Shown: one piece after another, positions 1 to 64,000 of the stretch
Layout of the letters: each line of letters opens with the position of its first letter
Numbering within the stretch: the first letter of the stretch is position 1
Source of the DNA: Pseudomonas sp. LD120
GTDB taxonomy: Bacteria > Pseudomonadota > Gammaproteobacteria > Pseudomonadales > Pseudomonadaceae
Direction of reading: 5' to 3'
DNA length: 64,000 bases
Assembly: GCF_009861525.1 (NCBI RefSeq)
Contig: NZ_WVHL01000005.1
Location: 2,542,001 to 2,606,000 of the forward strand
Program-made: the position numbers and the translations under genes
The notes under the pieces: generated by a model
Told to the model about the DNA's origin: nothing
Database searches by the model: none
What the model saw: the letters and a program-made list of their open reading frames with translations, nothing else

Positions 1-221
1 TCGAGCTGTTTTTTGAAGAAATCAGGCACGCTCTCGAAGATAACGAACAGGTCAAATTGTCCGGTTTCGGTAACTTCGATCTTCGGGATAAACGCCAGCG
101 TCCTGGCCGCAACCCGAAGACGGGTGAAGAAATTCCGATCACGGCCCGCCGTGTGGTCACCTTTCGTCCAGGGCAAAAGTTGAAGGCCCGAGTTGAGGCT
201 TATGCTGGAACCAAGTCATAA
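1..221 (+). CDS. ihfA: Integration host factor subunit alpha, C-terminal part
   Basis: The reading frame enters at base 3 ([11 protein letters not shown]...) and stops at TAA 219-221. It contains the DNA-binding beta-arm core of IHF-alpha: the GNF segment, [14 protein letters not shown] with the intercalating proline, and a [11 protein letters not shown] tail. IHF is a nucleoid heterodimer that bends DNA and assists sigma-54 promoters, such as the aco promoter at the right end of this window. Only about 73 codons are present because the window begins inside the gene. The stop overlaps the start of the MerR gene, so the two are co-transcribed. Identification is secure from sequence. Confidence 0.97.
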
Positions 222-558
222 CGACGAACTCCCGGTTATTCCAGGTAAACGCTACTTCACCATTGGTGAAGTCAGCGAGCTCTGTGCGGTGAAGCCGCAT
301 GTGCTGCGTTATTGGGAGCAGGAGTTTCCTCAACTCAACCCCGTCAAGCGTCGTGGAAATCGCCGGTATTATCAGCGCCAGGATGTGCTGATGATCCGGC
401 AGATTCGAGCGCTCCTTTATGATCAGGGATTCACCATCGGTGGAGCGCGTTTGCGCCTTTCCAGCGATGAGGCCAAAGACGATACAACCCAGTACAAGCA
501 ACTGATTCGTCAGATGATCTCTGAGCTGGAGGATGTGCTGGTAGTGCTCAAGAAATAA
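202..558 (+). CDS. MerR-family transcriptional regulator linked to ihfA
   Basis: 118-residue protein with an N-terminal winged-helix MerR domain: [21 protein letters not shown], then the [20 protein letters not shown] second helix pair. It lacks the Cys-rich metal loop of metal-responsive MerR proteins and has only a short C-terminal dimerisation helix. I start at ATG 202 rather than TTG 193 because homologues as I remember them begin [10 protein letters not shown]. The start lies inside ihfA, so the genes are translationally coupled. This ihfA-merR pair is a standard arrangement in Pseudomonas. Its regulon is not known to me. Confidence 0.9.
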
Positions 559-575
559 ATCTCCATTTTAAATAC

Positions 576-604
576 TTCCACTTTTCAAAAGCTTGCGGTA
601 TATT
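576..604 (+). promoter_or_regulatory. Possible promoter of tRNA-Pro
   Basis: TATATT at 599-604 is a good -10 box about 43 bases before the tRNA. TTCCAC at 576-581 gives only a weak -35 at 17-bp spacing. The call rests on position and the -10 box alone. Confidence 0.35.
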
Positions 605-646
605 CCTCAACGTTTCCTGAGAAGTGAAACAGGTTTAACGCCTAGT

Positions 647-723
647 CGGGGCGTAGCGCAGTCCGGTAGCGCACTAGCATGGGGTGCTAGGGGTCGAGTG
701 TTCGAATCACTCCGTCCCGACCA
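647..723 (+). tRNA. tRNA-Pro (anticodon GGG)
   Basis: A 77-nt cloverleaf with a 7-bp acceptor stem (CGGGGCG pairing with CGTCCCG, one G-U), anticodon stem CTAGC/GCTAG around loop ATGGGGT (anticodon GGG, reading CCC/CCU), T-loop TTCGAAT and an encoded CCA end. It lies about 90 bases after the merR stop. tRNA genes at this site often serve as integration targets, and an integrase relic lies close downstream. Confidence 0.97.
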
Positions 724-739
724 TATTTTTCAATGACTT

Positions 740-767
740 AGCCCAATCTTCACAGGTTGGGCTTTTT
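740..767 (+). terminator. Rho-independent terminator after tRNA-Pro
   Basis: Stem AGCCCAA (740-746) pairs with TTGGGCT (757-763), followed by a T run, 17 bases after the tRNA CCA end. Confidence 0.85.
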
Positions 768-918
768 CATGTCTGGAGAATACTCCTACATTTCCCCCCC
801 CCATTGTTTTTCTTCGAGTTGCTGGCATACAGCTCTCTAATTAGGGGGGGCGGCTTGCTGTATTTCCTGCTCTTACTTCTGGCGGCTGTAAGCGTCTGCC
901 CAACTCACGTTGCGTAAG

Positions 919-2445
919 TCAGACAGATACCCACTGATGCGGCAGCAGTTGGTCGATCTCACTCGCCCGTTGCGTCGGCAACCGCGTCAGCACATCTTTG
1001 AGATAGGCATACGGATCGTGCCCATTCATGCGCGCCGACTGGATCAAGCTCATGATCGCCGCCGCCCGTTTGCCGCTGCGAAGCGATCCGGCAAACAACC
1101 AATTCGAACGGCCAAGCGCCCACGGTCTGATCTGGTTTTCGACTGGATTGTTGTCTATGGGGACAGCGCCATCATCCAGGTAGCGCGTCAGCGCGATCCA
1201 GCGTTTAAGGCTGTAATCCAAGGCTTTGGCCGTCGCTGACCCGTTGGGCACAAGATCGCGCTGGGTCAACATCCAGTCGTGCAGTGTTTTTGCCAGCGGC
1301 GCTGCTTTTTCTTGCCGTATTCGGCGGCGATCCTCATCGCTCATGTCCCGCGCTTGGCGTTCAACTTCGTACAGGCCACCAATCGAGTGCAGCGCCTGTT
1401 CGGCCAGCTGACTTTTATTCGCCACGTGCAGATCGAAAAACTTGCGGCGGGCGTGGGCCATGCAGCCGATTTCGATCATGCCTTTCTCGAAGCCAGCTTT
1501 GTAGCCAGCAAAGTCGTCGCACACCAGCTTGCCGTTCCATGAGCCGAGGAAGTTACGTGCATGCTCACCTGCCCGGCTCGGGCTGAAGTCATAGACCACG
1601 GCCTTGAGCACCGAAAACGGCGTGGTGCAGTAAGCCCATACATAAGAACGGTGAGTTTTCTTCTGTCCGGGCGCAAGCATCTGCACCGGCGTCTCGTCGG
1701 CATGGACGACTCGTTGGGCCAAAACGGCTTCTCGCAAGGCATCAACCAGCGCCTGAAGCTGCACACCGGTCTGTCCAACCCATTGAGCCAGTGTGGAGCG
1801 CGGGATCGCTAAACCGGCACGTCCGAAGATTTTCTCCTGCCGATACAACGGCAAGTGGTCAGCGAACTTCGCAACCATCACATGGGCCAGCAGACCTGCG
1901 GTTGGGATGCCTTTGTCGATCACTTGGGCCGGTACTGGTGCCTGGATCAGTGTTTCGCACTGACGGCAGGCCCATTTCCCACGCACATGCTGTTCGACGG
2001 TGAACACGCCTGGCGTGTAATCCAGTTTCTCGCTGACGTCCTCGCCGATGCGCTGAAGTTGGCAACCGCAAGTGCACTGAGTGTTTTCTGGTTCGTGATG
2101 AATGACGGTACGTGGAAACTGCGACGGCAGCGGCGCGCGCTTTGGCTTTTGGCGCGCTACTTCTGGAGCAGGAGTCGGAAGCAGTGCCGTCAGCTCGGCG
2201 TCGATAGCCTCAAGATCGGTGTTAAGAAGATCGTCGAGCAAGCTGCCTTGCTCAGGACTGATCTGCTCGCTGCGCTTGGCAAACCGGTGCCGCTTGAGGA
2301 TCGCGATCTCGTGGGTCAACTGTTCGATGATGGTTTGATCGCGGTGGTTCTTTCTGCCCATGGTGTCGACCTTCGACATCAACTGCGCAGCGAGTGCACG
2401 CAGTTGGTCGGGGGTCATGTGGTCGAGGTTTGGCATAGAAGTCAT
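919..2445 (-). CDS. tnpC: IS66 transposase (TnpC)
   Basis: 508-residue DDE transposase of the IS66 family, the enzyme that cuts and joins the element ends. In order: an N-terminal leucine-zipper-like helix, the KRHRFAKRSEQ segment, the zinc-finger IS66 segment (CTCGC...CRQC), then the catalytic core. Acidic residues are seen in HADETPVQM, VCDDFAGYKA and NPVENQIRP. Full family length, no frameshift. It is the last gene of the IS operon, ending 31 bases inside the left inverted repeat boundary. Confidence 0.97.
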   Translation of the reverse strand: MTSMPNLDHMTPDQLRALAAQLMSKVDTMGRKNHRDQTIIEQLTHEIAILKRHRFAKRSEQISPEQGSLLDDLLNTDLEAIDAELTALLPTPAPEVARQKPKRAPLPSQFPRTVIHHEPENTQCTCGCQLQRIGEDVSEKLDYTPGVFTVEQHVRGKWACRQCETLIQAPVPAQVIDKGIPTAGLLAHVMVAKFADHLPLYRQEKIFGRAGLAIPRSTLAQWVGQTGVQLQALVDALREAVLAQRVVHADETPVQMLAPGQKKTHRSYVWAYCTTPFSVLKAVVYDFSPSRAGEHARNFLGSWNGKLVCDDFAGYKAGFEKGMIEIGCMAHARRKFFDLHVANKSQLAEQALHSIGGLYEVERQARDMSDEDRRRIRQEKAAPLAKTLHDWMLTQRDLVPNGSATAKALDYSLKRWIALTRYLDDGAVPIDNNPVENQIRPWALGRSNWLFAGSLRSGKRAAAIMSLIQSARMNGHDPYAYLKDVLTRLPTQRASEIDQLLPHQWVSV

Positions 2446-2507
2446 GCCGTGGATTTTACCAAAGCCGACCGCGTGCGACAGCGTGTTCTGGGTTTAATTA
2501 CAGCTTT

Positions 2508-2843
2508 TTAAAGGATCGTGATTGCACCGCCAGCGCCAACGCGCTGCCAAGGCAAACCAAGTACCAAGGCCTGAAGTTGCTCACTATCCAGTTCCAACTC
2601 GCTGCCTTGTCGTATGCCTGGCCAGTGGAATTTTCCTTGGTTCAACCGCCGTGCCGCCAGCCAAACGCCGATTCCGTCATGCACGAGAACTTTCATACGA
2701 TTGGCCCGGCGATTGGCAAACAGATAAGCGCAGTGCGGCTTCGCCGCACCGAATACTGCGATCACTCTGGCCAGCGCAGTTTCGGTGCCGGCACGCATAT
2801 CCATGGGTTCGGTGGCGAGCCAGATGGCGTCAATGCGGATCAC
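2508..2843 (-). CDS. tnpB: IS66 accessory protein TnpB
   Basis: About 111 residues, matching the IS66 Orf2 family (IRIDAIWLATEPMDMRAG, then the YLFANRRANRMKVL core). The biological start is best taken as the GTG at 2841-2843, whose GTGA overlaps the TGA stop of tnpA, giving translational coupling. Upstream in-frame codons would only extend it into tnpA. It is needed for transposition in this family, though its exact role is unsettled. Confidence 0.93.
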   Translation of the reverse strand: MIRIDAIWLATEPMDMRAGTETALARVIAVFGAAKPHCAYLFANRRANRMKVLVHDGIGVWLAARRLNQGKFHWPGIRQGSELELDSEQLQALVLGLPWQRVGAGGAITIL

Positions 2844-3157
2844 TTGGCAAGCTCTCGGATAAATCGAGCGCACCCATCAGGATCGGACACTGGCCACTTC
2901 ACGGCGATGGCTTGTTCGCCAACGGGTATCTCGATGATCGCCAATGCCTCTGACGGCCGCTTAGGAGGAGCCTTCAACGGGACAAACGCAGGCAACGCGG
3001 GCACTGAGCTGTGCCGGTAAAGCGGCAGCCATTTACGAATGACGTTGGCGTTGATGCCGTGAGCGATGGCGACGCTTGAAACGGTGGCGCCGGGCTGAAG
3101 GCATTCCTGAACGACCTGGGCTTTGAACGGTTTGGGATAAGAGCTTCGTTGGCGCAT
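2840..3157 (-). CDS. tnpA: IS66 accessory protein TnpA
   Basis: 105 residues with an N-terminal helix-turn-helix of the transposase-8 type (KAQVVQECLQPGATVSSVAIAHGINANVIRKW, residues about 12-43). It is the first gene of the IS66 operon and overlaps tnpB by 4 bases. A perfect 21-bp inverted repeat lies just upstream of its start. Confidence 0.93.
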   Translation of the reverse strand: MRQRSSYPKPFKAQVVQECLQPGATVSSVAIAHGINANVIRKWLPLYRHSSVPALPAFVPLKAPPKRPSEALAIIEIPVGEQAIAVKWPVSDPDGCARFIRELAK

Positions 3158-3170
3158 GAAAATCCTGGCG

Positions 3171-3222
3171 ATTAAGGGCGATGGTGTCCGCTTAAAAATA
3201 CGCGGACACCATCGCCCTTAAT
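3171..3222. repeat. Perfect 21-bp inverted repeat upstream of IS66 tnpA
   Basis: Bases 3171-3191 and 3202-3222 are exact reverse complements around a 10-base AT-rich loop. The palindrome starts 13 bases upstream of the tnpA start and lies inside the element. It could form a strong hairpin in the tnpA leader or in read-through RNA entering the element, or it could be a protein site. Confidence 0.85.
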
Positions 3223-3337
3223 GCTGGAGTTTTGAAGGTGACTTGGCCAGACGCTTACTGGCGGCTGCTCCAGCAACCGGGAAAGTTGAGGGTCGACTCA
3301 CTGGGAAAAGCGGCCTCAAGGATTGGAAAATCGTTGT

Positions 3338-3592
3338 TTATCTTGATGGCCCTTTGCTCGAGGAGATGCTTCCGTTCTTGTGGCCGAGCAATGCCTTTCG
3401 ATCTTCCTCTGTCACACCTGCAGCGCGTAGCCTTCTCCCAGAGGTGTGCTTCAGGTCGTGAATGCGGATTCTGGCAAAGCCGTCATTCACCCGGGTTCTT
3501 GCTGTTTTGGTGACAAGCCACGTTGCAGGTAGCTGGCACCGATTGAGTGCCGCAGAGCCCTCGAAAGAGCCGTCGGCCTCGGTGTTTAGCGG
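3338..3592 (-). pseudogene. Tyrosine integrase relic (C-terminal fragment)
   Basis: On the minus strand, about 84 open codons between TGA at 3593-3595 and TAA at 3338-3340 include RIRIHDLKHTSGRRLRAAG followed by VTEEDRKALLGHKNGSI. This is the box II region of phage and island integrases (HxLRH-type motif and LGH). There is no start codon and the N-terminal two thirds are missing. The normal THYS stretch with the catalytic tyrosine is replaced by SSSKGPSR and a stop. With tRNA-Pro 2.6 kb away (about 250 bp before the IS inserted), this marks an old tRNA-targeted island that has been lost. Confidence 0.8.
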
Positions 3593-3670
3593 TCAGTTTG
3601 TAATCTCTTGCGAGGTCAGGTTGGTGCCAAGTCTGCAGCTAACTCACATTGGTCCCGGCAGGGCTCGCCG

Positions 3671-4312
3671 CTAAAGGTCTGCCGATGAGAAACCGTTGCG
3701 CTGAAAGAACCGCTCTAGCTCCCGTGGCTGGGGCTCGACGCCGGTGAAAATCTGCAGGTATTCGGGTATGTAGCGCATGCGCTGCGCCAGGGATTCCTGG
3801 GTGTTCATGCTGATGTAGCCGATCTGGGTCAGGTAGATCGAGCGCGCGCGGGTCACGGCGGCGTCATGGGCGAAACCGAAGCGGTCGAACATGCGTGCCA
3901 GGGCCTGCACCCGTAGGGCGTCGGCTTCGCGGATGTCCTGTGCCACCTCGGGGGATTGCAGGGCCCAGCTGCGCATCGCGAACTCGAATTGCGAATCGAA
4001 CAATTCGCTGTTCAGCCAGCAGTCGAAGACGTTGAGAATTGCCTCGGTGATGGATTCGGCGTAGGCCTCGGACTGGGCCACCAGGCTCAGGGTGTTCTTG
4101 TTCTTCCACAGGTTCACCAGGGCGTCGAGCAGGGCTTCGCGGTCCTGGAAATACCAGTAGAAGCTGGTACGCGACAGGTTGAGTTTTTTCGCCAGCGGCA
4201 TTACCCGCACGGCATCCACCCCCGATTCCTTGAGGCTCTCGTAGGCCGCGTTGAGCCAGCTCTCCAGAGAGCCGCGGCCGCCTGCTTCGGTACTGTTGCT
4301 GGTTGCTTTCAT
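3671..4312 (-). CDS. TetR-family regulator, divergent from the flavoprotein cluster
   Basis: 213 residues. The N-terminal HTH is clear: MPLAKKLNLSRTSFYWYF followed by QDREALLDALV, residues about 38-67. The C-terminal ligand domain resembles TetR proteins but I cannot name its effector. It is transcribed away from the oxidoreductase/ABC-transporter genes across a 127-bp intergenic region, the usual layout for a local repressor. I infer that it responds to the substrate or an intermediate of that cluster. Confidence 0.88.
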   Translation of the reverse strand: MKATSNSTEAGGRGSLESWLNAAYESLKESGVDAVRVMPLAKKLNLSRTSFYWYFQDREALLDALVNLWKNKNTLSLVAQSEAYAESITEAILNVFDCWLNSELFDSQFEFAMRSWALQSPEVAQDIREADALRVQALARMFDRFGFAHDAAVTRARSIYLTQIGYISMNTQESLAQRMRYIPEYLQIFTGVEPQPRELERFFQRNGFSSADL

Positions 4313-4375
4313 GGGGCGCTGTTTCCTTGTCCATTGGGCCTTGACGGCGGTGAATATACACCGCTGTCCATGTTA

Positions 4376-4405
4376 TTGACACTTGTGTACATTGAGGTCT
4401 ATCGT
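4376..4405 (+). promoter_or_regulatory. Candidate sigma-70 promoter of the flavoprotein cluster
   Basis: TTGACA (4376-4381) is an exact -35, and TATCGT (4400-4405) is a fair -10 at 18 bp. The start codon is at 4440. The -35 region is surrounded by partial inverted repeats (GTGAATATACAC upstream, TGTACA between the boxes) that could be a TetR operator. Confidence 0.45.
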
Positions 4406-4439
4406 CTGCCTTGCCTGATGACCTGTATGCGAGACCGAT

Positions 4440-6476
4440 ATGAAAAACGATCCGCTTCTTCAGCCTTATCGCCTCAAGCACCTGACGCTTCGCAACCGCA
4501 TTATCACCACCTCTCACGAGCCGGCGTACCCCGAAGAGGGCATGCCGAAGAAATTGTATCGGGCCTATCACGTCGAGCGCGCCAAGGCCGGCGTGGCCAT
4601 GACCATGACCGCAGGCTCGGCGGCGATCTCCCGCGACAGCCCCCCGGTGTTCAATAACATCCTGGCGTACAAGGACGAAGTGGTCGGCTGGATGAAAGAC
4701 CTCACCGACGAATGCCACGAGCATGGCGCGGCGGTGATGATCCAGCTCACGCACCTCGGACGCCGCACTCGCTGGGACAAGGGCGACTGGCTGCCGGTGG
4801 TGTCGCCTTCGCACAACCAGGAACCGGCCCACCGGGCCTTTCCCAAGAAGCTGGAGATCTGGGACATCGAACGCATCATCGGCGATTACGCCGACGCCGC
4901 CGAACGCATGCAGGCCGCTGGCCTGGATGGCATCGAGCTGCAAGCCTACGGCCATCTGATGGATCAGTTCTGGTCGCCGCTGACCAACGAGCTGGAGGGC
5001 GCCTATGGCGGTTCGCTGCACAACCGCCTGCGTTTTACCTTCGAGGTGCTGAGTGCCATCCGCTGGCGGGTGGGCCCGGAGTTCATCGTCGGTATTCGCT
5101 ACACCGGCGACGAGGTCCTGGCCGGCGGACTGGAGAAGGAGGAGGGGCTGCAGATCTCGCAGTTGCTCAAGGGCAGCGGCATGGTCGACTTCCTCAACGT
5201 GATTCGCGGCAATATCGCCACCGATGCCGGGCTGACCGACATCATCCCGATCCAGGGCATGCGCAACGCCCCGCACCTGGACTTTGCCGGGGAGATTCGC
5301 GCCCTGACCGGCTTCCCGACCTTCCATGCGGCGAAGATCCCGGACGTTGCCACCGCCCGCCACGCGATTGCCTCGGGCCTGGTGGACATGGTGGGCATGA
5401 CCCGCGCGCACATGACCGACCCGCACATCGTGCGCAAGATCATCGAGGGCCGCGAAGATCAAATCCGCCCCTGTGTCGGCGCCAATTACTGCCTGGACCG
5501 GATCTACAACGCCGGCGCCGCCTACTGCATTCACAACGCCGCCACCGGCCGTGAAACCAGCATGCCCCACGAGGTGCCCAAGGCCGCGCGCAAGCGCAAG
5601 GTCCTGATTATCGGCGCCGGCCCCGGCGGCCTGGAGGCGGCGCGGGTGGCCGGCGAGCGTGGGCATCAGGTGCTGGTGCTGGAGGTGGCCGACCAGCCCG
5701 GTGGGCAGGTGCGCCTGACCGCGCAGTCCGAGCGACGCAAGGAGATGATCAGCATCATCGATTGGCGCATGGCGCAATGCGAGCGCCTGGGCGTCAGGTT
5801 TCGCTTCAACACCTGGGCCGATGCGGCGATGGTTCTAGATGAACACCCCGACGTGGTGATCATTGCCACCGGCGGGTTGCCCCACACCGAAGTTCTGGCA
5901 CAGGGTAACCAGTGGCTGGTGTCGAGCTGGGACATCATTTCCGGCGACGTCAAGCCCGGACGCAATGTGCTGGTGTACGACGATGCCGGCGATCACGCGG
6001 GGTTGCAGGCCGCCGAGTTCATTGCTCGCAGTGGCGCCCGGACCGAAATCATGACCCCCGACCGCTCGTTCGCGCCGGAGGTGATGGGCATGAACCTGGT
6101 GCCCTACATGCGCTCGCTGCAACGGCTGGACACCACCTTTACCGTCACCTACCGGCTCAAGGCCGTGGAGCGCCAGGGCCAAGAGCTGCTGGCAACCATC
6201 GGCAGCGATTACAGCGACCTGGAGAAAACCCGGCGGGTGGACCAGATCGTGGTCAACCACGGCACCCGGCCCCTGGACGAGCTGTATTTCGAGCTCCAGC
6301 CCCTGGCCAGCAATGAAGGCGCCGTGGAGTACCAGGACCTGATTGCCGGCAACGCGCAACGGGTGGTGACCAACCCGGAAGGGCGTTTCCAGTTGTTCCG
6401 CATTGGCGATGCGGTGTCATCGCGCAATACCCATGCGGCGATCTACGACGCGTTGCGCCTGGTCAAGGACCTCTAG
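4440..6476 (+). CDS. OYE/trimethylamine-dehydrogenase-type flavoprotein oxidoreductase, probable N-demethylase
   Basis: 678 residues in the two-part layout of trimethylamine dehydrogenase, 2,4-dienoyl-CoA reductase, DgcA and StcD. Residues 1-370 are an FMN TIM barrel (LRNRIITTSHE, then QLTHLGRRT and LQAYGHLMDQFWSP). An Fe-S cysteine region follows at 345-363, then an FAD/NAD(P) Rossmann region with GAGPGG at 392-397. Close relatives demethylate dimethylglycine or N-methylproline. The Fe-S motif is CVGANYC...C: Cys345, Cys351 and Cys363 are present, but the second ligand of trimethylamine dehydrogenase is Ala348. It is the first gene of a cluster with an M24 enzyme and an ABC importer, so it probably acts on a methylated amino acid or betaine in the cytoplasm. 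The substrate is inference. Confidence 0.85.
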   Translation: MKNDPLLQPYRLKHLTLRNRIITTSHEPAYPEEGMPKKLYRAYHVERAKAGVAMTMTAGSAAISRDSPPVFNNILAYKDEVVGWMKDLTDECHEHGAAVMIQLTHLGRRTRWDKGDWLPVVSPSHNQEPAHRAFPKKLEIWDIERIIGDYADAAERMQAAGLDGIELQAYGHLMDQFWSPLTNELEGAYGGSLHNRLRFTFEVLSAIRWRVGPEFIVGIRYTGDEVLAGGLEKEEGLQISQLLKGSGMVDFLNVIRGNIATDAGLTDIIPIQGMRNAPHLDFAGEIRALTGFPTFHAAKIPDVATARHAIASGLVDMVGMTRAHMTDPHIVRKIIEGREDQIRPCVGANYCLDRIYNAGAAYCIHNAATGRETSMPHEVPKAARKRKVLIIGAGPGGLEAARVAGERGHQVLVLEVADQPGGQVRLTAQSERRKEMISIIDWRMAQCERLGVRFRFNTWADAAMVLDEHPDVVIIATGGLPHTEVLAQGNQWLVSSWDIISGDVKPGRNVLVYDDAGDHAGLQAAEFIARSGARTEIMTPDRSFAPEVMGMNLVPYMRSLQRLDTTFTVTYRLKAVERQGQELLATIGSDYSDLEKTRRVDQIVVNHGTRPLDELYFELQPLASNEGAVEYQDLIAGNAQRVVTNPEGRFQLFRIGDAVSSRNTHAAIYDALRLVKDL

Positions 6477-6611
6477 CGAGCGCCTGTTGCCGTGCCCTGA
6501 ACCCTAAGAAAAACAGCCGTCATCCGTTTCCCATGTCTTTAAGTCACTGCCCCGAACGTTGGCCCGATTGGTTTTGATGAACGTCAAACTCTTCCCCGCG
6601 GAGGTTGTTGC

Positions 6612-7919
6612 ATGCACACGGATACCGATTTCACTGAGCTGTTTGCTGCCGTCCCCCCCAGCCCGCTGCACTATCGCAGCGATTCCAGCGTTACCGGGCA
6701 TGCCCTGGCCCCGGTCGATCACGGCCTGCTGGCGGCCTATGCCGCGATTGACCGCCCGGCGCTGCGCCGGTACCGCCTGCAGCGCATCCGCCAGCAATTG
6801 CGCGAGCATGACTACGCCGGCGTGTTGCTGGCCGACCCGATCAATATCCGCTACGCCACCGACACCAATAACCTCGGCCTGTGGGTGATGCATTCCCCCA
6901 GCCGCTACGTGTTCGTGGCCACCGATGGCCCGGTGGTGCTGTTCGAGTTCAGCAGCAGCCGGCACAACAGCGAGCACATCGAAACCATCGACGAAATCCG
7001 TCTGGCGATCCCCTGGCTGTATTTCCTCGCCGGCCCCCGGGTCGAGGAAAAGGCCCAGCGCTGGGCCCGGGAAGTGGCCGATCTATTGGCCCAACATGGC
7101 GCCGGCAATCGACGCCTGGCGGTGGACCGCTGCGACCCCTGGGGCGCGGAAAAACTCAAGGCCAGTGGCATCGAACTGTTCGATGCCCAGCCGCTGATGG
7201 AGCAGGCGCGGCTGATCAAATCGGCGCAGGAGATTGCCAGTCATCGGGTGTCGATGGACGTGTGCGACCTGGCGATTGCACGCATGCGCGCCAGCCTGAA
7301 GCCGGGCATCACCGAGAACCAGCTGTGGAGCATCCTGCACGGGACCAACGTGGCCCAGGGCGGGGAGTGGGCCGAGAGCCGCCTGCTGAGCTCCGGGGCG
7401 CGCACCAATCCCTGGTTCCAGGACGCTTCGGACAAGGTCATCGCGGCCGGCGAGATGGTCTGCTTCGACACCGACATGGTCGGGCCGGGGGGCTATCTCT
7501 CGGACATCTCCCGCAGCTTCATCTGCCCCGGCAAGGCGCCGTCCGCCACCCAGCGCGACTTGCTGGAGATCGCTTCGCAGCAAATCCGCTTCAACCTCGA
7601 CCTGCTTCGCCCGGGGCTGTCGTTTCGCGAGTTCGCCGAGCGCTGCTGGCCGGTGCCCAAAGCGTTCGAGCACAACCGCTACATGATGATGCTGCACGGC
7701 GTCGGCCTGGTGGACGAGTACCCCAGCGTGGCCTACGCGGTGGACTTTGCCGAGTGGGGCTATGACGGCCACTTCCAGGAAAACATGGTGCTCTCGGTGG
7801 AAAGCTACATCGGTGAGCAGGGTGGCGGTGAAGGCGTGAAGCTCGAAGAGCAGGTGCTGATCACCGCCACTGGAGCCCACAAGCTCTCGCGTACCCCGTT
7901 AGTCGACGACGATCGATAA
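6612..7919 (+). CDS. M24-fold metalloenzyme, DddP/creatinase-like
   Basis: 435 residues with a creatinase-type N-domain and an M24 pita-bread catalytic domain. Metal ligands are visible: Asp286 and Asp288 (CFDTD), Asp298 (SDISRS), His362 (HGVGL), Glu397 (SVES) and Glu412 (LEEQV). The DTD form, Tyr357, His362 and Asp368 match, from memory, the iron ligands and Tyr366/His371/Asp377 of the DMSP lyase DddP, and DPINIRYATDTNN also resembles DddP. Alternatives are a creatinase-like amidinohydrolase or a prolidase-like enzyme. Start ATG 6612 follows GGAGG. It lies between the flavoprotein and the importer in one transcriptional direction. Fold certain; reaction unproven. Confidence 0.82.
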   Translation: MHTDTDFTELFAAVPPSPLHYRSDSSVTGHALAPVDHGLLAAYAAIDRPALRRYRLQRIRQQLREHDYAGVLLADPINIRYATDTNNLGLWVMHSPSRYVFVATDGPVVLFEFSSSRHNSEHIETIDEIRLAIPWLYFLAGPRVEEKAQRWAREVADLLAQHGAGNRRLAVDRCDPWGAEKLKASGIELFDAQPLMEQARLIKSAQEIASHRVSMDVCDLAIARMRASLKPGITENQLWSILHGTNVAQGGEWAESRLLSSGARTNPWFQDASDKVIAAGEMVCFDTDMVGPGGYLSDISRSFICPGKAPSATQRDLLEIASQQIRFNLDLLRPGLSFREFAERCWPVPKAFEHNRYMMMLHGVGLVDEYPSVAYAVDFAEWGYDGHFQENMVLSVESYIGEQGGGEGVKLEEQVLITATGAHKLSRTPLVDDDR

Positions 7920-7976
7920 CAGCGGTTGTTGCCTGTTTCTTGCAGGCATGGCGTCTACCCTGTCCGGAGAACAACC

Positions 7977-8786
7977 ATGAGCAGCATGACCCTGATCGAA
8001 AGCGCCGCCGTCCTGGCGCCGCGCCCATCATCTGGTGCCGAACCCTTCCTGCGCCTGGAGGCGATTCACAAGCAGTTCGGCCCTTATCCGGTGTTGCATG
8101 ACGTGTGTTTCGAGATGGCCAAGGGCGAGGTGGTGGCGATCATCGGCCCCAGCGGCTCGGGTAAAAGCACCTTGCTGCGTTGCATCAACCAGCTGGAGCC
8201 GGCGACCCGCGGCCGGGTCAGCATGGACGGGGTGCATATCGAGGCAGGGCGCCCGTTGCCCAAGAGCGAGTTGCTCAAGCTGCGCCGGCGCATTGGCATG
8301 GTGTTCCAGTCGTTCAACCTGTTTCCGCACCTCACGGTGCTGCGCAACGTCAGCCTGGCGCAGATCCGCACCCTGGGCCGCAGCCCCGAGGAAGCGGATG
8401 CCCGCTCATTGCAGTTGCTCGACCGGGTGGGCCTGGCGGACAAGGCCAACGCCTACCCGGCCCGTTGCTCCGGCGGCCAGCAGCAACGCATCGCCATCGC
8501 CCGGGCCCTGGCGCTGGACCCGGAACTGATGCTATTCGACGAGCCGACCTCGGCCCTCGATCCCGAGCTGGGCCTGGAAGTGCTGGCGGTGATGAAGGAG
8601 CTGGCGCGCGAGGGCATGTCGATGCTGGTGGTGACCCACGAGATGCACTTTGCCGAAACCGTTTCCGATCGGGTGGTGGTCATGGCCGAAGGACGGATCA
8701 TCGAGCAGGGGCCCAGTGCCCAGGTGATGCGTGAGCCACGGCACGCGCGGGTGGCGCAGTTTCTCCAGGCCGTGAGGAATCGCTGA
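7977..8786 (+). CDS. Polar amino-acid ABC transporter, ATP-binding subunit
   Basis: 269 residues of the GlnQ/HisP type. Walker A GPSGSGKST, Q-loop MVFQSFNLFPH, signature CSGGQQQRIAIARAL (Cys replaces the first Leu of LSGGQ), Walker B LMLFDEPTSALDPE and the switch histidine in VVTHEM are all present. Start ATG 7977 follows a CGGAG site; an in-frame codon at 7926 would add 17 unlikely residues. It powers import with the two permeases, whose genes overlap it in ATGA/TGATG fashion. Confidence 0.93.
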   Translation: MSSMTLIESAAVLAPRPSSGAEPFLRLEAIHKQFGPYPVLHDVCFEMAKGEVVAIIGPSGSGKSTLLRCINQLEPATRGRVSMDGVHIEAGRPLPKSELLKLRRRIGMVFQSFNLFPHLTVLRNVSLAQIRTLGRSPEEADARSLQLLDRVGLADKANAYPARCSGGQQQRIAIARALALDPELMLFDEPTSALDPELGLEVLAVMKELAREGMSMLVVTHEMHFAETVSDRVVVMAEGRIIEQGPSAQVMREPRHARVAQFLQAVRNR

Positions 8787-9427
8787 TGCTGGATATCCTG
8801 CTGGTCCTGTTGCACGGCGTGCCCTGGACCCTGAGCGTGACCCTGGGCGCTTTCTGCATGGGCGTGGTGCTGGGCTTTCCGCTCTGCGCCCTGCGGTTGT
8901 CGAACCTCAAACTGTGCCGCTGGCTGGCGGCAATACTGGTGCTGACCCTGCGTTCGATTCCACCGATCGTCTGGCTGTTCTTCATCTTCTTCGGCATCGG
9001 TGGCGGCTACATTGCCTTGTCGCCATTCGCCGCCGCGGTGCTGGGCCTGGGGTTGATCACCGCGGCGCACATGTCAGAGGTCTATCGCGGTGCCTTCGCG
9101 GCGATTCCCCGGGGGCAGTTCGAGGCGGCGCAGGTGCTCAATCTTTCGCCGTCTCAGCGCTTTTTCGATGTGCTGCTGCCGCAACTGGTGCGCATCGCCA
9201 TTCCCACCTCGGCCACCTATGCCATCGGCCTGCTCAAGGACTCGGCCGTGGCGTCGACCATCGGTGTCGGTGACATCAGCTTCCAGGCCTATCAGTTGTC
9301 CCAGCAGACCTTCCAGGGGTTGGGGGTGTACAGCGTGGCGGCGCTGGTCTACCTGGTGCTCAGCGTACCGTTGGCACTGTTCTCGCGTTGGCTGGCGGCC
9401 ACCCTGAAGCAGAGGATTGCTCGATGA
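8786..9427 (+). CDS. Polar amino-acid ABC transporter permease 1
   Basis: 213 residues of the HisM/GlnP permease type with about five membrane helices. It carries the conserved coupling segment (VYRGAFAAIPRGQFEAAQVL, then LPQLVRIAIP). Its start overlaps the ATPase stop and its stop overlaps the next permease start, so the three genes are one translational unit. It forms the inner-membrane channel with permease 2. Confidence 0.92.
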   Translation: MLDILLVLLHGVPWTLSVTLGAFCMGVVLGFPLCALRLSNLKLCRWLAAILVLTLRSIPPIVWLFFIFFGIGGGYIALSPFAAAVLGLGLITAAHMSEVYRGAFAAIPRGQFEAAQVLNLSPSQRFFDVLLPQLVRIAIPTSATYAIGLLKDSAVASTIGVGDISFQAYQLSQQTFQGLGVYSVAALVYLVLSVPLALFSRWLAATLKQRIAR

Positions 9428-10086
9428 ACGAACTCCTGACGATGTGGCTGGCCTGGTTTCCCGAACTGTGGAAGGGCTTTGTGCTGTCGATGCAGGTCAC
9501 CGCCGTCAGCCTGGTGCTGGGGGTGGTCCTGGGGTTGCTGTTGGCGCTGGGGGTTTCGGCCCAGAGCAGCGTGCTGCGCTACCCGGCGCTGGTGGTTGTC
9601 GAACTGGGGCGCGGCACCCCCGCGTTGATCTTGTTGCAGTACGTGTATTTCGGCCTGCCCACGGCCGGCCTGACCCTGAGCGCCTTCTGGGCGGCGGCGG
9701 TGGCGCTGGCCTACTGCACTGCGGCCTACACCAGCGAAATCATTCGCGGCGGCATCGAAGCGGTGGCCCAGGGGCAGAGCGAGGCGGCCGCGGTGATTGG
9801 CCTCAATCGCCTCGATACGCTGCGTTTCATCATCCTGCCCCAGGCATTGCGGGTGGCCCTGCCGCCGTTGCTGGGGTTTTCGATCATGATGTTCCAGGCC
9901 TCGTCGCTGTGTTTCACCATCGCGCTGCCGGAACTGGTCAGCCGCGCCTCGGCCATCGGTTCATCGACCTTCGAGTACATGCCGGTGCTGACCCTGGCCG
10001 GCCTGATGTATGCCGCTGTTTGCGCGCCCGCGACCCTGGGCGTGGCGGCATTGGAGAAAAGACTGGCGCCCAGCCAGCACGCGTGA
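9424..10086 (+). CDS. Polar amino-acid ABC transporter permease 2
   Basis: 220 residues of the same permease family, with the EIIRGGIEAVAQGQSEAA coupling loop and LPQALRVALPPLLG. I start at ATG 9424, which overlaps the preceding TGA, rather than the in-frame codon at 9388 inside the upstream gene. Heterodimeric permeases of this kind usually import polar amino acids, opines or small betaine-like compounds. Confidence 0.92.
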   Translation: MNELLTMWLAWFPELWKGFVLSMQVTAVSLVLGVVLGLLLALGVSAQSSVLRYPALVVVELGRGTPALILLQYVYFGLPTAGLTLSAFWAAAVALAYCTAAYTSEIIRGGIEAVAQGQSEAAAVIGLNRLDTLRFIILPQALRVALPPLLGFSIMMFQASSLCFTIALPELVSRASAIGSSTFEYMPVLTLAGLMYAAVCAPATLGVAALEKRLAPSQHA

Positions 10087-10146
10087 CCTGCTCGGGCCGT
10101 TTTTCGGCCACTGCTCCCTTAACGCCATCCAAGCACAGGTGAAGCC

Positions 10147-10998
10147 ATGATCCGTTCCTGCAAACCTATTACCCGTCGGGCCTTTGTTTACGCTTGCCTG
10201 CTGGCCGCTTCGGCGCTGCTCGGTGCGCCTCCCGCCCTGGCGGACTGCAAGCCGGCCCATTCCTTTGAAACCCTGACCCCCGGGGTACTGGCGGTGGCGG
10301 CCTGGGTCTTCCCGCCGTACTCGATACCGGGGCCGGGCAACCAGTTGAGCGGGGTCGATGGCGAGATACTTAAGCGCATCGCCGCCCGGGAATGCCTGGA
10401 CATCAAACTGACGGTGGTGGACCCGGCGGCGGTGATCCAGTCGGTGATCGCGCGGCGGGCCGACGTCGGCATCGGCGACTGGTACCGGACCGCCGAGCGC
10501 AGCAAGGTGCTGGGCCTGTCCGCGCCTTTGTACCTGGACATGCTGGGGATCATCTCCAGCGAGGGCTATGCCAGCATCTCCGAGCTTGAAGGCAAGCGCA
10601 TCGGCACGGTGCAGGGTTACCTGTGGGTCGAGGATCTGAAAAAAACCTTTGGCGACAACCTGGTGCTGTACCCCAACCCGGTGGCCATGGCCCAGGACTT
10701 GGCTGCCAAGCGTATTGCCCTGGGCGTCGACAGCTTTGCCGTCGGCGTCGCTTCGCAGCAGAAGGGCGCCTACCCCGGCAGGATCATCAAGGTCTCGCAG
10801 CCTGATCCTCGGGTTAAGGCCACCCTGCAACCGGGGCAGTCCGGGTTCCCGTACACCAAGGCCAACCGCGCTCTGGGCGTGGCGCTGGACGAAAACATCC
10901 AGGCGTTGCACGCCTGCGGTGAAATCGCCGAGATACTCGGCTCGTTCGGCCTGGACAAACAAGCGGCCGATGTCGGCGCACCGCGCCTGGTGGAGTAG
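10147..10998 (+). CDS. Periplasmic substrate-binding protein of the ABC transporter
   Basis: 283 residues, SBP family 3. A signal peptide runs to about residue 33: a twin Arg in ITRRAF, a hydrophobic stretch, then APPALADC. The mature part has the family pattern (GVDGEILKRIAARE, then RRADVGIGDWYRTAER and LEGKRIGTVQGYLW). TRRAF makes a Tat-type signal conceivable but it lacks the full Tat consensus. It delivers the substrate to the permeases and is placed right after them. Ligand unknown. Confidence 0.9.
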   Translation: MIRSCKPITRRAFVYACLLAASALLGAPPALADCKPAHSFETLTPGVLAVAAWVFPPYSIPGPGNQLSGVDGEILKRIAARECLDIKLTVVDPAAVIQSVIARRADVGIGDWYRTAERSKVLGLSAPLYLDMLGIISSEGYASISELEGKRIGTVQGYLWVEDLKKTFGDNLVLYPNPVAMAQDLAAKRIALGVDSFAVGVASQQKGAYPGRIIKVSQPDPRVKATLQPGQSGFPYTKANRALGVALDENIQALHACGEIAEILGSFGLDKQAADVGAPRLVE

Positions 10999-11116
10999 CC
11001 ACCTGCGCCGGGGGGTACGTGTCGCCGGTGCTGTGCAAACGGGCCTGCTGCACCGTCCAGTGCGAGCAGGCGTCTTCGCCACGGGGCGGTTTGGCGGCCA
11101 TATCGGAGCGTGATCC

Positions 11117-12127
11117 ATGCCAGAGCGTGCAGCCTTCAAGTGCTTGTCATTGATAGAGGCCAGGGATTTTGCCCTGCGCTGTTGCCTGGGCGCGGGTAGC
11201 AGCCAGGACGTGGCCCAGGCCCTGGCCGAGGCCACGGTATCGGCCCAGGGCCATGGCCTGGCCAGCGTCGGTTTCGAGCACCTGCCCGATTACCTGCGCG
11301 GGTTTGCCTGCGGGCGCATTGCCGGCCGGGCGCAGCCACGGATCACCCAGGTGGCCCCGGCGATGATCCGCTGCGATGCGCGCCAGGGCATCGCGCAGTT
11401 GGGGTTCGAGCAGGCTTTTGGCGCCTTGCGCGACAATGCCAGGCTATTGGGCATCAGTCTGTTGGCCCTGCACAACGGCTTTACCTGTGGCGAGTTGGGT
11501 TACTACACCCGGCGCCTGGCGGCCGATGGGCTGGTGGCACTGGCCTTCTGCAATGGCCCGCCATTGTTGACCGTGCCCGGTCAGTGCCAGCCGATGTATT
11601 CAACCAACCCCCTGGCGTTCGCCGCGCCCTGTGGCGACGGGCGTCTGCTGCTGATCGACCAGGCCGGCAGCGCCACGGCCTTCGTCAATCTCCTCAAGGC
11701 GGCCGAGGCCGGGGAGCCGATCCCCGAAGGCTGGGCACTGGATGCCCAGGGTTCCGCCACCCTGAATGCGCGGGAGGCCATGCACGGCGCCTTGCTGGCA
11801 TTCGGCGGCAGCCGCGGGGCCAACATCGCACTGCTGGTGGAGGTGCTGGCCGGTGGCGTCACTGGGGCCAACTGGTCGCTGGATGCCCCGGACTTTCGCT
11901 GCGGCGATCAGTCCCCAGGGACGGGGCTGCTCGTGATCGCCATTGCCCCGTACCTGCTTGATGAGCTGTTCGAGAGCCGCCTGGCGCAGCAGATGCAGCG
12001 TCTGGCGGCCCTGGGCGTCCACCCACCCGGACAGGCCAAGCAGCAAGCCTGGGCTCGGGCGCAAAAAGAAGGGATTCGCTTGCCCAAGTCCTTGTACCAA
12101 AAACTCGCCTCTCGATTTTTGTGCTAG
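11117..12127 (+). CDS. Ldh2/DpkA-family NAD(P)-dependent oxidoreductase
   Basis: 336 residues of the malate/lactate dehydrogenase type 2 superfamily, which includes delta1-piperideine/pyrroline-2-carboxylate reductase (DpkA/LhpD), N-methyl-amino-acid dehydrogenase and ureidoglycolate dehydrogenase. Visible hallmarks are ATVSAQGHGLASVG near the N-terminus (usually SHGxxR), STNPLAFAAP, and the GGSRGANIALLVEVLAGGVTGA core near 235-255. The usual GHKGYGL is replaced by GSRGANI. It ends the flavoprotein/M24/transporter cluster and probably reduces or oxidises a cyclic imino acid or N-methylamino acid derived from the imported substrate. Confidence 0.8.
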   Translation: MPERAAFKCLSLIEARDFALRCCLGAGSSQDVAQALAEATVSAQGHGLASVGFEHLPDYLRGFACGRIAGRAQPRITQVAPAMIRCDARQGIAQLGFEQAFGALRDNARLLGISLLALHNGFTCGELGYYTRRLAADGLVALAFCNGPPLLTVPGQCQPMYSTNPLAFAAPCGDGRLLLIDQAGSATAFVNLLKAAEAGEPIPEGWALDAQGSATLNAREAMHGALLAFGGSRGANIALLVEVLAGGVTGANWSLDAPDFRCGDQSPGTGLLVIAIAPYLLDELFESRLAQQMQRLAALGVHPPGQAKQQAWARAQKEGIRLPKSLYQKLASRFLC

Positions 12128-12430
12128 CCCCGTGCCCCTCGTGTTTGCTCACGAGCACAAGCGCGGCTGTGTCCTGAGTGCAGATATCGCACATCAAGTT
12201 AACGAGGATTAAGTCGTGATCTCGCGTCGAGTGGCAGGGCCTGAAAATGTTCGACCGGAGAGTGTGCCGCAGTTGATCCAGGGCTTTTGGCGGGCGCAGT
12301 ACAGACTCGTTGAAGTTTGAAGCGGTGGATGTGGAGCCTGAGGACGTGTCCGAGGCGTTTTAGCAGCGTGACGCTGATCGGTGTGTGGTTCGGGCATAAA
12401 CTGTTGCAGGTGATTCGAAGCCGCCACTTA
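12128..12430. other. Intergenic region before the MITE
   Basis: About 300 bases between the Ldh2-type gene and the MITE. Short open frames exist on both strands but none has a plausible ribosome site or recognisable product. No clear terminator follows the Ldh2-type gene. Confidence 0.4.
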
Positions 12431-12572
12431 GGCTCTGTACGAAAAGTTTTGAGACAAAGGTCAGGCAAGGCGAAAACGGTCGAGGAAACGGAGTTTACGG
12501 GTTGTAAATGAGCATTTTCGAGACCGTTTTTAACGCAGTATCACCGAGTATCAAGGCTTTTCGTACAAAGCC
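12431..12572 (+). mobile_element. Miniature inverted-repeat element (MITE), copy 1
   Basis: 142 bp with terminal repeats GGCTCTGTACGAAAAG and CTTTTCGTACAAAGCC and TA on both sides (12429-12430, 12573-12574). No coding capacity. An inner inverted pair (GCGAAAACGGTC and GACCGTTTT...GC) would extend the hairpin. A longer, inverted copy lies at 30105-30275. TA flanks suggest mobilisation by an IS630/Tc1-mariner-type transposase; that family is inference. Confidence 0.85.
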
Positions 12573-12584
12573 TAGGGCGCATGC

Positions 12585-12746
12585 ACTTGTCGGCAGGGAG
12601 ACGGCAATAGGTCGATACATTATTGTCCTGTCGGTAGTAGGAGCCTATTGGGCTGAAGTTAAGACATAATGTCCACCCATTGAATGCCACTTGATGCGCG
12701 TTGGTATGCGACTTGTCGGCTACTAACGCTTAAGACAAGTTGTCTT
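12585..12746 (+). promoter_or_regulatory. Candidate operator/promoter region of the Ter operon
   Basis: Two palindromes share AAGACA half-sites: GACATAATGTC at 12663-12673 and AAGACAAGTTGTCTT at 12732-12746 (7-bp perfect arms), centres 71 bp apart. The 10-mer ACTTGTCGGC occurs at 12585 and again at 12711. All lie between the MITE and the first Ter-operon start at 12774, so they are good candidates for regulator sites of the stress operon. No confident -35/-10 pair was assigned. Confidence 0.5.
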
Positions 12747-12773
12747 CAACGAACATCGTGAAAGGTAGTTTTG

Positions 12774-13772
12774 ATGATCTGGTTTTTAGAGGGGCAGGCT
12801 TCTCAGCGTGACATCATCATGGGCGCACGCGATGCGCTCGTTGTCGGTACAAAGATATTCGCCTCTCATAGCCACGACCGCCCTGAAATTACACATCTTG
12901 CTGACATGAGTTTTGTTGAGCCTCAGCAGTTGAGCGAGCGCCCTCAATGGGCAATTGCCACGGCGTTGGCGAGTGGCGTTAAAGTCGTCGTAGCCGGTCG
13001 CTTCGGTGGCCTCTATGAAGCATGCCGTGCCGATTTTGAACAAGCGGGTTTGACACTGGTCACTGGCGCAACTTCCACCAGGGCCTTTGAACTTCTGGAC
13101 GACAAGGCGCTTTTCACGGCTGAAGCCGAGCGCGTAAATCTGGCCTGTGTGCCCGCCATAACCGTCACCAATGCTGAAGAACTTGCCTTGGCCTATCAAA
13201 CCTTGTCCGGGCAGGGCGAGGTCTGCATCAAGCCGGTGGTTGGAATCTATGGTCAAGGCTTTTGGCGTTTCAAAGAGGATATAGATCCTTTCCGATGCTT
13301 TGCTAATCCTGATGCTCGCGAGGTGAGCTTTGACGCCTATCTGCATTTTTACAAGATGAAGGCTGAGCGACCTGCCATGTTGGTTATGCCCTATCTTGCG
13401 GGCAGCGAGTGTTCTGTCGACATGGTTTGTGAGGCCGGTAGGGTCATTGAGTTTGTTGGTCGTCGTAAGTCCGGTGGGCATCAGACTTTTGAACGTGACA
13501 CTTCTGCTGTTCACCTTGCGCTGAGAGCGGCCGAGCACTTTGGCTGCGACGGCATCGTTAATGTGCAAACCCGAGATGACTGCGCGGGTGTTCCCCACCT
13601 TTTGGAAATCAACGCACGTTACTCGGGCGGGATCGGTTATACCCGTGCTACGGGAATCAATCTTGCAGGGACCTTTGCTGCTCGTCGATTGGGTATGGCC
13701 GAGCCTGGCAATGATTGGATCGATGGTGTTCGAGTCAAGGCAATTACGGTCGCGGTGGCCAGCCAGGCTTGA
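12774..13772 (+). CDS. ATP-grasp ligase of the Ter-associated biosynthetic module
   Basis: 332 residues. The central and C-terminal parts show an ATP-grasp fold: VCIKPVVGIYGQGFWRF (ATP-binding Lys region) and LLEINARYSGGIGY (metal-binding Glu/Asn). Such ligases join a carboxylate to an amine or similar using ATP. ATP-grasp genes sit at the head of Ter biosynthetic operons described by Anantharaman, Iyer and Aravind, who proposed that these operons make a nucleoside-like metabolite. ATG 12774 is preferred to TTG 12771 and follows GAAAGGTAG. First gene of the operon. Confidence 0.85.
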   Translation: MIWFLEGQASQRDIIMGARDALVVGTKIFASHSHDRPEITHLADMSFVEPQQLSERPQWAIATALASGVKVVVAGRFGGLYEACRADFEQAGLTLVTGATSTRAFELLDDKALFTAEAERVNLACVPAITVTNAEELALAYQTLSGQGEVCIKPVVGIYGQGFWRFKEDIDPFRCFANPDAREVSFDAYLHFYKMKAERPAMLVMPYLAGSECSVDMVCEAGRVIEFVGRRKSGGHQTFERDTSAVHLALRAAEHFGCDGIVNVQTRDDCAGVPHLLEINARYSGGIGYTRATGINLAGTFAARRLGMAEPGNDWIDGVRVKAITVAVASQA

Positions 13773-13836
13773 TATAAAGCCATATTCCTATTTGATATCA
13801 TTGCGCACATTTATGGTTATTAATCAGGGAGATCGC

Positions 13837-14973
13837 ATGCTTACCCCAGGCGCCAATACAGCACTAGCTGGAGCACAAACTGCCTGGACGCTAGAGGCTG
13901 ATCGCGCGAGCGCTTTTGGATCTAGCACGGCGATAGCTCTGTTACCTGTTGATGAGAAGCGCACCCCAAAAGGGGCTCCTGCTTTGTTTCATGCTCCGCA
14001 GCGGGCTTGGATGGAGTGGAGCGGTGACCCCCATCTGGTTGGCTGCTCAATTGATCTTGCGCAGCTCCCTGAAGGCAGTGATCGTGTCCTGCTGGTTGTC
14101 TATACCTACTCGAGTCTCGGCCCTGTTAGCGCTCTGCGCACGCTGCGTTTGACTATTGATGGCGTGGTTAAGTACCACTTGGATCTGGATTCCAACGGCG
14201 AAGCCGCGATTATCCTCGGCGAGTTTTATTCAAGGGCAGGGCAATGGAAATTCAGAGCGTTGGCTGAAGGCTCTGCATATGGTCTGTCTGCATTGGGCCG
14301 TCGCATCGGTCTGGATATTGATGACGCTAATCCTGAGCGGCGAACCCCAGGCCATGAATCAGGTCGAGACGGTTCTGTCTGCGCCGCGACTGGTACAGGT
14401 TTCGCAGTGGCCTCTTCCATGCTGGTTACCTGCGCTCATGTCATTGAGGGTATGTCTGATGTGAGTATTCACTCATTCAATGGCCGCTTTCGAGCCGAGC
14501 CCGTGATGGTCGATACCCGCAACGACATAGCCTTGCTGCGCGTTGAAGGCGTGACGTTGATCCCCGTGCTTTTTTCCGGAAGGGCGGCGTGCTGCCTGGG
14601 TGACTCTGTCGTCGCGGTTGGTTACCCCATGTCCGGGGTCGCAGGTGGTGGTGTGCACGTTACTCAGGGAGGTGTTTCTGCACTGTTTGGCTTGCGCAAC
14701 GACTCAAGCCTGCTCCAGTTCACCGCGGCGATACAGCCAGGCTCAAGCGGTAGTCCGTTGTTCGACACGGCAGGCAGTGTGGTGGGCATGGTCACTTCAA
14801 CGGTGCCCGATGCTCAAAATATGAATTTTGCTGTGAAATCTAACCTTCTGGTTTCTTTTTTGGATGCTTGCAACATCTCCGTCGAACTTGAAGTTGCTAA
14901 GGGCGCTTTGAGCGCTGCGGATATTACTCGCCGCGTTCAGGCGTCTTTATGGAAGATTGAAGCTAAAAATTGA
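13837..14973 (+). CDS. TerD-like domain fused to a trypsin-like serine protease
   Basis: 378 residues from ATG 13837, which follows AGGGAG; the open frame extends upstream only into the previous gene. Residues about 1-160 resemble a TerD-type beta-sandwich (AWMEWSGDPHLVGCSIDLAQLP, then ILGEFYSRAGQWKFRALAEG). Residues 180-345 are a chymotrypsin/HtrA-type protease with the triad His201 (VTCAHVI), Asp230 (RNDIALLRV) and Ser304 (PGSSGSPLF). No signal peptide or PDZ domain is seen, so it probably acts in the cytoplasm. I infer a protease tethered to Ter complexes or activated by ligand-bound TerD. The triad is intact, so activity is expected. Confidence 0.85.
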   Translation: MLTPGANTALAGAQTAWTLEADRASAFGSSTAIALLPVDEKRTPKGAPALFHAPQRAWMEWSGDPHLVGCSIDLAQLPEGSDRVLLVVYTYSSLGPVSALRTLRLTIDGVVKYHLDLDSNGEAAIILGEFYSRAGQWKFRALAEGSAYGLSALGRRIGLDIDDANPERRTPGHESGRDGSVCAATGTGFAVASSMLVTCAHVIEGMSDVSIHSFNGRFRAEPVMVDTRNDIALLRVEGVTLIPVLFSGRAACCLGDSVVAVGYPMSGVAGGGVHVTQGGVSALFGLRNDSSLLQFTAAIQPGSSGSPLFDTAGSVVGMVTSTVPDAQNMNFAVKSNLLVSFLDACNISVELEVAKGALSAADITRRVQASLWKIEAKN

Positions 14974-15058
14974 GTGATCCGTTTTTTAATGAAGTTTTAA
15001 TGGCGTACGTTAGGTCCACTACTATCGGCCACAGGAAGTAAATAAGGATGTCTATATA

Positions 15059-16180
15059 GTGAGCCAAGAATCAACGAAGATGAGCGCCTCTCTGATGCGT
15101 GGTCGTCTTCAAGTCAATGTTGCGCCGTCAGAGTTCTTGCCCGAAAGCCTTTTTGGTTTTGCGGAGCGCCGTAATCCCAAGCGTGCTTTTTTGTTCGTGT
15201 CGCGAGTTCTGGGAAAACACATCCCGGTGAAGCCGTCGATCATGCAACTCACTTATGAGCGCCTCGCCGAGCAGATTCCGTCGGACTTGCCTGGTCCGGT
15301 TCTGGTTGTCGGCATGGCGGAAACAGCTGTTGGCCTTGGTGCGGGCGTGCACCGCGCCTACAGCGCGACCCGGCCCGACACCCTGTATATCGTGAGTACT
15401 CGCCATCCGGTCGGCAGCCAATTGCTGACTCGGTTTGAGGAAGAGCACAGCCACGCCAGCGCCCATCTTATTCACCTGCCAATCGATCCCGAGTTGCGTG
15501 AAGCGATGCTTAATTCTCGGTCACTCGTGCTGGTAGATGACGAGGCGTCAACGGGCAAGACGTTCATCAATCTGCATCAGGCGCTGATTGGCAGTGGTCT
15601 GTCGAAAGTTGAGCGCGTAGTCACTTGTGTGCTGACCGATTGGTCAAATGATGCCGTTACCGACAGCATTGGTGCCGAGGTTGCTCAAGTCTCGCTGGTT
15701 CGTGGCGAATATCAGTTCATCGAAGACCCCGATGCTCCGCTCCCGGAAATGCCTGAACTTGGCACTGTTGCCGTCGGGCAGTGGCCGATCGATCCATTGA
15801 ACGACTGGGGGCGTTTGGGCACCCGGTTCGTTGAAGACTCGCTAGCCCCGCAGATTTCAGTCGTTCCGGGGCAGCGCATTATGGTTATCGGCACGGGGGA
15901 GTTCGTGTGGAAACCCTTTCTGTTGGCCGAGCGTCTGGAACGGGCCGGTGCCGAGGTTTACTTCAGTTCGACGACGCGCTCGCCTATCGCACTGGGCCAT
16001 TCGATTCAACACGCGTTGTCGTTCTCCGACAACTATGGGTTGGGAATCGTCAATTTCCTCTACAACGTTGCGCCGGGTCAGTTTGATCGCGTGCTTATCT
16101 GCTCAGAGACTGATGCGATGGCCGTACCTTCGTCCCTGATTGACGCACTGAATGCTGAGGTAATCGTTGATGAGCGTTAA
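15059..16180 (+). CDS. Phosphoribosyltransferase with C-terminal TRSP domain (Ter module)
   Basis: 373 residues. The N-terminal two thirds are a type I phosphoribosyltransferase with the PRPP loop VLVDDEASTGKTF and an upstream VVGMAETAVGLG pyrophosphate-loop-like segment. The C-terminal part has the TRSP signature: TGEFVWKPFLLAERLERAG followed by STTRSPI. Such PRTase_2-TRSP proteins occur in Ter operons and are thought to transfer a phosphoribosyl group in making a nucleoside-like compound. The start is GTG 15059 with AAGGA upstream; ATG 15080 is an alternative. Cytoplasmic enzyme. Confidence 0.85.
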   Translation: MSQESTKMSASLMRGRLQVNVAPSEFLPESLFGFAERRNPKRAFLFVSRVLGKHIPVKPSIMQLTYERLAEQIPSDLPGPVLVVGMAETAVGLGAGVHRAYSATRPDTLYIVSTRHPVGSQLLTRFEEEHSHASAHLIHLPIDPELREAMLNSRSLVLVDDEASTGKTFINLHQALIGSGLSKVERVVTCVLTDWSNDAVTDSIGAEVAQVSLVRGEYQFIEDPDAPLPEMPELGTVAVGQWPIDPLNDWGRLGTRFVEDSLAPQISVVPGQRIMVIGTGEFVWKPFLLAERLERAGAEVYFSSTTRSPIALGHSIQHALSFSDNYGLGIVNFLYNVAPGQFDRVLICSETDAMAVPSSLIDALNAEVIVDER

Positions 16181-16928
16181 TCGCCCACTCGCACTCGTTG
16201 ACCTGGATGACACATTGTTCCAAACAGCACGCAAGATGCCAGAAGGTAGCGTGCGTTTCCCGGCGTCTTTCGACGTGACCGGTAAGGTCAGCGGGTACAT
16301 GTCTCAGGTACAGAAGCAGTTTTTTGAGTGGCTTTTGCAGGGCACCGACATGGTTCCGGTCACCGCTCGATGCGCTGATGCCTTCAGTCGCGTTCGTCTC
16401 GATTTCGTCAACGGAGCCATTTGTTCGCACGGCGCTCTGCTTCTCAACCCTGATCGCAGCGTGAATGCGGATTGGTACGCAATGATGGCCGAGACCCTTC
16501 GCGACTATCAGTTGCGTCTGCCTGAACTGTGCAGGGCGGCCCTTCAAATCGGCGAGGAGCAGGGAATATCTCTGCGTGGATGGGTTGTTCAGGAAGGTCA
16601 GCAGCAGCACTACGTTGTGGTTAAGCACAACAATGGCTGCGACTCGGACCTTGCCTGGGTCTTGGAGCAAATCAATGCGCGCGGTTTGCTTGAGGATATG
16701 CACGTTCACACCAATGGCAACAATCTGGCTCTTTTACCGAAAGGGCTGTCAAAGCGTGTAGCAGTAGAGCACTACCTCAAGCAGGACACTGAACTGAACG
16801 GTGAACGGCCTGTCTTGGGGTTGGGTGACAGCATCACCGACCTGGGGTTCATGGACCTCTGTCACTTATGGGCCACGCCTGCCCGTAGTCAACTGGCTCA
16901 AGCAATGCAGAGTGCTATCAATGCATAA
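16170..16928 (+). CDS. HAD-superfamily phosphatase of the Ter module (first)
   Basis: 252 residues. HAD motifs are complete: I DLDDTLF, II VTAR, III Lys in LPKGLSKR, IV GLGDSITDLGFM. The cap between motifs II and III fits a Cof/sucrose-phosphatase-like C2 cap. Its start lies inside the end of the PRTase-TRSP gene and its stop overlaps the next start, so it is translationally coupled. It probably dephosphorylates the nucleotide-like product of the PRTases. Confidence 0.85.
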   Translation: MSVNRPLALVDLDDTLFQTARKMPEGSVRFPASFDVTGKVSGYMSQVQKQFFEWLLQGTDMVPVTARCADAFSRVRLDFVNGAICSHGALLLNPDRSVNADWYAMMAETLRDYQLRLPELCRAALQIGEEQGISLRGWVVQEGQQQHYVVVKHNNGCDSDLAWVLEQINARGLLEDMHVHTNGNNLALLPKGLSKRVAVEHYLKQDTELNGERPVLGLGDSITDLGFMDLCHLWATPARSQLAQAMQSAINA

Positions 16929-18009
16929 CTCGATGATGGGACTGGTGACAGTCGGCAGTGGCAGCTATCTGCCTGAAGACGTTCACTTTCTCCTACAGCC
17001 TGTTCAGATAGCCATGACGGACGTGGTTGAGAAAGAGCGGCTGATCCAGTCGGGGCAGAAGCACTATTCAGACATGATCAGTACGGAGTCGGCTCCCTCT
17101 GAAACGCACATGGCGCTCTACGAGCGCGCGGTGACGCAGAATGCTGGTCGCATGGCGGCAGATGTACAAGCATTGGCCCTGGCGCTCAACGAACGCTACG
17201 GCGGCCCGACCATCGCGTTAGTCTCGTTTGTTCGTGCTGGCCTACCGCTAGGTGTCCTGCTGCGACGGTCTCTGCTCGATAGGGGCCGTGACGTCCATCA
17301 CTACGGTGTCAGTATTGTGCGCGATCGCGGTATCGACACCGTGGCGCTTGAGCAAATCATTGCTCGCCACGGCGCTGAAAACATTGTTTTCGTCGATGGC
17401 TGGACCGGAAAAGGGGCGATCTCCGGTGAGATCAAGCGCAGCCTGGCAGGCGACACACGATTCCCCGAGGCGCCACGCCTGGTAGTACTGGCTGATCCTT
17501 GCGGACGGGCCTGGCTGGCGGCATCAGCGGATGACTGGATCATTCCATCCGGAATTCTGGGCGCAACCGTCTCTGGCTTGATCTCGCGCACGATCTGGCC
17601 AGCAGCGGGCGGTCTTCACGGTTGTGTCATGTATGAGCACCTCGCGGAGCACGATGTTTCCCGTGATTTCATTGACCGCATTGAACAGGCTCGCCAGGGG
17701 ATTGAAGTGGCCCCGGCCTCGCCATGGACGCGGTATCAGGCTCAAGAGTTGCAGAAATCCGCAGTGGCGGTGGTCGACACCTTGGCCGCTCGATTCGAGA
17801 TCACCAATATGAACCGGATCAAGCCTGGTATCGCCGAGGCAACGCGCGCCGTCCTGCGCCGGCTGCCTTTTAAGGTTCTGGTTCGTGACCGTGCCGATCC
17901 AGATGTTCAGTTGCTGATGCACCTGACCGAACGGGCGGAGATTGATGTCCAGGAGTGCGCCGCGTTGGGGCCTTATCGCGCCGTGACGATCATTCGGAGT
18001 GTGAGTTGA
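16921..18009 (+). CDS. Phosphoribosyltransferase with C-terminal Pelota-like domain (Ter module)
   Basis: 362 residues. The PRPP-binding motif VFVDGWTGKGAI lies near residues 155-170, preceded by VSFVRAGLPLGVLLRR. The last about 80 residues (FEITNMNRIKPGIAEATRAV and then VLVRDRADPDVQLLMHL) look like the Pelota/L7Ae-like RNA-binding domain found attached to PRTase_1 proteins in Ter operons. It may therefore act on an RNA-bound or nucleotide substrate. ATG 16921 overlaps the HAD stop; ATG 16933 is an alternative. Confidence 0.83.
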   Translation: MHNSMMGLVTVGSGSYLPEDVHFLLQPVQIAMTDVVEKERLIQSGQKHYSDMISTESAPSETHMALYERAVTQNAGRMAADVQALALALNERYGGPTIALVSFVRAGLPLGVLLRRSLLDRGRDVHHYGVSIVRDRGIDTVALEQIIARHGAENIVFVDGWTGKGAISGEIKRSLAGDTRFPEAPRLVVLADPCGRAWLAASADDWIIPSGILGATVSGLISRTIWPAAGGLHGCVMYEHLAEHDVSRDFIDRIEQARQGIEVAPASPWTRYQAQELQKSAVAVVDTLAARFEITNMNRIKPGIAEATRAVLRRLPFKVLVRDRADPDVQLLMHLTERAEIDVQECAALGPYRAVTIIRSVS

Positions 18010-18953
18010 TGAAACTGATCTCACCTTTCGCTTTGGGCGCAACCTTGTACATGCCGGCAACGCGCTCCGATATTACGGATGTGGTCATGGGGCGTAAGTT
18101 GCCCGAATTGCGCTCTGTCGTGATTTGCCTGGAGGATGCGGTAGCGCAAAGCGACATCGTTGATGCGATGGAGTGTCTTCGTGGAGTGCTTCGACGAATT
18201 GGCCAGAGCAATGGCCAGCCGGTTAATGGACCATTGGTTTTTATACGCCCCCGTGACGCCGCCATGGCTGCGCAACTCAACGACTGGCCAGAAATCCGCT
18301 GGGTAGATGGCTTTGTGGTGCCCAAGTTGACGCTGGCCAACTTGATGGATTGGCAAAGAGCGGTGACCAATCCTGCGCTGGCATTGATGCCGACCCTTGA
18401 AACCCAAGAGGTCTACAGCCCGAACGCGATGGTCGAGTTGGGCGACGCAATGAGGCGCGAACTGGGCGATCGGATTATCGCTTTGCGCATCGGCGGTAAC
18501 GACCTGATGGGTTGCCTGGGATTGCGGCGTAATCCTGCAACAACCCTTTACCAGACCCCCATGGGCTACGTGATACCGATGCTGGCGGGAGTATTGGGCG
18601 CCCAGGGTTTTGCGCTGACTGCTCCAGTGTTTGAACAGATTTCGTCTCCGCGACTGCTCCATGAAGAGTTGGCACTGGATATTGCCCACGGTTTGGTTGG
18701 CAAGACCGCGATCCATCCCTCGCAGATTTCCGTGATTCAAGATGCTTTTCGAGTCAGCATTGAGGATCTGAACTGTGCAAAGCTGATCGTGCATGATGCT
18801 GCTCCGGCCGTGTTCAGGCATGGCGACACGATGTGTGAACCGGCGACTCATTATCACTGGGCCACAACCATCATCGAGCGTGCCCAGTGGCATGGCGTCA
18901 AGGCAGAGTCTGGTCAGGTCGAACAGATGCGCCTGGCCGAGGTCTGTAGATGA
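18009..18953 (+). CDS. HpcH/CitE-like TIM-barrel C-C bond lyase (Ter module)
   Basis: 314 residues resembling the citrate-lyase beta/HpcH aldolase fold: TLYMPATRSDI at the start, ICLEDAVAQSD (metal-binding Glu-Asp pair), FIRPRD, VVPKLT, LMPTLET and IRIGGNDLMG. This is the dedicated C-C bond lyase family of Ter operons. It overlaps the previous stop by TGATG and the next start by ATGA. It probably cleaves or forms a carbon-carbon bond in the operon's metabolite; substrate unknown. Confidence 0.83.
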   Translation: MKLISPFALGATLYMPATRSDITDVVMGRKLPELRSVVICLEDAVAQSDIVDAMECLRGVLRRIGQSNGQPVNGPLVFIRPRDAAMAAQLNDWPEIRWVDGFVVPKLTLANLMDWQRAVTNPALALMPTLETQEVYSPNAMVELGDAMRRELGDRIIALRIGGNDLMGCLGLRRNPATTLYQTPMGYVIPMLAGVLGAQGFALTAPVFEQISSPRLLHEELALDIAHGLVGKTAIHPSQISVIQDAFRVSIEDLNCAKLIVHDAAPAVFRHGDTMCEPATHYHWATTIIERAQWHGVKAESGQVEQMRLAEVCR

Positions 18954-19705
18954 ACGCGCAAATGCCTGAGGCAGGTACCCATAAGCCGAAGGTGCTGTCC
19001 GTCTTTGATTTTGATGGCACGCTGACACGACACGACAGTTTTGTCCCGTTCCTGAAGTTCGCCTTTGGCAAGCGAGTGTTTGCTTCTCGAATGGTGCGCC
19101 TGCTGCCTGCAGCAATTCGTTATGCGAGCCGAGGCATGACACGTGACGAACTGAAGGCGGTACTTATTGCGACTTTTTTGACGGGTGTGAAAGTCGAATG
19201 GGTTGAAGCCAAGGCGATCGAGTTTCACGCTGCTTGTTGGAACCGCTTGATGCGCCCTGCGGGGGTGAAATCAGTGGCTGCTGAAGTGGCCTCAGGGGCC
19301 CAGGTTACGCTCTGTTCGGCCTCGCCAGTCCTGGTTCTCGCACCTTTTGCAAAGACGCTGGGGATCAAGCTGATCGCTACGGAGCTCGAGGTGCGTGAGG
19401 GTTACTTGACCGGTGGGATCAGTGGCAACAATTGTCGATGTGAAGCGAAGGTGCTTCGACTCGAAGCCATTTACGGGCCGCTCGGTCAGTATCATGTGCG
19501 CGCCTGGGGTGATACCCGTGGGGACCACGAGCTGTTATCGGCGGCCCAAGATGCTCATTGGCGGCATTTCCATCCGGCCTGGCAACGCGGACGCGGGAAT
19601 GTCGCAAAGCGTGTCCGCGGCGTTAATTGTAATGAAGCAACGATCAATCTAGTGGTGGGCGCATGCGCCCCCAATCTGAAGCACGACGATCATCAAGGAG
19701 CGTAA
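18950..19705 (+). CDS. HAD-superfamily phosphatase of the Ter module (second, SerB/HAD-IB-like)
   Basis: 251 residues with motif I FDFDGTLTRHDSF, motif II CSASP, the lysine of CEAKVLRL and motif IV AWGDTRGDHELL. The fold resembles HAD-IB phosphatases (SerB, CicA) with a helical cap after motif I. It is the last gene of the biosynthetic half and lies just before terZ on the same transcript. The last about 40 residues are poorly conserved-looking. Confidence 0.83.
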   Translation: MNAQMPEAGTHKPKVLSVFDFDGTLTRHDSFVPFLKFAFGKRVFASRMVRLLPAAIRYASRGMTRDELKAVLIATFLTGVKVEWVEAKAIEFHAACWNRLMRPAGVKSVAAEVASGAQVTLCSASPVLVLAPFAKTLGIKLIATELEVREGYLTGGISGNNCRCEAKVLRLEAIYGPLGQYHVRAWGDTRGDHELLSAAQDAHWRHFHPAWQRGRGNVAKRVRGVNCNEATINLVVGACAPNLKHDDHQGA

Positions 19706-19707
19706 AG

Positions 19708-20295
19708 ATGGCACTTACATTGTCGAAGAACCAATCGATTTCCCTGGAAAAAACCGGCGGTGCTGGTTTGAGTAAAATCACCTTGGGTTTGGGTTGGGAC
19801 CCGGTCAAGAGTGGATTTTTTGGCAAGTTGTTGGGCGGTGGTTCGGAGATCGACCTCGATGCCTCTTGCATTCTGTTTGATGAAAACCTGAAGCCGGTCG
19901 ACCTGGTCTGGTTCCGTCAGTTGACCTCCAAAGATGGTTCGATCAAGCACTCAGGCGATAACCGCACGGGGGAGGGCAGTGGTGATGATGAGTCGATCTA
20001 TGTCGACTTGCAGCAGCTACCCGCCTCGATCAAGTATCTAGCACTGACGTGCAACAGCTTCACAGGGCAGAATTTCGAAAAGGTCGAAAACGCGTACTGC
20101 CGGATTCTGGATACCGCGAAAAACACCGAGTTGGCCCGTTTCAATCTCTCCGACAAAGGTCTTCACACCGGTGTAGTGATGGCAAGTCTGACTCGCGGCC
20201 AGCAAGGCTGGGAATTCAAGGCCATCGGCAAAGCTACCAACGGGCGCACCGCCGATGATCTGGTGAGCCTGGCGGTTGAGGCGCTGCGCGGATGA
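19708..20295 (+). CDS. terZ: Tellurium-resistance protein TerZ (TerD family)
   Basis: 195 residues of the TerD beta-sandwich family with paired Ca-binding motifs: IDLDASCILFDE and SGDNRTGEGSGDDESIYVDL. The insert GFFGKLLGGGSE after WDPVK distinguishes TerZ-like from TerD/TerE paralogues. Ter proteins assemble at the inner face of the membrane around TerC and confer resistance to tellurite, phage and other stress. ATG 19708 follows AAGGAG. It starts the terZABCDE block. Confidence 0.93.
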   Translation: MALTLSKNQSISLEKTGGAGLSKITLGLGWDPVKSGFFGKLLGGGSEIDLDASCILFDENLKPVDLVWFRQLTSKDGSIKHSGDNRTGEGSGDDESIYVDLQQLPASIKYLALTCNSFTGQNFEKVENAYCRILDTAKNTELARFNLSDKGLHTGVVMASLTRGQQGWEFKAIGKATNGRTADDLVSLAVEALRG

Positions 20296-21467
20296 CGGCT
20301 CTGGTACCGGGTGGCAATGCGCCGGTCGCCACCGGCTCGATTCGCGTGGATGTCGTGTACGCCCCGCTTCCGGGGGCTGATATCGACGTTTCCGCCTTTG
20401 CTTTGTTGTCGTCAGGCAAAGTGAAGAATGACTCTGCAATGTGCTTTTACGGTCAGCCCAATATCTTGGCCGGCGCGGTGCAACTGATCGATGCATCCAC
20501 CGGGCGGGCCAGCTTCACGGTGGACCTGAGTCGTCTGGCCGATGAAGTGGATAAGGTTGCGCTGACGGCGACGATCCACGAGAACAAAGCCAATTTCGAA
20601 CGGGTTTCCTCGCTGGTTGTCACGCTCAGCGGTGGTATTGAGTCCCGGATTTCCACCACTGGTATGACGGAAACGGCATTGATCCTTGGCGAGTTCTATC
20701 GTCGCCAAGGTCAGTGGAAGTATCGCTGCGTCGCCCAGGGTTTTGCCGGTGGCCTGGCGCCCCTTGCGACCCACTTTGGTGTGGAAATTGCCGATACGCC
20801 TGCCCCCGCCGCCGCTCCCGCGCCACAACCTGCCCCCGCCCCGCAAGTGGCTCCGGTGCCCAAGCCAACGGTCAGCCTAAGCAAGGTTACGTTGGACAAG
20901 TCCCGTTCGAGCATCAGTCTTGAGAAGTCGGCTTCTGGTTTTGGCTTGATTAAAGTCAACCTCAATTGGAACCAGCGTAAGTCAGGCGGTTTCTTCGCGA
21001 GAAGCAAATCCATTGACCTTGATGTCGGGTGCTTATTTGAAATGCAGGACGGCCATAAAGGTGTCGTGCAAGCGCTCGGCAATGCTTTTGGCAGTCTGAG
21101 CGAGGAACCCTACGTACAGTTGATGGGGGACGATCGGACGGGCTCTGTTACCGACGGTGAGTGGATTCATATCAACGGCCAGCAATGGAGTCGTATCCGC
21201 CGCATTTTGGTGTATGCGTTCATCTACGATGGTGCGCCCAACTGGGCCGAGACTGACGGTGTCGTGACCATATTCATTCCAGGTCAGCCTGAGATCGAAG
21301 TGCGATTGAATGAGGAGGGCGGTCGGCTGGGCTGTTGTGCGATCGCCCTGCTTGAAAATGACAATGGGGCTGTCAAAGTCACGAGAAGGGTCGACTTCCA
21401 TAAGTCTCAAGCACCTATGGACAAGGCCTACAACTGGGGAATGCGCTGGTCTGCAGGCTCCAAGTAA
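20292..21467 (+). CDS. terA: Tellurium-resistance protein TerA
   Basis: 391 residues with two TerD-like domains joined by a Pro/Ala linker (residues about 176-198, rich in APAPAP). The first domain ends ILGEFYRRQGQWKYRCVAQG. The second begins after LDKSRSSISLEK and has IDLDVGCLFEMQDG and GDDRTGSVTDGEWI calcium-site-like loops. Its ATG overlaps the terZ stop. It is the standard terA position and length. Confidence 0.92.
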   Translation: MTALVPGGNAPVATGSIRVDVVYAPLPGADIDVSAFALLSSGKVKNDSAMCFYGQPNILAGAVQLIDASTGRASFTVDLSRLADEVDKVALTATIHENKANFERVSSLVVTLSGGIESRISTTGMTETALILGEFYRRQGQWKYRCVAQGFAGGLAPLATHFGVEIADTPAPAAAPAPQPAPAPQVAPVPKPTVSLSKVTLDKSRSSISLEKSASGFGLIKVNLNWNQRKSGGFFARSKSIDLDVGCLFEMQDGHKGVVQALGNAFGSLSEEPYVQLMGDDRTGSVTDGEWIHINGQQWSRIRRILVYAFIYDGAPNWAETDGVVTIFIPGQPEIEVRLNEEGGRLGCCAIALLENDNGAVKVTRRVDFHKSQAPMDKAYNWGMRWSAGSK

Positions 21468-21515
21468 ATAATCGCAACGTCGGGGGCTTCGGCCCCTCAT
21501 CAAGAGGATTACCCA

Positions 21516-21965
21516 ATGCTGGGATGGTTGAAAACGAATGCAGAGGCGGCGCGTAATGCGCTGACCAATGAAGTCACGAAGTTCAAAAACAGGAACTTCA
21601 TGGAGGCAACGGCCGCGGGCTGCGCGATGATCGCTGCAGCTGACGGTGAGGTGTCGTCCGCTGAAAAAATGAAGATGACGGGCTTCATCAACAACTCACC
21701 TGAGCTGAAGGTTTTCAACCTGAGCGATGTGATCAAGTCTTTCAATGATGCCGTCGGCAAGTTTGAATTCGACTTTGCAATTGGCCAGGCCGAGGCGCTG
21801 AAAACCATCAACAAGATCAAAGGCAATGACGGCGCTTCCCGGCTGCTGGTCCGTGTTGCCTGTGCAATTGGTTCCTCTGATGGGGATTTTGATGAAAAGG
21901 AAAAAGCGGCTTGCCGGCTGATCTGTCTCGAGCTGGGTCTCAACCCTGCTGATTTCGAACTCTAA
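21516..21965 (+). CDS. terB: Tellurium-resistance protein TerB
   Basis: 149 residues, helical TerB family, with two pseudo-symmetric acidic metal motifs: IAAADGEVSSAEK near residue 45 and GSSDGDFDEKEK near residue 125. TerB is a soluble partner of TerC and TerD. ATG 21516 follows AAGAGGA. A GC hairpin (GGGGGC/GCCCCT region near 21481-21495) lies in the 48-bp terA-terB gap and may affect expression. Confidence 0.94.
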   Translation: MLGWLKTNAEAARNALTNEVTKFKNRNFMEATAAGCAMIAAADGEVSSAEKMKMTGFINNSPELKVFNLSDVIKSFNDAVGKFEFDFAIGQAEALKTINKIKGNDGASRLLVRVACAIGSSDGDFDEKEKAACRLICLELGLNPADFEL

Positions 21966-21976
21966 GGTACTCGACT

Positions 21977-23008
21977 GTGGAAGCTACTCATATCGGTTTT
22001 CCCCCGCTGACCATGGCGGTTTTCGTTGCTATTGCAGTGGGCGCGCTGCTGCTGGACATGGTCACCCACCGTGGTGATAAACCGATTTCGCTCACTAAGG
22101 CATCAGTCTGGTCGGTTTTCTGGATTTTGATATCGCTGGGTTTTGCCGCGTTTCTGTACTACCAGCATGGCGCTGAAGTTGCGAGCCTGTTCGTCACCGG
22201 TTATGCCTTGGAAAAGGTCTTGAGCGTCGATAACTTGTTCGTGTTCATGGCGATTTTTGCCTGGTTCAAGGTGCCAGATGGCCTTCGTCATCGCGTGCTG
22301 TATTGGGGCATCATCGGCGCAATCGTGTTCCGTGGCGTCTTCGTGGCCATCGGTACAGGGCTTTTGGCCTTCGGACCATGGGTCGAGATCGTCTTCGCGG
22401 TCATCGTGGCGTGGACTGCAATCATGATGCTCAGAAGCGGGGGAGATGATGGTGAGGAGGACTACTCCACTCACATGGCATATCGTTTTGCCAAAAAACT
22501 GTTCCCGGTCTGGCCCAAGCTGCATGGCAATCGTTTCTTCGTACGTCGTAAAGAACTTGAAATCGAGTTGACCAAGCCTGAAAACAAAGGGATGAGCCTG
22601 GCCGCGAAAGGGGGGCTGTTCGCAACTCCGCTGTTCCTGTGTTTGGTGGTGGCTGAAGTCTCTGACGTGCTCTTCGCATTTGACTCCGTTCCGGCGGTAA
22701 TCGCCGTAAGTCGTGAGCCGTTGATCGTCTATTCGGCGATGCTTTTCGCTATCCTTGGCCTGCGTACCATGTATTTTGTTCTGGAGGCACTTAAGCGCTA
22801 TCTGGTTCATCTTGAGAAAGCGGTCATTGCGCTGCTGTTTTTCATCGCCATCAAGTTAGGCCTGAACGCAACTGACCACATTTTCCATCACGGCTACAAG
22901 ATTGGTGCAAACACCAGTCTGATGATTGTGATGGTTGTGCTTCTCATTGGAGTCGTCGCCAGCGTTATCTTCCCTGAAAAGGAAGACTCGCAGGCTGAGT
23001 CCAATTAA
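21977..23008 (+). CDS. terC: Tellurium-resistance integral membrane protein TerC
   Basis: 343 residues with about nine membrane helices and the TerC family motifs LEKVLSVDNLFVF (membrane Asp/Asn) and VLFAFDSVPAVIAV. The central cytoplasmic loop (about residues 160-210) contains the usual HGNRFFVRRKE segment. GTG at 21977 is the only start that includes the first membrane helix. TerC is the membrane anchor of the Ter complex and may bind or move metal ions. Confidence 0.95.
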   Translation: MEATHIGFPPLTMAVFVAIAVGALLLDMVTHRGDKPISLTKASVWSVFWILISLGFAAFLYYQHGAEVASLFVTGYALEKVLSVDNLFVFMAIFAWFKVPDGLRHRVLYWGIIGAIVFRGVFVAIGTGLLAFGPWVEIVFAVIVAWTAIMMLRSGGDDGEEDYSTHMAYRFAKKLFPVWPKLHGNRFFVRRKELEIELTKPENKGMSLAAKGGLFATPLFLCLVVAEVSDVLFAFDSVPAVIAVSREPLIVYSAMLFAILGLRTMYFVLEALKRYLVHLEKAVIALLFFIAIKLGLNATDHIFHHGYKIGANTSLMIVMVVLLIGVVASVIFPEKEDSQAESN

Positions 23009-23039
23009 TTCAAACGGTAACCCAAAAGGAGTTGTACAC

Positions 23040-23615
23040 ATGGCTTTGACACTTCAGAAAGGTGGCAACCTGTCGTTGTCCAAAACTGACCCATCGCTGA
23101 CCAAGCTGATTGTTGGCCTGGGCTGGGATCCGCGTGCGACCGATGGTACTGAGTTTGACCTGGATGCCAGTGCGTTCCTTCTGAATGCCACGGGTAAAGT
23201 TCGTGGTGAGCAGGACTTCATTTTCTACAACCAACTGAAAAGCGTGGACGGCTCTGTCGAGCATACCGGCGACAACCGCACTGGCGCCGGCGACGGCGAC
23301 GATGAGGTGATCAAGGTTGACCTGAGCCGTGTGCCGGGTGATATCGACAAGATCTCGTTCACCGTTACCATCCATGATGCTGAGCTGCGTAAGCAGAACT
23401 TCGGCCAGGTTGGTGGTGCATTCATCCGTATTGTTAACGAAGTGACTGGCACTGAAGTCGTGCGTTACGACCTGGCAGAAGACGCTTCGACCGAAACCGC
23501 AATGATCTTCGCCGAGCTGTATCGCAATAACGGTGAATGGAAATTCCGTGCAATCGGTCAAGGCTATGCTGGCGGCCTGAAATCGGTAGCCAATTCGTTC
23601 GGTATGAATTTCTAA
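23040..23615 (+). CDS. terD: Tellurium-resistance protein TerD
   Basis: 191 residues, canonical Ter[20 protein letters not shown], then HTGDNRTGAGDGDDEVIKVDL (two Ca-binding loops) and IFAELYRNNGEWKFRAIGQG. Preceded by AAAGGAG. Paralogue of the following terE; the shared MALTL/MAVSL N-termini show a tandem duplication. Cytoplasmic, acting with TerC and TerB. Confidence 0.96.
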   Translation: MALTLQKGGNLSLSKTDPSLTKLIVGLGWDPRATDGTEFDLDASAFLLNATGKVRGEQDFIFYNQLKSVDGSVEHTGDNRTGAGDGDDEVIKVDLSRVPGDIDKISFTVTIHDAELRKQNFGQVGGAFIRIVNEVTGTEVVRYDLAEDASTETAMIFAELYRNNGEWKFRAIGQGYAGGLKSVANSFGMNF

Positions 23616-23647
23616 CCCTACACCTAAATTAAGTAAGGAATATCCAC

Positions 23648-24226
23648 ATGGCTGTAAGCCTGACCAAAGGCGGTAACGTCTCGCTGTCCAAAGAAGCACC
23701 TGGCCTGTCCGAAGTGATTGTGGGTCTGGGTTGGGATCCGCGAGTGACTGATGGTACCGAGTTCGACCTGGACGCCTCGGTGTTCATCGTTGGCGAGAAC
23801 GGTAAAGTGCTTGATGACAACAGCTTCATTTTCTACAACAACAAAAAGTCTACCGATGGTTCCGTCGAGCACATGGGCGATAACCGCTCGGGCCAAGGCG
23901 AAGGTGATGATGAGCAGGTGACTGTCAAGCTCACCGGTCTGGCTGCCACAGTGAAAAAGCTGGTTTTCGCCGTGACCATTCACGAAGCAGACATTCGCAA
24001 GCAGAACTTTGGTCAAGTGGCCAATGCTTACATTCGTGTTGTCAACAAGGCTGATGGCAAAGAGTTGGCTCGCTATGACTTGAGCGAAGATGCATCGACT
24101 GAAACCGCGATGATCTTTGGTGAGTTGTATCGTGCCGGTGAAGAGTTCAAGTTCAAGGCCATTGGCCAAGGTTTCGCTGGTGGCTTGAAGCCTCTGGCCG
24201 AATCCCACGGTGTCAGCATCGGCTAA
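23648..24226 (+). CDS. terE: Tellurium-resistance protein TerE
   Basis: 192 residues, TerD family, with [17 protein letters not shown] and [19 protein letters not shown] calcium-binding loops. AAGGAA precedes ATG 23648. It is the last gene of the operon; no terF, terY or terW follows, and a strong terminator stands 57 bases downstream. Confidence 0.95.
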
Positions 24227-24282
24227 TGGCCGCTACTGAGTTAGCCCTCCGTCACACACAGGGCTAATGTCAGAGCCATCCC

Positions 24283-24321
24283 ACACCCTGCGAGGGCCAA
24301 GCGCTCGCAGGGTGTTTTTTT
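24283..24321 (+). terminator. Rho-independent terminator of the Ter operon
   Basis: A 12-bp perfect stem (ACACCCTGCGAG, 24283-24294; CTCGCAGGGTGT, 24304-24315) followed by seven T. A smaller hairpin, TTAGCCCT/AGGGCTAA at 24241-24267, precedes it. Confidence 0.93.
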
Positions 24322-24517
24322 GAATGCTCCAGTGACGGTATCGATCGCCAGCGATCGTTACGCCGCCGATTACTCCACCAGGGGGCTTTCAGACTCACCA
24401 GCTCAATAGCGCCACGCCATGTACTTGTTGCCCCATGACTGAGGCGAATGTCGGCCATTCGCCCGGTTACCACGCATTGATGATCTACCAGCGACGCCTG
24501 CTCTTATGCCGCCAGGC

Positions 24518-26074
24518 CTAAACCTTGAAGCGTCCTACCAGCTTTTCCAGTTCGTGACCCAGGCGCGCCAGTTCGGTGCTTGAGGATGCGGTTTCCTGGC
24601 AGGTGCTTGCGGTCTGGTCGGAGATGTTACGCACGTTGATCACGCTGCGATTGATTTCATCGGTGACGGTGCTTTGCTGCTCGGCGGCGGTGGCAATCTG
24701 CTGATTCATTGATTGAATGATGGACACTTTGCTCGTGATGTTCTCCAGGGCGCTGACCGCACGATGGGTAAACGCTACGCTGCTGTCACTGAGCAGCAGG
24801 CTGTTCTCCATGCCTGAGGCAACGGCATGCGTGCCGCTTTGCACGCCGGCAACCAGGCTTTCGATTTCTTCTGTGGAGCGCTGGGTGCGCAGGGCGAGAT
24901 GACGGACCTCGTCCGCGACCACCGCAAAACCACGACCGGCCTCGCCAGCACGGGCCGCTTCAATGGCGGCGTTCAGAGCCAACAGGTTGGTTTGCTGGGC
25001 TACGGCCTTGATCACATCCAGTACGCCACCAATTCTGTCGCTTTGCTCCTTGAGGTGGCTTACCGCGTCTGCCGATCGATTGAGTTCTTCCGCCAAGCGC
25101 TTGATCTGTGTAATGGCCTCACCCACGATCTGTTCTCCCTCGCACGCTTGCTGATCGGCGATGGTCGCGGCAGCCGAGGCCTCTTCGGCATTGCGAGCGA
25201 CATTTTGCACGGTGGCGGTCATTTCGTTCATCGCCGTGGCGACATGATCCGTTTCGGCTTTCTGGTTGTTGACCCCCGTATAGGTCTGTTCGGTGACGGT
25301 CGACAGCTGTTCGGCGGCGCTGGCCACTTGGATGACCCCGGAGCGGATGCCGTCGATCAACTGGTGAAGGTTGAGCAGCATCTGCTGCAGACCGGATTGC
25401 AGTTGGCCCAACTCGTCACGCCGGCTGATCAGTAGGTGCTCGCTCAAATCACCACTGGCGATTCGATTCACCGCCTGGAGGGTGTGCTGCAGTGGGCTGA
25501 CGATCTGCCGGGTAATGCCCCACGCGGCCAGTGTGCCGAGGATCAGCGCCAGCGCTGCGACCAGGCTCAGCAGGGTCTTGGCGGATCTCGCATCCCCATC
25601 GCGTTTGGCGTTTTGCGACTCGATGAGTGTCTGCGTTGTTTTCAGTAGCAGGTCACCCAATTGCCCCATGCGTTTGAACAGGGGAGGCTGGTCAGCCTCG
25701 GGGTTGCTCAGTTCATGCAACAGCTGTGCGTATTCATTGACCGAGTTGATCTGTTGTTGAAGCAGTTGTTGATCAAACGTGGAGACGAAGTCTTCCTTGA
25801 TGTTGTCTAGATGGACAGCCAGGTTCCCCAAGGTTTTCTGCAAGGGCTGATAGGCATCTGCTTGCGACTCTGTCCCCATGCGCAAGCGAATGATTCGCAG
25901 GTCTTTGGTGTAATCACTGATTTGCGCGATTTTCTCAATCTTGAGTCCGCGCTCGGTCAACGTAGCAATGGCGTACCATCCGGTGAATGTCAGAAGCAGC
26001 GCCAGCCCTAGCACCAGGCCGAACCCCAGGCTCAATTTAGCGCTGACACGGATATTGCTGAACCAGCCGAACAT
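24518..26074 (-). CDS. Methyl-accepting chemotaxis protein
   Basis: 518 residues. An N-terminal membrane helix (residues about 12-33) is followed by a small helical-bundle periplasmic domain rather than Cache (to about 185), then a second membrane helix ([20 protein letters not shown]), a HAMP domain ([20 protein letters not shown]) and a C-terminal signalling domain with the hairpin tip [20 protein letters not shown]. It signals to CheA/CheW at the cell pole. Ligand unknown. It faces the Ter operon tail to tail and may be unrelated to it. No C-terminal CheR-binding pentapeptide is seen. Confidence 0.94.
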
Positions 26075-26512
26075 AAGAACTCCAAGCAGTAACAGGGGGA
26101 TTGAACATGGCGTCCTGAGTGTCGACCCGAGATATCATTGCTTTAATTGAATATCCGCTATTAACGCGTTCTAACTGGAAGTTAGGGAGAAATATTAAAA
26201 AATATCGGAGTCTATAAGTCCGTTGATGAATACCTTACTGAAAGGATACAGCTCCAAGCCTGTCTGACGTCTGTGGATATTTAAGATCAGCAACTAACGG
26301 TACTTTTCAGCGCGAACAATGCCGGCCAGTACTTTAGTCCAATGTTCATCTTTGATGGGTTCTGCGGGGGCTCTATCAACAGGGGAGCGCCTGAAAAATA
26401 CCCGCAAGCGTGGTCGCCGATTTAATGTGAAAGCTCTGTCGAAGTGCTCAGTGCCCTGCTATTCAATCGCCGATTAGCCAACCGAGTGCTGTAGCAAAGG
26501 CTCGATGAATTA
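26075..26512. other. AT-richer intergenic region upstream of the chemoreceptor gene
   Basis: No gene-like frame on either strand. It should contain the promoter of the chemoreceptor gene, but I could not assign boxes with confidence. Confidence 0.4.
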
Positions 26513-26566
26513 GCATCGGCATCGGCATCGGCATCGGCATCGGCATCGGCATCGGCATCGGCATCG
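26513..26566 (+). repeat. Hexanucleotide tandem repeat (GCATCG) x 9
   Basis: Nine perfect head-to-tail copies of GCATCG, 54 bp. The array lies 187 bp upstream of the isochorismatase-like start and outside any credible gene. It is a likely variable-number locus. Because the unit is 6 bp, copy changes would alter spacing rather than reading frame. Confidence 0.97.
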
Positions 26567-26753
26567 TGGCTGGTTGGCGACGCCCCCGTGTCTGGCAGGC
26601 AAAGGACGCTGCGCTGAGGCGTTGCGCGCGAGCGACCTCAAGGAGCTGTGCCCAAACGGCACAGATCCTGTGTCGACGGCCCTGTGTTCACGCTTGCATG
26701 GCCTGCCTACCATCGCTTCAGTGATTGACATTCAACTGAAGAGGACCTACCCC

Positions 26754-27440
26754 ATGCAGCATTTCACGCGTCGATTCTTGGCCGCTTGTGCGTTTTCCGG
26801 CATTGTTGCCAGCGGTGTGGCCATGGCTAACGACCAGCCCACCATTCGCGCCCTGTCCGGCGTAACACCGATCAAGCAATTGCCGGTGAACAAGACCGCT
26901 TTGTTGGTCATCGACTTCCAGAATGAGTACTTCAGCGGCCGTATGCCGATCCCGGATGGTGCCGCCGCGCTGGCGAAAACCCGCGAACTGATCAAGTTTG
27001 CCGACAGTCACCAAATGCCTGTCTATCATGTGCAGCACGTCGCGCCCGCGGGCTCGGCGGTGTTTGCCATCGACGGCGAGACGGTGAAGTTCCATAAAGA
27101 TATGCAACCGCGGGCCAAGGATGTGGTGTTGCAGAAGACCACAGTCAGTGTGTTCGGCAGTACTGACCTGAACGCGCAGTTGAAAAAGGCCGGAATCGAC
27201 ACCCTGATCATCAGTGGCCTGATGACCCATGCTTGCGTGGCCGGTGCTGCTCGTGATGCGGCCCCGCTGGGGTACAACGTGCTGGTGGCCTCCGATGCAA
27301 CGGCGACGCGCGCGATTACCCGCTTTAACGGCCAGAGCGTCGATAAGGATTCCCTGCATAACGCTGCCCTGGCAGAAGTCGAAGACACCTTTGGCGATGT
27401 CATGAGCACTGAACACATCATCAACCTGCCAGTGCGTTGA
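26754..27440 (+). CDS. Exported isochorismatase-like cysteine hydrolase
   Basis: 228 residues. A signal peptide (RRFLAACAFSGIVASGVAMA, cleavage near residue 24) is followed by the isochorismatase-fold hydrolase domain: catalytic Asp in LLVIDFQNEY, Lys in VLQKTTVSVF, and nucleophilic Cys in LMTHACVAGAARDA. Members cleave amides, ureas or vinyl ethers; a periplasmic location is less usual. An upstream open frame from 26574 is not used because ATG 26754 follows GAAGAGG and begins the signal peptide. The adjacent LysR gene, 7 bases downstream on the same strand, may regulate it. Confidence 0.88.
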   Translation: MQHFTRRFLAACAFSGIVASGVAMANDQPTIRALSGVTPIKQLPVNKTALLVIDFQNEYFSGRMPIPDGAAALAKTRELIKFADSHQMPVYHVQHVAPAGSAVFAIDGETVKFHKDMQPRAKDVVLQKTTVSVFGSTDLNAQLKKAGIDTLIISGLMTHACVAGAARDAAPLGYNVLVASDATATRAITRFNGQSVDKDSLHNAALAEVEDTFGDVMSTEHIINLPVR

Positions 27441-27447
27441 TCCGAAA

Positions 27448-28338
27448 ATGAATCAGTTACACGCCATGCGTACCTTCTGTTGCATCGTTGAGTCCCAGGG
27501 TTTTTCCGCGGCGGCAGAGCGGCTGGGCACGGTGCACTCGTCGGTATCACGTCAGTTGCAGCACTTGGAGACGGCGCTGGGCGTGCGCTTGATTCATCGC
27601 AATACCCGCCGCTTGAGCCTGACCGAAGCGGGTGAGCACTATTATGCAGCGTGCGTGGACATTCTCGAACGTATCGACAGTGCCGCCTTGGCGGTAAGCC
27701 ATGAGCAAGACCGTCCTTCGGGGGTGTTGCGTATCAGCGCCCCGTTGGTCATTGGCACTCTGGAGCTGGCCAATTGGCTGCCGGCGTTCCAGCAGCGTTA
27801 TCCCGATGTGCAGATAGACCTCTCGTGCTCGGACCCTTTCGTTGATCTGATCGCCGAGCGTTTTGACGTGGCGTTACGCATTTGCGGACCACTTGCGGAC
27901 AGCAGCCTGGTGGCGCGTCGGCTGCATGTGTCGCCGATGGTGATGGTGGCATCCAGTGCTTATGTTCAGCGTATGGGCTTGCCCCGCAGTGCGCAGGATC
28001 TGGCCAGCCATCAGTGGTTGAGCTATAGCGCTTCGACAAACTCCTGGCGGTTGCAGCCGGAGCAGGGTGAAGCTGTGGTGTTCGTGCCGGGTCCTGGCAT
28101 GCGTTCGGACAGCATTACTGCCTTGTACGCTGCGGCGCTGGCCGGCGTCGGGATCGCGGCCTTTACCCTGGCCACTGTGCAAGCGGATCTGCGGGCCGGC
28201 CGTCTGGTGCGCATCCTGCCAGAGTTCACGTTGGGCCTGCGCCATTACTACGCGTTGTACCCGCATGCCCGGCACCTGCCGGCCAAGGTGCGCGCCTTTG
28301 TGGAGTTCATGGCGCAGTGCTACCGCGCTGAATCCTGA
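27448..28338 (+). CDS. LysR-family transcriptional regulator
   Basis: 296 residues. The N-terminal HTH (FCCIVESQGFSAAAERLGTVHSSVSRQLQHLE, residues 10-41) is of the CrgA/DsdC-like LysR group, followed by an effector domain with LRISAPLVIG and the FDVALRICG segment typical of that group. It directly follows the isochorismatase-like gene and may form an operon with it, which is less common than divergent LysR placement. Confidence 0.9.
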   Translation: MNQLHAMRTFCCIVESQGFSAAAERLGTVHSSVSRQLQHLETALGVRLIHRNTRRLSLTEAGEHYYAACVDILERIDSAALAVSHEQDRPSGVLRISAPLVIGTLELANWLPAFQQRYPDVQIDLSCSDPFVDLIAERFDVALRICGPLADSSLVARRLHVSPMVMVASSAYVQRMGLPRSAQDLASHQWLSYSASTNSWRLQPEQGEAVVFVPGPGMRSDSITALYAAALAGVGIAAFTLATVQADLRAGRLVRILPEFTLGLRHYYALYPHARHLPAKVRAFVEFMAQCYRAES

Positions 28339-28429
28339 TGCGTCTGGTGGGAAATGAGGTGTAATGCCGATTCTTCGCGATGCCTGCGTTTGTTCAGGTC
28401 AAGGAGAAGATTGAGGATGACTTCAAATC

Positions 28430-28640
28430 AGAGCTTTCTTAAAGACACAGCCCATGCCGCTGTCTAGAATCGCGCCGTTCGCCCAGCCAGGCACCATCAG
28501 CAACCTGCGAAATGGCCCTAAAGGGCGTGGGCGGACTGCAACAACGCTGTAGCCGCCTGCCCGGTCTGTACTTCGCCTACTGCCATTGGTTGACCGGGCT
28601 GGCTCCCTCAAGCCCCGCCTTCTTTGGACGACATTGCGCC
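28430..28640 (+). repeat. Dispersed non-coding module, copy A
   Basis: Shares spaced blocks with 41690-41900: a TTTCTTA block, then YCTAGAATSGCSCCGTTCGC, then CCAGCCAGG-like, and a GGACTGCAACA/GGGCTGCAACA block. TAGAAT resembles a -10 box. It lies downstream of the first LuxR-type gene. Copy B lies beside the truncated third LuxR gene, so module and regulator seem to have been duplicated together. No coding potential recognised. The rest of 28339-28816 holds nothing else I can name. Confidence 0.55.
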
Positions 28641-28816
28641 GCTTGTCCGCTCTCGTGCCGTCCTGCCCCCGGAGGATCCAGCGCTGCCGCGACAGCGTCA
28701 GCGGCGATGCCTGCTGCCAACTCCCGCGCAGCGCCAGGGCCGCTGGGTACGGTGAGAAATGACCCAGGCTTGGTCCTCGCGACCTGCACATCTTGGGAAC
28801 GCCAACAGGGCTGGAC

Positions 28817-29617
28817 TCAGGCGCCGACCATCCACTTGGCCAGTCCATGACGGCCGCTGACCCCCAGTTTCGCGGTCGCGCGCTTGAGGTAGGTTTCGAT
28901 GGAGCTGTTCTTGACGTTCAAACGCAAGGCCATTTGGGGCACGGTGCCACCGGTCAACAGCCCCAGGCAGACTTCTTTTTCCCGCGCCGAGAGGTTGATG
29001 TCGCCCAAGGACAGACGTTCGTCGAACTCCCGCTGCAGCGATGAGGGGGCGAAGGGATCGATGGGCGGGGCGCTCCAGTCGCGCCGGTTTTTCAGTGCCT
29101 GTTGCCGATGCACTTGAGCGTGGCGCTCCAGCAGTGGCAGCAGGGTGGTCGACAGATTCTTCAGAAACGCCAGTTCGCTCAGGGAATAGCCTCCCTGGGC
29201 AGGAGCGCGGTACAGGGCAATCACGCAGCGGCGATTGGCCTTGCGCGAGACCAGGTGGCATTGGTGCGGGGTATGGCGCGAACGCCCGTCGCGGTTCTGG
29301 GCATTCATCTGAATCAATAGTGAATCGTCCATTTCCAGCATCTTGTGCAGCAGCGGATCATGGCGTCGGGGGGGCTCGGGCAAGGGCAGGTCCTCCTGTG
29401 CTCCGGCACGCCCCAGCAAGGTGATTTCCAGGGGGTTGGACTGGCGCTCGTCGAGGGTCCATTCACTGAGCTGCAACTGCTGCACCGAGACCAGCTTGCC
29501 CACCAATTGCAGCATGTTTTCGGCGAACTGCGGGTGGTCGGTACTGGAGATCAACTGCCCCAGTTCGCAGTAGAAATGGGGTGATTGCATGTTGGCGATA
29601 CTGCTGGTCAGACCCAT
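28817..29617 (-). CDS. LuxR-type HTH regulator 1, flanking the phosphonate-type cluster
   Basis: About 266 residues if started at ATG 29617 (MGLTSSIANMQS); the open frame continues 50 codons upstream. The C-terminal 65 residues are a LuxR/FixJ DNA-binding domain (LSAREKEVCLGLLTGGTVPQ, then NSSIETYLKRATAKLGVSGR). The N-terminal domain is not a recognisable autoinducer or receiver domain. It is paralogous over its whole length to the gene at 30467-31243 and to the relic at 41928-42050. It probably controls the nearby biosynthetic genes; the signal is unknown. Confidence 0.83.
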   Translation of the reverse strand: MGLTSSIANMQSPHFYCELGQLISSTDHPQFAENMLQLVGKLVSVQQLQLSEWTLDERQSNPLEITLLGRAGAQEDLPLPEPPRRHDPLLHKMLEMDDSLLIQMNAQNRDGRSRHTPHQCHLVSRKANRRCVIALYRAPAQGGYSLSELAFLKNLSTTLLPLLERHAQVHRQQALKNRRDWSAPPIDPFAPSSLQREFDERLSLGDINLSAREKEVCLGLLTGGTVPQMALRLNVKNSSIETYLKRATAKLGVSGRHGLAKWMVGA

Positions 29618-30104
29618 ATCCTTATCATCCTGATCGAGATAAATCGCTGATCGAAGCGCTGTTGCCACGGCGCACTGCAACCGCGGCTTCATAAACCTTA
29701 TCGGGTCGGAAAAATCTGATTTAAGCCTAAGCGTTTGCTTTGCGTCTGTAGGGGGAATCCGGGACACAGCGGCTTCGCCATCCTCCCCGCGCGTGCGCGC
29801 TAGGTGCCCGAAACCGTCCCGTCGAGGCCCGGGCAGTTGGTTATGCTGGCCGGCAGCCCTGGCCGTCGCGCGACAGCGGGCCCGCTTAAAAGAGGCTTGC
29901 GAGGCCAGTAGCCTCGTTAATGGATGGTCAATTTCCTACAGCTAGTTAAGCCTTTGCGCCGGGGGATCCCACCGCTGCGCCCGCGCCTGCCGGCAGGCGC
30001 GGTAGGGTTCGGGCTGTCTGGGTTTCGGGTGGCATACAGGCCCCGAGCCAAGACTCAAATCCGCGAATAGCCGTGCCTGGGTCCCTCACCGGAGAAGGCC
30101 CCTA
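29618..30104. other. Intergenic region between the LuxR-type gene and MITE copy 2
   Basis: No convincing gene. A perfect GC-rich palindrome GCGCCTGCCGGCAGGCGC lies at 29983-30000. The interval should include the promoter of the first LuxR-type gene, not resolved. Confidence 0.4.
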
Positions 30105-30275
30105 GGCTTTGTACGAAAAGCCTTGATACTCGGTGATGCTGCGTTGAAAACGGTCTCGTGCGCGAGTCCGATCGGAATGCTTATTTACAACCCGTAAAGT
30201 CGAACGCGACCCCGGCCGTTCCTCGACCGTTTTCGCCTTGCCTGACCTTCGTCTCAAAATTTTTCGTATAGAGCC
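30105..30275 (-). mobile_element. MITE, copy 2 (inverted relative to copy 1)
   Basis: 171 bp, TA on both sides. Read on the minus strand it matches copy 1 (12431-12572) along its whole length, apart from two inserted stretches (about 12 and 18 bases) in the middle. Ends GGCTTTGTACGAAAAG and TTTTTCGTATAGAGCC. It lies 17.7 kb from copy 1 in opposite orientation. Confidence 0.85.
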
Positions 30276-30466
30276 TAGGTCGCTTATTTCTGCTGCCGTG
30301 GACGGCGGCGTCGGGCAAGCCAACGCCGTGGCTCGCGCGGTGTTGCATGCGGGATGCCCAGCCCGGGGCGCACGTGAACGGCGCCCCGGTCAGGCGCCGG
30401 TGCTTGACCGGGCACCGGCGTCAGCGCGCGCAGGGCACCGGGGGGATGCCGAGAGCGCCGAGGGCC

Positions 30467-31243
30467 TTACTGCATCAGGCCTGCGCTGGTGGTCGGGAGG
30501 TCTTGCGGGCAATACATCCAGCGCAGCAGCGAGTGCCGGCCGCTGATCCCCAGCTTGATGGCGGCGCGCTTGAGGTAGCTTTCGACCGTGTTGACCTTGA
30601 GCGCCAACTGCTCGGCCAACTGCGGCGCGGTGCGCCCGGCCAGTAGCCCGACGCACACCTCCTGCTCGCGGTTGGACAGGCGCAACCCGGCTTGATCCAA
30701 GCGGTGGGCAAAGCGCTGGCGCAAGGTCTCCAGGCCTTCGCTGGCGCCGTCGTCAGCGCCGCCTTGGGGTTGCAGGGCGCAGATGTGCTTTTCCACCATC
30801 GGCAGCAGCAGCGGCGAGATATCCTCCAGCAGCAGGCGTTCCTGCGGGGAAAAGCTCTGCTCCTCATTGCTGCGGTACACCGACAGCACGTAGTGGTAGG
30901 CGTCCTTGCGCCCGGTCAGGTGCAACTGCATGGGGGCGGCGGTTGCGCCAGGGCCTCGGGGTCGGGGCTTGGTATGCGCGTCGGGAAAACCGGCGCGCAG
31001 CAGCCACTCGTCAGCGCCCACGGCATCAGCGTGCAGCGGGTCGTGGGCCAGCATCCGGCCGTCGGCGCAGTGCTCGGCCGCGTGCTCCGGGTCCAGCCGC
31101 AGTTGGGTGATATGGGTGGCGTCCACCGCCAGTTGGGTGAGTATCAGGTCGTGCAGCATGCGCGGAAATCGCCGGCTGCCGGTGCTGGCAATGACCTTGC
31201 CAATGTGTGGAAACAGTACTTGTGAGTTCATCATTTCATCCAT
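30467..31243 (-). CDS. LuxR-type HTH regulator 2
   Basis: About 258 residues from ATG 31243 (MDEMMNSQVLFPHIG); ATG 31234 or 31231 are alternatives. The C-terminal LuxR HTH is clear (LSNREQEVCVGLLAGRTAPQ, then VNTVESYLKRAAIKLGISGR). The N-terminal 170 residues match regulator 1 in layout (SFSPQERLLLEDISPLLLPMVEKH versus SLSELAFLKNLSTTLLPLLERH). Its start and upstream region are copied beside the truncated gene at 41928. Likely regulator of the adjacent cluster. Confidence 0.83.
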   Translation of the reverse strand: MDEMMNSQVLFPHIGKVIASTGSRRFPRMLHDLILTQLAVDATHITQLRLDPEHAAEHCADGRMLAHDPLHADAVGADEWLLRAGFPDAHTKPRPRGPGATAAPMQLHLTGRKDAYHYVLSVYRSNEEQSFSPQERLLLEDISPLLLPMVEKHICALQPQGGADDGASEGLETLRQRFAHRLDQAGLRLSNREQEVCVGLLAGRTAPQLAEQLALKVNTVESYLKRAAIKLGISGRHSLLRWMYCPQDLPTTSAGLMQ

Positions 31244-31324
31244 GAATGTGAAGGTGCAAAAGGGCTGTCTTATAACAACGAATCGGCTGAGTGGTTGATT
31301 GACTTCCTGTTTATGCGCCGTCAG

Positions 31325-31388
31325 AAGGAGCGCCTCGTATCCTAGTACAGGGTGCTGGTGGTCGTTTGCTGAAGTGCGCAAAATCTTT
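31325..31388 (-). promoter_or_regulatory. Conserved upstream block of LuxR-type gene 2
   Basis: About 60 bases (AAGGAGCGCC..., AGTACAGGG, GCGCAAAATCTT) recur in order at 42146-42204, about the same distance upstream of the truncated LuxR copy. Retention outside the coding part suggests promoter or operator function. The remainder of 31244-31673 holds no gene I can support. Confidence 0.55.
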
Positions 31389-31673
31389 CACACCGAGTGC
31401 CGTGCGCTGTTGCACCGCCGCCGGGCTGGTGGCCAGAGCAAGGGGCGAGCAGAGGCTGTTGGCGTAACACCTGCAGAGGCTGCTGGAAAAGTGCTTGAAG
31501 TCGTTTCCGGTACTTCAGGGCCGTGATCAAAAGTGCCTCGCATGGCTGCTGGTGCAAGAGAACTGGCAGATCGACACAAGGCGCTCGTCATGGGGCGCGT
31601 CCCCACCGAAATGACCCGCTCCGCAGTCGCGCCCAGGTGGATATAATCCGCTCCTTTTACCCGGGAGCGGCCG

Positions 31674-32336
31674 ATGAGAAGCTTGGAAGACCTGACCGAG
31701 AGCGGCGATTCTGCGTTGTCGTTGATCAAGACCCTGCTGGAAGAAACCAGTCGGGACTATCAGCTACTGCCCCCATCCAGCGAAAACGCCAGGGTGCTTT
31801 CTGCTCTGCAAGTCACCACTCGATCCACCTTGGGGGCGATGGCCTACGAAACCGGCGGGCTGCTCGTCGATCACGGCTGGCTGCGGGTGCTGGGTTCGGG
31901 GCATCGGCACTTGTCGCGCAATCTTGTCGATTGGAATGACGGTCGCGTAGAGGGGGCCTTGCTGGTGGCTGACGACGCCGCGGGAGGGTTCTTTGCCATC
32001 AACGGTGGCGGTCTGGGCTCTGATGTGGGGGCGATGTACTACTGGGCGCCCGATACGCTGCAGTGGGAGGCGTTGGAGGTGGGCTACAGCGACTTTCTCG
32101 CCTGGGCCCTGAGCGACCAGTTGGCAGTTTTCTACCAGGACCTCCGTTGGGATGACTGGCACCTTGATGTACAGGCACTGAGTGCTGATCAGTGTTTTTC
32201 CTTCTACCCGTTTCTCTGGACCCAGGAAGGTTCGGTTCAGCACAGTCACCGCGCGATGATCGATGTCGGTGAAAGCTTGGCCTTGCGCCTGGACCTGGCT
32301 CGCACACTCGACGGGTCAGCCTCGCTGCCCGGCTGA
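31674..32336 (+). CDS. DUF2625-family protein
   Basis: 220 residues matching the DUF2625 pattern: MRSLEDLTE start, ALQVTTRSTLGAMAYETGG, DHGWLRVLGSGH, then a cupin-like/beta-rich half with FYQDLRWDDW and SFYPFLWTQEG. No signal peptide or membrane helix. Function unknown; it stands alone between the LuxR and LysR genes and its link to the cluster is doubtful. The start ATG follows CGGGAG. Confidence 0.85.
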   Translation: MRSLEDLTESGDSALSLIKTLLEETSRDYQLLPPSSENARVLSALQVTTRSTLGAMAYETGGLLVDHGWLRVLGSGHRHLSRNLVDWNDGRVEGALLVADDAAGGFFAINGGGLGSDVGAMYYWAPDTLQWEALEVGYSDFLAWALSDQLAVFYQDLRWDDWHLDVQALSADQCFSFYPFLWTQEGSVQHSHRAMIDVGESLALRLDLARTLDGSASLPG

Positions 32337-32346
32337 CCCGGCCGGA

Positions 32347-33264
32347 CTAGCGTCCGGCCGTCTCCGGCTGCGCCTGCTGCAGTTCGTCGAGCACCCCCAT
32401 AAAGGCTTCCACCAGTTGGCTGCGCCCCTGTCTGCGGGTCAGTACCAGCAGTTGCGCGGTGGCGCCGGGGTCCGTCAGTGGGCGGTAGGTCACGCCCTTT
32501 TTCGCCAGGGTCTGGGTGCAGCGCGGCACCAGGGCAATGCCCTGGCCGGCCGCTACCAGGGCGATGATCGAGGTGATCTGCCGACCGCTGGGGCCGGGGC
32601 GCAGAGGCAGGCCATTGCGCCGGTAGAGTTGTTCGATCGCTTCGTTGAGCCCCGAGCCGTAGTCGGCGGGAAACAGAATCAACGGATGCTCGCTGAGCTC
32701 GGCCAGGCTCACCTGGTCCTGGGCAGCCAGGGGGCTGTCGCTGGAGATTGCCGCCATCAGGGGTTCGTCTCCCAGGGACAGGGCCTGGATTTCGCTCTGT
32801 TCGCAGGGCGGCCGCATCCGGCCCATGCCGATATCGATCCGGCCGTCGACAATCTGCGACCACTGGCTGAGCGATGCGCCTTCGACTAGGGTCAGTTGCA
32901 CGTCCGGGAAACGCTGGGCGAAGGCTTGGATCGCCTGGCTGAACAGGTCCGACAGGGCGATGGAGCTGGCGTAGCCCAGGGCCAGTTGCCCAGCGCACCC
33001 CTTGGCCAGCTTGCCGGCCATGACCTGGGTCAGGTCCACCTGTTCCAGCACCGCGCGGACATAAGGCAGAAAGTGCCGGCCCTGAGCGGTGAGGCTGACG
33101 GTGCGGCTGGTGCGATCGAACAGGCGAAACCCGAGCTCGGCTTCCAGTGCCGAAATCTGCCGCGTCAGCGGTGGTTGCGCAAGGTGCAGGCGCAGGGCGG
33201 CGCGGCCAAAGTGCAGCTCTTCGGCGACGGTCAAAAAGTAACGCAATCTGCGTAGATCGAGCAT
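32347..33264 (-). CDS. LysR-family regulator divergent from the MFS gene
   Basis: 305 residues. N-terminal HTH (LRRLRYFLTVAEELHFGRAA, then LHLAQPPLTRQISALE) of the BenM/CatR-like group, and an effector domain with LTLVEGASLSQWSQIVDGRI and IPLVPR-like motifs. It is divergent from the MFS transporter at 33360 with a 95-bp intergenic space, so it probably controls that transporter, and perhaps the biosynthetic genes. Confidence 0.9.
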   Translation of the reverse strand: MLDLRRLRYFLTVAEELHFGRAALRLHLAQPPLTRQISALEAELGFRLFDRTSRTVSLTAQGRHFLPYVRAVLEQVDLTQVMAGKLAKGCAGQLALGYASSIALSDLFSQAIQAFAQRFPDVQLTLVEGASLSQWSQIVDGRIDIGMGRMRPPCEQSEIQALSLGDEPLMAAISSDSPLAAQDQVSLAELSEHPLILFPADYGSGLNEAIEQLYRRNGLPLRPGPSGRQITSIIALVAAGQGIALVPRCTQTLAKKGVTYRPLTDPGATAQLLVLTRRQGRSQLVEAFMGVLDELQQAQPETAGR

Positions 33265-33359
33265 CCGGTTCCCTGGGTATTGATCGGTCGAAAATCGGTA
33301 TTGGTCTTGGATCGGCGGCGTATTTTATAAAGGCCTTTCGTCAGAAAACGAGAGGTTTC

Positions 33360-34583
33360 ATGAACTCGCGCCAGCATTGTGCGCGCATTGCCCTGTTTTT
33401 GTGTGGCTGTGCGGCGTTTCTCAACCTGTATGCAACCCAGGGCATTCTCCAGGAGTTCTCCCAGAGCTTTGCGGTGAGCATCAGGGAGGCCGGCTGGAGT
33501 ATTACCGTGACCACCTTGGCGGTGGCCATCACCGCGCCTTTCGTCAGTCGTTTCACCGGCCGGTTCCAGCAGCACTCGGTGATTGTCCTGGCCTCCCTGT
33601 TGCTAGCGCTGCCGGCGTTGCTCGCGGCCTGTGCCGGCAGTTTTGCCCAGTTGCTGGTCTGGCGCTTCATCGAAGGCATGCTGATCCCGGTGGTGTTCGC
33701 CACCAGCGTGGCCTACATCGGCACTCGCTGGAGTGGCGGCACCGTTACCGAGGTCACCAGCCTGTATGTGGCTGGCACCGTGCTGGGCGGGTTCGCCGGC
33801 CGTTTCGTCACCGGCTTGATGACCGAATATGTCGGCTGGCGCGAGGCCTTCGCCCTGTTGGCGGGGCTGAGCCTGCTGATCGGCGTGGCCATTCACTACC
33901 TGCTGCCGGCCAATCCGGCGCCGGTTGCCAGAAGCCGGCCAAGCCGCCTGGGCGCCCTGCGCGAACTGTGCAGCCGGCCGTTGCTGGCGGCTTACGGCGT
34001 GGGCTTTTGCGTACTGTTCTCGCAAGTGGCCACCTTTACCTATGCCGGGCTTTACCTCAGCTTGCCACCGTTCGACCTGGGCGCCGCTGCCCTGGGGGCG
34101 ATCTACAGCGTATTCCTCCTGGCGCTGGTGGTGATCCCGATTGCCGGCCGCCTGAGCAAGTCCCGGCCCCAGGCCGAACTTCTGGTTGCCGCGGCCCTGC
34201 TCGGGGTCTGCGGCTCGGCCCTGACCCTGCTGCCCTCGCTTTGGCTGATCGTGCTGGGCCTGGCCCTGAGCTCCACCGGGGTGTTCCTGGCCCAGGCCGC
34301 GGCCAACTCCTTTACTACCGCCACCGCCGGCCACAACAAGGCCGGCGCGGTGGGGCTGTACCTGACGTTCTATTACCTGGGAGGCAGTTTCGGCGCCGTG
34401 ATCCCGGCCTTGCTCTGGAGTCACTGGGGCTGGCGGGGCTGCGTGGCGTTGATCGTGGTCTTCCAGTTGCTGTCGCTGTTGATCGCCTGGGGCGGCTGGA
34501 AGCCCCTCAAACCCGAAACGCCGGCTGCCATTCGGCCGCTGAACCCGCTTGATTCATCATCCAACAAGGAATACGTGAGGTGA
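33360..34583 (+). CDS. MFS transporter 1 of the phosphonate-type cluster
   Basis: 407 residues with 12 predicted membrane helices, YnfM-like: NLYATQGILQEFSQSF start, motif A-like FVSRFTGRFQQH, and AGTVLGGFAGRFVTGL. ATG 33360 is chosen because it begins just before helix 1; the longer frame overlaps the LysR gene. Its stop (TGA 34581-34583) lies 2 bases before the next start, so it is co-translated with the diiron protein. Likely exporter of the product or a precursor importer. Confidence 0.9.
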   Translation: MNSRQHCARIALFLCGCAAFLNLYATQGILQEFSQSFAVSIREAGWSITVTTLAVAITAPFVSRFTGRFQQHSVIVLASLLLALPALLAACAGSFAQLLVWRFIEGMLIPVVFATSVAYIGTRWSGGTVTEVTSLYVAGTVLGGFAGRFVTGLMTEYVGWREAFALLAGLSLLIGVAIHYLLPANPAPVARSRPSRLGALRELCSRPLLAAYGVGFCVLFSQVATFTYAGLYLSLPPFDLGAAALGAIYSVFLLALVVIPIAGRLSKSRPQAELLVAAALLGVCGSALTLLPSLWLIVLGLALSSTGVFLAQAAANSFTTATAGHNKAGAVGLYLTFYYLGGSFGAVIPALLWSHWGWRGCVALIVVFQLLSLLIAWGGWKPLKPETPAAIRPLNPLDSSSNKEYVR

Positions 34584-34585
34584 CC

Positions 34586-35410
34586 ATGAATAACGTACTG
34601 ACCCGGCAGAGCCAGTTGCTGAAGATCGTCGAACCTGTGCTGAACGACATGCCGGCCAGTGTCTTGAAGCATGCGCTGTTCGAAGCCTTCTGGAGCGAGG
34701 AAAACGCTCTGGTGGACATCGAGAGTGCTTTCGAGAAGCTCACCTCGCGCCGCCACGCGCCAGCGGTGTTGCGCAAGTTCTTCGCCAGCTGGTCGAAGAC
34801 CAACAACTCCGCCACCAGCGTCTCCGGCCTGGCCAACCGCATTACCTTGCTGGCCCGTTCCGAGCAGGGCTCGGAAGCCGCAGAGGGTCTGTACCGGGCC
34901 TGCGGCAGCCTGCAGCGGATCACCGACGAGGACCTGGGGGCGCTGGGCAACACCCTGCATTCGGACCTGTTCTACAACATGGCCACGCCCATCTGTGGTG
35001 ACGATCAGTGGCTGCTCAAGGAAAACTGCCTGCCTTCGGCACAGGCGTTCAAGGACTGGACCGACTTTCGCCGCCTGCGCGACCGTGACCTGCTGCAAGG
35101 CTTGCTGACCACCCTGGTCCACGAGGTCTACACCCACGGTGAGGTGGAGTACATCCACCCGCTGTACAAGCAGTGGTTCGTCCGCGACATGGGCGTGCCG
35201 GCGGATAAGGCCCGGACCACCGTGGCCTGGGTCACGGTGCACACCGGCGGCACCGAGAGCAACCACTTCGCCCATGCCGTGGCGGCGGTCAACGAGTTCG
35301 TCGAGGCCATGCAGGTGCAGGTCGACCCGCAGGCCGCGCGGGATATCTTTGCCGAATACCTGCAACGCAAGGCGCGGGTGATGCGCGACTGCGCCCAAGC
35401 ACTGCGCTGA
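34586..35410 (+). CDS. Heme-oxygenase-like diiron oxidase/oxygenase candidate 1
   Basis: 274 residues, all-helical. Six residues fit the ligand pattern of heme-oxygenase-like diiron enzymes (UndA, BesC, SznF, FlcE families): Glu115 and His125 in TDEDLGALGNTLHSDLF, Glu186 in THGEVEYIHP, His219, Glu224 and His227 in VHTGGTESNHFAH. The same set is kept in the second copy at 38366. Such enzymes cleave C-C bonds or hydroxylate amines of amino-acid-like substrates with O2. No TenA or PqqC signature. It starts 2 bases after the MFS stop with GAGGTG before ATG. Fold assignment is from motif, not from a search. Confidence 0.75.
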   Translation: MNNVLTRQSQLLKIVEPVLNDMPASVLKHALFEAFWSEENALVDIESAFEKLTSRRHAPAVLRKFFASWSKTNNSATSVSGLANRITLLARSEQGSEAAEGLYRACGSLQRITDEDLGALGNTLHSDLFYNMATPICGDDQWLLKENCLPSAQAFKDWTDFRRLRDRDLLQGLLTTLVHEVYTHGEVEYIHPLYKQWFVRDMGVPADKARTTVAWVTVHTGGTESNHFAHAVAAVNEFVEAMQVQVDPQAARDIFAEYLQRKARVMRDCAQALR

Positions 35411-35511
35411 TGCTCGCTGGCCCGGCCCCGCAAGCGGGGCTGGTGGCCGGCTCCGGCTTGCCGAGCCTGTGACTGATCCACTTCCTTTCTTACCTCGCAG
35501 CCTGGCCGACG

Positions 35512-36747
35512 ATGACTGATCTGAAACACAGCGCCTCCCTGGAGGCCGCGCCGATGACGGATGCCAGCGTGCGTCGTCGCTCCCTGTTCGCCGGTTGCAG
35601 CGCCCATGCGGTGCATGACGGCCTGACCGACGTGATCTACGTGCTGCTGCCAATCTGGCAGGCGCAGTTCGCCATGAGCTATGCCCAGATCGGCCTGCTG
35701 CGCGGGGTCTATTCCGGAATGATGGCCGGCTTTCAGTTGCTGGCCAGTCGCGCCGCCCGGCGCTGGGGGTGCGAGCGCCTGCTGGTGGGCGGCACTGCCC
35801 TGGCCGGGCTGGCCTACTTGTTGGCGGGGCAGGCCGGGGGCCTGGGCGTGCTGCTCCTGGCCCTGCTGCTCGGTGGCCTGGGGGCCAGTACCCAGCACCC
35901 GCTGGCCTCTTCCCTGATCACCGATACCCATGAAGCCGGTGGCGGGGTCAAGGAGGCCCTGTCGCAGTACAACTTCGCCGGGGATATCGGCAAGACCCTG
36001 GTCCCGGGTCTGGTGGGCCTGTTACTGACCCTGATCAGCTGGCGCGCCAGCGTCACCTTGATCGGCCTTCTGGGGCTGGCCGCCGCGCTGCTGCTGTGGT
36101 GGCTGATGCCCTCCCGGGCCATCACCACGGCCATCAGCGAGAAAGCACCGAAGACGGTCAAGGGCCAGGGTTCGGCTAGCGGGATGCGCGCGCTGATCCT
36201 CACTGGCACCCTGGACAGCGCGGTGCGCATGGGCTTTTTGACCTTCCTGCCGTTCCTGCTCAAGGCCAAAGGCGCCGGCACCGCCGGAATCGGCCTGGCC
36301 CTGACTCTGCTGTTCGTCGGCGGCGCTTTCGGCAAGTTGCTGTGCGGTTACCTCGGCGCGCGCATCGGCATGATGAAAACCGTGTGGATCACCGAGTTCA
36401 CCACCGCCAGCTTGATCGTGCTGGCGGTGTTCCTGCCCTATGGCGGGCTGATGCTGATGTTGCCGCTGCTGGGGCTGGCCCTGAACGGCACATCCTCGGT
36501 GCTGTATGGCGCGGTGCCGGACCTGGCCGGTGCCGGCAAGCGCGAGCAGGCGTTCTCGCTGTTCTACACCGGCACCATCGGCGGCGGGGCCCTGGCTCCG
36601 GTGCTGTTCGGCAGCATGGGTGACGTCACCGGGATTCCCCAGGCGGTGATGGCCCTGTCCGCCACGCTGTTGCTGACGCTGCCCCTGTCCTGGTACGTGC
36701 AACGGGGCATGGACGCCGACGCCAGGTCAGCCTCCGGCTCCGCCTGA
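35512..36747 (+). CDS. MFS transporter 2 of the phosphonate-type cluster
   Basis: 411 residues with 12 membrane helices and a long N-terminal tail. Features: CSAHAVHDGLTDVIYVLLPIWQ, QYNFAGDIGKTLVPGLVG and GAVPDLAGAGKREQAFSLFYTG. This resembles the fosmidomycin-resistance (Fsr)/YfkF-like exporter group, which exports a phosphonate antibiotic in E. coli and therefore fits the PEP-mutase context. ATG 35512 used; ATG 35554 possible. Confidence 0.82.
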   Translation: MTDLKHSASLEAAPMTDASVRRRSLFAGCSAHAVHDGLTDVIYVLLPIWQAQFAMSYAQIGLLRGVYSGMMAGFQLLASRAARRWGCERLLVGGTALAGLAYLLAGQAGGLGVLLLALLLGGLGASTQHPLASSLITDTHEAGGGVKEALSQYNFAGDIGKTLVPGLVGLLLTLISWRASVTLIGLLGLAAALLLWWLMPSRAITTAISEKAPKTVKGQGSASGMRALILTGTLDSAVRMGFLTFLPFLLKAKGAGTAGIGLALTLLFVGGAFGKLLCGYLGARIGMMKTVWITEFTTASLIVLAVFLPYGGLMLMLPLLGLALNGTSSVLYGAVPDLAGAGKREQAFSLFYTGTIGGGALAPVLFGSMGDVTGIPQAVMALSATLLLTLPLSWYVQRGMDADARSASGSA

Positions 36748-36771
36748 AGACCTCTGTCGAGCCAGAAACCA

Positions 36772-36804
36772 ATCAGGCCCGGGGCTGTTCTGCCCGGGCC
36801 TGAT
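36772..36804 (+). terminator. Strong hairpin after MFS transporter 2
   Basis: ATCAGGCCCGGG (36772-36783) pairs perfectly with CCCGGGCCTGAT (36793-36804), 25 bases after the MFS 2 stop. There is no T run, so it may slow, protect or only partly terminate the transcript before the aminotransferase gene. A second smaller hairpin (CCTGGCC/GGCCAGG) lies near 36928-36951. Confidence 0.55.
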
Positions 36805-37016
36805 GCATTCTGCGCGCGGGGCACGGTGGCGCGCAGCACCTTCAGATAGTTCTTACTTTTCCAGTATCAATCACGACACAAACGGTATTGGCCGGTGTTT
36901 GTGACTGTCACCAAAATGTAAGAAGACCTGGCCGGGGGCCTTGGCCAGGTTGGCTGCGCAGGGTGTTTCCCCGACGCCGGGGCGCCTGCTTCCAGATCGT
37001 TTTCGCAGGTAACAAC

Positions 37017-38246
37017 ATGAATAACAGCGAAGCCACTGTAAGCCGATTCTCTTTGTCCAACCGTGCCCTGGGCCTCAGCGCGCCGGGCACCTCCAGCATG
37101 CGCAGCAAAGCCAACGCCCTGAAGGAAAGTGGGGTCAAGGTGATCAACTTCGCCGCCGGTGAACTGTCCTTCGATGCCTGTCAGGACATGCGCACCGGGG
37201 CCATCGAAGCCATTGAAAATGCGCGCAATCGCTACACCCCGCCCATCGGCCTGCCGGCCCTGCGGGACAAGCTCGCCCAGCGGGTCAGCCAGCGCACCGG
37301 CGTGACCTTCGCGGCCAATGAAGTGGCGGTGACCGCCGGGGCCAAGCAGGCCCTGTACAACGCCTGCATGGTGCTGCTCAACCCCGGTGACGAGGTGATA
37401 GTGCCCAGCCCGTACTGGGAAACCTTTCCCACCCAGATCCGTCTGGCGGGCGCCACCCCGGTACTGGTGCAGACCCGCGACGAGGACTACCGGCTGACCC
37501 TGGAAGCGGTACAGGGGGCGCTGAGCGAACGCACGCGGATGATCGTCATCAACACCCCGAACAACCCCACCGGCACCGTTTATCAACGCAAGCAACTGCT
37601 GGCGATCGCGAAGCTGGCCTTCGAGCGCGGGCTGTGGGTGATGTTCGACGAGTGCTATCGCGGCCTGGTGCGCGAACCTCACGAGCACCACAACATCCTG
37701 GCGCTGTTCCCGGCACTGAAGGCCCAGACCGTGCTGATCGATTCCTTCTCCAAGAGCCAGGCGGTGACCGGCTGGCGGGTCGGCTACGCCTGTGCCCCGG
37801 CGCCGGTGATCGCGGCCATGCACAACCTCCAGGGCCATACCACCTCCAACCCCAGCAGCCTGTCGCAATACGCCGCGCTCAATACCTTGAATGCCGACTC
37901 GACGCAGTTCGCCGCCGAGGTCAATCCGTTCCTGCAGCGGCAACTGCACGCCGCGCGCACCTACCTGGATCGTCTGCAAGGCATCCGCTATGCGCCGCCG
38001 GAGGGAGCGTTCTACCTGTACATCGACATCGCTTCGCGCCTGGGCGGCTACTACCGCGGCCAGCCGATCCGCGACGTCGAGCACCTCGCCGACCTGCTGC
38101 TGACCGAGGCGCACATTGCCGTGGTCCCCGGTTCTGCTTGTGGCGACCCTCACTGCATCCGCATTTCCTACGCCGTCGAATACCAGGAACTGATCGAAGG
38201 CCTGAGCCGCTTCGCCCAGTTCATGTCGGCGATCGTCATGGATTAG
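37017..38246 (+). CDS. PLP-dependent class I/II aminotransferase of the phosphonate-type cluster
   Basis: 409 residues, fold type I, aspartate-aminotransferase Igamma group: INFAAGELSFDA, NTPNNPTGTVY, MFDECYRGLV, PLP-lysine in SFSKSQAVTGWRVGY and the C-terminal IRISYA substrate arginine. ATG 37017; the frame runs on upstream but lacks coding character there. In this setting it probably converts phosphonopyruvate to phosphonoalanine, which would pull the unfavourable PEP-mutase reaction forward. An ordinary aspartate or methionine aminotransferase role cannot be excluded. Confidence 0.85.
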   Translation: MNNSEATVSRFSLSNRALGLSAPGTSSMRSKANALKESGVKVINFAAGELSFDACQDMRTGAIEAIENARNRYTPPIGLPALRDKLAQRVSQRTGVTFAANEVAVTAGAKQALYNACMVLLNPGDEVIVPSPYWETFPTQIRLAGATPVLVQTRDEDYRLTLEAVQGALSERTRMIVINTPNNPTGTVYQRKQLLAIAKLAFERGLWVMFDECYRGLVREPHEHHNILALFPALKAQTVLIDSFSKSQAVTGWRVGYACAPAPVIAAMHNLQGHTTSNPSSLSQYAALNTLNADSTQFAAEVNPFLQRQLHAARTYLDRLQGIRYAPPEGAFYLYIDIASRLGGYYRGQPIRDVEHLADLLLTEAHIAVVPGSACGDPHCIRISYAVEYQELIEGLSRFAQFMSAIVMD

Positions 38247-38365
38247 CGCTGCCGTCACCCGCATCCGCCACCGCGTTATCCCGGTTCCCGAGCCCGTCCA
38301 GAGGCCCTGGGCGGTGACGCCTGGCTTGTTGTCCGTGCACCCAAGAGTCAATACAGGAGAGAAAC

Positions 38366-39196
38366 ATGGAGAGTTCCCGCGAGGCGTTCATCGGCTATGT
38401 GCATCAGGCACTGGTGGATGTCGAGGATCGGAATCTGCTGGAAGCCCTGCTCACCGGCTTTGAAAACAACCCCGGCCTGTTGGACGGTTATTGCCTGACC
38501 TACCAGCGCATGACCTCCCGCCGCTGGTCCGTGGATTCGCTGTGCTCCTTCTTCTGCGGCTGGCGCAGCCCCGACGGCGCCGCCCATGCGGTGTCGAGCA
38601 TCATCGTGCGGCTGCTGCAGGAGTCCGCGGACCTGCCCGGCGCCGACAACAAGCTCAAGCTGCTGGCGGCCGCCCGGCATTGCGGCGAGATCATCGTCGA
38701 AGACGTCGGCCTCGGTGAAATGCACGGTCATCCCCACCATTCCAAGCTCTATCACCGCATGGCCTCGGCCATCTGCGGCTCGGACAACTGGCGCCTGCAG
38801 GACAAGTACCTGAACCCCATCACCCAGGAGTTCTCCACCTGGGTCGGTCAGAAGCGCCCCCTGGCGCCGAACCTGGTGGAAGCCTTGGAAATGATGGCCC
38901 TGACCGAGCTGTTCAACACCGGTGAATACAACCTGATGACCCCGCTGTGGAAGCACTGGCTGCGCGAGTCCTGCGGGTATCCGGCGGGGGAGGCCAACCG
39001 CATCGCCGGCTTCCTCAGCGTTCACTGCGGCGCCGTCGAGGCCCGGCATTTCCGCCACGCCACCGAGGCCCTGCGGCTCTATACCCAGGCCACCGGCCAG
39101 CAGATCGACTACCGGCGTATCGCCGCGTTGTCCGACGAGTACGTGGTGCGGGCCTGTGCGCACCTGGAAAAAATGGCTTCCGTACTCAAGGAGTAG
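38366..39196 (+). CDS. Heme-oxygenase-like diiron oxidase/oxygenase candidate 2
   Basis: 276 residues, distant paralogue of the 34586 gene (same length, same spacing of motifs). Putative metal ligands: Glu112 and His124/125 (VEDVGLGEMHGHPHHSKLY), Glu187 (NTGEYNLMTP), His220, Glu225 and His228 (VHCGAVEARHFRH). Also shares MASAICGSDNW with MATPICGDDQW. CAGGAGAG precedes ATG 38366. Two such oxidases with a fumarase-type lyase recall the fluopsin C pathway (FlcB to FlcE) of P. aeruginosa; here PEP mutase is added. Confidence 0.75.
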   Translation: MESSREAFIGYVHQALVDVEDRNLLEALLTGFENNPGLLDGYCLTYQRMTSRRWSVDSLCSFFCGWRSPDGAAHAVSSIIVRLLQESADLPGADNKLKLLAAARHCGEIIVEDVGLGEMHGHPHHSKLYHRMASAICGSDNWRLQDKYLNPITQEFSTWVGQKRPLAPNLVEALEMMALTELFNTGEYNLMTPLWKHWLRESCGYPAGEANRIAGFLSVHCGAVEARHFRHATEALRLYTQATGQQIDYRRIAALSDEYVVRACAHLEKMASVLKE

Positions 39197-39283
39197 GGCG
39201 CCCGTGCACCACGCTGGGCAGGGCGCCTGCCCGGCAACCTCGACCTGATTGCGCTTTGCGCCAACCACTGGAGCACCTTGAAC

Positions 39284-40669
39284 ATGCGTCTTGAATCCGA
39301 CTCGATGGGACCCATCGCCGTACCGTCCAACCGCTACTGGGGCGCTCAGACCGAGCGTTCCATCCACAACTTCCCCATCGGCCGTTCGCGCTTCCAGTGG
39401 AGCGCGCCGATGATCCGCTCCCTGGGCATCCTGAAAAAGGCCGCGGCCCTGGCCAACCTCAAGCTCGGCGAACTGCCGGAAGCCATCGTCCAGCCGATCG
39501 TCATGGCTGCGGACGAAGTCATCAGCGGGCAACTGGACCAACACTTTCCGCTGGTGGTGTTCCAGACCGGCTCCGGCACCCAGTCCAACATGAACGCCAA
39601 CGAAGTGATCGCCAACCGGGCGATCGAGATGCTCGGCGGCGAGCTGGGCAGCAAGAAACCTATCCACCCCAACGATCACGTCAACCGTGGCCAGTCGTCC
39701 AACGACACCTTTCCCACGGCCATGTACATGGTGGTGGTCAGCGAGATCCACGACACCCTGCTGCCGGGCGTGTCGGTCCTGCGCGACACCCTGGCCGACA
39801 AGGCCGAGCAGTTTCGCGACGTGGTCAAGGTCGGCCGCACCCACCTGCAGGACGCCACCCCGATCACCCTCGGCCAGGAGATCGGCGGCTGGGTCGAGCA
39901 GATCGACTACGCCCTGGGCGTCATCCAACTCAACCTCGGCGGTCTCTACGACCTGGCCATCGGCGGCACCGCGGTGGGCACCGGGCTCAACGCCCATCCG
40001 CAGTTCGGCGACGAGTGCGCACGGGTCATCGCCGAGCTCACCGGCTACCCGTTCAGGTCGTGCAGTAACAAGTTCTTCGCGCTCTCGGCCCACGACGCGC
40101 TGGTCAACACCTCGGCGGCGATCCGCACCCTGGCCATGGCCCTGATGAAGATCGCCAACGATGTGCGCTGGCTGGCCAGCGGCCCGCGCTGCGGCATCGG
40201 CGAGATCGACATTCCCGAGAACGAGCCGGGTTCCTCGATCATGCCGGGCAAGGTCAACCCGACCCAGTGCGAGGCGCTGACCATGGTCTGCACCCAGGTC
40301 TTCGGCAACGACGCCTGTGTGGCCTTCGCCGGCAGCCAGGGCAACTTCCAGCTCAACGTCTACAAGCCGGTGATGGTGCACAACGTACTGGAGAGCATCA
40401 CCTTGCTGGCCGAGTCCTGCCGGGCCTTCAACGACCACTGCGCCCAGGGCATCGAGCCGAACCCTACGCGGATCGAGGCCAACATCAAGAAGAACCTGAT
40501 GCTGGTGACCGCCCTCAACCGGCACATCGGCTACGACAAGGCGGCCATCATCGCCAAGACCGCCCATCACCAGGGCAAGTCCCTGCGGGACGTGGCGCAA
40601 CAGCTGGGCTACGTCTCGGCCGCGGATTTCGACCGCTACGTGGTGCCCCTCGACATGACCCACCCCTGA
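39284..40669 (+). CDS. Class II fumarase-family lyase in the phosphonate-type cluster
   Basis: 461 residues, very FumC-like: [47 protein letters not shown], catalytic His in [10 protein letters not shown] and the signature [13 protein letters not shown] with the catalytic Ser loop. Differences from housekeeping FumC that I can see are MNANEV for MNxNEV and HVNRGQSS for DVNKSQSS. Possible roles: adding fumarate to an amine or thiol intermediate, eliminating fumarate, or a spare fumarase resistant to the product. ATG 39284 is preferred to TTG 39278. Enzyme family certain; role inferred. Confidence 0.88.
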
Positions 40670-40717
40670 GGCGGCTCGGCCGCCGCGACCCCGGAGTTTC
40701 CCAACCACAAGAGGCGT

Positions 40718-41617
40718 GTGAATCCCATGCAGGACGCTGATATTCGCCGAACCAACCTCCGCCAGTTGCTGCGCTGCAAGCGCTGTCTGCGGGTGCTTGA
40801 AGCCCACAGCCCGATCTCGGCGCTGCTGGCCCAACAGTCCAGGCTGGAGCGCGGGGCCGGGCCCAGCCTGAGCTACGACGCCATCTGGTCCAGCTCGCTG
40901 ACTGATTCGACCCACAAGGGCCTGCCGGACATCGAGATCCTCTCGCCGAGCAACCGCTTGCACGGTATTCGCGAGATCTTCGATGTCTGTTCACTGCCGA
41001 TGATTTTCGACGGCGACACCGGCGGCAAGGCCGAGCATTTCGCGATCCACGTGAAGATGCTCGATCGGGCCGGGGTGTCGGCAGTGGTCATCGAGGACAA
41101 GTGCGGGCTGAAGAAGAACTCGCTGTTCGGCAACGCGGTGAACCAGCTTCAGGACTCCATCGAGGCGTTCTGTGACAAGATCCGCGTCGGCTGCAGCAGT
41201 CGCCGCCACGAGGACCTGCTGATCATCGCCCGCTGTGAAAGCCTGATCCTCGACAAGGGCATGGACGACGCCATCGAGCGCTGCCTGGCCTATGTCGCCG
41301 CCGGCGCCGACGGAATCATGATTCACAGCCGCAAAAAGGACGGCCTGGAGATCCTCGAATTCGCCCGGCTGTTCCGCCGCCATTGCCTACAGGTGCCGCT
41401 GATCTGCGTGCCGACCAGCTATGCCCACTTAAGTTTCGACGAGCTGGAAGGGGCCGGCTTCAACGCGGTGATCTACGCCAACCACATGTTGCGCAGTGCC
41501 TACATGGCCATGCGCGATGTGGCGGTGGGCATCCTTGAACACGGCCGGACCCTGGAGGTGGAACCCCGCTGCCTGGGCATCGACGAGATTCTCGACCTGG
41601 TGCCGGGCACCCGTTGA
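40718..41617 (+). CDS. Phosphoenolpyruvate mutase (phosphonate biosynthesis entry enzyme)
   Basis: 299 residues of the isocitrate lyase/PEP mutase superfamily. The diagnostic PEP-mutase motif EDK-x5-NS is complete (EDKCGLKKNS, residues 126-135). Also seen: LEAHSPISA (28-36), AIWSSSLTDSTHKGLPD, metal-binding DGDTGG (98-103), ARCESLI, ADGIMIHSRKKD and VIYANHMLRSAYMAM, all matching PepM. It isomerises PEP to phosphonopyruvate, the first step of nearly all phosphonate pathways. No phosphonopyruvate decarboxylase is nearby, so another gene, likely the aminotransferase, must drive the reaction. Start GTG 40718 or ATG 40727. Last gene of the run. Confidence 0.9.
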   Translation: MNPMQDADIRRTNLRQLLRCKRCLRVLEAHSPISALLAQQSRLERGAGPSLSYDAIWSSSLTDSTHKGLPDIEILSPSNRLHGIREIFDVCSLPMIFDGDTGGKAEHFAIHVKMLDRAGVSAVVIEDKCGLKKNSLFGNAVNQLQDSIEAFCDKIRVGCSSRRHEDLLIIARCESLILDKGMDDAIERCLAYVAAGADGIMIHSRKKDGLEILEFARLFRRHCLQVPLICVPTSYAHLSFDELEGAGFNAVIYANHMLRSAYMAMRDVAVGILEHGRTLEVEPRCLGIDEILDLVPGTR

Positions 41618-41689
41618 CCGCGGCGTTCTTGGAAATGGCCTGTTTCGTCTTGGAGGGGTAGAGGATTCAGGCTGTTAATGAATAAGAAT

Positions 41690-41900
41690 TTTCTTACATA
41701 CGCTGGTCGGACGGATGCCTAGAATGGCCCCGTTCGCCCGGCCAGGTATCACAGTGAACCGCAACTTAGCGGTGCCTGGTCAGGGTGGGCTGCAACATCG
41801 CGGCCCCCGGCCCCCGGCCTTCGCTGCACTGCCGACTGCCCTCGGCTGGCCGGGTTGGCCCTTATCCCCTCCAGGCATCCGCCACGCTCCCCCGCCAATC
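41690..41900 (+). repeat. Dispersed non-coding module, copy B
   Basis: Counterpart of 28430-28640: TTTCTTA, CCTAGAATGGCCCCGTTCGC, CCGGCCAGG, GGGCTGCAACA blocks in the same order, with diverged spacers. It lies directly downstream of the PEP mutase gene and next to the LuxR relic. The interval 41618-41689 holds nothing else. Confidence 0.55.
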
Positions 41901-41927
41901 CTGTTCCTTCCCTTACGCATTCCTGGA

Positions 41928-42050
41928 TTATTTTTCACACAGATTTACAGCGTGTGGCCCCCATGCGAGCCCGTGATCGCGGCTGCCGATGCTGGCAATG
42001 ACCTGGCCAACGGGTGGCAACCATCGGTGTGCGTTGAGCATTTCATTCAT
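41928..42050 (-). pseudogene. Truncated third LuxR-type regulator
   Basis: From ATG 42048-42050 the frame reads MNEMLNAHRWLPPVGQVIAS followed by IGSRDHG. This matches the first about 26 residues of regulator 2 (MDEMMNSQVLFPHIGKVIAS, then TGSRRFP). It then diverges and stops at 41928. The whole DNA-binding domain is missing. The homologous upstream block is also present (42146-42204). It is a deletion remnant that places a LuxR-type gene on both sides of the biosynthetic cluster. Confidence 0.75.
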
Positions 42051-42145
42051 GAACGTGAGGGTGTGACAGGACACAGGACACAGGACAGCGTTACAGCGAT
42101 GGGCACGCGTGCAACTGACTGGTCTGCGGCTTTGTCCCGAACGAC

Positions 42146-42204
42146 AAAGGATCGCCTCCTCAGTACAGGGTTTACGGGGTGTTTGACGAAGCGCGCAAAA
42201 TCTT
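42146..42204 (-). repeat. Upstream block of the truncated LuxR-type gene
   Basis: AAAGGATCGCC..., CAGTACAGGG, GCGCAAAATCTT in the same order as 31325-31388 upstream of the intact copy. A relic promoter region, about 100 bases from the truncated start. Confidence 0.55.
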
Positions 42205-42297
42205 GCGCAGCGGACGGCGGGCACTGCCCGGGCTTGGACGGCGGCATTGATATCGGCACCGCCGCGCCAGCGGGCGCGGCGGCGCAACGGGCGGCGA

Positions 42298-43764
42298 TTA
42301 CAGGCGCGGCTGCTCCGGGGGCAGGCCCAGCAACTGGTGCAGGGTGTTGATCAGGGCTTGTTGGCGCAGCCGGTCCTCCTGGTGCCGGGCTTCGGCGGCG
42401 GCGACATCGGCGTGGCAGTGCGGGCAGGTGCTCTCAACGGCGTGGATGTACTCCAGGCAATTACGGCACAGGGCCAGGCGCGGCGGGATGCGGCCTTCGG
42501 CGGGGGCTGCCTGCCCCTGGTTGACCCAGGCCAGCTTGATCACCTGACCGCTGTCGCTGACTCTGGTCATGGCTTCGCCGGTGTCGATGCGCTCGGTGAT
42601 CAGGTCGAAGCGGCCCACGGAGAAGGACGCCGGGCCCGCGTCCTCGAGTTTGACGATGCGCTCGCGCAGGCCTTTTTTCTGCAGGTCCAGGGCCCGGTAG
42701 TGGCAATAGGGGTTGTTGCCCGGTTTGCCCAGCAGCGAGTGCGAGGTCCAGGTGCAGCCGCCACGGCAGACGTCGTTGTAGTAGCAGCTGCGGCAATAGC
42801 CCCACAGATCGTCCATCGAGCGCAGGCGGCCGAAATGCATGCCTTCGCTGTAGTGCCAGATGTCGTGCAGGCTCATGTTGCGCACGTTGCCGCCGGAGAA
42901 CCCCACGGTGGCCAGGGACGGACAACCCTTGACCGTGCCGTCGGCTTCCAGGGCCAGCACCGTCTGCCCGGCGGCGCAGCCGGTCCAGTGCACCCGGTCG
43001 TCGCCGAAGCCGCGCCACATGTGTTCGTAGGGGCCGTAGTAGCCGATGTTGTTGCCGATGTTCATCAGCAGGCCGCGCTCGTTGCCTTCGCGGTACAGGC
43101 GCGCCAGCAGCGGCATGACCTCCAGCAGTTGGTAGGGCTGCATCAGCAGTTCGGGGTGATCCACGGCGTTGCCCATGGCCACGGTCAGCTGGATCTGCCA
43201 GTGCTTGGCGCCGGCGTCGATGATCAGGTCCATCAGGGCCGGCAGGTCGGGCAGGGTGGCGGCGCCGATCTGCGTGTTGACGCTGATCTTGAGCCCGGCC
43301 TGCCTGGCCCGGTGCAGGGTGTCCAGGGCCTTGTCGAACGAGCCCGGCACATTGCGCACCGCGTCGTGCAGCGGCGCCAAGCCGTCCAGGGACACGCCGA
43401 CGCCATCGAGCCCGGCGTCCACTGCGGCCTGCATCTTGGCCGGGGTCAGGTTGCGACCGCCGGTCTGGATCGCCACATACATGCCGTGGTCGTGGATAGC
43501 CTGGATCAGTCGCGTCCAGTCCTTGCGCAAATAGGCTTCGCCACCGATCAGGGTAATTTCCCGGGTGCCCAAGGCGGCCAGTGAATCGATCACCGCCAGG
43601 CATTCCTCGGTGCTCAGTTCACCGGGGCGCCTATGCCCGGCCCGGGAGCCGCAGTGCAGGCACTTGAGGTCGCAGGCGAGGGTGATTTCCCAGACCACGT
43701 GCACCGGCACATAGCGCTTGAGGTCGTTTTCGCTGAGGTAGCGGGCGGGGAGACGGTCTGACAT
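42298..43764 (-). CDS. Radical SAM/SPASM peptide maturase for GDL-motif substrates
   Basis: 488 residues from ATG 43764 (MSDRLPARYLSENDL). The radical SAM cluster motif CDLKCLHC (Cys31, Cys35, Cys38) is followed by LIGGEAYLRKDW and VGVSLDG. The SPASM region has GCPSLATVG and CRSCYYNDVCRGGC, ligating auxiliary Fe-S clusters. The C-terminus adds a small zinc ribbon (CRNCLEYIHAVESTCPHC). It belongs with maturases named for association with GDL-motif peptides. Three GDL-motif genes precede it on the same strand, 134 bp upstream at the nearest. It should install a radical modification on them. No protease, leader-binding domain or exporter gene is adjacent. Confidence 0.86.
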   Translation of the reverse strand: MSDRLPARYLSENDLKRYVPVHVVWEITLACDLKCLHCGSRAGHRRPGELSTEECLAVIDSLAALGTREITLIGGEAYLRKDWTRLIQAIHDHGMYVAIQTGGRNLTPAKMQAAVDAGLDGVGVSLDGLAPLHDAVRNVPGSFDKALDTLHRARQAGLKISVNTQIGAATLPDLPALMDLIIDAGAKHWQIQLTVAMGNAVDHPELLMQPYQLLEVMPLLARLYREGNERGLLMNIGNNIGYYGPYEHMWRGFGDDRVHWTGCAAGQTVLALEADGTVKGCPSLATVGFSGGNVRNMSLHDIWHYSEGMHFGRLRSMDDLWGYCRSCYYNDVCRGGCTWTSHSLLGKPGNNPYCHYRALDLQKKGLRERIVKLEDAGPASFSVGRFDLITERIDTGEAMTRVSDSGQVIKLAWVNQGQAAPAEGRIPPRLALCRNCLEYIHAVESTCPHCHADVAAAEARHQEDRLRQQALINTLHQLLGLPPEQPRL

Positions 43765-43898
43765 GAAAGATCCTTGCGCACCCAGCGGTGCGCGGCAGCA
43801 AGCCATTGAAACAGGCGCGCCTTCCGCGGCTGGCGAGGGCGCGATCGGTTTGGCCAAGTCGGGGCCGCCCGATGACGGCCGGCCCCGCTGGCCTGGAC

Positions 43899-44498
43899 TC
43901 AGCGGCGCTCCAGGCGGCTGATTTCTGCCTGCAACTGCTGCGCCGCCTGGCTCAGGTTTTCACTGTTGGCCAGTTGCTGCTCGCCCTGGGCCACCAGCGC
44001 CTTGAGCCGCGCCAGGTCGCCGCTGGTCTGGGCCTCCTGCAGCGCCACCGCGTACAGCGGGTGCATGTGGGGCTGGCCGGCCTGGACTGCGCGCTCGCCG
44101 GGCGACTGCTCCACCGCTGCCTGGCTCACGGCGGCGTGTTGCACCACATGCCAATGACCCTGGTACTGGTACTTGTAGCTGGCGAAGCCGCTGGCCCAGT
44201 CGAGACCGAGGATGCCCTGCAGATGGAACGTCTCGGCGATCTGGCTGGTGGGACCGCTGGGGTTGCCGGCCAGGCTGAGGATAATGTGGCCCTCGCTGGA
44301 CGGATCAAGCTTGACCTGGGAGTAGTCGCCCCAGACATCGGCGAGGACATTCACCGGTGGCGAGGTGCTCTGGGTCACCCGAGCCACGCCGCTGACTTTT
44401 TTCTGCGGGGTGTTGACCAGCAGGTCGAGGGTCAGCACCGGCGCTCCGATCACAGGGTTGGCGACGATGAGGCGGGTATGGAACAGTCCGATTGTCAT
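43899..44498 (-). CDS. DUF1842-DUF1843-like GDL-motif protein 1 (putative maturase substrate)
   Basis: 199 residues. Residues 1-120 form a beta-rich DUF1842-type domain (LFHTRLIVANPVIGAPVLTL, then DVWGDYSQVKL). A linker leads to a C-terminal DUF1843-type helix pair: PLYAVALQEAQTSGDLARLK (GDL at 160-162), ending EISRLERR. AAGGAG precedes ATG 44498. It is a paralogue of the next upstream gene. Large for a RiPP precursor, so the modified part is probably the C-terminal segment. Function unknown. Confidence 0.78.
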   Translation of the reverse strand: MTIGLFHTRLIVANPVIGAPVLTLDLLVNTPQKKVSGVARVTQSTSPPVNVLADVWGDYSQVKLDPSSEGHIILSLAGNPSGPTSQIAETFHLQGILGLDWASGFASYKYQYQGHWHVVQHAAVSQAAVEQSPGERAVQAGQPHMHPLYAVALQEAQTSGDLARLKALVAQGEQQLANSENLSQAAQQLQAEISRLERR

Positions 44499-44550
44499 GC
44501 TGCAACTCCTTATCTGGATAGAAGGCATCAAGTTCGATGGATGGCCTTGA

Positions 44551-45186
44551 TCAGCGGCGTTCTTGCTTCTCGATCTCGGCCTTGGCGGCGTCCAGCGCGG
44601 TGCGGATCAGCGGCAGCTGTTCCAGTTGCTGGGTGGCCACCCGATGCAGGCTCTTCATCTGTGCCAGATCGCCGCTGGCGATGGCGCCGTGAATCGGCCC
44701 GCCATACAGCGCGGCGTTGGTGCTGTTCACGGCGCTGTACTGGCCCTGGTGCTTGGGAGTCGACAGGGTGCTGGACTGCACCGTCTCCTGCAGATGGGCG
44801 GGCACCTGATTGACCGAAACCCAGTTGTGGCCGTTGAAGTACTGGTAGTTGGCGATGCCTTCCTTCCAGTCGTCACTGACCACCAGGTGCAGCTTGAAGG
44901 TGATGATCGAGTTCGAGCCGGGGCCGCCCTGATTGCCCTGGGCGGTGATGAGGATCTTGCTGGTGCTGGGTGGCATGACCGTAAGGTAGGTGTACTGACC
45001 CCAGACATCGCTGTGCAGGTCCAGGGGCGGGTTGATCGCCTGGGTGATGGTCGAACCGCCGCGCACACTGTGATCGGGGGTATAGACCAGCAGGTTGAGG
45101 ATCAGACTGGGCGCCCCGGACTGAGCGGTACCGATGCGATAGCTCAGGGGGAACAGACCTTCGGCGTGGGAATTGGAACCGGACAT
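44551..45186 (-). CDS. DUF1842-DUF1843-like GDL-motif protein 2 (putative maturase substrate)
   Basis: 211 residues. N-terminal DUF1842-type domain (GAPSLILNLLVYTP, DVWGQYTYLTV, NYQYFNGHNW) parallels protein 1. The C-terminal part has ALYGGPIHGAIASGDLAQMK (GDL at 172-174) and ends EIEKQERR. ATG 45186 has GGAGG 8 bases upstream and is preferred to ATG 45201. It lies 52 bases upstream of protein 1 in the operon. Confidence 0.78.
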   Translation of the reverse strand: MSGSNSHAEGLFPLSYRIGTAQSGAPSLILNLLVYTPDHSVRGGSTITQAINPPLDLHSDVWGQYTYLTVMPPSTSKILITAQGNQGGPGSNSIITFKLHLVVSDDWKEGIANYQYFNGHNWVSVNQVPAHLQETVQSSTLSTPKHQGQYSAVNSTNAALYGGPIHGAIASGDLAQMKSLHRVATQQLEQLPLIRTALDAAKAEIEKQERR

Positions 45187-45222
45187 ATGCTTTGCCTCCA
45201 TTCAATGACGGGGAAACAGCGG

Positions 45223-45411
45223 TCAGTGCTGCTCCAGCCGGGCGACTTCCTTGGCCAGCTGTTCGTAGGCGCTTTTCAGATCCTTGGGTTCGTCGCTCTT
45301 CGGATCGCGCTTGGCCAGCAGGGCTTTCATCTGGGGTAGCTGCCCTTCGGCGATGGCCGACTGGATCGCGACTCCGTAGGGGACAACCGTGTGTTGCGAA
45401 GTGGGGCTCAT
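45223..45411 (-). CDS. Stand-alone DUF1843-like small protein (GQL variant, putative precursor)
   Basis: 62 residues: VPYGVAIQSAIAEGQLPQMK near the N-terminus, where the GDL triplet is GQL (23-25), then a helical tail ending EVARLEQH. It corresponds to the C-terminal domain of the two larger proteins without the DUF1842 part. First gene of the four-gene operon; GGAAGG precedes ATG 45411. The size fits a classic modified-peptide precursor. Confidence 0.78.
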   Translation of the reverse strand: MSPTSQHTVVPYGVAIQSAIAEGQLPQMKALLAKRDPKSDEPKDLKSAYEQLAKEVARLEQH

Positions 45412-45651
45412 GGTGTGTGCCTTCCGTGGGGTTAGGGGGGCTGCGCTACTCGGCAGCCTTTGCAGTTAAGCAGCGCGGATGGAGTTGGCGGGGTAATGGC
45501 ACATTGATTTTGTGGATTTCCGACAGGTGGATTCACAGAGGTAAGGGGTTGATTTTGTGGAAATTCCAAAGGGCGATATGCAAGGGGGAGGTGAGTGCGG
45601 ATGGCGATAGAGGGGGGCTGGTGGTTTCGCTTTTGCAGCGGTGGGTGGGGG

Positions 45652-45895
45652 ACATGTCCGTGCTGCGGTCACGGTGGTTTGGGGGGCCGATCTTGCGGCG
45701 AGTGGGATGGGTTACATGTCCGTTGCTGCGGGTGCGGTTGCTTTGGGGCTCGATCTTGCGGCGAGTGGGATGGGTTACATGTCCGTTGCTGCGGGTGCGG
45801 TTGCTTTGGGGCTCGATCTTGCGGCGAGTGGGATGGGGTACATATCCGTTGCTGCGGTAACGGCTGCTTAGGGTTTCGCCCTTACGGCGAGTCCT
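45652..45895 (+). repeat. 63-bp tandem repeat array
   Basis: About four head-to-tail units starting at 45652, 45714, 45777 and 45840. The second and third units are identical or nearly so; the outer ones diverge. Each begins ACATGTCCGT (ACATATCCGT in the last) and includes GATCTTGCGGCGAGTGGG. Related units lie inverted beyond the IS4 element at 47468-47578. The array is 240 bp upstream of the GDL operon's first gene. The flanks 45412-45651 and 45896-46042 hold no gene. Confidence 0.92.
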
Positions 45896-46042
45896 TTTTT
45901 TCAAACGCCGGAGTGCCGGCCCAGCAAAAAGGAACCAAAAGGGCTTGCCCCTCCATGGGCCCCTCGCTATGCGAGGCCCCGAGTGGAGGGGCAGAAGCGT
46001 TTTGCTCACCTTTTGCGCTCTTCAAAAGTGAGCCGCTGTAAG

Positions 46043-47467
46043 AGCCATCCCTTTCAAGGTCTTGGGTAAAATGCGCTGAAATTCAGTCAGGAAGACCCGA
46101 GCGATGTGGGCCGATGTACTAGCGCGATTCGAGAAAAAAGCACCTGCCAGCGTGATGGCCAAATTGGCCTTGGAGCAAGCCATTGCGCCGGAGTGGGTCG
46201 ATCAGGTTTTCGAAGAGCACCGACAACGGCAGTACTCTCGCGAATTGCTGTTCTCGACCATCGTCAAGCTCATGTCCCTTGTTTCCTTGGGCTTGCGGCC
46301 GTCACTGCACGCTGCAGCCAGGCAGCTTGAAGAGCTTCCGGTCAGCCTCGCGGCTCTTTACGACAATATCAGCCGTACCGAACCTGCGCTGTTGCGAGCG
46401 TTGATCACAGGTTGTGCTCAGCGTCTGGCACCGACGATCAAGGAACTGGGTTGTTCAGCCATGCTTGCCGACTGGCAAGTTCGGGTGGTCGATGGCAGCC
46501 ACCTGGCATCTACTGAAAAGCGCCTTGGCGCGCTGCGCCAAGAACGGGGGGCGGCTCGCCCCGGTTTTTCGGTTGTGGTCTACGACCCCGATCTGGATCA
46601 AGTAATTGACCTCCAACCCTGCGAAGACGCCTATGCGAGTGAGCGTGTCTGCGTCTTGCCGCTACTGGCCGAGGCCAAGGCCAATCAGGTTTGGATCGCT
46701 GATCGGCTCTACTGCACGCTTCCTGTAATGGAGGCTTGTGAGCAGGTAAAAACGTCGTTTGTCATTCGTCAGCAAGCCAAGCACCCACGCCTGATTCAGG
46801 AGGGTGAGTGGCAAGCACCTGCGCCTGTTGCAACAGGTACGGTGCGTGAGCAGACCATCGAAGTGAAAGGCGGTCATTTATGGCGTCGTGTTGAACTGAC
46901 GCTTCATTCGCCAAACGACTCAGGTGATAGCTGTTTGATGTTCTGGAGCAATCTGCCCGAGCACATCAGCGCACAACAGATCGCGGATTTTTATCGTCGT
47001 CGCTGGAGTATTGAAGGGATGTTCCAACGACTGGAAGCGATTCTGGAAAGTGAAATTGAAACCCTCGGCAGTCCGCGGGCAGCCTTGCTTGGCTTCACCA
47101 CTGCCGTGCTGGCGTACAACGTTTTGGCCTTGCTCAAACGCAGTGTCGAACAAGCTCACCGGGATTCTCTGCCCGAGGGTTGGGAGGCTTCGCTCTATCA
47201 TTTGGCGATTCAGGTCAGGGCTGGCTATGAGGGCATGCAGATCGCTTTGCCTAGCGAGTATCTGCCGACTGTTTCAATGGAAGAACTCGCCCAACGCCTG
47301 CTGGGATTGGCCAAGAACATCCAACCCAAGCAAGTCGCCAAAAGCCCACGAGGCCCCAAGGTACCCAAGCCCAAAACATGGGTGCAAGGGACGGCCGTGA
47401 ATGCCCATGTTTCAACCGATCGAGTCATCAAGGCCGCCAAAACGAAAAGACCTTGAAAGGGATGGCT
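46043..47467 (+). mobile_element. Complete IS4-family insertion sequence
   Basis: 1425 bp with perfect 21-bp terminal inverted repeats (46043-46063 and 47447-47467, outer end AGCCATCCCTTTCAAGG). A 5-bp target duplication GTAAG is at 46038-46042 and 47468-47472. Rejoining the flanks restores CCGCTGTAAGAGCGG, a small hairpin of the local repeat family, so the element entered the hairpin loop. One intact transposase gene. Confidence 0.94.
46104..47456 (+). CDS. IS4-family transposase
   Basis: 450 residues with the DDE triad of the IS4 group: Asp in VVDGSHLAS, Asp in VWIADRLYC, and the Y-R-E signature FYRRRWSIEGMFQRLEAI. Full length. The C-terminal about 40 residues are basic (KSPRGPKVPKPKTW). 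The stop lies 11 bases before the outer end of the right inverted repeat. Confidence 0.95.
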   Translation: MWADVLARFEKKAPASVMAKLALEQAIAPEWVDQVFEEHRQRQYSRELLFSTIVKLMSLVSLGLRPSLHAAARQLEELPVSLAALYDNISRTEPALLRALITGCAQRLAPTIKELGCSAMLADWQVRVVDGSHLASTEKRLGALRQERGAARPGFSVVVYDPDLDQVIDLQPCEDAYASERVCVLPLLAEAKANQVWIADRLYCTLPVMEACEQVKTSFVIRQQAKHPRLIQEGEWQAPAPVATGTVREQTIEVKGGHLWRRVELTLHSPNDSGDSCLMFWSNLPEHISAQQIADFYRRRWSIEGMFQRLEAILESEIETLGSPRAALLGFTTAVLAYNVLALLKRSVEQAHRDSLPEGWEASLYHLAIQVRAGYEGMQIALPSEYLPTVSMEELAQRLLGLAKNIQPKQVAKSPRGPKVPKPKTWVQGTAVNAHVSTDRVIKAAKTKRP

Positions 47468-47578
47468 GTAAGAGCGGAACCGCCAGCGGCCGCACCCGCA
47501 AGAACGGATATGTACCCAAACCCGCTGTAAAAGCGGAACCGCCAGTAGCCGCACCCGCAGCACCGGATATGTCCCCCT
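47468..47578 (-). repeat. Two further units of the local repeat family, inverted
   Basis: Units starting CTGTAAGAGCGGAACCGCC (47466) and CTGTAAAAGCGGAACCGCC (47525), period 59, each ending CGGATATGTNCCC. This is the reverse complement of the GGACATATCCG...GGTTCCGC family seen on the other side of the IS4 element. Confidence 0.8.
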
Positions 47579-47599
47579 CCCCAAAAAAAGCCCCAGGAC

Positions 47600-48220
47600 T
47601 CAAACCACCCCCAACTCCCTCAACTGGCGCCGCGTTTCCCCACCGGCCACATGATGAATCGCCCGCCACCCCAACGCCCTGGCCGCGACGATATTTGGCG
47701 CATGGTCGTCAATGAACACCAGCTCCTCCGGCGCCACCCCCGGCAAATGCGCGCGAATCCGCCCCAGGGTCGTGTGATAGATCTCGGCATCCGGCTTGAT
47801 CTGCCGCTCCTGCCCCGACACCACGATGTCGCGGAACTTCTGTAAAAACGGATAGTGCTCCCAGGCATAGGGAAAGGTTTCCTGGGACCAGTTGGTCAAC
47901 CCGAACAGCGGCATCTGCGCTTGGTGCAGGTCCTGAAGCAGGGCCACGCCTTCCTCCAGCGGTCCCTTGAGCATCTCCGGCCAGCGTCCGTAATAGGCCT
48001 CGATCATCGGCGCATGTTCCGGGTGCTCAGCCACCAGGCTGCGGGTCGCTTCGGCCAGGGGCCGCCCGGCGTCCTGCTGGGTGTTCCAGGCCTGGGTGCA
48101 GACGGTGTCGAGGAACCACTGGCGACGCTCGTCGTCGGGGATCAGTTGGCGGTACAGGTGATGCGGGCTCCAGTCGAACAGCACGCCACCAAAATCGAAA
48201 ACCACGGCACGAATCGTCAT
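47600..48220 (-). CDS. HAD-family hydrolase (YihX-like phosphatase)
   Basis: 206 residues. HAD motif I FDFGGVLFDWSP, motif II LTNWSQETF, Lys in QIKPDAEIY and motif IV FIDDHAPNIVAA. This pattern fits YihX/DehII-like HAD-IA phosphatases; in E. coli YihX hydrolyses alpha-glucose-1-phosphate. ATG 48220 (MTIRAVVFDFGG) is preferred over upstream codons. Cytoplasmic; no operon partner. Confidence 0.88.
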   Translation of the reverse strand: MTIRAVVFDFGGVLFDWSPHHLYRQLIPDDERRQWFLDTVCTQAWNTQQDAGRPLAEATRSLVAEHPEHAPMIEAYYGRWPEMLKGPLEEGVALLQDLHQAQMPLFGLTNWSQETFPYAWEHYPFLQKFRDIVVSGQERQIKPDAEIYHTTLGRIRAHLPGVAPEELVFIDDHAPNIVAARALGWRAIHHVAGGETRRQLRELGVV

Positions 48221-48384
48221 CAACACTTCCTTTTCTGCGGTTGTGGGCCAGGGCGTCATCCTGCGACGCTGCGCAGCGCAATGCAATTTACCGGTGGCCA
48301 TGGGGCCGTTTGCCGGCAGCCTTGAAGCGGATCGCGATCCAACGGCTGTACCCGCCCTGTTGCGGGTTAGCACAGGAATTGACC

Positions 48385-48591
48385 ATGGCTGACAAGAACC
48401 CCACGGGACCGCGCTCGTCCGAGTACGCCTCGAATCCCCATGACCCGGGTTTCGGCCCCGACTCGCCGGACCTCGCCGACCCCTAGGTCGATCCGGTGGG
48501 GCCGGCCAGGGCGCCTTTGGATCAGCCCGAACCCGAGCATCAACGCAAGCGCTCGCGAGTCTACGACCCCCTGGTCAATCTGAGGGAATGA
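48385..48591 (+). pseudogene. Small hydrophilic protein gene interrupted by an in-frame stop
   Basis: From ATG 48385 the frame reads MADKNPTGPRSSEYASNPHD, 33 codons in all, to TAG 48484-48486. It then continues in frame for 34 codons (VDPVGPARAPLDQ..., ending SRVYDPLVNLRE) to TGA 48589-48591. Both halves share Pro/Asp/Ser-rich composition and YDPL near the end. This resembles a small Pseudomonas family (DUF6021-like, from memory) that is normally about 70 residues. AGGAATTG precedes the start. Nonsense mutation, or a short 33-residue product. Confidence 0.55.
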
Positions 48592-48686
48592 TCCCGGCGC
48601 GCCGACATGCGGCAGTCGCCGGGTGGTTTTGCGGGTGTAAGGTAAAACGGCCAAACTCCAGGCACGCTGACAAAAAGGAGGTGTCC

Positions 48687-48872
48687 ATGAGTACGCCACT
48701 GTTGAACAAGTTGCAGATCAACGGTTATCAGGTATTGAGCGTCAACTACGGCCCCTGGAAGGTCTGCACAGCGGGTGACCGGCTCGCCACTTTCGGCACC
48801 CGGGAAGAGGCCCTGGCCTTTGCCGCCGCCTTGCCGGTGCGCAGGGAAGCACCGGCCACTAAGCTTCGATAG
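48687..48872 (+). CDS. Conserved-looking small protein, 61 residues
   Basis: Reads MSTPLLNKLQINGYQVLSVN, then YGPWKVCTAGDRLATFGTRE, then EEALAFAAALP. AAGGAG lies 7 bases before ATG and a terminator follows the stop. Compact alpha/beta composition with a single Cys. Likely a Pseudomonas-specific small protein of unknown function. Confidence 0.75.
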   Translation: MSTPLLNKLQINGYQVLSVNYGPWKVCTAGDRLATFGTREEALAFAAALPVRREAPATKLR

Positions 48873-48894
48873 CACAGGACGGGACACCCGGCAG

Positions 48895-48926
48895 AAAAAA
48901 GCCCCGATCGGTTCGGGGCTTTTTTG
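48895..48926. terminator. Rho-independent terminator, possibly bidirectional
   Basis: AAAAAAGCCCCGA...TCGGGGCTTTTTT: a GC stem with A and T runs on either side. It lies 23 bases after the 61-residue gene and just before the stop of the convergent membrane-protein gene, so it can serve both. Confidence 0.92.
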
Positions 48927-48950
48927 TGTCAGGCTGCTGCAAGCGCCGGG

Positions 48951-49565
48951 TCAGTCGACAATCACCGGCTCGTTCGGATCATCGCTCAGGCACACGGTCA
49001 ATTGCTCCCCGGCCTTGTTGAACGCGCAGCGGGGCAGGGTTTGCTGCTTGATGAAGCTCAGCGGCGGCAGGATGAACACCGCCGCCAGCACCAGCGCCCA
49101 CAGGGTCTGCAGAAACAGCACATCGGCGCTGTGGGCGGCGGGCCGTGAGACGAGGCGGCGGCGCCAGTACAGGTACAGGCCGCTGATGAAGAGTACGCCG
49201 ACGACGCCCATCATGTAGTCCAGCTCCCAGGCCTGGGGGCTGAACGCACGGGTGCCATCCTCATCATCCGGGTAGGTGAGCCGCCACCACACCCCCAGCA
49301 GCAATGGCACCAGCCCGGCCATCAGCCAGGCCATACGCGCACCGGGCATCCGGGTCAGCAGGGCCAGGACCAGGCCGATCAGGCACAGCACCCAGGCAAA
49401 GAGGTACAGCTGAAAACCCATGGCGCCGCCGAACAGCGTGCCGCTGACATCCCGCGGTTGCATCATTTGCACATCGCAGATCAGCATCACCGACAGCGGG
49501 ATGGCGACGACGATCCAGCACAGGGGGCGGTACAGCCACAACCACAGGGTAAACAGGTGAGACAT
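48951..49565 (-). CDS. Four-helix membrane protein, tandem paralogue A
   Basis: 204 residues: membrane helices near 10-30, 50-70, 78-95 and 118-140, and another near 160-180. Conserved points with its neighbour are LYRPLCWIVVAIP, DVSGTLFGGAMGF, LTRMPGARMAW, YPDD, and a C-terminal periplasmic-type tail LPRCAFNKAGEQLTVCL with two Cys. Start ATG 49565; ATG 49577 possible. Function unknown. Confidence 0.75.
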   Translation of the reverse strand: MSHLFTLWLWLYRPLCWIVVAIPLSVMLICDVQMMQPRDVSGTLFGGAMGFQLYLFAWVLCLIGLVLALLTRMPGARMAWLMAGLVPLLLGVWWRLTYPDDEDGTRAFSPQAWELDYMMGVVGVLFISGLYLYWRRRLVSRPAAHSADVLFLQTLWALVLAAVFILPPLSFIKQQTLPRCAFNKAGEQLTVCLSDDPNEPVIVD

Positions 49566-49615
49566 GGTCACACTCATCAAGGTAGAGAACAGGTAGAAAG
49601 AAGCCGGGGTGACGC

Positions 49616-50221
49616 TCAGTCGACAATCACTCGGGTGTCCGGACCCAGGCATACGCTCAACTGATTGCCGGCTCGGTCGAAGGCGCAATAGGGCAGGGGT
49701 TTGCGGGTGATGGCCAGCAGCGGTGGGAGCATGAAGGTCGCTGCCAGCACCAGGGCCCACAGGGTGCGCAGCAACAGCAGATTGCCAGTGGCGGGTGGGC
49801 GCGGCTTGAGCCGCTGCTGACGCAACAGGTAGACGCCGCTGTAGACCAGGGCGAAGCCGAAGACCATCACATAGTCCAGCTCCCGGGGTTGGATGCTGAA
49901 GATCAGGTTGCCGTCGAAATCATCCGGGTAGTTGATCCGCCACCACAGGCCCAGCAGCCCTTGCACCAGCCCGGCGACGATCAACGCCAGGCGCGCGCCG
50001 GGTACCCGGGTCAGCAGCGCCAGCACCAGGCCCAGGACGCTGAGGGCCCAGCCGCCCAGGTACATCACAAAGTCCATGGAGCCGCCGAACAGGGTGCCGC
50101 CGACCTCGCGGGGGACGATCAGGTTCAGGTTGCAATGGATCATGCTGGCCGTGGGCGCGGCGACGGCGATCCAGCACAGCGGGTAGTAGAGCCTGGACCA
50201 GAGGGTGTACAGGGGCGACAT
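49616..50221 (-). CDS. Four-helix membrane protein, tandem paralogue B
   Basis: 201 residues, clearly homologous to the next gene (LYYPLCWIAVAAP, EVGGTLFGGSMDF, LTRVPGARLAL, YPDD, LPYCAFDRAGNQLSVCL). A tandem duplication 50 bases apart. The paired C-terminal cysteines (Cys near 178 and 190) are conserved in both and could form a disulfide outside the cytoplasm. Function unknown. Confidence 0.75.
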   Translation of the reverse strand: MSPLYTLWSRLYYPLCWIAVAAPTASMIHCNLNLIVPREVGGTLFGGSMDFVMYLGGWALSVLGLVLALLTRVPGARLALIVAGLVQGLLGLWWRINYPDDFDGNLIFSIQPRELDYVMVFGFALVYSGVYLLRQQRLKPRPPATGNLLLLRTLWALVLAATFMLPPLLAITRKPLPYCAFDRAGNQLSVCLGPDTRVIVD

Positions 50222-50271
50222 GCAGGGACTCGAAAATGACAGGGCCGATGAGGGGGAGTGGCGGGTTGGAT

Positions 50272-50685
50272 TCAGGCGAACAGCAAACCGCAGGCAACCG
50301 CGAACAGCGCCAGGGCGAGGCTGATGCCCACCAGGGGAATGCGGAACCAGTAACGAATCGCCAGCAGCCACAGGCTGGCAAGAAAGCCCAGGCCGATCAG
50401 CAGCAGGCCGCGGGCTTCCAGCAGCAGGGCCGGGTGCAGCCAGGCCAGGTAGCCATAGACCAGGCCGAACAGTATGGCGCCCAGGCTGTGGCTGGCATTG
50501 AAGCCGACCCAGGCCCGCCACAGGCTGGTCTGGCCGGTGATCATCGGCGATACCTGGCGCATGCGTTCGGCCAGGGCCGGATCGCGGGGCTGGAATTTGT
50601 CGGTGGCGAAGGTGTAGATCAGGTGCAGGGTGCCGAGCAGCAGCACGATGGCTGAGCTGGCGACGATCAGGGCGGGGGTCAACAC
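50272..50685 (-). CDS. Small integral membrane protein
   Basis: 137 residues from GTG 50685 with GGAAG before it. Four hydrophobic helices (LIVASSAIVLLLGTLHLIYT; GAILFGLVYGYLAWL; GLLLIGLGFLASLWLL; GISLALALFAVACG). The pattern LGTLHLIYTF...WVGFNASHSLG resembles a LIC_13387-like family of unknown function. The longer frame upstream reads through a GGAGCT repeat and is rejected as coding. Confidence 0.75.
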   Translation of the reverse strand: MLTPALIVASSAIVLLLGTLHLIYTFATDKFQPRDPALAERMRQVSPMITGQTSLWRAWVGFNASHSLGAILFGLVYGYLAWLHPALLLEARGLLLIGLGFLASLWLLAIRYWFRIPLVGISLALALFAVACGLLFA

Positions 50686-50770
50686 GTTTCTTCCTTGGGC
50701 GGTGTCCGGGTGCGAAGTATGCCGGGTCGCTTGAGGTTTTGCATCCGTGGGGAGGCTGTTGCCTGAGCTT

Positions 50771-50810
50771 GGAGCTGGAGCTGGAGCTGGAGCTGGGGCT
50801 GGAGCTGGGG
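50771..50810 (+). repeat. GGAGCT hexanucleotide microsatellite
   Basis: About six copies of GGAGCT (one as GGGGCT) between the small membrane protein gene and the acyl-CoA dehydrogenase gene. Non-coding. Confidence 0.85.
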
Positions 50811-50838
50811 CAGGGCGGCGGGCGCCCTGCCCGGGCAC

Positions 50839-52611
50839 TCAGAAGTGCTCGGCGTCGAGGCCGAACAGCGAGGAACTGCCGGCGCGGATGCTCTGCTCCA
50901 GGCTGAGAATGCGCGGCAGCAAGCGGCTGAAGTAGAAGCGCGCGGTGGCCAGCTTGGCACCGTAGAAACCGGGGTCTTCAGCGTGCTTGTGCTCGGCCAC
51001 CTGGGCCATGCGCGCCCACAGGTAGGCGTAGGCCACGTAGCCGAACAGTTGCAGGTATTCGACGCAGGCGCTGCCCACCGCGTGGGGGTTGTGCGCGGCC
51101 TGCTCGCGCAGCCAGTCGCTGAGGTCTTCCAGGCGCTGCACCGCGTCCAGTAGTTCGGCGGCGTAGGCGGCGCCTGGCAGGTAGGCATAGTCGCGGATCT
51201 CGCCGGTGAACAGGCGCAGGGCCACGCCGCCATTGCCCACCACCTTGCGCCCCAAGAGGTCCAGGGCCTGGATGCCGTTGGTGCCTTCGTAGATCTGCGC
51301 GATGCGCACATCGCGCACCAGTTGCTCCTGGCCCCATTCGCGAATGTAGCCGTGGCCGCCGAAGATCTGCTGGCCGAGCACGCAACTGTCCAGGCCGGTG
51401 TCGGTGAAGAAGGCCTTGGCCACCGGGGTCAGCAGCGCCACCAGCGCTTCGGCGTTGTGCCGCTCATGGGGCTGGTCGGCGAACTTGGCCAGGTCCAACT
51501 GCTGGCCGACGTAGCTGGCGAAGGCCCGGCCGCCTTCGGTCATGGCCTTCATGGTCAGCAGCATGCGCCGCACATCGGGGTGAACGATGATCGGGTCGGC
51601 GATCTTGTCCTTGGCCACCGGGCCGGCCGGGGAGCGGCTCTGGATGCGTTCGCGGGCGTAGGTGCGGGCGTTCTGGTAGGAGTTCTCGGCGCAGCCGATG
51701 CCCTGGATGCCGATGGACAGGCGCTCGTAGTTCATCATGGTGAACATCGCCGCCAGGCCCTTGTTGGCCTCGCCGATCAGCCAGCCGCTGGCGCCGTCGA
51801 AGTTCAGCACGCAGGTGGCCGAGGCCTTGATGCCCATCTTGTGTTCGATGGAGCCGCAGCTCACCGCGTTGGCTGCGCCGAGGTGGCCGTTGGCGTCGAC
51901 CTGGATCTTCGGCACCAGGAACAGCGAGATGCCCTTGGGCCCTGCGGGGGCGTCCGGCAGCTTGGCCAGCACCAGGTGGATGATGTTCTCGGTCAGGTCC
52001 TGCTCGCCGCCGGTGATGAAGATCTTGCTGCCGCTGATGCGGTAGCTGCCATCGGCCTGGGGTTCGGCGCGGGTGCGGATGATCCCCAGGTCGGTGCCGG
52101 CATGGGCCTCGGTCAGGCACATGGAACCGGCCCAGCGGCCTTCGTACATCGGCGGCAGGTAGCGCTGCTTGAGCTCCTCGCTGGCGTGGGCGTCGATGGC
52201 CAGGCAGGCCCCGGAACTCAGGGCCGAGTACAGGGCGAAACTGGAATTGGCGGCGTAGAGCATCTCTTCGAACTGCACCGCGAGCATCTTCGGCATGCCC
52301 ATGCCGCCGTAGGCCGGGTTGCCGCTCAGGCCAACCCAACCGCCCTGGATATAGGTGCTGTAGGCCTCCTTGAAGCCGGCCGGGGTGCTTACCTGCCCGG
52401 CGTGCCAGCTGGCGCCTTCTTCGTCGCCGCTGCGGTTGAGCGGGGCGATCAGATTGCCGGTGACCTTGGCCGCTTCTTCGAGAATGGCGTCGGCGGTGTC
52501 GGCGTCCACGGTGTCGGCCAGGGCCGGCAGGCGCGCCCAGAGCTGGGGGGCGTTGAACACTTCATGCAGGACAAAGCGCATATCGCGCAGCGGAGCATTG
52601 AATTCGGGCAT
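50839..52611 (-). CDS. Acyl-CoA dehydrogenase, DmdC-like long form
   Basis: 590 residues, the roughly 600-residue acyl-CoA dehydrogenase class with a C-terminal extension. Features: SLTEAHAGTDLG-like FAD/substrate motif (CLTEAHAGTDLG), KIFITGGE, MMNYERLSIGIQG, and GGHGYIREWGQEQLVRDVRIAQIYEGTNGIQ with the catalytic Glu. FAD enzyme that makes the trans-2-enoyl-CoA. The nearest named family is 3-methylthiopropanoyl-CoA dehydrogenase (DmdC), but most Pseudomonas members have unknown substrates. ATG 52611 begins MPEFNAPLRDMRFVLHE, the usual start. It is next to an acyl-CoA ligase on the same strand. Confidence 0.9.
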   Translation of the reverse strand: MPEFNAPLRDMRFVLHEVFNAPQLWARLPALADTVDADTADAILEEAAKVTGNLIAPLNRSGDEEGASWHAGQVSTPAGFKEAYSTYIQGGWVGLSGNPAYGGMGMPKMLAVQFEEMLYAANSSFALYSALSSGACLAIDAHASEELKQRYLPPMYEGRWAGSMCLTEAHAGTDLGIIRTRAEPQADGSYRISGSKIFITGGEQDLTENIIHLVLAKLPDAPAGPKGISLFLVPKIQVDANGHLGAANAVSCGSIEHKMGIKASATCVLNFDGASGWLIGEANKGLAAMFTMMNYERLSIGIQGIGCAENSYQNARTYARERIQSRSPAGPVAKDKIADPIIVHPDVRRMLLTMKAMTEGGRAFASYVGQQLDLAKFADQPHERHNAEALVALLTPVAKAFFTDTGLDSCVLGQQIFGGHGYIREWGQEQLVRDVRIAQIYEGTNGIQALDLLGRKVVGNGGVALRLFTGEIRDYAYLPGAAYAAELLDAVQRLEDLSDWLREQAAHNPHAVGSACVEYLQLFGYVAYAYLWARMAQVAEHKHAEDPGFYGAKLATARFYFSRLLPRILSLEQSIRAGSSSLFGLDAEHF

Positions 52612-52685
52612 TGCAGGAACCTCGGGCAAAAAGGGGAGGTTGAGCGGCCGTGGCCGCATGAATCGAAAACGAAACCCGCCCTCTT

Positions 52686-52812
52686 GCAGGAGCCGGCATG
52701 CCGGCGAAGCGCCCCGCGAGCCCTGTATCGCCCTGGCCGACGCCTTCGCGGGCAAACCGGCTGCGGATGCAGGGACCTTGAGGGCGCCTTCGCTGACAAG
52801 TCAGCTCCTACC
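52686..52812 (+). repeat. REP cluster between dehydrogenase and ligase genes
   Basis: Three REP-like units: GCAGGAGCCGGCATGCCGGC (52686-), GCCTTCGCGGGCAAACCGGC (52742-), GCCTTCGCTGACAAGTCAGC (52786-). The first and last are in inverted orientation, giving a REPIN-like hairpin. Confidence 0.8.
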
Positions 52813-52835
52813 GGAGAGGGGCTGGTGTATTCAGG

Positions 52836-54458
52836 CTAGAGGTTTTTCGCCAGGTCGCGCAGGACGAATTTCTGGATCTTGCCGGTGGAGGTCTTGGGCA
52901 ACTGGCTGAAAACCACGGTGCGCGGCACCTTGAAGCCTGCCAGGTGCTCGCGGCAGAAGGCGATGATCTGCGCCTCGCTCACCTCCTGATGATCGGCCTT
53001 GAGGGTGATGAAGGCGCAGGGGGTTTCGCCCCATTTTTCATCGGGTCGGGCCACCACTGCCGCTTCCAGCACCGCCGGATGGCGATAGAGCACGCCTTCG
53101 AGCTCAATGGTGGAGATGTTCTCGCCGCCGGAAATGATGATGTCCTTGAGCCGGTCGCGGATTTCGATATAGCCGTCCGGATGGGTTACCGCCAGATCGC
53201 CGGTGTGGAACCAGCCGCCCTCGAAGGCCTCGGTGGTGGCCGTGGGGTTCTTCAGGTAGCCCTTCATCACGGTGTTGCCGCGCATGAAGATCTCACCGAT
53301 GGTCTGGCCGTCATGGGGCGTGGGTTGCAGGGTTTTCGGGTCGGCCACCATGACCCCTTCCAAGGTCGGGTAGCGCACCCCCTGGCGTGCCTTGATCTGC
53401 GCCCGCTGTTCCAGCGCCAGTTCGTCCCAGGCCGCGTGCCAGGCGCACAGGGTCACCGGGCCGTAGACCTCGGTCAGGCCGTAGACGTGGGTGACCTTGA
53501 TGCCCATTTCCTCCACGGCGCCGATCACCTTGGCCGGTGGCGCCGCCCCGGCGACCATGGCGTTGACCGGGTGGTCGATGGCCGCCTTGGCCGAGTCCGG
53601 CATGTTCACCAGGGCATTGAGCACGATCGGTGCGCCGCACAGGTGAGTGACCTGGTGTTCGTGGATCAGGTTGAGAATTTTCTGCGGGTCGACCCGGCGC
53701 AGGAACACATGCACGCCCGCCAGGGCGGTGACGATCCACGGGTAGCACCAGCCATTGCAATGGAACATCGGCAGGGTCCACAGATACACCGGGTGGTTAC
53801 CCATGGCCCAGATCATCTGGTTGCCCAGGGAATTGAGGTAGGCGCCGCGGTGGTGATAGACCACGCCCTTGGGGTTGCCGGTAGTACCCGAGGTGTAGTT
53901 CAGGGCGATGGCCTGCCATTCGTCCTCCGGCCACTGCCAGGGGTACTCTGGGTCGCCTTCGGCGAGAAATGCCTCGTAATCCAGATCGCTGACCGCCTGG
54001 CCTTCGCCGTATTCCGGGTCGTCGACATCGATCACCAGTGGCGGGTGGTCGAGCATGGCCACGGCGGCGTGGATCACCTCATGGAACTCGCGGTCGGCGA
54101 TCAGCACCTTGGCTTCGCCGTGGGCCAGCATGAAGGCGATGGCCTCGGCGTCCAGGCGCACGTTGAGGGCATTGAGCACGGCGCCGATCATCGGCACGCC
54201 AAAATGCGCCTCGAGCATCGCCGGGATATTCGGCAGCATCACCGCCACTGTGTCGTTCTTGCCGATGCCACGGCCGGCCAGGGCCGAGGCCAGACGCCGG
54301 CAGCGGCTGTAGGTCTGGGCCCAGGTGCGCCGGATCGAGCCGTGGATCACCGCCGGATACTCGGGGTAAACCGCAGCGGTGCGTTCGATGAAGCTCAAGG
54401 GAGAGAGGGCGATATGGTTGACGGCAGACGGCGCGAGGCCTTGCTCGTAGATGGACAT
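52836..54458 (-). CDS. Acyl-CoA synthetase (AMP-forming), DmdB-like
   Basis: 540 residues of the ANL superfamily: A3 motif TSGTTGNPKGV, A5 HVYGLTEVYGP, A7 GWFHTGDLAV, A8 LKDIIISGGENIS and the catalytic Lys in KTSTGKIQKF. It activates a carboxylic acid with ATP and CoA. The family contains methylmercaptopropionate-CoA ligase (DmdB) and medium-chain acyl-CoA ligases, and pairing with a DmdC-like dehydrogenase is noteworthy. Divergent from a FixJ-type two-component system that may control it. Confidence 0.9.
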   Translation of the reverse strand: MSIYEQGLAPSAVNHIALSPLSFIERTAAVYPEYPAVIHGSIRRTWAQTYSRCRRLASALAGRGIGKNDTVAVMLPNIPAMLEAHFGVPMIGAVLNALNVRLDAEAIAFMLAHGEAKVLIADREFHEVIHAAVAMLDHPPLVIDVDDPEYGEGQAVSDLDYEAFLAEGDPEYPWQWPEDEWQAIALNYTSGTTGNPKGVVYHHRGAYLNSLGNQMIWAMGNHPVYLWTLPMFHCNGWCYPWIVTALAGVHVFLRRVDPQKILNLIHEHQVTHLCGAPIVLNALVNMPDSAKAAIDHPVNAMVAGAAPPAKVIGAVEEMGIKVTHVYGLTEVYGPVTLCAWHAAWDELALEQRAQIKARQGVRYPTLEGVMVADPKTLQPTPHDGQTIGEIFMRGNTVMKGYLKNPTATTEAFEGGWFHTGDLAVTHPDGYIEIRDRLKDIIISGGENISTIELEGVLYRHPAVLEAAVVARPDEKWGETPCAFITLKADHQEVSEAQIIAFCREHLAGFKVPRTVVFSQLPKTSTGKIQKFVLRDLAKNL

Positions 54459-54538
54459 GGTTCGGGTACCCGGTGGCTGATTATTAGCTCTATTGGCCGA
54501 CGCTTGCGTGGTGGGTGCAGCCTGCCTGAAACCCTTAC

Positions 54539-54603
54539 CGTGGGAGCCGGCTTGCCGGCGAAGGCGATCTCACGGGCCCCTTCGCTGGCAAACCAGCTCC
54601 TGC
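54539..54603 (+). repeat. REPIN upstream of the acyl-CoA ligase gene
   Basis: GTGGGAGCCGGCTTGCCGGC at one end and TTCGCTGGCAAACCAGCTCC at the other, in inverted orientation around a short spacer. Confidence 0.82.
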
Positions 54604-54707
54604 GTTCGGTGTTCCCTACAAGCAGCACACCCAGCGAAAGCTCGGTGACTTATCCGGGGTCTTTTATATACTGTTTGTCGACTGATATGGAAGTACTACC
54701 TGAGTTG

Positions 54708-54725
54708 TATAGTATTTGTACTATA
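54708..54725. promoter_or_regulatory. Palindrome between the ligase and histidine-kinase genes
   Basis: TATAGTA-TTTG-TACTATA, perfect 7-bp arms, in an AT-rich stretch 38 bases before the kinase ATG. Related fragments (AGTACTACC, 54691-) lie just upstream. Candidate binding site for the response regulator or for another regulator acting on the divergent genes. Confidence 0.45.
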
Positions 54726-54763
54726 TTTAAAATTCGCTGTTGTCACCCACAGGTTGATCGACA

Positions 54764-56665
54764 ATGCCTACCTCCACCCACCTGAGCCGCTGGTTGCAGC
54801 AACAGCGCGAAGGCCAGTTGCCGGACTCGCCCTGGCTCGGCCACGACCCACAGCCGAGCCTGCTGCTGGACGCCCGGGCACAGCCGCTGGACCTCAATCC
54901 GGCGTTGCGCCAGTGGCTGGATGGCGCAGCATCGAGCGATCTCGCGGCCCTGCTGCCGATCAACCACCCGGCGCTGGTGCGGGCATGTCTGGCGCAGCAA
55001 CGGGCCATCGAACAGGTCGAGGCCCAGTGGGGCGAGCGGATTCTGCTCTGGACCTTTATCCCCGACCCCCAGCGGCAACGAGTGTTGGCCCGTTGTAGCG
55101 AAGCCACGGCGCAGTTGCTGGCCGAGCGTGAATCGGCCAAGGCCCGGCGCCTGTACCGGCTGATCACCGAAAACACCACCGACCTGATTTCCCGGCACAC
55201 TCCGGATGGCCGCTTCCTCGATGCCTCGCCGGCGTCCTGGACCCTGTTGGGCTACTGGCCCGAGCAACTGCGCGGCCTGCTGGCCCGCAGCCTGTTCCAC
55301 AGCCAGGACCTGGCCGGGCTGATGCAGCGCACCCAGGACGCCCTGGAGCAGGACGGCTACCACACCATGACCTACCGTATTCGCCACCGCGACGGCCATT
55401 ACCTGTGGTTCGAAACCGCCTGCCGGGGCATCCGCGATACCTACACCGGCACCGTGGTGGAAGTGGTGGCGGTGTCCCGGGACATCACCGCCCGGGTCCA
55501 GGCCGAAGAGAACAAGCGGCGCCTGGCCGAAGTGGTGGAAGCCAACCCCGACCCGGTGCTGTTCATCCAGCCCAGTGGCGCGGTGACTTACCTCAACCCG
55601 GCGGCGCGGCGCACCCTGGGGCTCGGGGTCGATCAAGCGATGCCCGACCTGGCCTCGATACTCAGCCCCCAAGTGCTGGACAGCCTGCAATGCGAGGGCT
55701 GGGAGCGCGCCGAGCGCTGCGCTCGCTGGAGCATCGAGGCGCGCCTGCAACCGCCGGCCGGCGGCGCCTCGGTGCCAGTGTCGCTGATGCTCCTGGCCCA
55801 CCGTGCGGCCAGTGGCGAGCGCTTCTATTCCCTGGTGGCCCACGACCAGAGCGAGCGCGAACTGCGCGAAGCCCAGCAGCGCCATCACCAGGACGAACTG
55901 GCCCACACTGCGCGGGTGGTGACCCTGGGCGAACTGGCCTCGGGCATCGCTCACGAGATCAACCAGCCGCTGGCGGCGGTGGTCAATTACGCCAACGCCA
56001 GCCAGCGTTATTTGCAGGCACTGGACACTCACCCCGAGGCCGCCCGCAAGGTTGCCCAGGGCCTGGAACGGATTGCCGATCAAGCCACCCACGCCGCCGA
56101 AGTGATCAAGCGTTTGCGGGCCTTTCTGCGCAAGGGCGGGCGCCGGGTGCAGGCCCTGGACCTCGCCGAAGTAGCCCGGGAAACCGTGCGCCTGTGTGCC
56201 TGGGAAGCCCAGGCCAGCCAGGTGACGATCGACTTGCACCTGGCGGATAATCTGCCGCCGGTGTACGCCGACCGGGTGCTGCTGGAGCAGGTGCTGCTGA
56301 ACCTTTTGCGCAACGCCATCGAGGCCAATCGCGAAGTGCACGGGCAGCAGGGCTCGCACATTGTGCTGGCGGCCGAGGCGAGGAGCGAAGGCGGGGTGCA
56401 GATCAGCGTCAGCGACCAGGGCCCCGGGGTCTGTGCCGAGCAACTGCCGCAACTGTTCACCCCGTTCTACACCAGCAAGGTCAACGGCCTGGGGCTCGGA
56501 TTGTCCATGAGCCGCAGCATCGTCGAAGGCTTTGGCGGCGACTTGCAGGCCCAGCCCCAGGCGGTGGGCCTGCGCATGTGCTGCCGGCTGCCGGCCAGCG
56601 CCCCGGCCGACCCCCCGGCAACTTCTCAGGCATCTTCCCAGGCAACGACAGGAGCAAGGCAATGA
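54764..56665 (+). CDS. PAS-domain sensor histidine kinase (FixL/TtrS-like)
   Basis: 633 residues, no membrane helix visible. An N-terminal unknown domain (1-110) is followed by PAS 1 (about 120-250; TDLISRHTPDGRFLDASPAS, then a PAC motif YRIRHRDGHYLWFE), PAS 2 (about 260-370), HisKA with phospho-His in GIAHEINQPLAAVVNYANA, and HATPase (LLRNAIEAN, VSDQGPG, GLGLGLSMSRSIVEGFGG). The H-box EINQPL is typical of FixL/DctB-type kinases. It overlaps the regulator gene by ATGA. It is divergent from the acyl-CoA ligase; the signal is unknown but is likely cytoplasmic. Confidence 0.92.
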   Translation: MPTSTHLSRWLQQQREGQLPDSPWLGHDPQPSLLLDARAQPLDLNPALRQWLDGAASSDLAALLPINHPALVRACLAQQRAIEQVEAQWGERILLWTFIPDPQRQRVLARCSEATAQLLAERESAKARRLYRLITENTTDLISRHTPDGRFLDASPASWTLLGYWPEQLRGLLARSLFHSQDLAGLMQRTQDALEQDGYHTMTYRIRHRDGHYLWFETACRGIRDTYTGTVVEVVAVSRDITARVQAEENKRRLAEVVEANPDPVLFIQPSGAVTYLNPAARRTLGLGVDQAMPDLASILSPQVLDSLQCEGWERAERCARWSIEARLQPPAGGASVPVSLMLLAHRAASGERFYSLVAHDQSERELREAQQRHHQDELAHTARVVTLGELASGIAHEINQPLAAVVNYANASQRYLQALDTHPEAARKVAQGLERIADQATHAAEVIKRLRAFLRKGGRRVQALDLAEVARETVRLCAWEAQASQVTIDLHLADNLPPVYADRVLLEQVLLNLLRNAIEANREVHGQQGSHIVLAAEARSEGGVQISVSDQGPGVCAEQLPQLFTPFYTSKVNGLGLGLSMSRSIVEGFGGDLQAQPQAVGLRMCCRLPASAPADPPATSQASSQATTGARQ

Positions 56666-57297
56666 CGAGCGTGGCGCAGCAGTTGGTGTACGTGGTCGAC
56701 GACGACCCGGGCATGCTTGACTCCACCGTCTGGCTCCTGGAGTCGGTGGGGCTCAAGGCCGTGCCCTTCACCAGCGGCCGGGAGTTTCTCGAACACTGCG
56801 ACCCCAGCCTGAACGCCTGCGTGCTACTGGATGTGCGCATGCCCGGCATGGGCGGGCTGAATGTCCAGGAAGAGCTGCGCCAGCGCGATATCCACCTGCC
56901 GCTGATCTTTGTCAGCGGCCACGCCGACGTGCCCATCGTGGTCCGCGCGTTCAAGGCCGGGGCGGTGGATTTCATCGAGAAGCCCTACAACGAACAGCTG
57001 CTGCTGGACAGCGTGCAGCAGGCCCTGAACCGCGCCGACAACCGTCAGAGCCAAAGCGCCGAACAGGCACGGGTGCACGCGCGGGTCGAGAGCCTCACGC
57101 CACGGGAGACGGATGTGCTGCTGCCGCTGGTCAAGGGCTACACCAATCGGGAGATTGCCGAACAGCTGGGGGTCAGCGTCAAGACCATCGACCTGTATCG
57201 CTCACGGGTGATGAAGCGCATGCAGGCCGAGCACCTGCCGGACCTGGTGGGCATGGCGATTGCCGTCGGCCTGGTGGACCCGCTGCACCTGCGCTGA
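56662..57297 (+). CDS. FixJ-family response regulator
   Basis: 211 residues. Receiver domain with the acidic pair DDD near residue 13, phospho-Asp in VLLDVRMPGMGG and Lys in IEKPYNEQ, then a LuxR-type HTH (LTPRETDVLLPLVKGYTNRE, then IAEQLGVSVKTIDLYRSRVM). It is the partner of the kinase whose stop it overlaps. Likely target: the divergent acyl-CoA ligase/dehydrogenase genes. Confidence 0.93.
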   Translation: MTSVAQQLVYVVDDDPGMLDSTVWLLESVGLKAVPFTSGREFLEHCDPSLNACVLLDVRMPGMGGLNVQEELRQRDIHLPLIFVSGHADVPIVVRAFKAGAVDFIEKPYNEQLLLDSVQQALNRADNRQSQSAEQARVHARVESLTPRETDVLLPLVKGYTNREIAEQLGVSVKTIDLYRSRVMKRMQAEHLPDLVGMAIAVGLVDPLHLR

Positions 57298-57300
57298 GGT

Positions 57301-57897
57301 TCAGGCCACGGCGCTCTGGGGCGACGCACCGCCGAGCAGGCGCTCGATGGCGCCGCTCAGCAGGTTTTCCAGCAAGGCGTCGCGTTCACGCTCCGCCAGG
57401 GGCTGCTCGCTGAACCAACTGGGGGCGTTGTTCAGCAGGCTGGCCACTGCGTGGGCGGTGGCCCGTCGCGCCGCCTCACCCTGCCCGGGCGGGGGGCCCA
57501 GCAGTTGCAACAACTGTTGCTCGTAACGCTCGCGCAATTGCCCGACCCGCAGTTGCTGGTCGGGATTGAGGCAGCCGCTGTCGCGCTCCACCAGGCGAAA
57601 ATGCCGCGGCAATTCCCGGTGCAACTTCAGGTGGGCGCGGATCAGCGCCGGCAGGCAGTCGCCCTGCAACTTGCGCCGCTGCAGGCGCTTGAGGGTGCTG
57701 TGCAGCTCATCGAAGAACTCTTCGATCAGGTCCAGCAGCAGGTGCTGCTTGCTCGGGTAATGGTGGTACAGCGAGCCTGGGGTCAATCCCAGATGGCTCG
57801 CCAGCTCACGCATGCCGACCTGGCCGAAGCCCTTGCTGGCGAACAGCTCCAGGGCCTTGTCGCGGCTTTCGGCAAAGCGTGAGCAGCGCTCAGCCAT
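57301..57897 (-). CDS. TetR-family regulator
   Basis: 198 residues from ATG 57897. HTH: LASHLGLTPGSLYHHYPSKQHLL is visible at residues about 28-50. It overlaps the end of the 3-hydroxyacyl-CoA dehydrogenase gene by 8 bases, so it is co-transcribed with it, and probably regulates fatty or short-chain acyl-CoA metabolism (AcrR/FadR-like in that role, inferred). The stop is 4 bases from that of the convergent response regulator. Confidence 0.88.
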   Translation of the reverse strand: MAERCSRFAESRDKALELFASKGFGQVGMRELASHLGLTPGSLYHHYPSKQHLLLDLIEEFFDELHSTLKRLQRRKLQGDCLPALIRAHLKLHRELPRHFRLVERDSGCLNPDQQLRVGQLRERYEQQLLQLLGPPPGQGEAARRATAHAVASLLNNAPSWFSEQPLAERERDALLENLLSGAIERLLGGASPQSAVA

Positions 57898-58741
57898 AGG
57901 GATGGAAACCCCGACCGGTCTTGCGCCCCAGGTAACCGGCGGCGACCATTTCCTTGAGCAGCGGCGCGGGGCGGTACTTGCTGTCGTTGAACCCCTCGTA
58001 GAAGGCTTCAAGGATCGCCAGCAGGGTGTCCAGGCCGATCAGGTCGGCCAGGGCCAGCGGGCCGATCGGCTGGTTGCAGCCCAGGCGCATGCCGGCGTCG
58101 ATGTCCTCGGCGCTGGCCAAGCCTTCCTGGAACACCAGGATCGCCTCGTTGATCATCGGTACCAGGATGCGATTGACCACAAAACCCGGGCGGTTGCCGG
58201 CAGTGATCGCGGTCTTGCCCAGGCGCTCGGCCATATGCATGGCCAAGGCGTGGGTCGCGTCACTGGTCTGCAGGCCGCGGATCACCTCAATCAGGCCCAT
58301 CACCGGCACCGGGTTGAAAAAATGCAGGCCGATAAAGCGCTCCGGCGCGCTGACGCTGGCGGCCAGTTGGGTGATCGACAGCGACGAGGTGTTGGAGGCG
58401 ATCACGCACTCGGCGCTGACCTGGGCGGCGATCTGCTGCAGCACCTTGAGCTTGAGGTCCAGATTCTCGGTGGCGGCTTCGATCACCAGTTGCGCATCCT
58501 TGAGCGCACTGTAGTCGGTGCTGATGCGGATCCGGCCGAGGGCGGCGCGCTTGGCGTCTTCGCTCAAGGTGCCTTTGCTCACCTGGCGGTCGAGGTTCTT
58601 GCCGATGGTGGCCAGGGCTTTTTCCAGAGCGCCCTGGGCGATGTCCAGCAGGGTCACGTCAAAGCCCGCCTGGGCGCAGACCTGGGCAATGCCGTTGCCC
58701 ATGGTGCCGGCACCGATCACCCCGATATTTGCAAGATTCAT
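57890..58741 (-). CDS. 3-hydroxybutyryl-CoA dehydrogenase
   Basis: 283 residues. NAD-binding GAGTMGNGIAQVCAQAG at the N-terminus, catalytic His in IGLHFFNPVPVM, and the C-terminal helical domain with RPGFVVNRILVPMINEA and GRKTGRGFHPYG. Converts (S)-3-hydroxyacyl-CoA to 3-oxoacyl-CoA (PaaH/Hbd type). Single-domain, full-length. It precedes the TetR gene in one transcript. Confidence 0.93.
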   Translation of the reverse strand: MNLANIGVIGAGTMGNGIAQVCAQAGFDVTLLDIAQGALEKALATIGKNLDRQVSKGTLSEDAKRAALGRIRISTDYSALKDAQLVIEAATENLDLKLKVLQQIAAQVSAECVIASNTSSLSITQLAASVSAPERFIGLHFFNPVPVMGLIEVIRGLQTSDATHALAMHMAERLGKTAITAGNRPGFVVNRILVPMINEAILVFQEGLASAEDIDAGMRLGCNQPIGPLALADLIGLDTLLAILEAFYEGFNDSKYRPAPLLKEMVAAGYLGRKTGRGFHPYG

Positions 58742-58911
58742 CTTCAGCTCTTCCTTTGTTCATGGCCTTCGCGGAGCATGGCGCGGATGCCTTGCCCAGC
58801 GCTTTATCCAGCGCGAGTCTAGAGCCCCGCAGGCCGACCGGCCTATGCCGAAAGCGGTCAAGGGGGCTGGCGTTTTTTGCCATAGGTCCAGCTTCGGGAG
58901 CACAGCCACAT

Positions 58912-59928
58912 ATGCGTGAAACGGATTCGGTCGCGGTCTACTTTGTCCGGGTGATGACCCACGCCCTGCGCCAGCAGCCGGCGCGCCTGGCGGCGGTACT
59001 GAGCGAGGCCGGCATCGACCCGGCGTTGCTCGACCAGCCCCAGGCGCGGGTGCCCGGCAGCGCCTTTGCCGCGCTGTGGCTGATCCAGATCCGCGAGTTG
59101 CAGGACGAATTCTTCCAGCTTGACTCCCGCGGCATGCCGCCGGGGGCTTTCGCCCTGATCTGTCGTGGGCTGATCCAGGAACCCAACCTGGAAAAGGCCC
59201 TGCGCCAGTGCCTGAATAACTTTGGCCTGTTTCTGCGGGACGTCGGCGCCCACCTCAGCGTGCGCGGCAAGCGCGCGGTGATCAGCCTGGACAGCCGTTG
59301 CGACGATCCCGAGCGTGGCCACTACGCCGAAGAAACCCTGCTGGTGCTGATCATCAGCCTGCTGTGCTGGCTCGGCGGGCGGCGGATTCCCATCGACCGC
59401 GCCGACTTTCGCCATCATCGCCTGAGCCTCAGTGACGATGCGTTGCTGTGGGGCAGCAACCTGAGCTGGAACGCCGGGCGCACCGAGATCGAATTCGCCA
59501 GCCGTTTCCTGCGCCTGCCGGTGGTCCAGGACCTGGCCTCGCTCAAGGTCTTTTTGCGCAGCGCCCCGCAGTGGCTGGTGATCCGTTTTCGCAACCAGCA
59601 CGGGCTGACCACCCAGGTGCACCAACGCCTGCGGGGCAGCCACTACAGCCAGTGGCCGACCCTGGAAGCCTTCGCCCGCGAAGTGCAGATGAGCGCCAGC
59701 ACCCTGCGCCGGCGCCTGGAGCGCGAGGGCGGCTCGTACCAGGAGATCAAGGATGAAGTGCGCCGCGGCGTCGCCGTCGAACTGCTACGCCGCACCAGCG
59801 TCAGCATCAGTGAGATTGCCGAACTCACCGGCTTCCAGGAGCCCAGCGCCTTCCACCGCGCGTTCAAGAAATGGACCGGCGAAAGCCCCGGTCGCTACCG
59901 CGCCCGCTTCCAGCCTGCACCTGCCTGA
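58912..59928 (+). CDS. AraC-family regulator (OruR/CdhR-type)
   Basis: 338 residues from ATG 58912; upstream in-frame codons overlap the promoter region of the divergent dehydrogenase. An N-terminal arabinose-binding-like domain of the PF12625 type is followed by a C-terminal double HTH (FAREVQMSASTLRRRLEREG, then ISEIAELTGFQEPSAFHRAF with KKWTGESPGRYR). Divergent from the 3-hydroxybutyryl-CoA dehydrogenase gene, which is its most probable target. Confidence 0.9.
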   Translation: MRETDSVAVYFVRVMTHALRQQPARLAAVLSEAGIDPALLDQPQARVPGSAFAALWLIQIRELQDEFFQLDSRGMPPGAFALICRGLIQEPNLEKALRQCLNNFGLFLRDVGAHLSVRGKRAVISLDSRCDDPERGHYAEETLLVLIISLLCWLGGRRIPIDRADFRHHRLSLSDDALLWGSNLSWNAGRTEIEFASRFLRLPVVQDLASLKVFLRSAPQWLVIRFRNQHGLTTQVHQRLRGSHYSQWPTLEAFAREVQMSASTLRRRLEREGGSYQEIKDEVRRGVAVELLRRTSVSISEIAELTGFQEPSAFHRAFKKWTGESPGRYRARFQPAPA

Positions 59929-59948
59929 TTCCACGACATCACAGCAAC

Positions 59949-60143
59949 TGTAGGAGCTGGCTTGCCAGCGAAGGCGTCCGCAAGATCACCGCCTGATCCG
60001 AGGGCCCATTCGCCGGCAAGCCGGCTTCTACAGAAACGCGCAACACCCCGGAGCGCCGTGTAGGAGCTGGCTTGCTAGCGAAGACGTCCGCAAGGTCACC
60101 GCCTGATCCGAGGGCCCTTTCGCCGGCAAGCCGGCTCCTACAG
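59949..60143 (+). repeat. Two tandem REPINs
   Basis: REPIN 1 is 59949-60033 and REPIN 2 is 60059-60143. Each starts TGTAGGAGCTGGCTTGC and ends GCCGGCAAGCCGGCTYCTACAG, with an almost identical spacer (CCGCAAGRTCACCGCCTGAT). The second looks like a recent duplicate of the first. They separate convergent araC-type and acoR genes. Confidence 0.92.
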
Positions 60144-60152
60144 AGGTGTGGG

Positions 60153-62024
60153 TCAGGCGGGGCTGCGGCCGGGCATCTGGATGCCGTGCTGCTGCACGCG
60201 GCGGTACAGGGTGGCGCGGGAGATGCCCAGGGCCTTGGCCGCGGCCACGGGTTTCCAGCGGTGGCGCACCAGGGCGTCGAGCAGGGCCTGGCGTTCGGGG
60301 CTGGTGGCGCTTTCCTGGGCGGGCAGGGCGCCGTCGGTGGCGGCGCCGCGCAGTTGCTCGGGCAAGTCTTGCAGCTGGATCAGCGGCCCTTCGCACACGG
60401 CGCAGGCGTAGCGCAGTACATGGCGCAATTGCCGCACGTTGCCCGGCCAGCGGTAGCCCAGCAGGCATTCCAGCGCCGCATTGCCGAGCTGCACCGGCGC
60501 GCCGCAGCGCTTGGATTCCTCTTCGACAATCCGCGTGATCAGCGCCAGCCGGTCGCTGCGTTCGCGCAGCGGCGGCAGTTGAAAACGCGCGCCGCCGAGG
60601 CGGAAATACAGGTCCTCGCGAAAGCTGCCTTCGGCCACCAGCGCTTCCAGGTCGCGGTGGGTGGCGCAGATCACCTGGATGTCCACCGCCTTGCGCTGCG
60701 CGGCCCCCAGCGGCGCCACTTCACCCTCGGCCAGCACCCGCAGCAGGCGGGTCTGCAAGGCCAGGGGCATGTCGCCGATTTCATCGAGGAACAGGGTGCC
60801 GCCATCGGCCTGTTGCAGCAGCCCCTGCATGCCCTTGTTCGACGCCCCGGTAAAGGCTCCGGCGACATAGCCAAACAGCTCGCTCTCGATCAGGTTCTCG
60901 GGAATCGCCGCGCAGTTGACCGCGACAAAGGGCCGGTCCCGGCGCTGGCTGGCCTGGTGCAATTGGCGGGCGAAGACTTCCTTGCCGGAGCCGGTCTCGC
61001 CCTGGATCAGCACCGGCAGATGCCGGTCCTTGACCCGCACCGCCAGGCGCAGGCTCTGTTCCACCCGCGGGTCCAGCGGCTCGCCGGCCAGGCTCAGGCG
61101 CGGGCGGCTGCTCTGGGGCCGGCGCGGCGCCTGCAAGCGGCCATGCAACTCGGCGGACAGCGGGCACAGGCCCTCGTCCCGGGCGCGCTGCAACAGCTGC
61201 GGGTCGAACACCTGGGTGATGTGCTGCGGCAAGCGGCCATAGCGGCCCAGCAGGTAATGGCGCGCCGCCGGGTTCAGGGCCCGCAGGCAACCGTCATCGT
61301 CCCAGGCCAGCAGGTAATCGGGCTGGCTGTCGACATAGCCGGGGCTGGCATGGGCCCGCAGCACCCAGTAACCCTGGGCGCTGTTCATGAAGAATGCCTG
61401 TTCGATCTCCCGGGCGCTCTGCACCACCATCTGCCGGATCAGGTGCTGGGAACGGCGGTCATCCGGGGAGCGCACCGCCGAGACGTCCAGCACCCCCAGC
61501 AGCTCGCCCTGGGGATCGAACACCGGGGCGGCGGAGCAGGTCAGGCCGATGAACGCGGCGCGAAAATGGTCGCGCTTGTGCACCGTGATCGGCGTGCGCG
61601 CGGTGAGCACTGCGGCCACGCCGCAGGTGCCTTCTTCACCCTCCGACCAGCAGGTGCCCAGGTACAGCCCGGCCTTGCGGCAGTCGTTGCGCAGGGTGGA
61701 CTCCACTCGGTAATCGATGGTCTGGCCCTGGGCGTCGGTGAGCAGCACGCAGTAGTCGGCGTCGCGCACCCGGCCATGCAGGCGCGCCACTTCTTCGCTG
61801 GCGATGCGCAAGAACAGCTCGGAGCGCTCGCGGCATTCCTTGAGCACGTTCTCCGACAGGATGCGGGGCCCCTGTAGCGAACCGGGGTCCAGCTGGTGCT
61901 GCTCCATGGAGCGCCGCCAGGAATCGAGGATCAGGCTCGGCACCGGCGCCTGGGGCAGGTGCGCGGCGTTTTTCAGCACTCGGCTGACGCAGTCCACATG
62001 GGCTTTTGAATGTGCGGAAAGCAT
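60153..62024 (-). CDS. acoR: Sigma-54-dependent activator of acetoin catabolism AcoR
   Basis: 623 residues: N-terminal GAF sensor domain (about 60-200), a linking region, an AAA+ sigma-54 interaction domain with Walker [15 protein letters not shown] loop ([12 protein letters not shown]) and Walker [13 protein letters not shown], then a C-terminal Fis-type HTH ([20 protein letters not shown]). It is divergent from acoX/acoA and fits AcoR, which responds to acetoin and turns on the operon. Two palindromes and a -24/-12 promoter lie in the 369-bp intergenic region. Confidence 0.93.
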
Positions 62025-62116
62025 GAAGGCCTCCGGTTGCAGCTTCTTATCGTTGTCGGTGCATTAAGCGCCGATCCGCGGCCCTGGACAAGCACCGGGC
62101 GGCGCTGGGACGGCAG

Positions 62117-62176
62117 TGAGACGCAACGTCTCAAGGTCTCGTCAAAGCCCCGTGCAGCCTGACATGCAACGTCTCA
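62117..62176 (+). promoter_or_regulatory. AcoR upstream activating sites
   Basis: TGAGACG-CAA-CGTCTCA (62117-62133, perfect arms) and TGACATG-CAA-CGTCTCA (62160-62176, two mismatches) share spacing and centre. Their centres are 130 and 87 bases upstream of the -24 element. That fits enhancer sites for an AAA+ activator. Confidence 0.8.
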
Positions 62177-62254
62177 CGAGCGGCTGGCTTCAACGCGCCG
62201 TAGCACGCATGTCAGCCGCTCTGGAACGGCCTTTTCCGCAGATTTTTCGACAAC

Positions 62255-62270
62255 TGGCACCGGCCTTGCT
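62255..62270 (+). promoter_or_regulatory. Sigma-54 (-24/-12) promoter of the aco operon
   Basis: TGGCAC-N5-TTGCT exactly fits the TGGCAC/TTGCW consensus. It lies 124 bases before the acoX start. Confidence 0.92.
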
Positions 62271-62393
62271 CTAGCCCTTGGCAACCAGTCCTCGGCCACC
62301 AGCTCCTGGCCAGCAACGCCGACTGGCCCATCGAAGAATAAGAACGAGGTGCCCGATGTTTTCTCCTGCCTGTGCTCCGCCCGTGGTGAACCC

Positions 62394-63494
62394 ATGAACC
62401 GCCGCCCCCTGACCGTCGGCATCATCGCCAACCCGGCCTCGGGCCGTGATGTGCGCCGCCTCACCGCCAATGCCGGGCTGTTCTCCAGCACCGACAAGGT
62501 CTCGGTGATCCAGCGCCTGCTGGCGGCCTTTGGCGCCACCGGCATCACCCAGGTGCTGATGCCCACCGACATGACCGGCATCGCCGCCGCGGTGCAGAAA
62601 AACAGCCGCAGCCGCCAGGCCCGGGAGCAGCACTGGCCGGCCCTGGAGTTCCTCGACCTGACCCTGCGTCAGAGCGTCGAGGACACCCGCCAGGCCGCGC
62701 GCTGGATGGCCGAGCGCGGGGTGTCGCTGATTGCCGTGCTCGGGGGCGACGGCACCCACAAGGCGGTGGCCGCCGAGGTCGGTGACATTGCGCTGCTGAC
62801 CCTGTCCACTGGCACCAACAACGCCTTTCCGGAGCTGCGCGAAGCCACCAGCGCCGGGCTGGCTGGCGGGCTCTACGCCAGCGGCCGGGTGCCCGCCGAG
62901 ATCGCCCTGCGGCGCAACAAGCGCCTGCTGGTGCGCGAACCATCCCGGGGCCTGAGCGAGGTGGCCCTGGTGGATGTGGCGGTGTCGCCCCTGGCCTTTG
63001 TCGGCGCCCGGGCCATCAGCCGCGCCAGCGATCTGGCGCAGGTCTTCGTGACCTTCGCCGAGCCGCAGTCCATCGGCATTTCCGCGCTCTGCGGGCTGTG
63101 GCTGCCGGTGACCCGCCAGGCCCCCCACGGCGCCTGGATGCGCCTGGACCCGCAGTCCCCCGAAGCGCTGCTGGTGCCCCTGGCCCCCGGCCTGCTGCAG
63201 GGCTGCGGCGTGCTGGACGCCGGCTACCTGCAACCCAACGAGCCCCAGCCGCTGTGCCTGAGCGCCGGCACCCTGGCCCTGGATGGCGAGCGCGAGATCG
63301 AGTTCAACCCCCACGACCGGCCCACGGTCACCCTGGATGCCGGCGGCCCGCTGAGCATCGACGTCAACGCGGTCCTGGAACACGCGGCGCGCCAGCGCCT
63401 GCTGGCCATCGACCGCGATCACCGGCAACACCCCGTGAACCTTCAGTCCGAAGACACCCTGGAGAATAAAAATGTCGACACCCCTGACCACTGA
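62394..63494 (+). CDS. acoX: Acetoin catabolism protein AcoX (NAD-kinase-like)
   Basis: 366 residues with an ATP-NAD-kinase/diacylglycerol-kinase-like N-domain: GIIANPASGRDVRRL, then VLGGDGTHKAVA and TLSTGTNNAFP. AcoX is encoded in Pseudomonas aco operons but its role is not established. ATG 62394 (MNRRPLTVGII) is preferred to 62349. Its 3' end overlaps acoA by 23 bases. Confidence 0.92.
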   Translation: MNRRPLTVGIIANPASGRDVRRLTANAGLFSSTDKVSVIQRLLAAFGATGITQVLMPTDMTGIAAAVQKNSRSRQAREQHWPALEFLDLTLRQSVEDTRQAARWMAERGVSLIAVLGGDGTHKAVAAEVGDIALLTLSTGTNNAFPELREATSAGLAGGLYASGRVPAEIALRRNKRLLVREPSRGLSEVALVDVAVSPLAFVGARAISRASDLAQVFVTFAEPQSIGISALCGLWLPVTRQAPHGAWMRLDPQSPEALLVPLAPGLLQGCGVLDAGYLQPNEPQPLCLSAGTLALDGEREIEFNPHDRPTVTLDAGGPLSIDVNAVLEHAARQRLLAIDRDHRQHPVNLQSEDTLENKNVDTPDH

Positions 63495-64000
63495 CCAGTT
63501 GCTCCACGCCTACCGGGTGATGCGCACCATCCGCGCATTCGAAGAACGCCTGCATGTCGAGTTCGCCACCGGTGAGATCCCCGGTTTCGTCCACCTCTAC
63601 GCCGGGGAAGAAGCCTCGGCCGCCGGGGTCATGGCCCACCTGCGCGACGATGACTGCATCGCCTCCAACCACCGCGGCCACGGCCATTGCATCGCCAAGG
63701 GCGTGGACGTGTTCGGGATGATGGCGGAGATCTACGGCAAGAAGACCGGGGTCTGCCAGGGCAAGGGCGGCTCCATGCACATCGCTGATTTCGAGAAGGG
63801 CATGCTCGGCGCCAACGGCATCGTCGGTGCCGGGGCGCCGCTGGTGGTGGGCGCGGCCCTGGCCGCGCGGCTGCAAGGCACCGACGGCGTGTCGGTGGTG
63901 TTCTTCGGCGACGGCGGCTCCAACGAAGGCGCGGTGTTCGAGGCCATGAACATGGCCTCGGTGTGGAACCTGCCGTGCCTGTTCATTGCCGAGAACAACG
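63472..64000 (+). CDS. acoA: Acetoin dehydrogenase E1 alpha subunit (partial)
   Basis: 176 codons to the window edge: TIRAFEERLHVEFATGEIPG, then GHGHCIAKGVD and KGGSMHIADFEKGMLG. The thiamine-diphosphate motif GDGGSNEGAVFEAMNMASVW is complete. AcoA with AcoB cleaves acetoin to acetaldehyde and a hydroxyethyl unit passed to AcoC. GGAG precedes ATG 63472, which lies inside the acoX end. The C-terminal half is outside the window. Confidence 0.95.
   Translation, partial: MSTPLTTDQLLHAYRVMRTIRAFEERLHVEFATGEIPGFVHLYAGEEASAAGVMAHLRDDDCIASNHRGHGHCIAKGVDVFGMMAEIYGKKTGVCQGKGGSMHIADFEKGMLGANGIVGAGAPLVVGAALAARLQGTDGVSVVFFGDGGSNEGAVFEAMNMASVWNLPCLFIAENN

Follow-up and report, generated by a model that had tools for sequence, protein, structure and literature searches.

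A putative tyrosine-directed, splicease-like maturase encoded beside three DUF1843 proteins in Pseudomonas sp. LD120

Results and Discussion

We analysed a window of 64,000 nucleotides (the whole stretch of DNA studied here) from Pseudomonas sp. LD120 and established the gene order, family membership and adjacency of a radical SAM/SPASM maturase and three DUF1843 proteins, the conservation of one Tyr in these proteins, and the homology of the maturase to the TIGR04103 family. On comparative grounds we consider it fairly probable that the maturase is splicease-like and removes tyramine (−135.08 Da) at the invariant Tyr of its target proteins, which are folded and probably stay inside the cell.

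Gene Cluster and Substrates

The unit consists of four consecutive ORFs from 45411 down to 42298, all on the minus strand, as are all features given below; the gene calls hold as real, and the single direction proposed in the initial annotation was confirmed. Substrate 1 (45223..45411, 62 aa) is a stand-alone DUF1843 protein with V-P-Y12-G and G-Q-L. Substrate 2 (44551..45186, 211 aa) contains a DUF1842 barrel, a linker and a DUF1843 part, with A-L-Y161-G-G-P-I and with G-D-L at 172-174. Substrate 3 (43899..44498, 199 aa) also joins DUF1842 to DUF1843 and carries P-L-Y149-A and G-D-L at 160-162. The maturase (42298..43764, 488 aa) belongs to TIGR03913.

Pfam detected DUF1843 (PF08898) in substrates 1, 2 and 3 with E-values of 3e-11, 9.4e-13 and 1.5e-16 (44.2, 49.0 and 61.2 bits; gathering cut-off 23.3), and DUF1842 (PF08896) in the two larger substrates with E-values of 6.4e-35 and 2.3e-34 (120.2 and 118.4 bits; gathering cut-off 23). 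This agrees with the earlier description of a 62-residue DUF1843-like peptide and two DUF1842-DUF1843-like proteins. The domain assignments, like the ribbon conservation described below, are far beyond chance. In a fold search with the DUF1842 barrel, the 8t0b family alone was significant; other matches had E-values of 0.07 or worse.

The motifs first proposed as common to the substrates fared unevenly. P-x-Y-(A/G) is not shared, because P-L-Y-A occurs in substrate 3 only, and since the three proteins read V-P-Y-G, A-L-Y-G and P-L-Y-A, what they share is X-Y-(G/A), where X is P or L. The pattern (S/E)-G-(D/Q)-L-x2-(L/M)-K was found in all three, and the C-terminal E-(I/V)...ER ending in two; substrate 1 ends in EVARLEQH. 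There is no Cys in any of the three substrates, and Cys occurs in 5 of 278 domain rows of relatives. Sactipeptides and ranthipeptides are defined by Cys donors in the precursor, so thioether chemistry of this kind was rejected. Pfam showed no Nif11 or nitrile-hydratase-like leader domain in the three proteins.

Upstream of substrate 1 lies a leader (45420..45458) with a small hairpin (45458-45439) and a CANGGANG-type Shine-Dalgarno region (45429-45420), both present too in many Pseudomonas relatives. No sigma-70 promoter or terminator was found in a scan of 42000-45700, and Rfam gave no match at gathering score within the 64-kb window.

Conservation of the Tyrosine

We compared 230 distinct DUF1843 domains from five phyla. 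Tyr was found in 229/230 and [LMP]-Y-[GA] in 223/230, and no other column matches this conservation (next best Ala, 0.93, and Leu, 0.86). Exact GDL occurs in 113/230, with per-column frequencies of 0.79 (G), 0.80 (D) and 0.79 (L). The codons of the invariant Tyr in the window lie at 45376..45378 in substrate 1 (P-Y-G copy), 44704..44706 in substrate 2 (L-Y-G copy) and 44052..44054 in substrate 3 (L-Y-A copy), the latter two being the proposed splice sites. The residue after the Tyr is Ala in 44% of the distinct domains; at two loci, L087 and L114, it is Asp. The surrounding P-[LM]-Y-G-x-x-[IF] is frequently retained. Examples of DUF1843 sequences at this place are VIPLYGVPIQ and ALYGGPIH.

The Tyr motif also survives where GDL does not. 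Three Myxococcota loci (L125, L133, L153) are without DUF1843 and GDL, and each has an upstream ORF with two [LM]YG motifs, one of which reads AMYGVVF. When each ORF was shuffled 20,000 times, none of the shuffles contained two [LMP]YG[VIL] motifs, a pattern picked post hoc. The L125 enzyme scores above the TIGR03913 cut-off although its upstream ORF has no GDL. In three Chromobacterium loci GDL is degenerate, and P-Y-G and L/M-Y-A are retained in two genes. At the locus of the Tropicibacter enzyme L093, no clear X-Y-G precursor was seen.

In the model of substrate 2, a disordered linker ends at Tyr161 and residues 172-174 form a turn; the DUF1843 part has a low-confidence pLDDT of about 54-70. 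GDL is thus predicted to be the turn between two helices of DUF1843.

Maturase Family and Relation to PlpXY

The maturase contains Radical_SAM (E 5.5e-25) and SPASM (E 2e-7) domains in Pfam. It scored 1024.4 bits over residues 3-479 against TIGR03913 (GDL-associated; curated cut-off 591.75) and is a full-length member adjoining DUF1843 genes. TIGR04103 (nif11-class maturase 3) ranked second in NCBIfam with 435.3 bits, and a third model reached 167. Because 435 is below the TIGR04103 cut-off of 725, the window maturase does not count as a member of that model.

The cluster motif C31-x3-C35-x2-C38 (43651..43674) and the SPASM Cys, C263-x12-G276-x4-C281 (42922..42978) and C324-x2-C327-x5-C333-x3-C337-x16-C354 (42703..42795), are all invariant across 35 aligned relatives. 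This matches the PlpXY-type splicease pattern, which combines a radical SAM CxxxCxxC with a seven-Cys SPASM domain. The C-terminal Cys4 ribbon (C433, C436, C447 and C450; 42415..42468) is nearly invariant in the same alignment. The reading of this gene as a SPASM maturase with a C-terminal zinc ribbon was confirmed.

Four enzymes representing three phyla (Bacteroidota, Pseudomonadota and, through a TIGR04103 member, the cyanobacteria) showed 45-48% identity to the first of them and 122 invariant columns. The tree supports the GDL side (44 rows) at 99/99 and the TIGR04103 side (12 rows) at 100/98; the two join at 94/72, with a program warning of long branches. The closest solved folds, PqqE and SkfB (23% identity each), are both of other chemistry, and homologous radical SAM enzymes can differ in chemistry.

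Morinaka reportedly described the PlpXY splicease and spliceotides in 2018. We take TIGR04103 to be the PlpX family (IPR026482), with which its locus anatomy agrees. We collected nine TIGR04103 loci, eight above the cut-off in 146 sampled genomes and one on a Nostoc plasmid; all nine have X-Y-G in a precursor-like ORF, and seven have PLYG. For four of five TIGR04103-like enzymes (L186, L188, L189, L190), no clear X-Y-G precursor was seen within 1.5 kb on each side. The PlpXY splicease, treated in PMC10533398 and PMC11002830, removes tyramine at X-Y-G. RPLYGLPI occurs in published PlpXY tags; another published tag, to be compared with the Myxococcota AMYGVVF, has AAGYGVVF, in which G was substituted for the natural residue, probably Met. 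Within the window, X-Y-G is found in substrates 1 (P-Y-G) and 2 (L-Y-G), and substrate 3 has L-Y-A.

PlpY, the partner of the PlpXY-type splicease, is a truncated RRE. A profile for the PlpY-like gene, for which seven of the small ORFs at TIGR04103 loci were used, detected 9/9 of these loci, seven by construction. Near the GDL-type enzymes examined it found nothing below E 0.5. The zinc ribbon of the maturase occupies the place of the small PlpY-like gene.

P-Y-G and L/M-Y-A/G Copies

Multi-copy loci nearly always have one P-Y-G copy beside L/M-Y-A/G copies. By hand count, a P-Y-G copy is present at one or more loci in 18 of 19 genus-level groups that have multi-copy loci. In the redundant set, Gly follows Pro-Tyr in 91/91 copies and Leu-Tyr in 47/172. 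This could be explained if only some copies were substrates, with L/M-Y-[GA] being spliced and P-Y-G left unspliced, as a decoy, a docking partner or an inhibitor. Such a split is compatible with our preferred reading, and we regard it as possible, though doubtful: three loci have a P-Y-G copy alone (L119, L120, L137), two have two such copies (L126, L130), and two have none (L117, L142).

Distribution and Neighbourhood

DUF1843 adjoins the maturase in 23/23 genomes found via DUF1843 and occurs in 77 of the 80 maturase loci that ranked best; DUF1842 occurs in 34 of these 80. All DUF1843 copies of each of the 23 whole genomes are on one contig, and none was an orphan at E 0.001, in genomes chosen for holding the maturase. 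This adjacency gives good support to the initial grouping of three substrates with one maturase, and DUF1843 genes are not commonly found without a maturase in these samples. Two DUF1842 genes outside such units are mentioned in the published literature. The Pseudomonas loci L066-L088 partly repeat named loci, and counts mixing both are redundant.

The Undibacterium loci (including L140) have tandem DUF1843 without DUF1842, and L148 likewise lacks DUF1842. Three Azospirillum plasmids carry the maturase, and the substrates are DUF1843-only in the two examined; a search of plasmids with substrate 3 gave no match. A search of viral contigs gave a single one with the cluster, its ORF lengths and scores being equal to those of Chromobacterium sphagni L155. 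Long ORFs flanking the window unit have relatives in at most 4/23 other loci, and the most recurrent flanking ORF was seen in at most 5/24. Thus, the comparison of flanking ORFs revealed no conserved protease, exporter or regulator.

Proposed Reaction and Alternatives

We propose that the maturase would dock on the DUF1843 helical hairpin, with GDL as its turn, reach the Tyr in the flexible segment directly before the first helix and form a radical there. The tyramine part of the Tyr (C8H9NO, −135.0757 Da) would be removed and the backbone rejoined, which would leave a reactive unnatural residue inside otherwise ordinary folded proteins. Because no conserved protease or exporter neighbour was seen, the product would probably remain in the cell on the folded DUF1842 carrier. 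As the least certain step, the electrophilic α-ketoamide could have proteases as its targets, inhibiting or capturing them, or could react with some other nucleophile. The P-Y-G copy may have a separate role.

Tyr-directed chemistry without splicing, such as oxidation, decarboxylation-like cleavage, or a C-C or C-O crosslink of the Tyr to a neighbour, would agree with an invariant Tyr that is followed by either Gly or Ala, with the missing PlpY-like gene near GDL-type enzymes, and with the other chemistry of PqqE and SkfB. However, the nearest sequence family is TIGR04103 with its X-Y-G precursors, the retained P-[LM]-Y-G-x-x-[IF] context would be superfluous for simple Tyr oxidation, and no other column is as conserved as the Tyr; we judge this chemistry unlikely. 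Counted against splicing itself were the missing PlpY-like gene, the frequent Ala and twice-found Asp after the Tyr against the published X-Y-G, the loci without a clear precursor (L186, L188, L189, L190, L093), the 94/72 tree join with its long-branch warning, the score below the TIGR04103 cut-off, the possibility of different chemistry in homologous radical SAM enzymes, the low-pLDDT DUF1843 model and the published mentions of DUF1842 genes outside the unit.

The other alternatives move the target away from the Tyr. The DUF1843 proteins might be partners (chaperone, scaffold or regulator) of the maturase, with its true target encoded elsewhere, which would suit the usual single copy per locus in which Pro precedes the Tyr and makes an odd splice site, and the self-assembly of DUF1843 paralogues proposed in an earlier study, as cited in PMC10994174. 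This is improbable, since Q63NT7 is likely monomeric with higher oligomers not seen (PMC10994174), at least two Tyr-bearing copies usually stand beside each maturase, and the Tyr motif survives where the rest of the protein changes. The initial annotation regarded GDL as the key motif and the GQL copy as a natural test of it, so that GDL or its Asp would be the modified or recognised core and GQL a natural loss of modification. The NCBI family name is taken from GDL, and GDL-like residues are common in their columns, but exact GDL is found in about half as many domains as the Tyr (113 against 229), the Myxococcota upstream ORFs lack it while the L125 enzyme passes the TIGR03913 cut-off, and the segment is a low-confidence helix turn in the model. 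Conservation and the loci without GDL rule it out as the main reading, and we give it hardly any weight.

With tyramine excision as the preferred reading, we put forward a broader statement only tentatively, at somewhat less than even confidence. Several phyla may install a backbone-spliced α-keto-β-amino residue in folded non-exported proteins, beyond short secreted peptides, via a zinc-ribbon splicease without PlpY acting on a portable DUF1843 hairpin tag, and in a conserved manner one P-Y-G copy and one or more L/M-Y-[A/G] copies may divide the labour between them.

If true, a widespread family known by its motif name alone would gain a specific reaction, −135.0757 Da at one Tyr, and the solved DUF1842 family a role in carrying an electrophilic residue. 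The genes reported in Chromobacterium and Burkholderia thailandensis as induced by density or in stationary phase would gain biochemical meaning, and a PlpY-independent splicease with a 50-residue tag would be of use for labelling proteins site-specifically with a ketoamide.

Comparison with Known Systems

Scott et al. reportedly surveyed spliceases and widespread ribosomal beta-amino acids in Chem in 2022, and that survey may already include or assign the TIGR03913 family. In the titles and examined passages of the open literature, we found no description of TIGR03913/DUF1843 chemistry, and none of them links DUF1842/DUF1843 with a splicease. To this extent the modification is undescribed, as first suggested; the maturase-DUF1843 pairing and its "GDL" name already exist at NCBI, and the DUF1842 structure has been solved (8t0b/8t1m/8t1n, protein Q63NT7; PMC10994174). 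Q63NT7 belongs to the same two-domain family, and the fold search gave 45% identity across the barrel; it was made in E. coli and its DUF1843 part was not resolved. The text of PMC10994174 mentions a radical SAM enzyme 0 times. Such genes have been reported to be induced at high density or stationary phase in Chromobacterium and Burkholderia thailandensis. PMC12114271 places the Chromobacterium operon in the XYE system, in which small substrates likewise accompany a maturase of the radical SAM/SPASM type. For the window maturase this assignment found no support among the best 25 of 75 NCBIfam matches, none of which is an XYE model.

PlpXY and TIGR04103 resemble the present system in a 45% identical enzyme core (Bacteroidota against the Nostoc member), an adjacent precursor with X-Y-G, and similar residues around the Tyr. 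However, GDL-type loci have a C-terminal zinc ribbon and no PlpY-like gene, and Pfam found no Nif11 leader in the three substrates. The GDL-type substrate is a predicted helical hairpin of 50 residues, alone or on a folded barrel, often with Ala after the Tyr and usually in several copies, one of them P-Y-G. The TIGR03913 model is named for a motif and gives no reaction, whereas the evidence presented here favours the Tyr over GDL as the site.

The four-gene unit and its distribution

We identified four consecutive genes on the minus strand of the window: substrate 1 (62 aa, 45411-45223), assigned to DUF1843 by Pfam; substrates 2 (211 aa, 45186-44551) and 3 (199 aa, 44498-43899), each with DUF1842 followed by DUF1843; and the enzyme (488 aa, 43764-42298), with Radical_SAM and SPASM domains. 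These ORFs and Pfam domains bear out the initial annotation, which described three small proteins and a SPASM maturase in one direction. Its maturase-DUF1843 association is also real but not new, as the pairing and name are already in public annotation (NCBIfam TIGR03913, GDL-associated maturase). The feature is thus real, its family name known and its chemistry putative. There is a considerable chance that the 2022 survey by Scott et al. already covers the GDL-type enzyme family.

DUF1843 was detected in 22 of 298 sampled Pseudomonas genomes, with exactly three copies in each, and in 3 of 398 genomes of the phylum sample. The initial annotation had proposed examining co-occurrence across genomes; in both searches together, the enzyme adjoined DUF1843 in all 23 different genomes found by DUF1843. 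An enzyme above the TIGR03913 cut-off occurred in 3 of 148 genomes of the family sample, all three Pseudomonas. A wider scan of genome contigs, using an alignment led by a Bacteroidota enzyme, gave 552 relatives, and the best 80 were analysed. These came from six phyla (Pseudomonadota 46, Bacteroidota 20, Acidobacteriota 8, Myxococcota 3, Cyanobacteriota 2, Vulcanimicrobiota 1), and DUF1843 lay beside the enzyme in 77 of the 80, the exceptions being the three Myxococcota. DUF1842, present in 34 of these 80 loci, was confined to Pseudomonas (21), Chromobacteriaceae (9) and Burkholderiaceae (4 of 5), so it was apparently gained late. The ancestral substrate was probably a bare hairpin of about 55-65 residues. 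On two Azospirillum plasmids, both of those examined (L090, L091; L-numbers denote individual enzyme loci), a DUF1843-only cassette was followed by a polyamine ABC transporter operon and agmatine deiminase.

Conserved tyrosine and GDL

The initial annotation regarded GDL as the key motif and P-x-Y as shared by the substrates. P-x-Y was found in one substrate and not in the other two; the element common to the three is P-Y-G, L-Y-G or L-Y-A. Among 230 distinct DUF1843 domains with readable motif columns, Tyr occurred in 229, [LMP]-Y-[GA] in 223 and exact GDL in 113, so the data point to Tyr. The preceding residue was L, P or M with almost no exceptions, and the following one was G (0.53), A (0.44) or rarely M or D. 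Exceptions were V-Y-D (L087), L-Y-D (L114) and Met after Tyr in four copies. One of three DUF1843 copies in a Crocinitomicaceae MAG (L115:5586-5753) has L-H-A, in which the proposed site is naturally lost.

In the Myxococcota loci L125, L133 and L153, which lack DUF1843, the directly upstream ORF (176-211 aa) carries two Y motifs (RPMYGIFI and AMYGVVF; RALYGVFI and RPLYGVFI; RPLYGVFI and AMYGVVL, respectively). Two [LMP]YG[VIL] matches appeared in none of 20,000 shuffles of each ORF, for a pattern picked after the ORFs had been viewed. The L125 enzyme scored above the TIGR03913 cut-off (595.7 against 591.75), and those of L153 (590.5) and L133 (581.5) just below it. Therefore, the enzyme and the Y motif outlast GDL and the rest of DUF1843. 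In three Chromobacterium loci (L145, L154, L169), two genes hold the whole trio and GDL is degenerate; one of the DUF1842 proteins has P-Y-G at its N-terminus, and L/M-Y-A occurs close to the C-terminus of both proteins.

In the predicted model of substrate 2, residues 11-132 contain the strands (pLDDT for the most part about 90 or higher), residues 140-160 belong to a disordered linker (pLDDT below 50), and 162-171 and 174-210 are two low-confidence helices (block means 54-70). Tyr161 lies at the linker-helix border, and Gly172-Asp173-Leu174 forms the turn. The model is compatible with Tyr being accessible and GDL being structural, but proves neither. Its barrel matched 8t0b in a fold search. 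For a Burkholderia relative, PMC10994174 reports a DUF1842 barrel structure with the DUF1843 part unresolved and a likely monomeric protein.

The P-Y-G copy

In the redundant locus set, 84 of the 89 loci with at least two copies had exactly one P-Y-G copy; L126 and L130 had two, L117 and L142 none, and L157 was unreadable. By hand count among the best 80 of 552 relatives, 18 of 19 genus-level groups with multi-copy loci included a P-Y-G locus, the remaining group being a Xanthobacteraceae MAG. Gly followed Pro-Tyr in 91 of 91 copies and Leu-Tyr in 47 of 172 (redundant set). Single-copy loci carried L-Y-x, M-Y-x or, in three cases, P-Y-G alone. The P-Y-G copy is possibly a docking or regulatory copy.

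In Undibacterium and a close genus (L140, L143, L158, L160), tandem DUF1843 repeats occupy one ORF of 146-150 aa before the enzyme and two more lie in an ORF after it, giving five copies with exactly one P-Y-G.

Leader, neighbourhood and expression

Upstream of the 62-aa gene (45420-45458, minus strand) lie a small hairpin and a CACGGAAG Shine-Dalgarno region. This leader was found in 18 of 23 Pseudomonas loci (a raw count without chance control). For the hairpin, 13 of 18 leaders showed 91% of cells paired and both partners altered in 2 of 6 pairs; of those set aside, three had another hairpin and two were near-copies. The Shine-Dalgarno region is of the CANGGANG type, known as an RsmA/CsrA site, and the leader may reflect Gac/Rsm control.

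The neighbours of the unit were not conserved among 24 loci compared; thus, an exporter or protease seems to be no part of it in Pseudomonas. Of the 20 Bacteroidota loci among the best 80 of 552 (L096-L115), 16 have a class I methyltransferase-like gene that begins at -13 to +5 nt relative to where the enzyme gene stops, in overlap with it or directly adjoining; three of these loci were profile seeds. It was likewise found in an Aureibacter plasmid (L092), with a weaker relative after the Oscillatoria enzyme (L122). This position suggests further tailoring in Bacteroidota.

Elsewhere in the window, tandem arrays of 63 bp (45633-45892) and 59 bp (47465-47576) flank a 450-aa ORF (46104-47456, plus strand) whose appearance by eye suggests an insertion-sequence transposase. 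G+C was 0.53-0.57 at 12001-28000 against about 0.62-0.67 on both sides, a pattern seen in mobile or foreign DNA.

In Chromobacterium subtsugae, the three DUF1842/DUF1843 genes are reported to differ by log2 values of 4.9 to 5.3 between cultures of 9 h and 18 h, their operon being placed in the XYE system (PMC12114271), and DUF1842 and DUF1843 genes of Burkholderia thailandensis were among the most up-regulated at stationary-phase entry (PMC12322963). Both papers also list a DUF1842 gene apart from the unit.

Comparison with TIGR04103 and PlpXY

The second-best model of the window's enzyme was TIGR04103 (nif11-class maturase 3; 435 bits), and the third reached 167 bits. An alignment of four enzymes, one of them a Nostoc TIGR04103 member, had 122 invariant columns, with 45-48% identity to the first. 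In a tree of 66 hand-picked rows, for which the program warned of long branches, support was 99/99 for the GDL side, 100/98 for TIGR04103 and relatives and 94/72 for their join. The three Myxococcota enzymes branched first on the GDL side (rest 89/87); TIGR04103-like L188 and L189 fell outside both sides. The predicted enzyme model (mean pLDDT 86.7) resembles PqqE and SkfB. At a Tropicibacter oceani plasmid locus (L093:1112-1693 and 4725-6347), an enzyme scored alike against TIGR03913 and TIGR04103; it has an N-terminal Cys4 ribbon-like stretch and adjoins other radical SAM genes, and neither DUF1843 nor a clear X-Y-G precursor was found at this locus.

We take TIGR04103 to be the PlpX family. 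At all nine TIGR04103 loci, a precursor-like ORF contained X-Y-G (PLYG in seven); its Nif11 identity comes from Pfam in L177, annotation in L094 and likeness in the others. Among five TIGR04103-like enzymes (L185, L186, L188, L189, L190), the one at L185 has downstream of it an ORF (455-1060, minus strand; cyanobacterial sample) in which QPKYGLPM is repeated five times, a possible multi-site K-Y-G precursor; no clear precursor was seen within 1.5 kb of the other four.

PlpX, a radical SAM enzyme, excises tyramine from Xaa-Tyr-Gly with the RRE protein PlpY (PMC11002830; PMC10533398), acting on precursors whose leaders are of the Nif11 or nitrile-hydratase-like kind (PMC11002830), with a mass loss of 135.0757 Da and the tags GGPIRPLYGLPI and GAVAAGYGVVFPG (PMC10533398). 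These tags, as printed there, are similar to VIPLYGVPIQ, ALYGGPIH and other DUF1843 motifs, and also to the Myxococcota AMYGVVF; the G in GAVAAGYGVVFPG probably replaces a Met of the natural sequence. The evidence favours Tyr, modified by a splicease-like reaction, over GDL, and we lean towards tyramine excision. Since neighbours are not conserved and reviews state that spliceotides inhibit proteases, the product would be an intracellular, growth-phase-induced protein bearing an electrophilic ketoamide. Our literature search found no work joining DUF1842/DUF1843 with splicease chemistry; the survey by Scott et al., outside that search, may do so.

The two systems differ in their accessory part. 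A small ORF of 56-73 aa, called PlpY-like from its position and size, follows at all nine TIGR04103 loci (seven being seeds of the search profile), and the profile found none at any GDL-type locus examined (best other match, E 0.57). GDL-type enzymes instead carry a C-terminal Cys4-type ribbon (76 of the best 80 of 552); in L125, L133, L150 and L153 a ribbon is encoded in a different frame immediately past the enzyme, and this may reflect either a gene of its own or a sequence error. We infer that in GDL-type enzymes this ribbon takes the place of PlpY.
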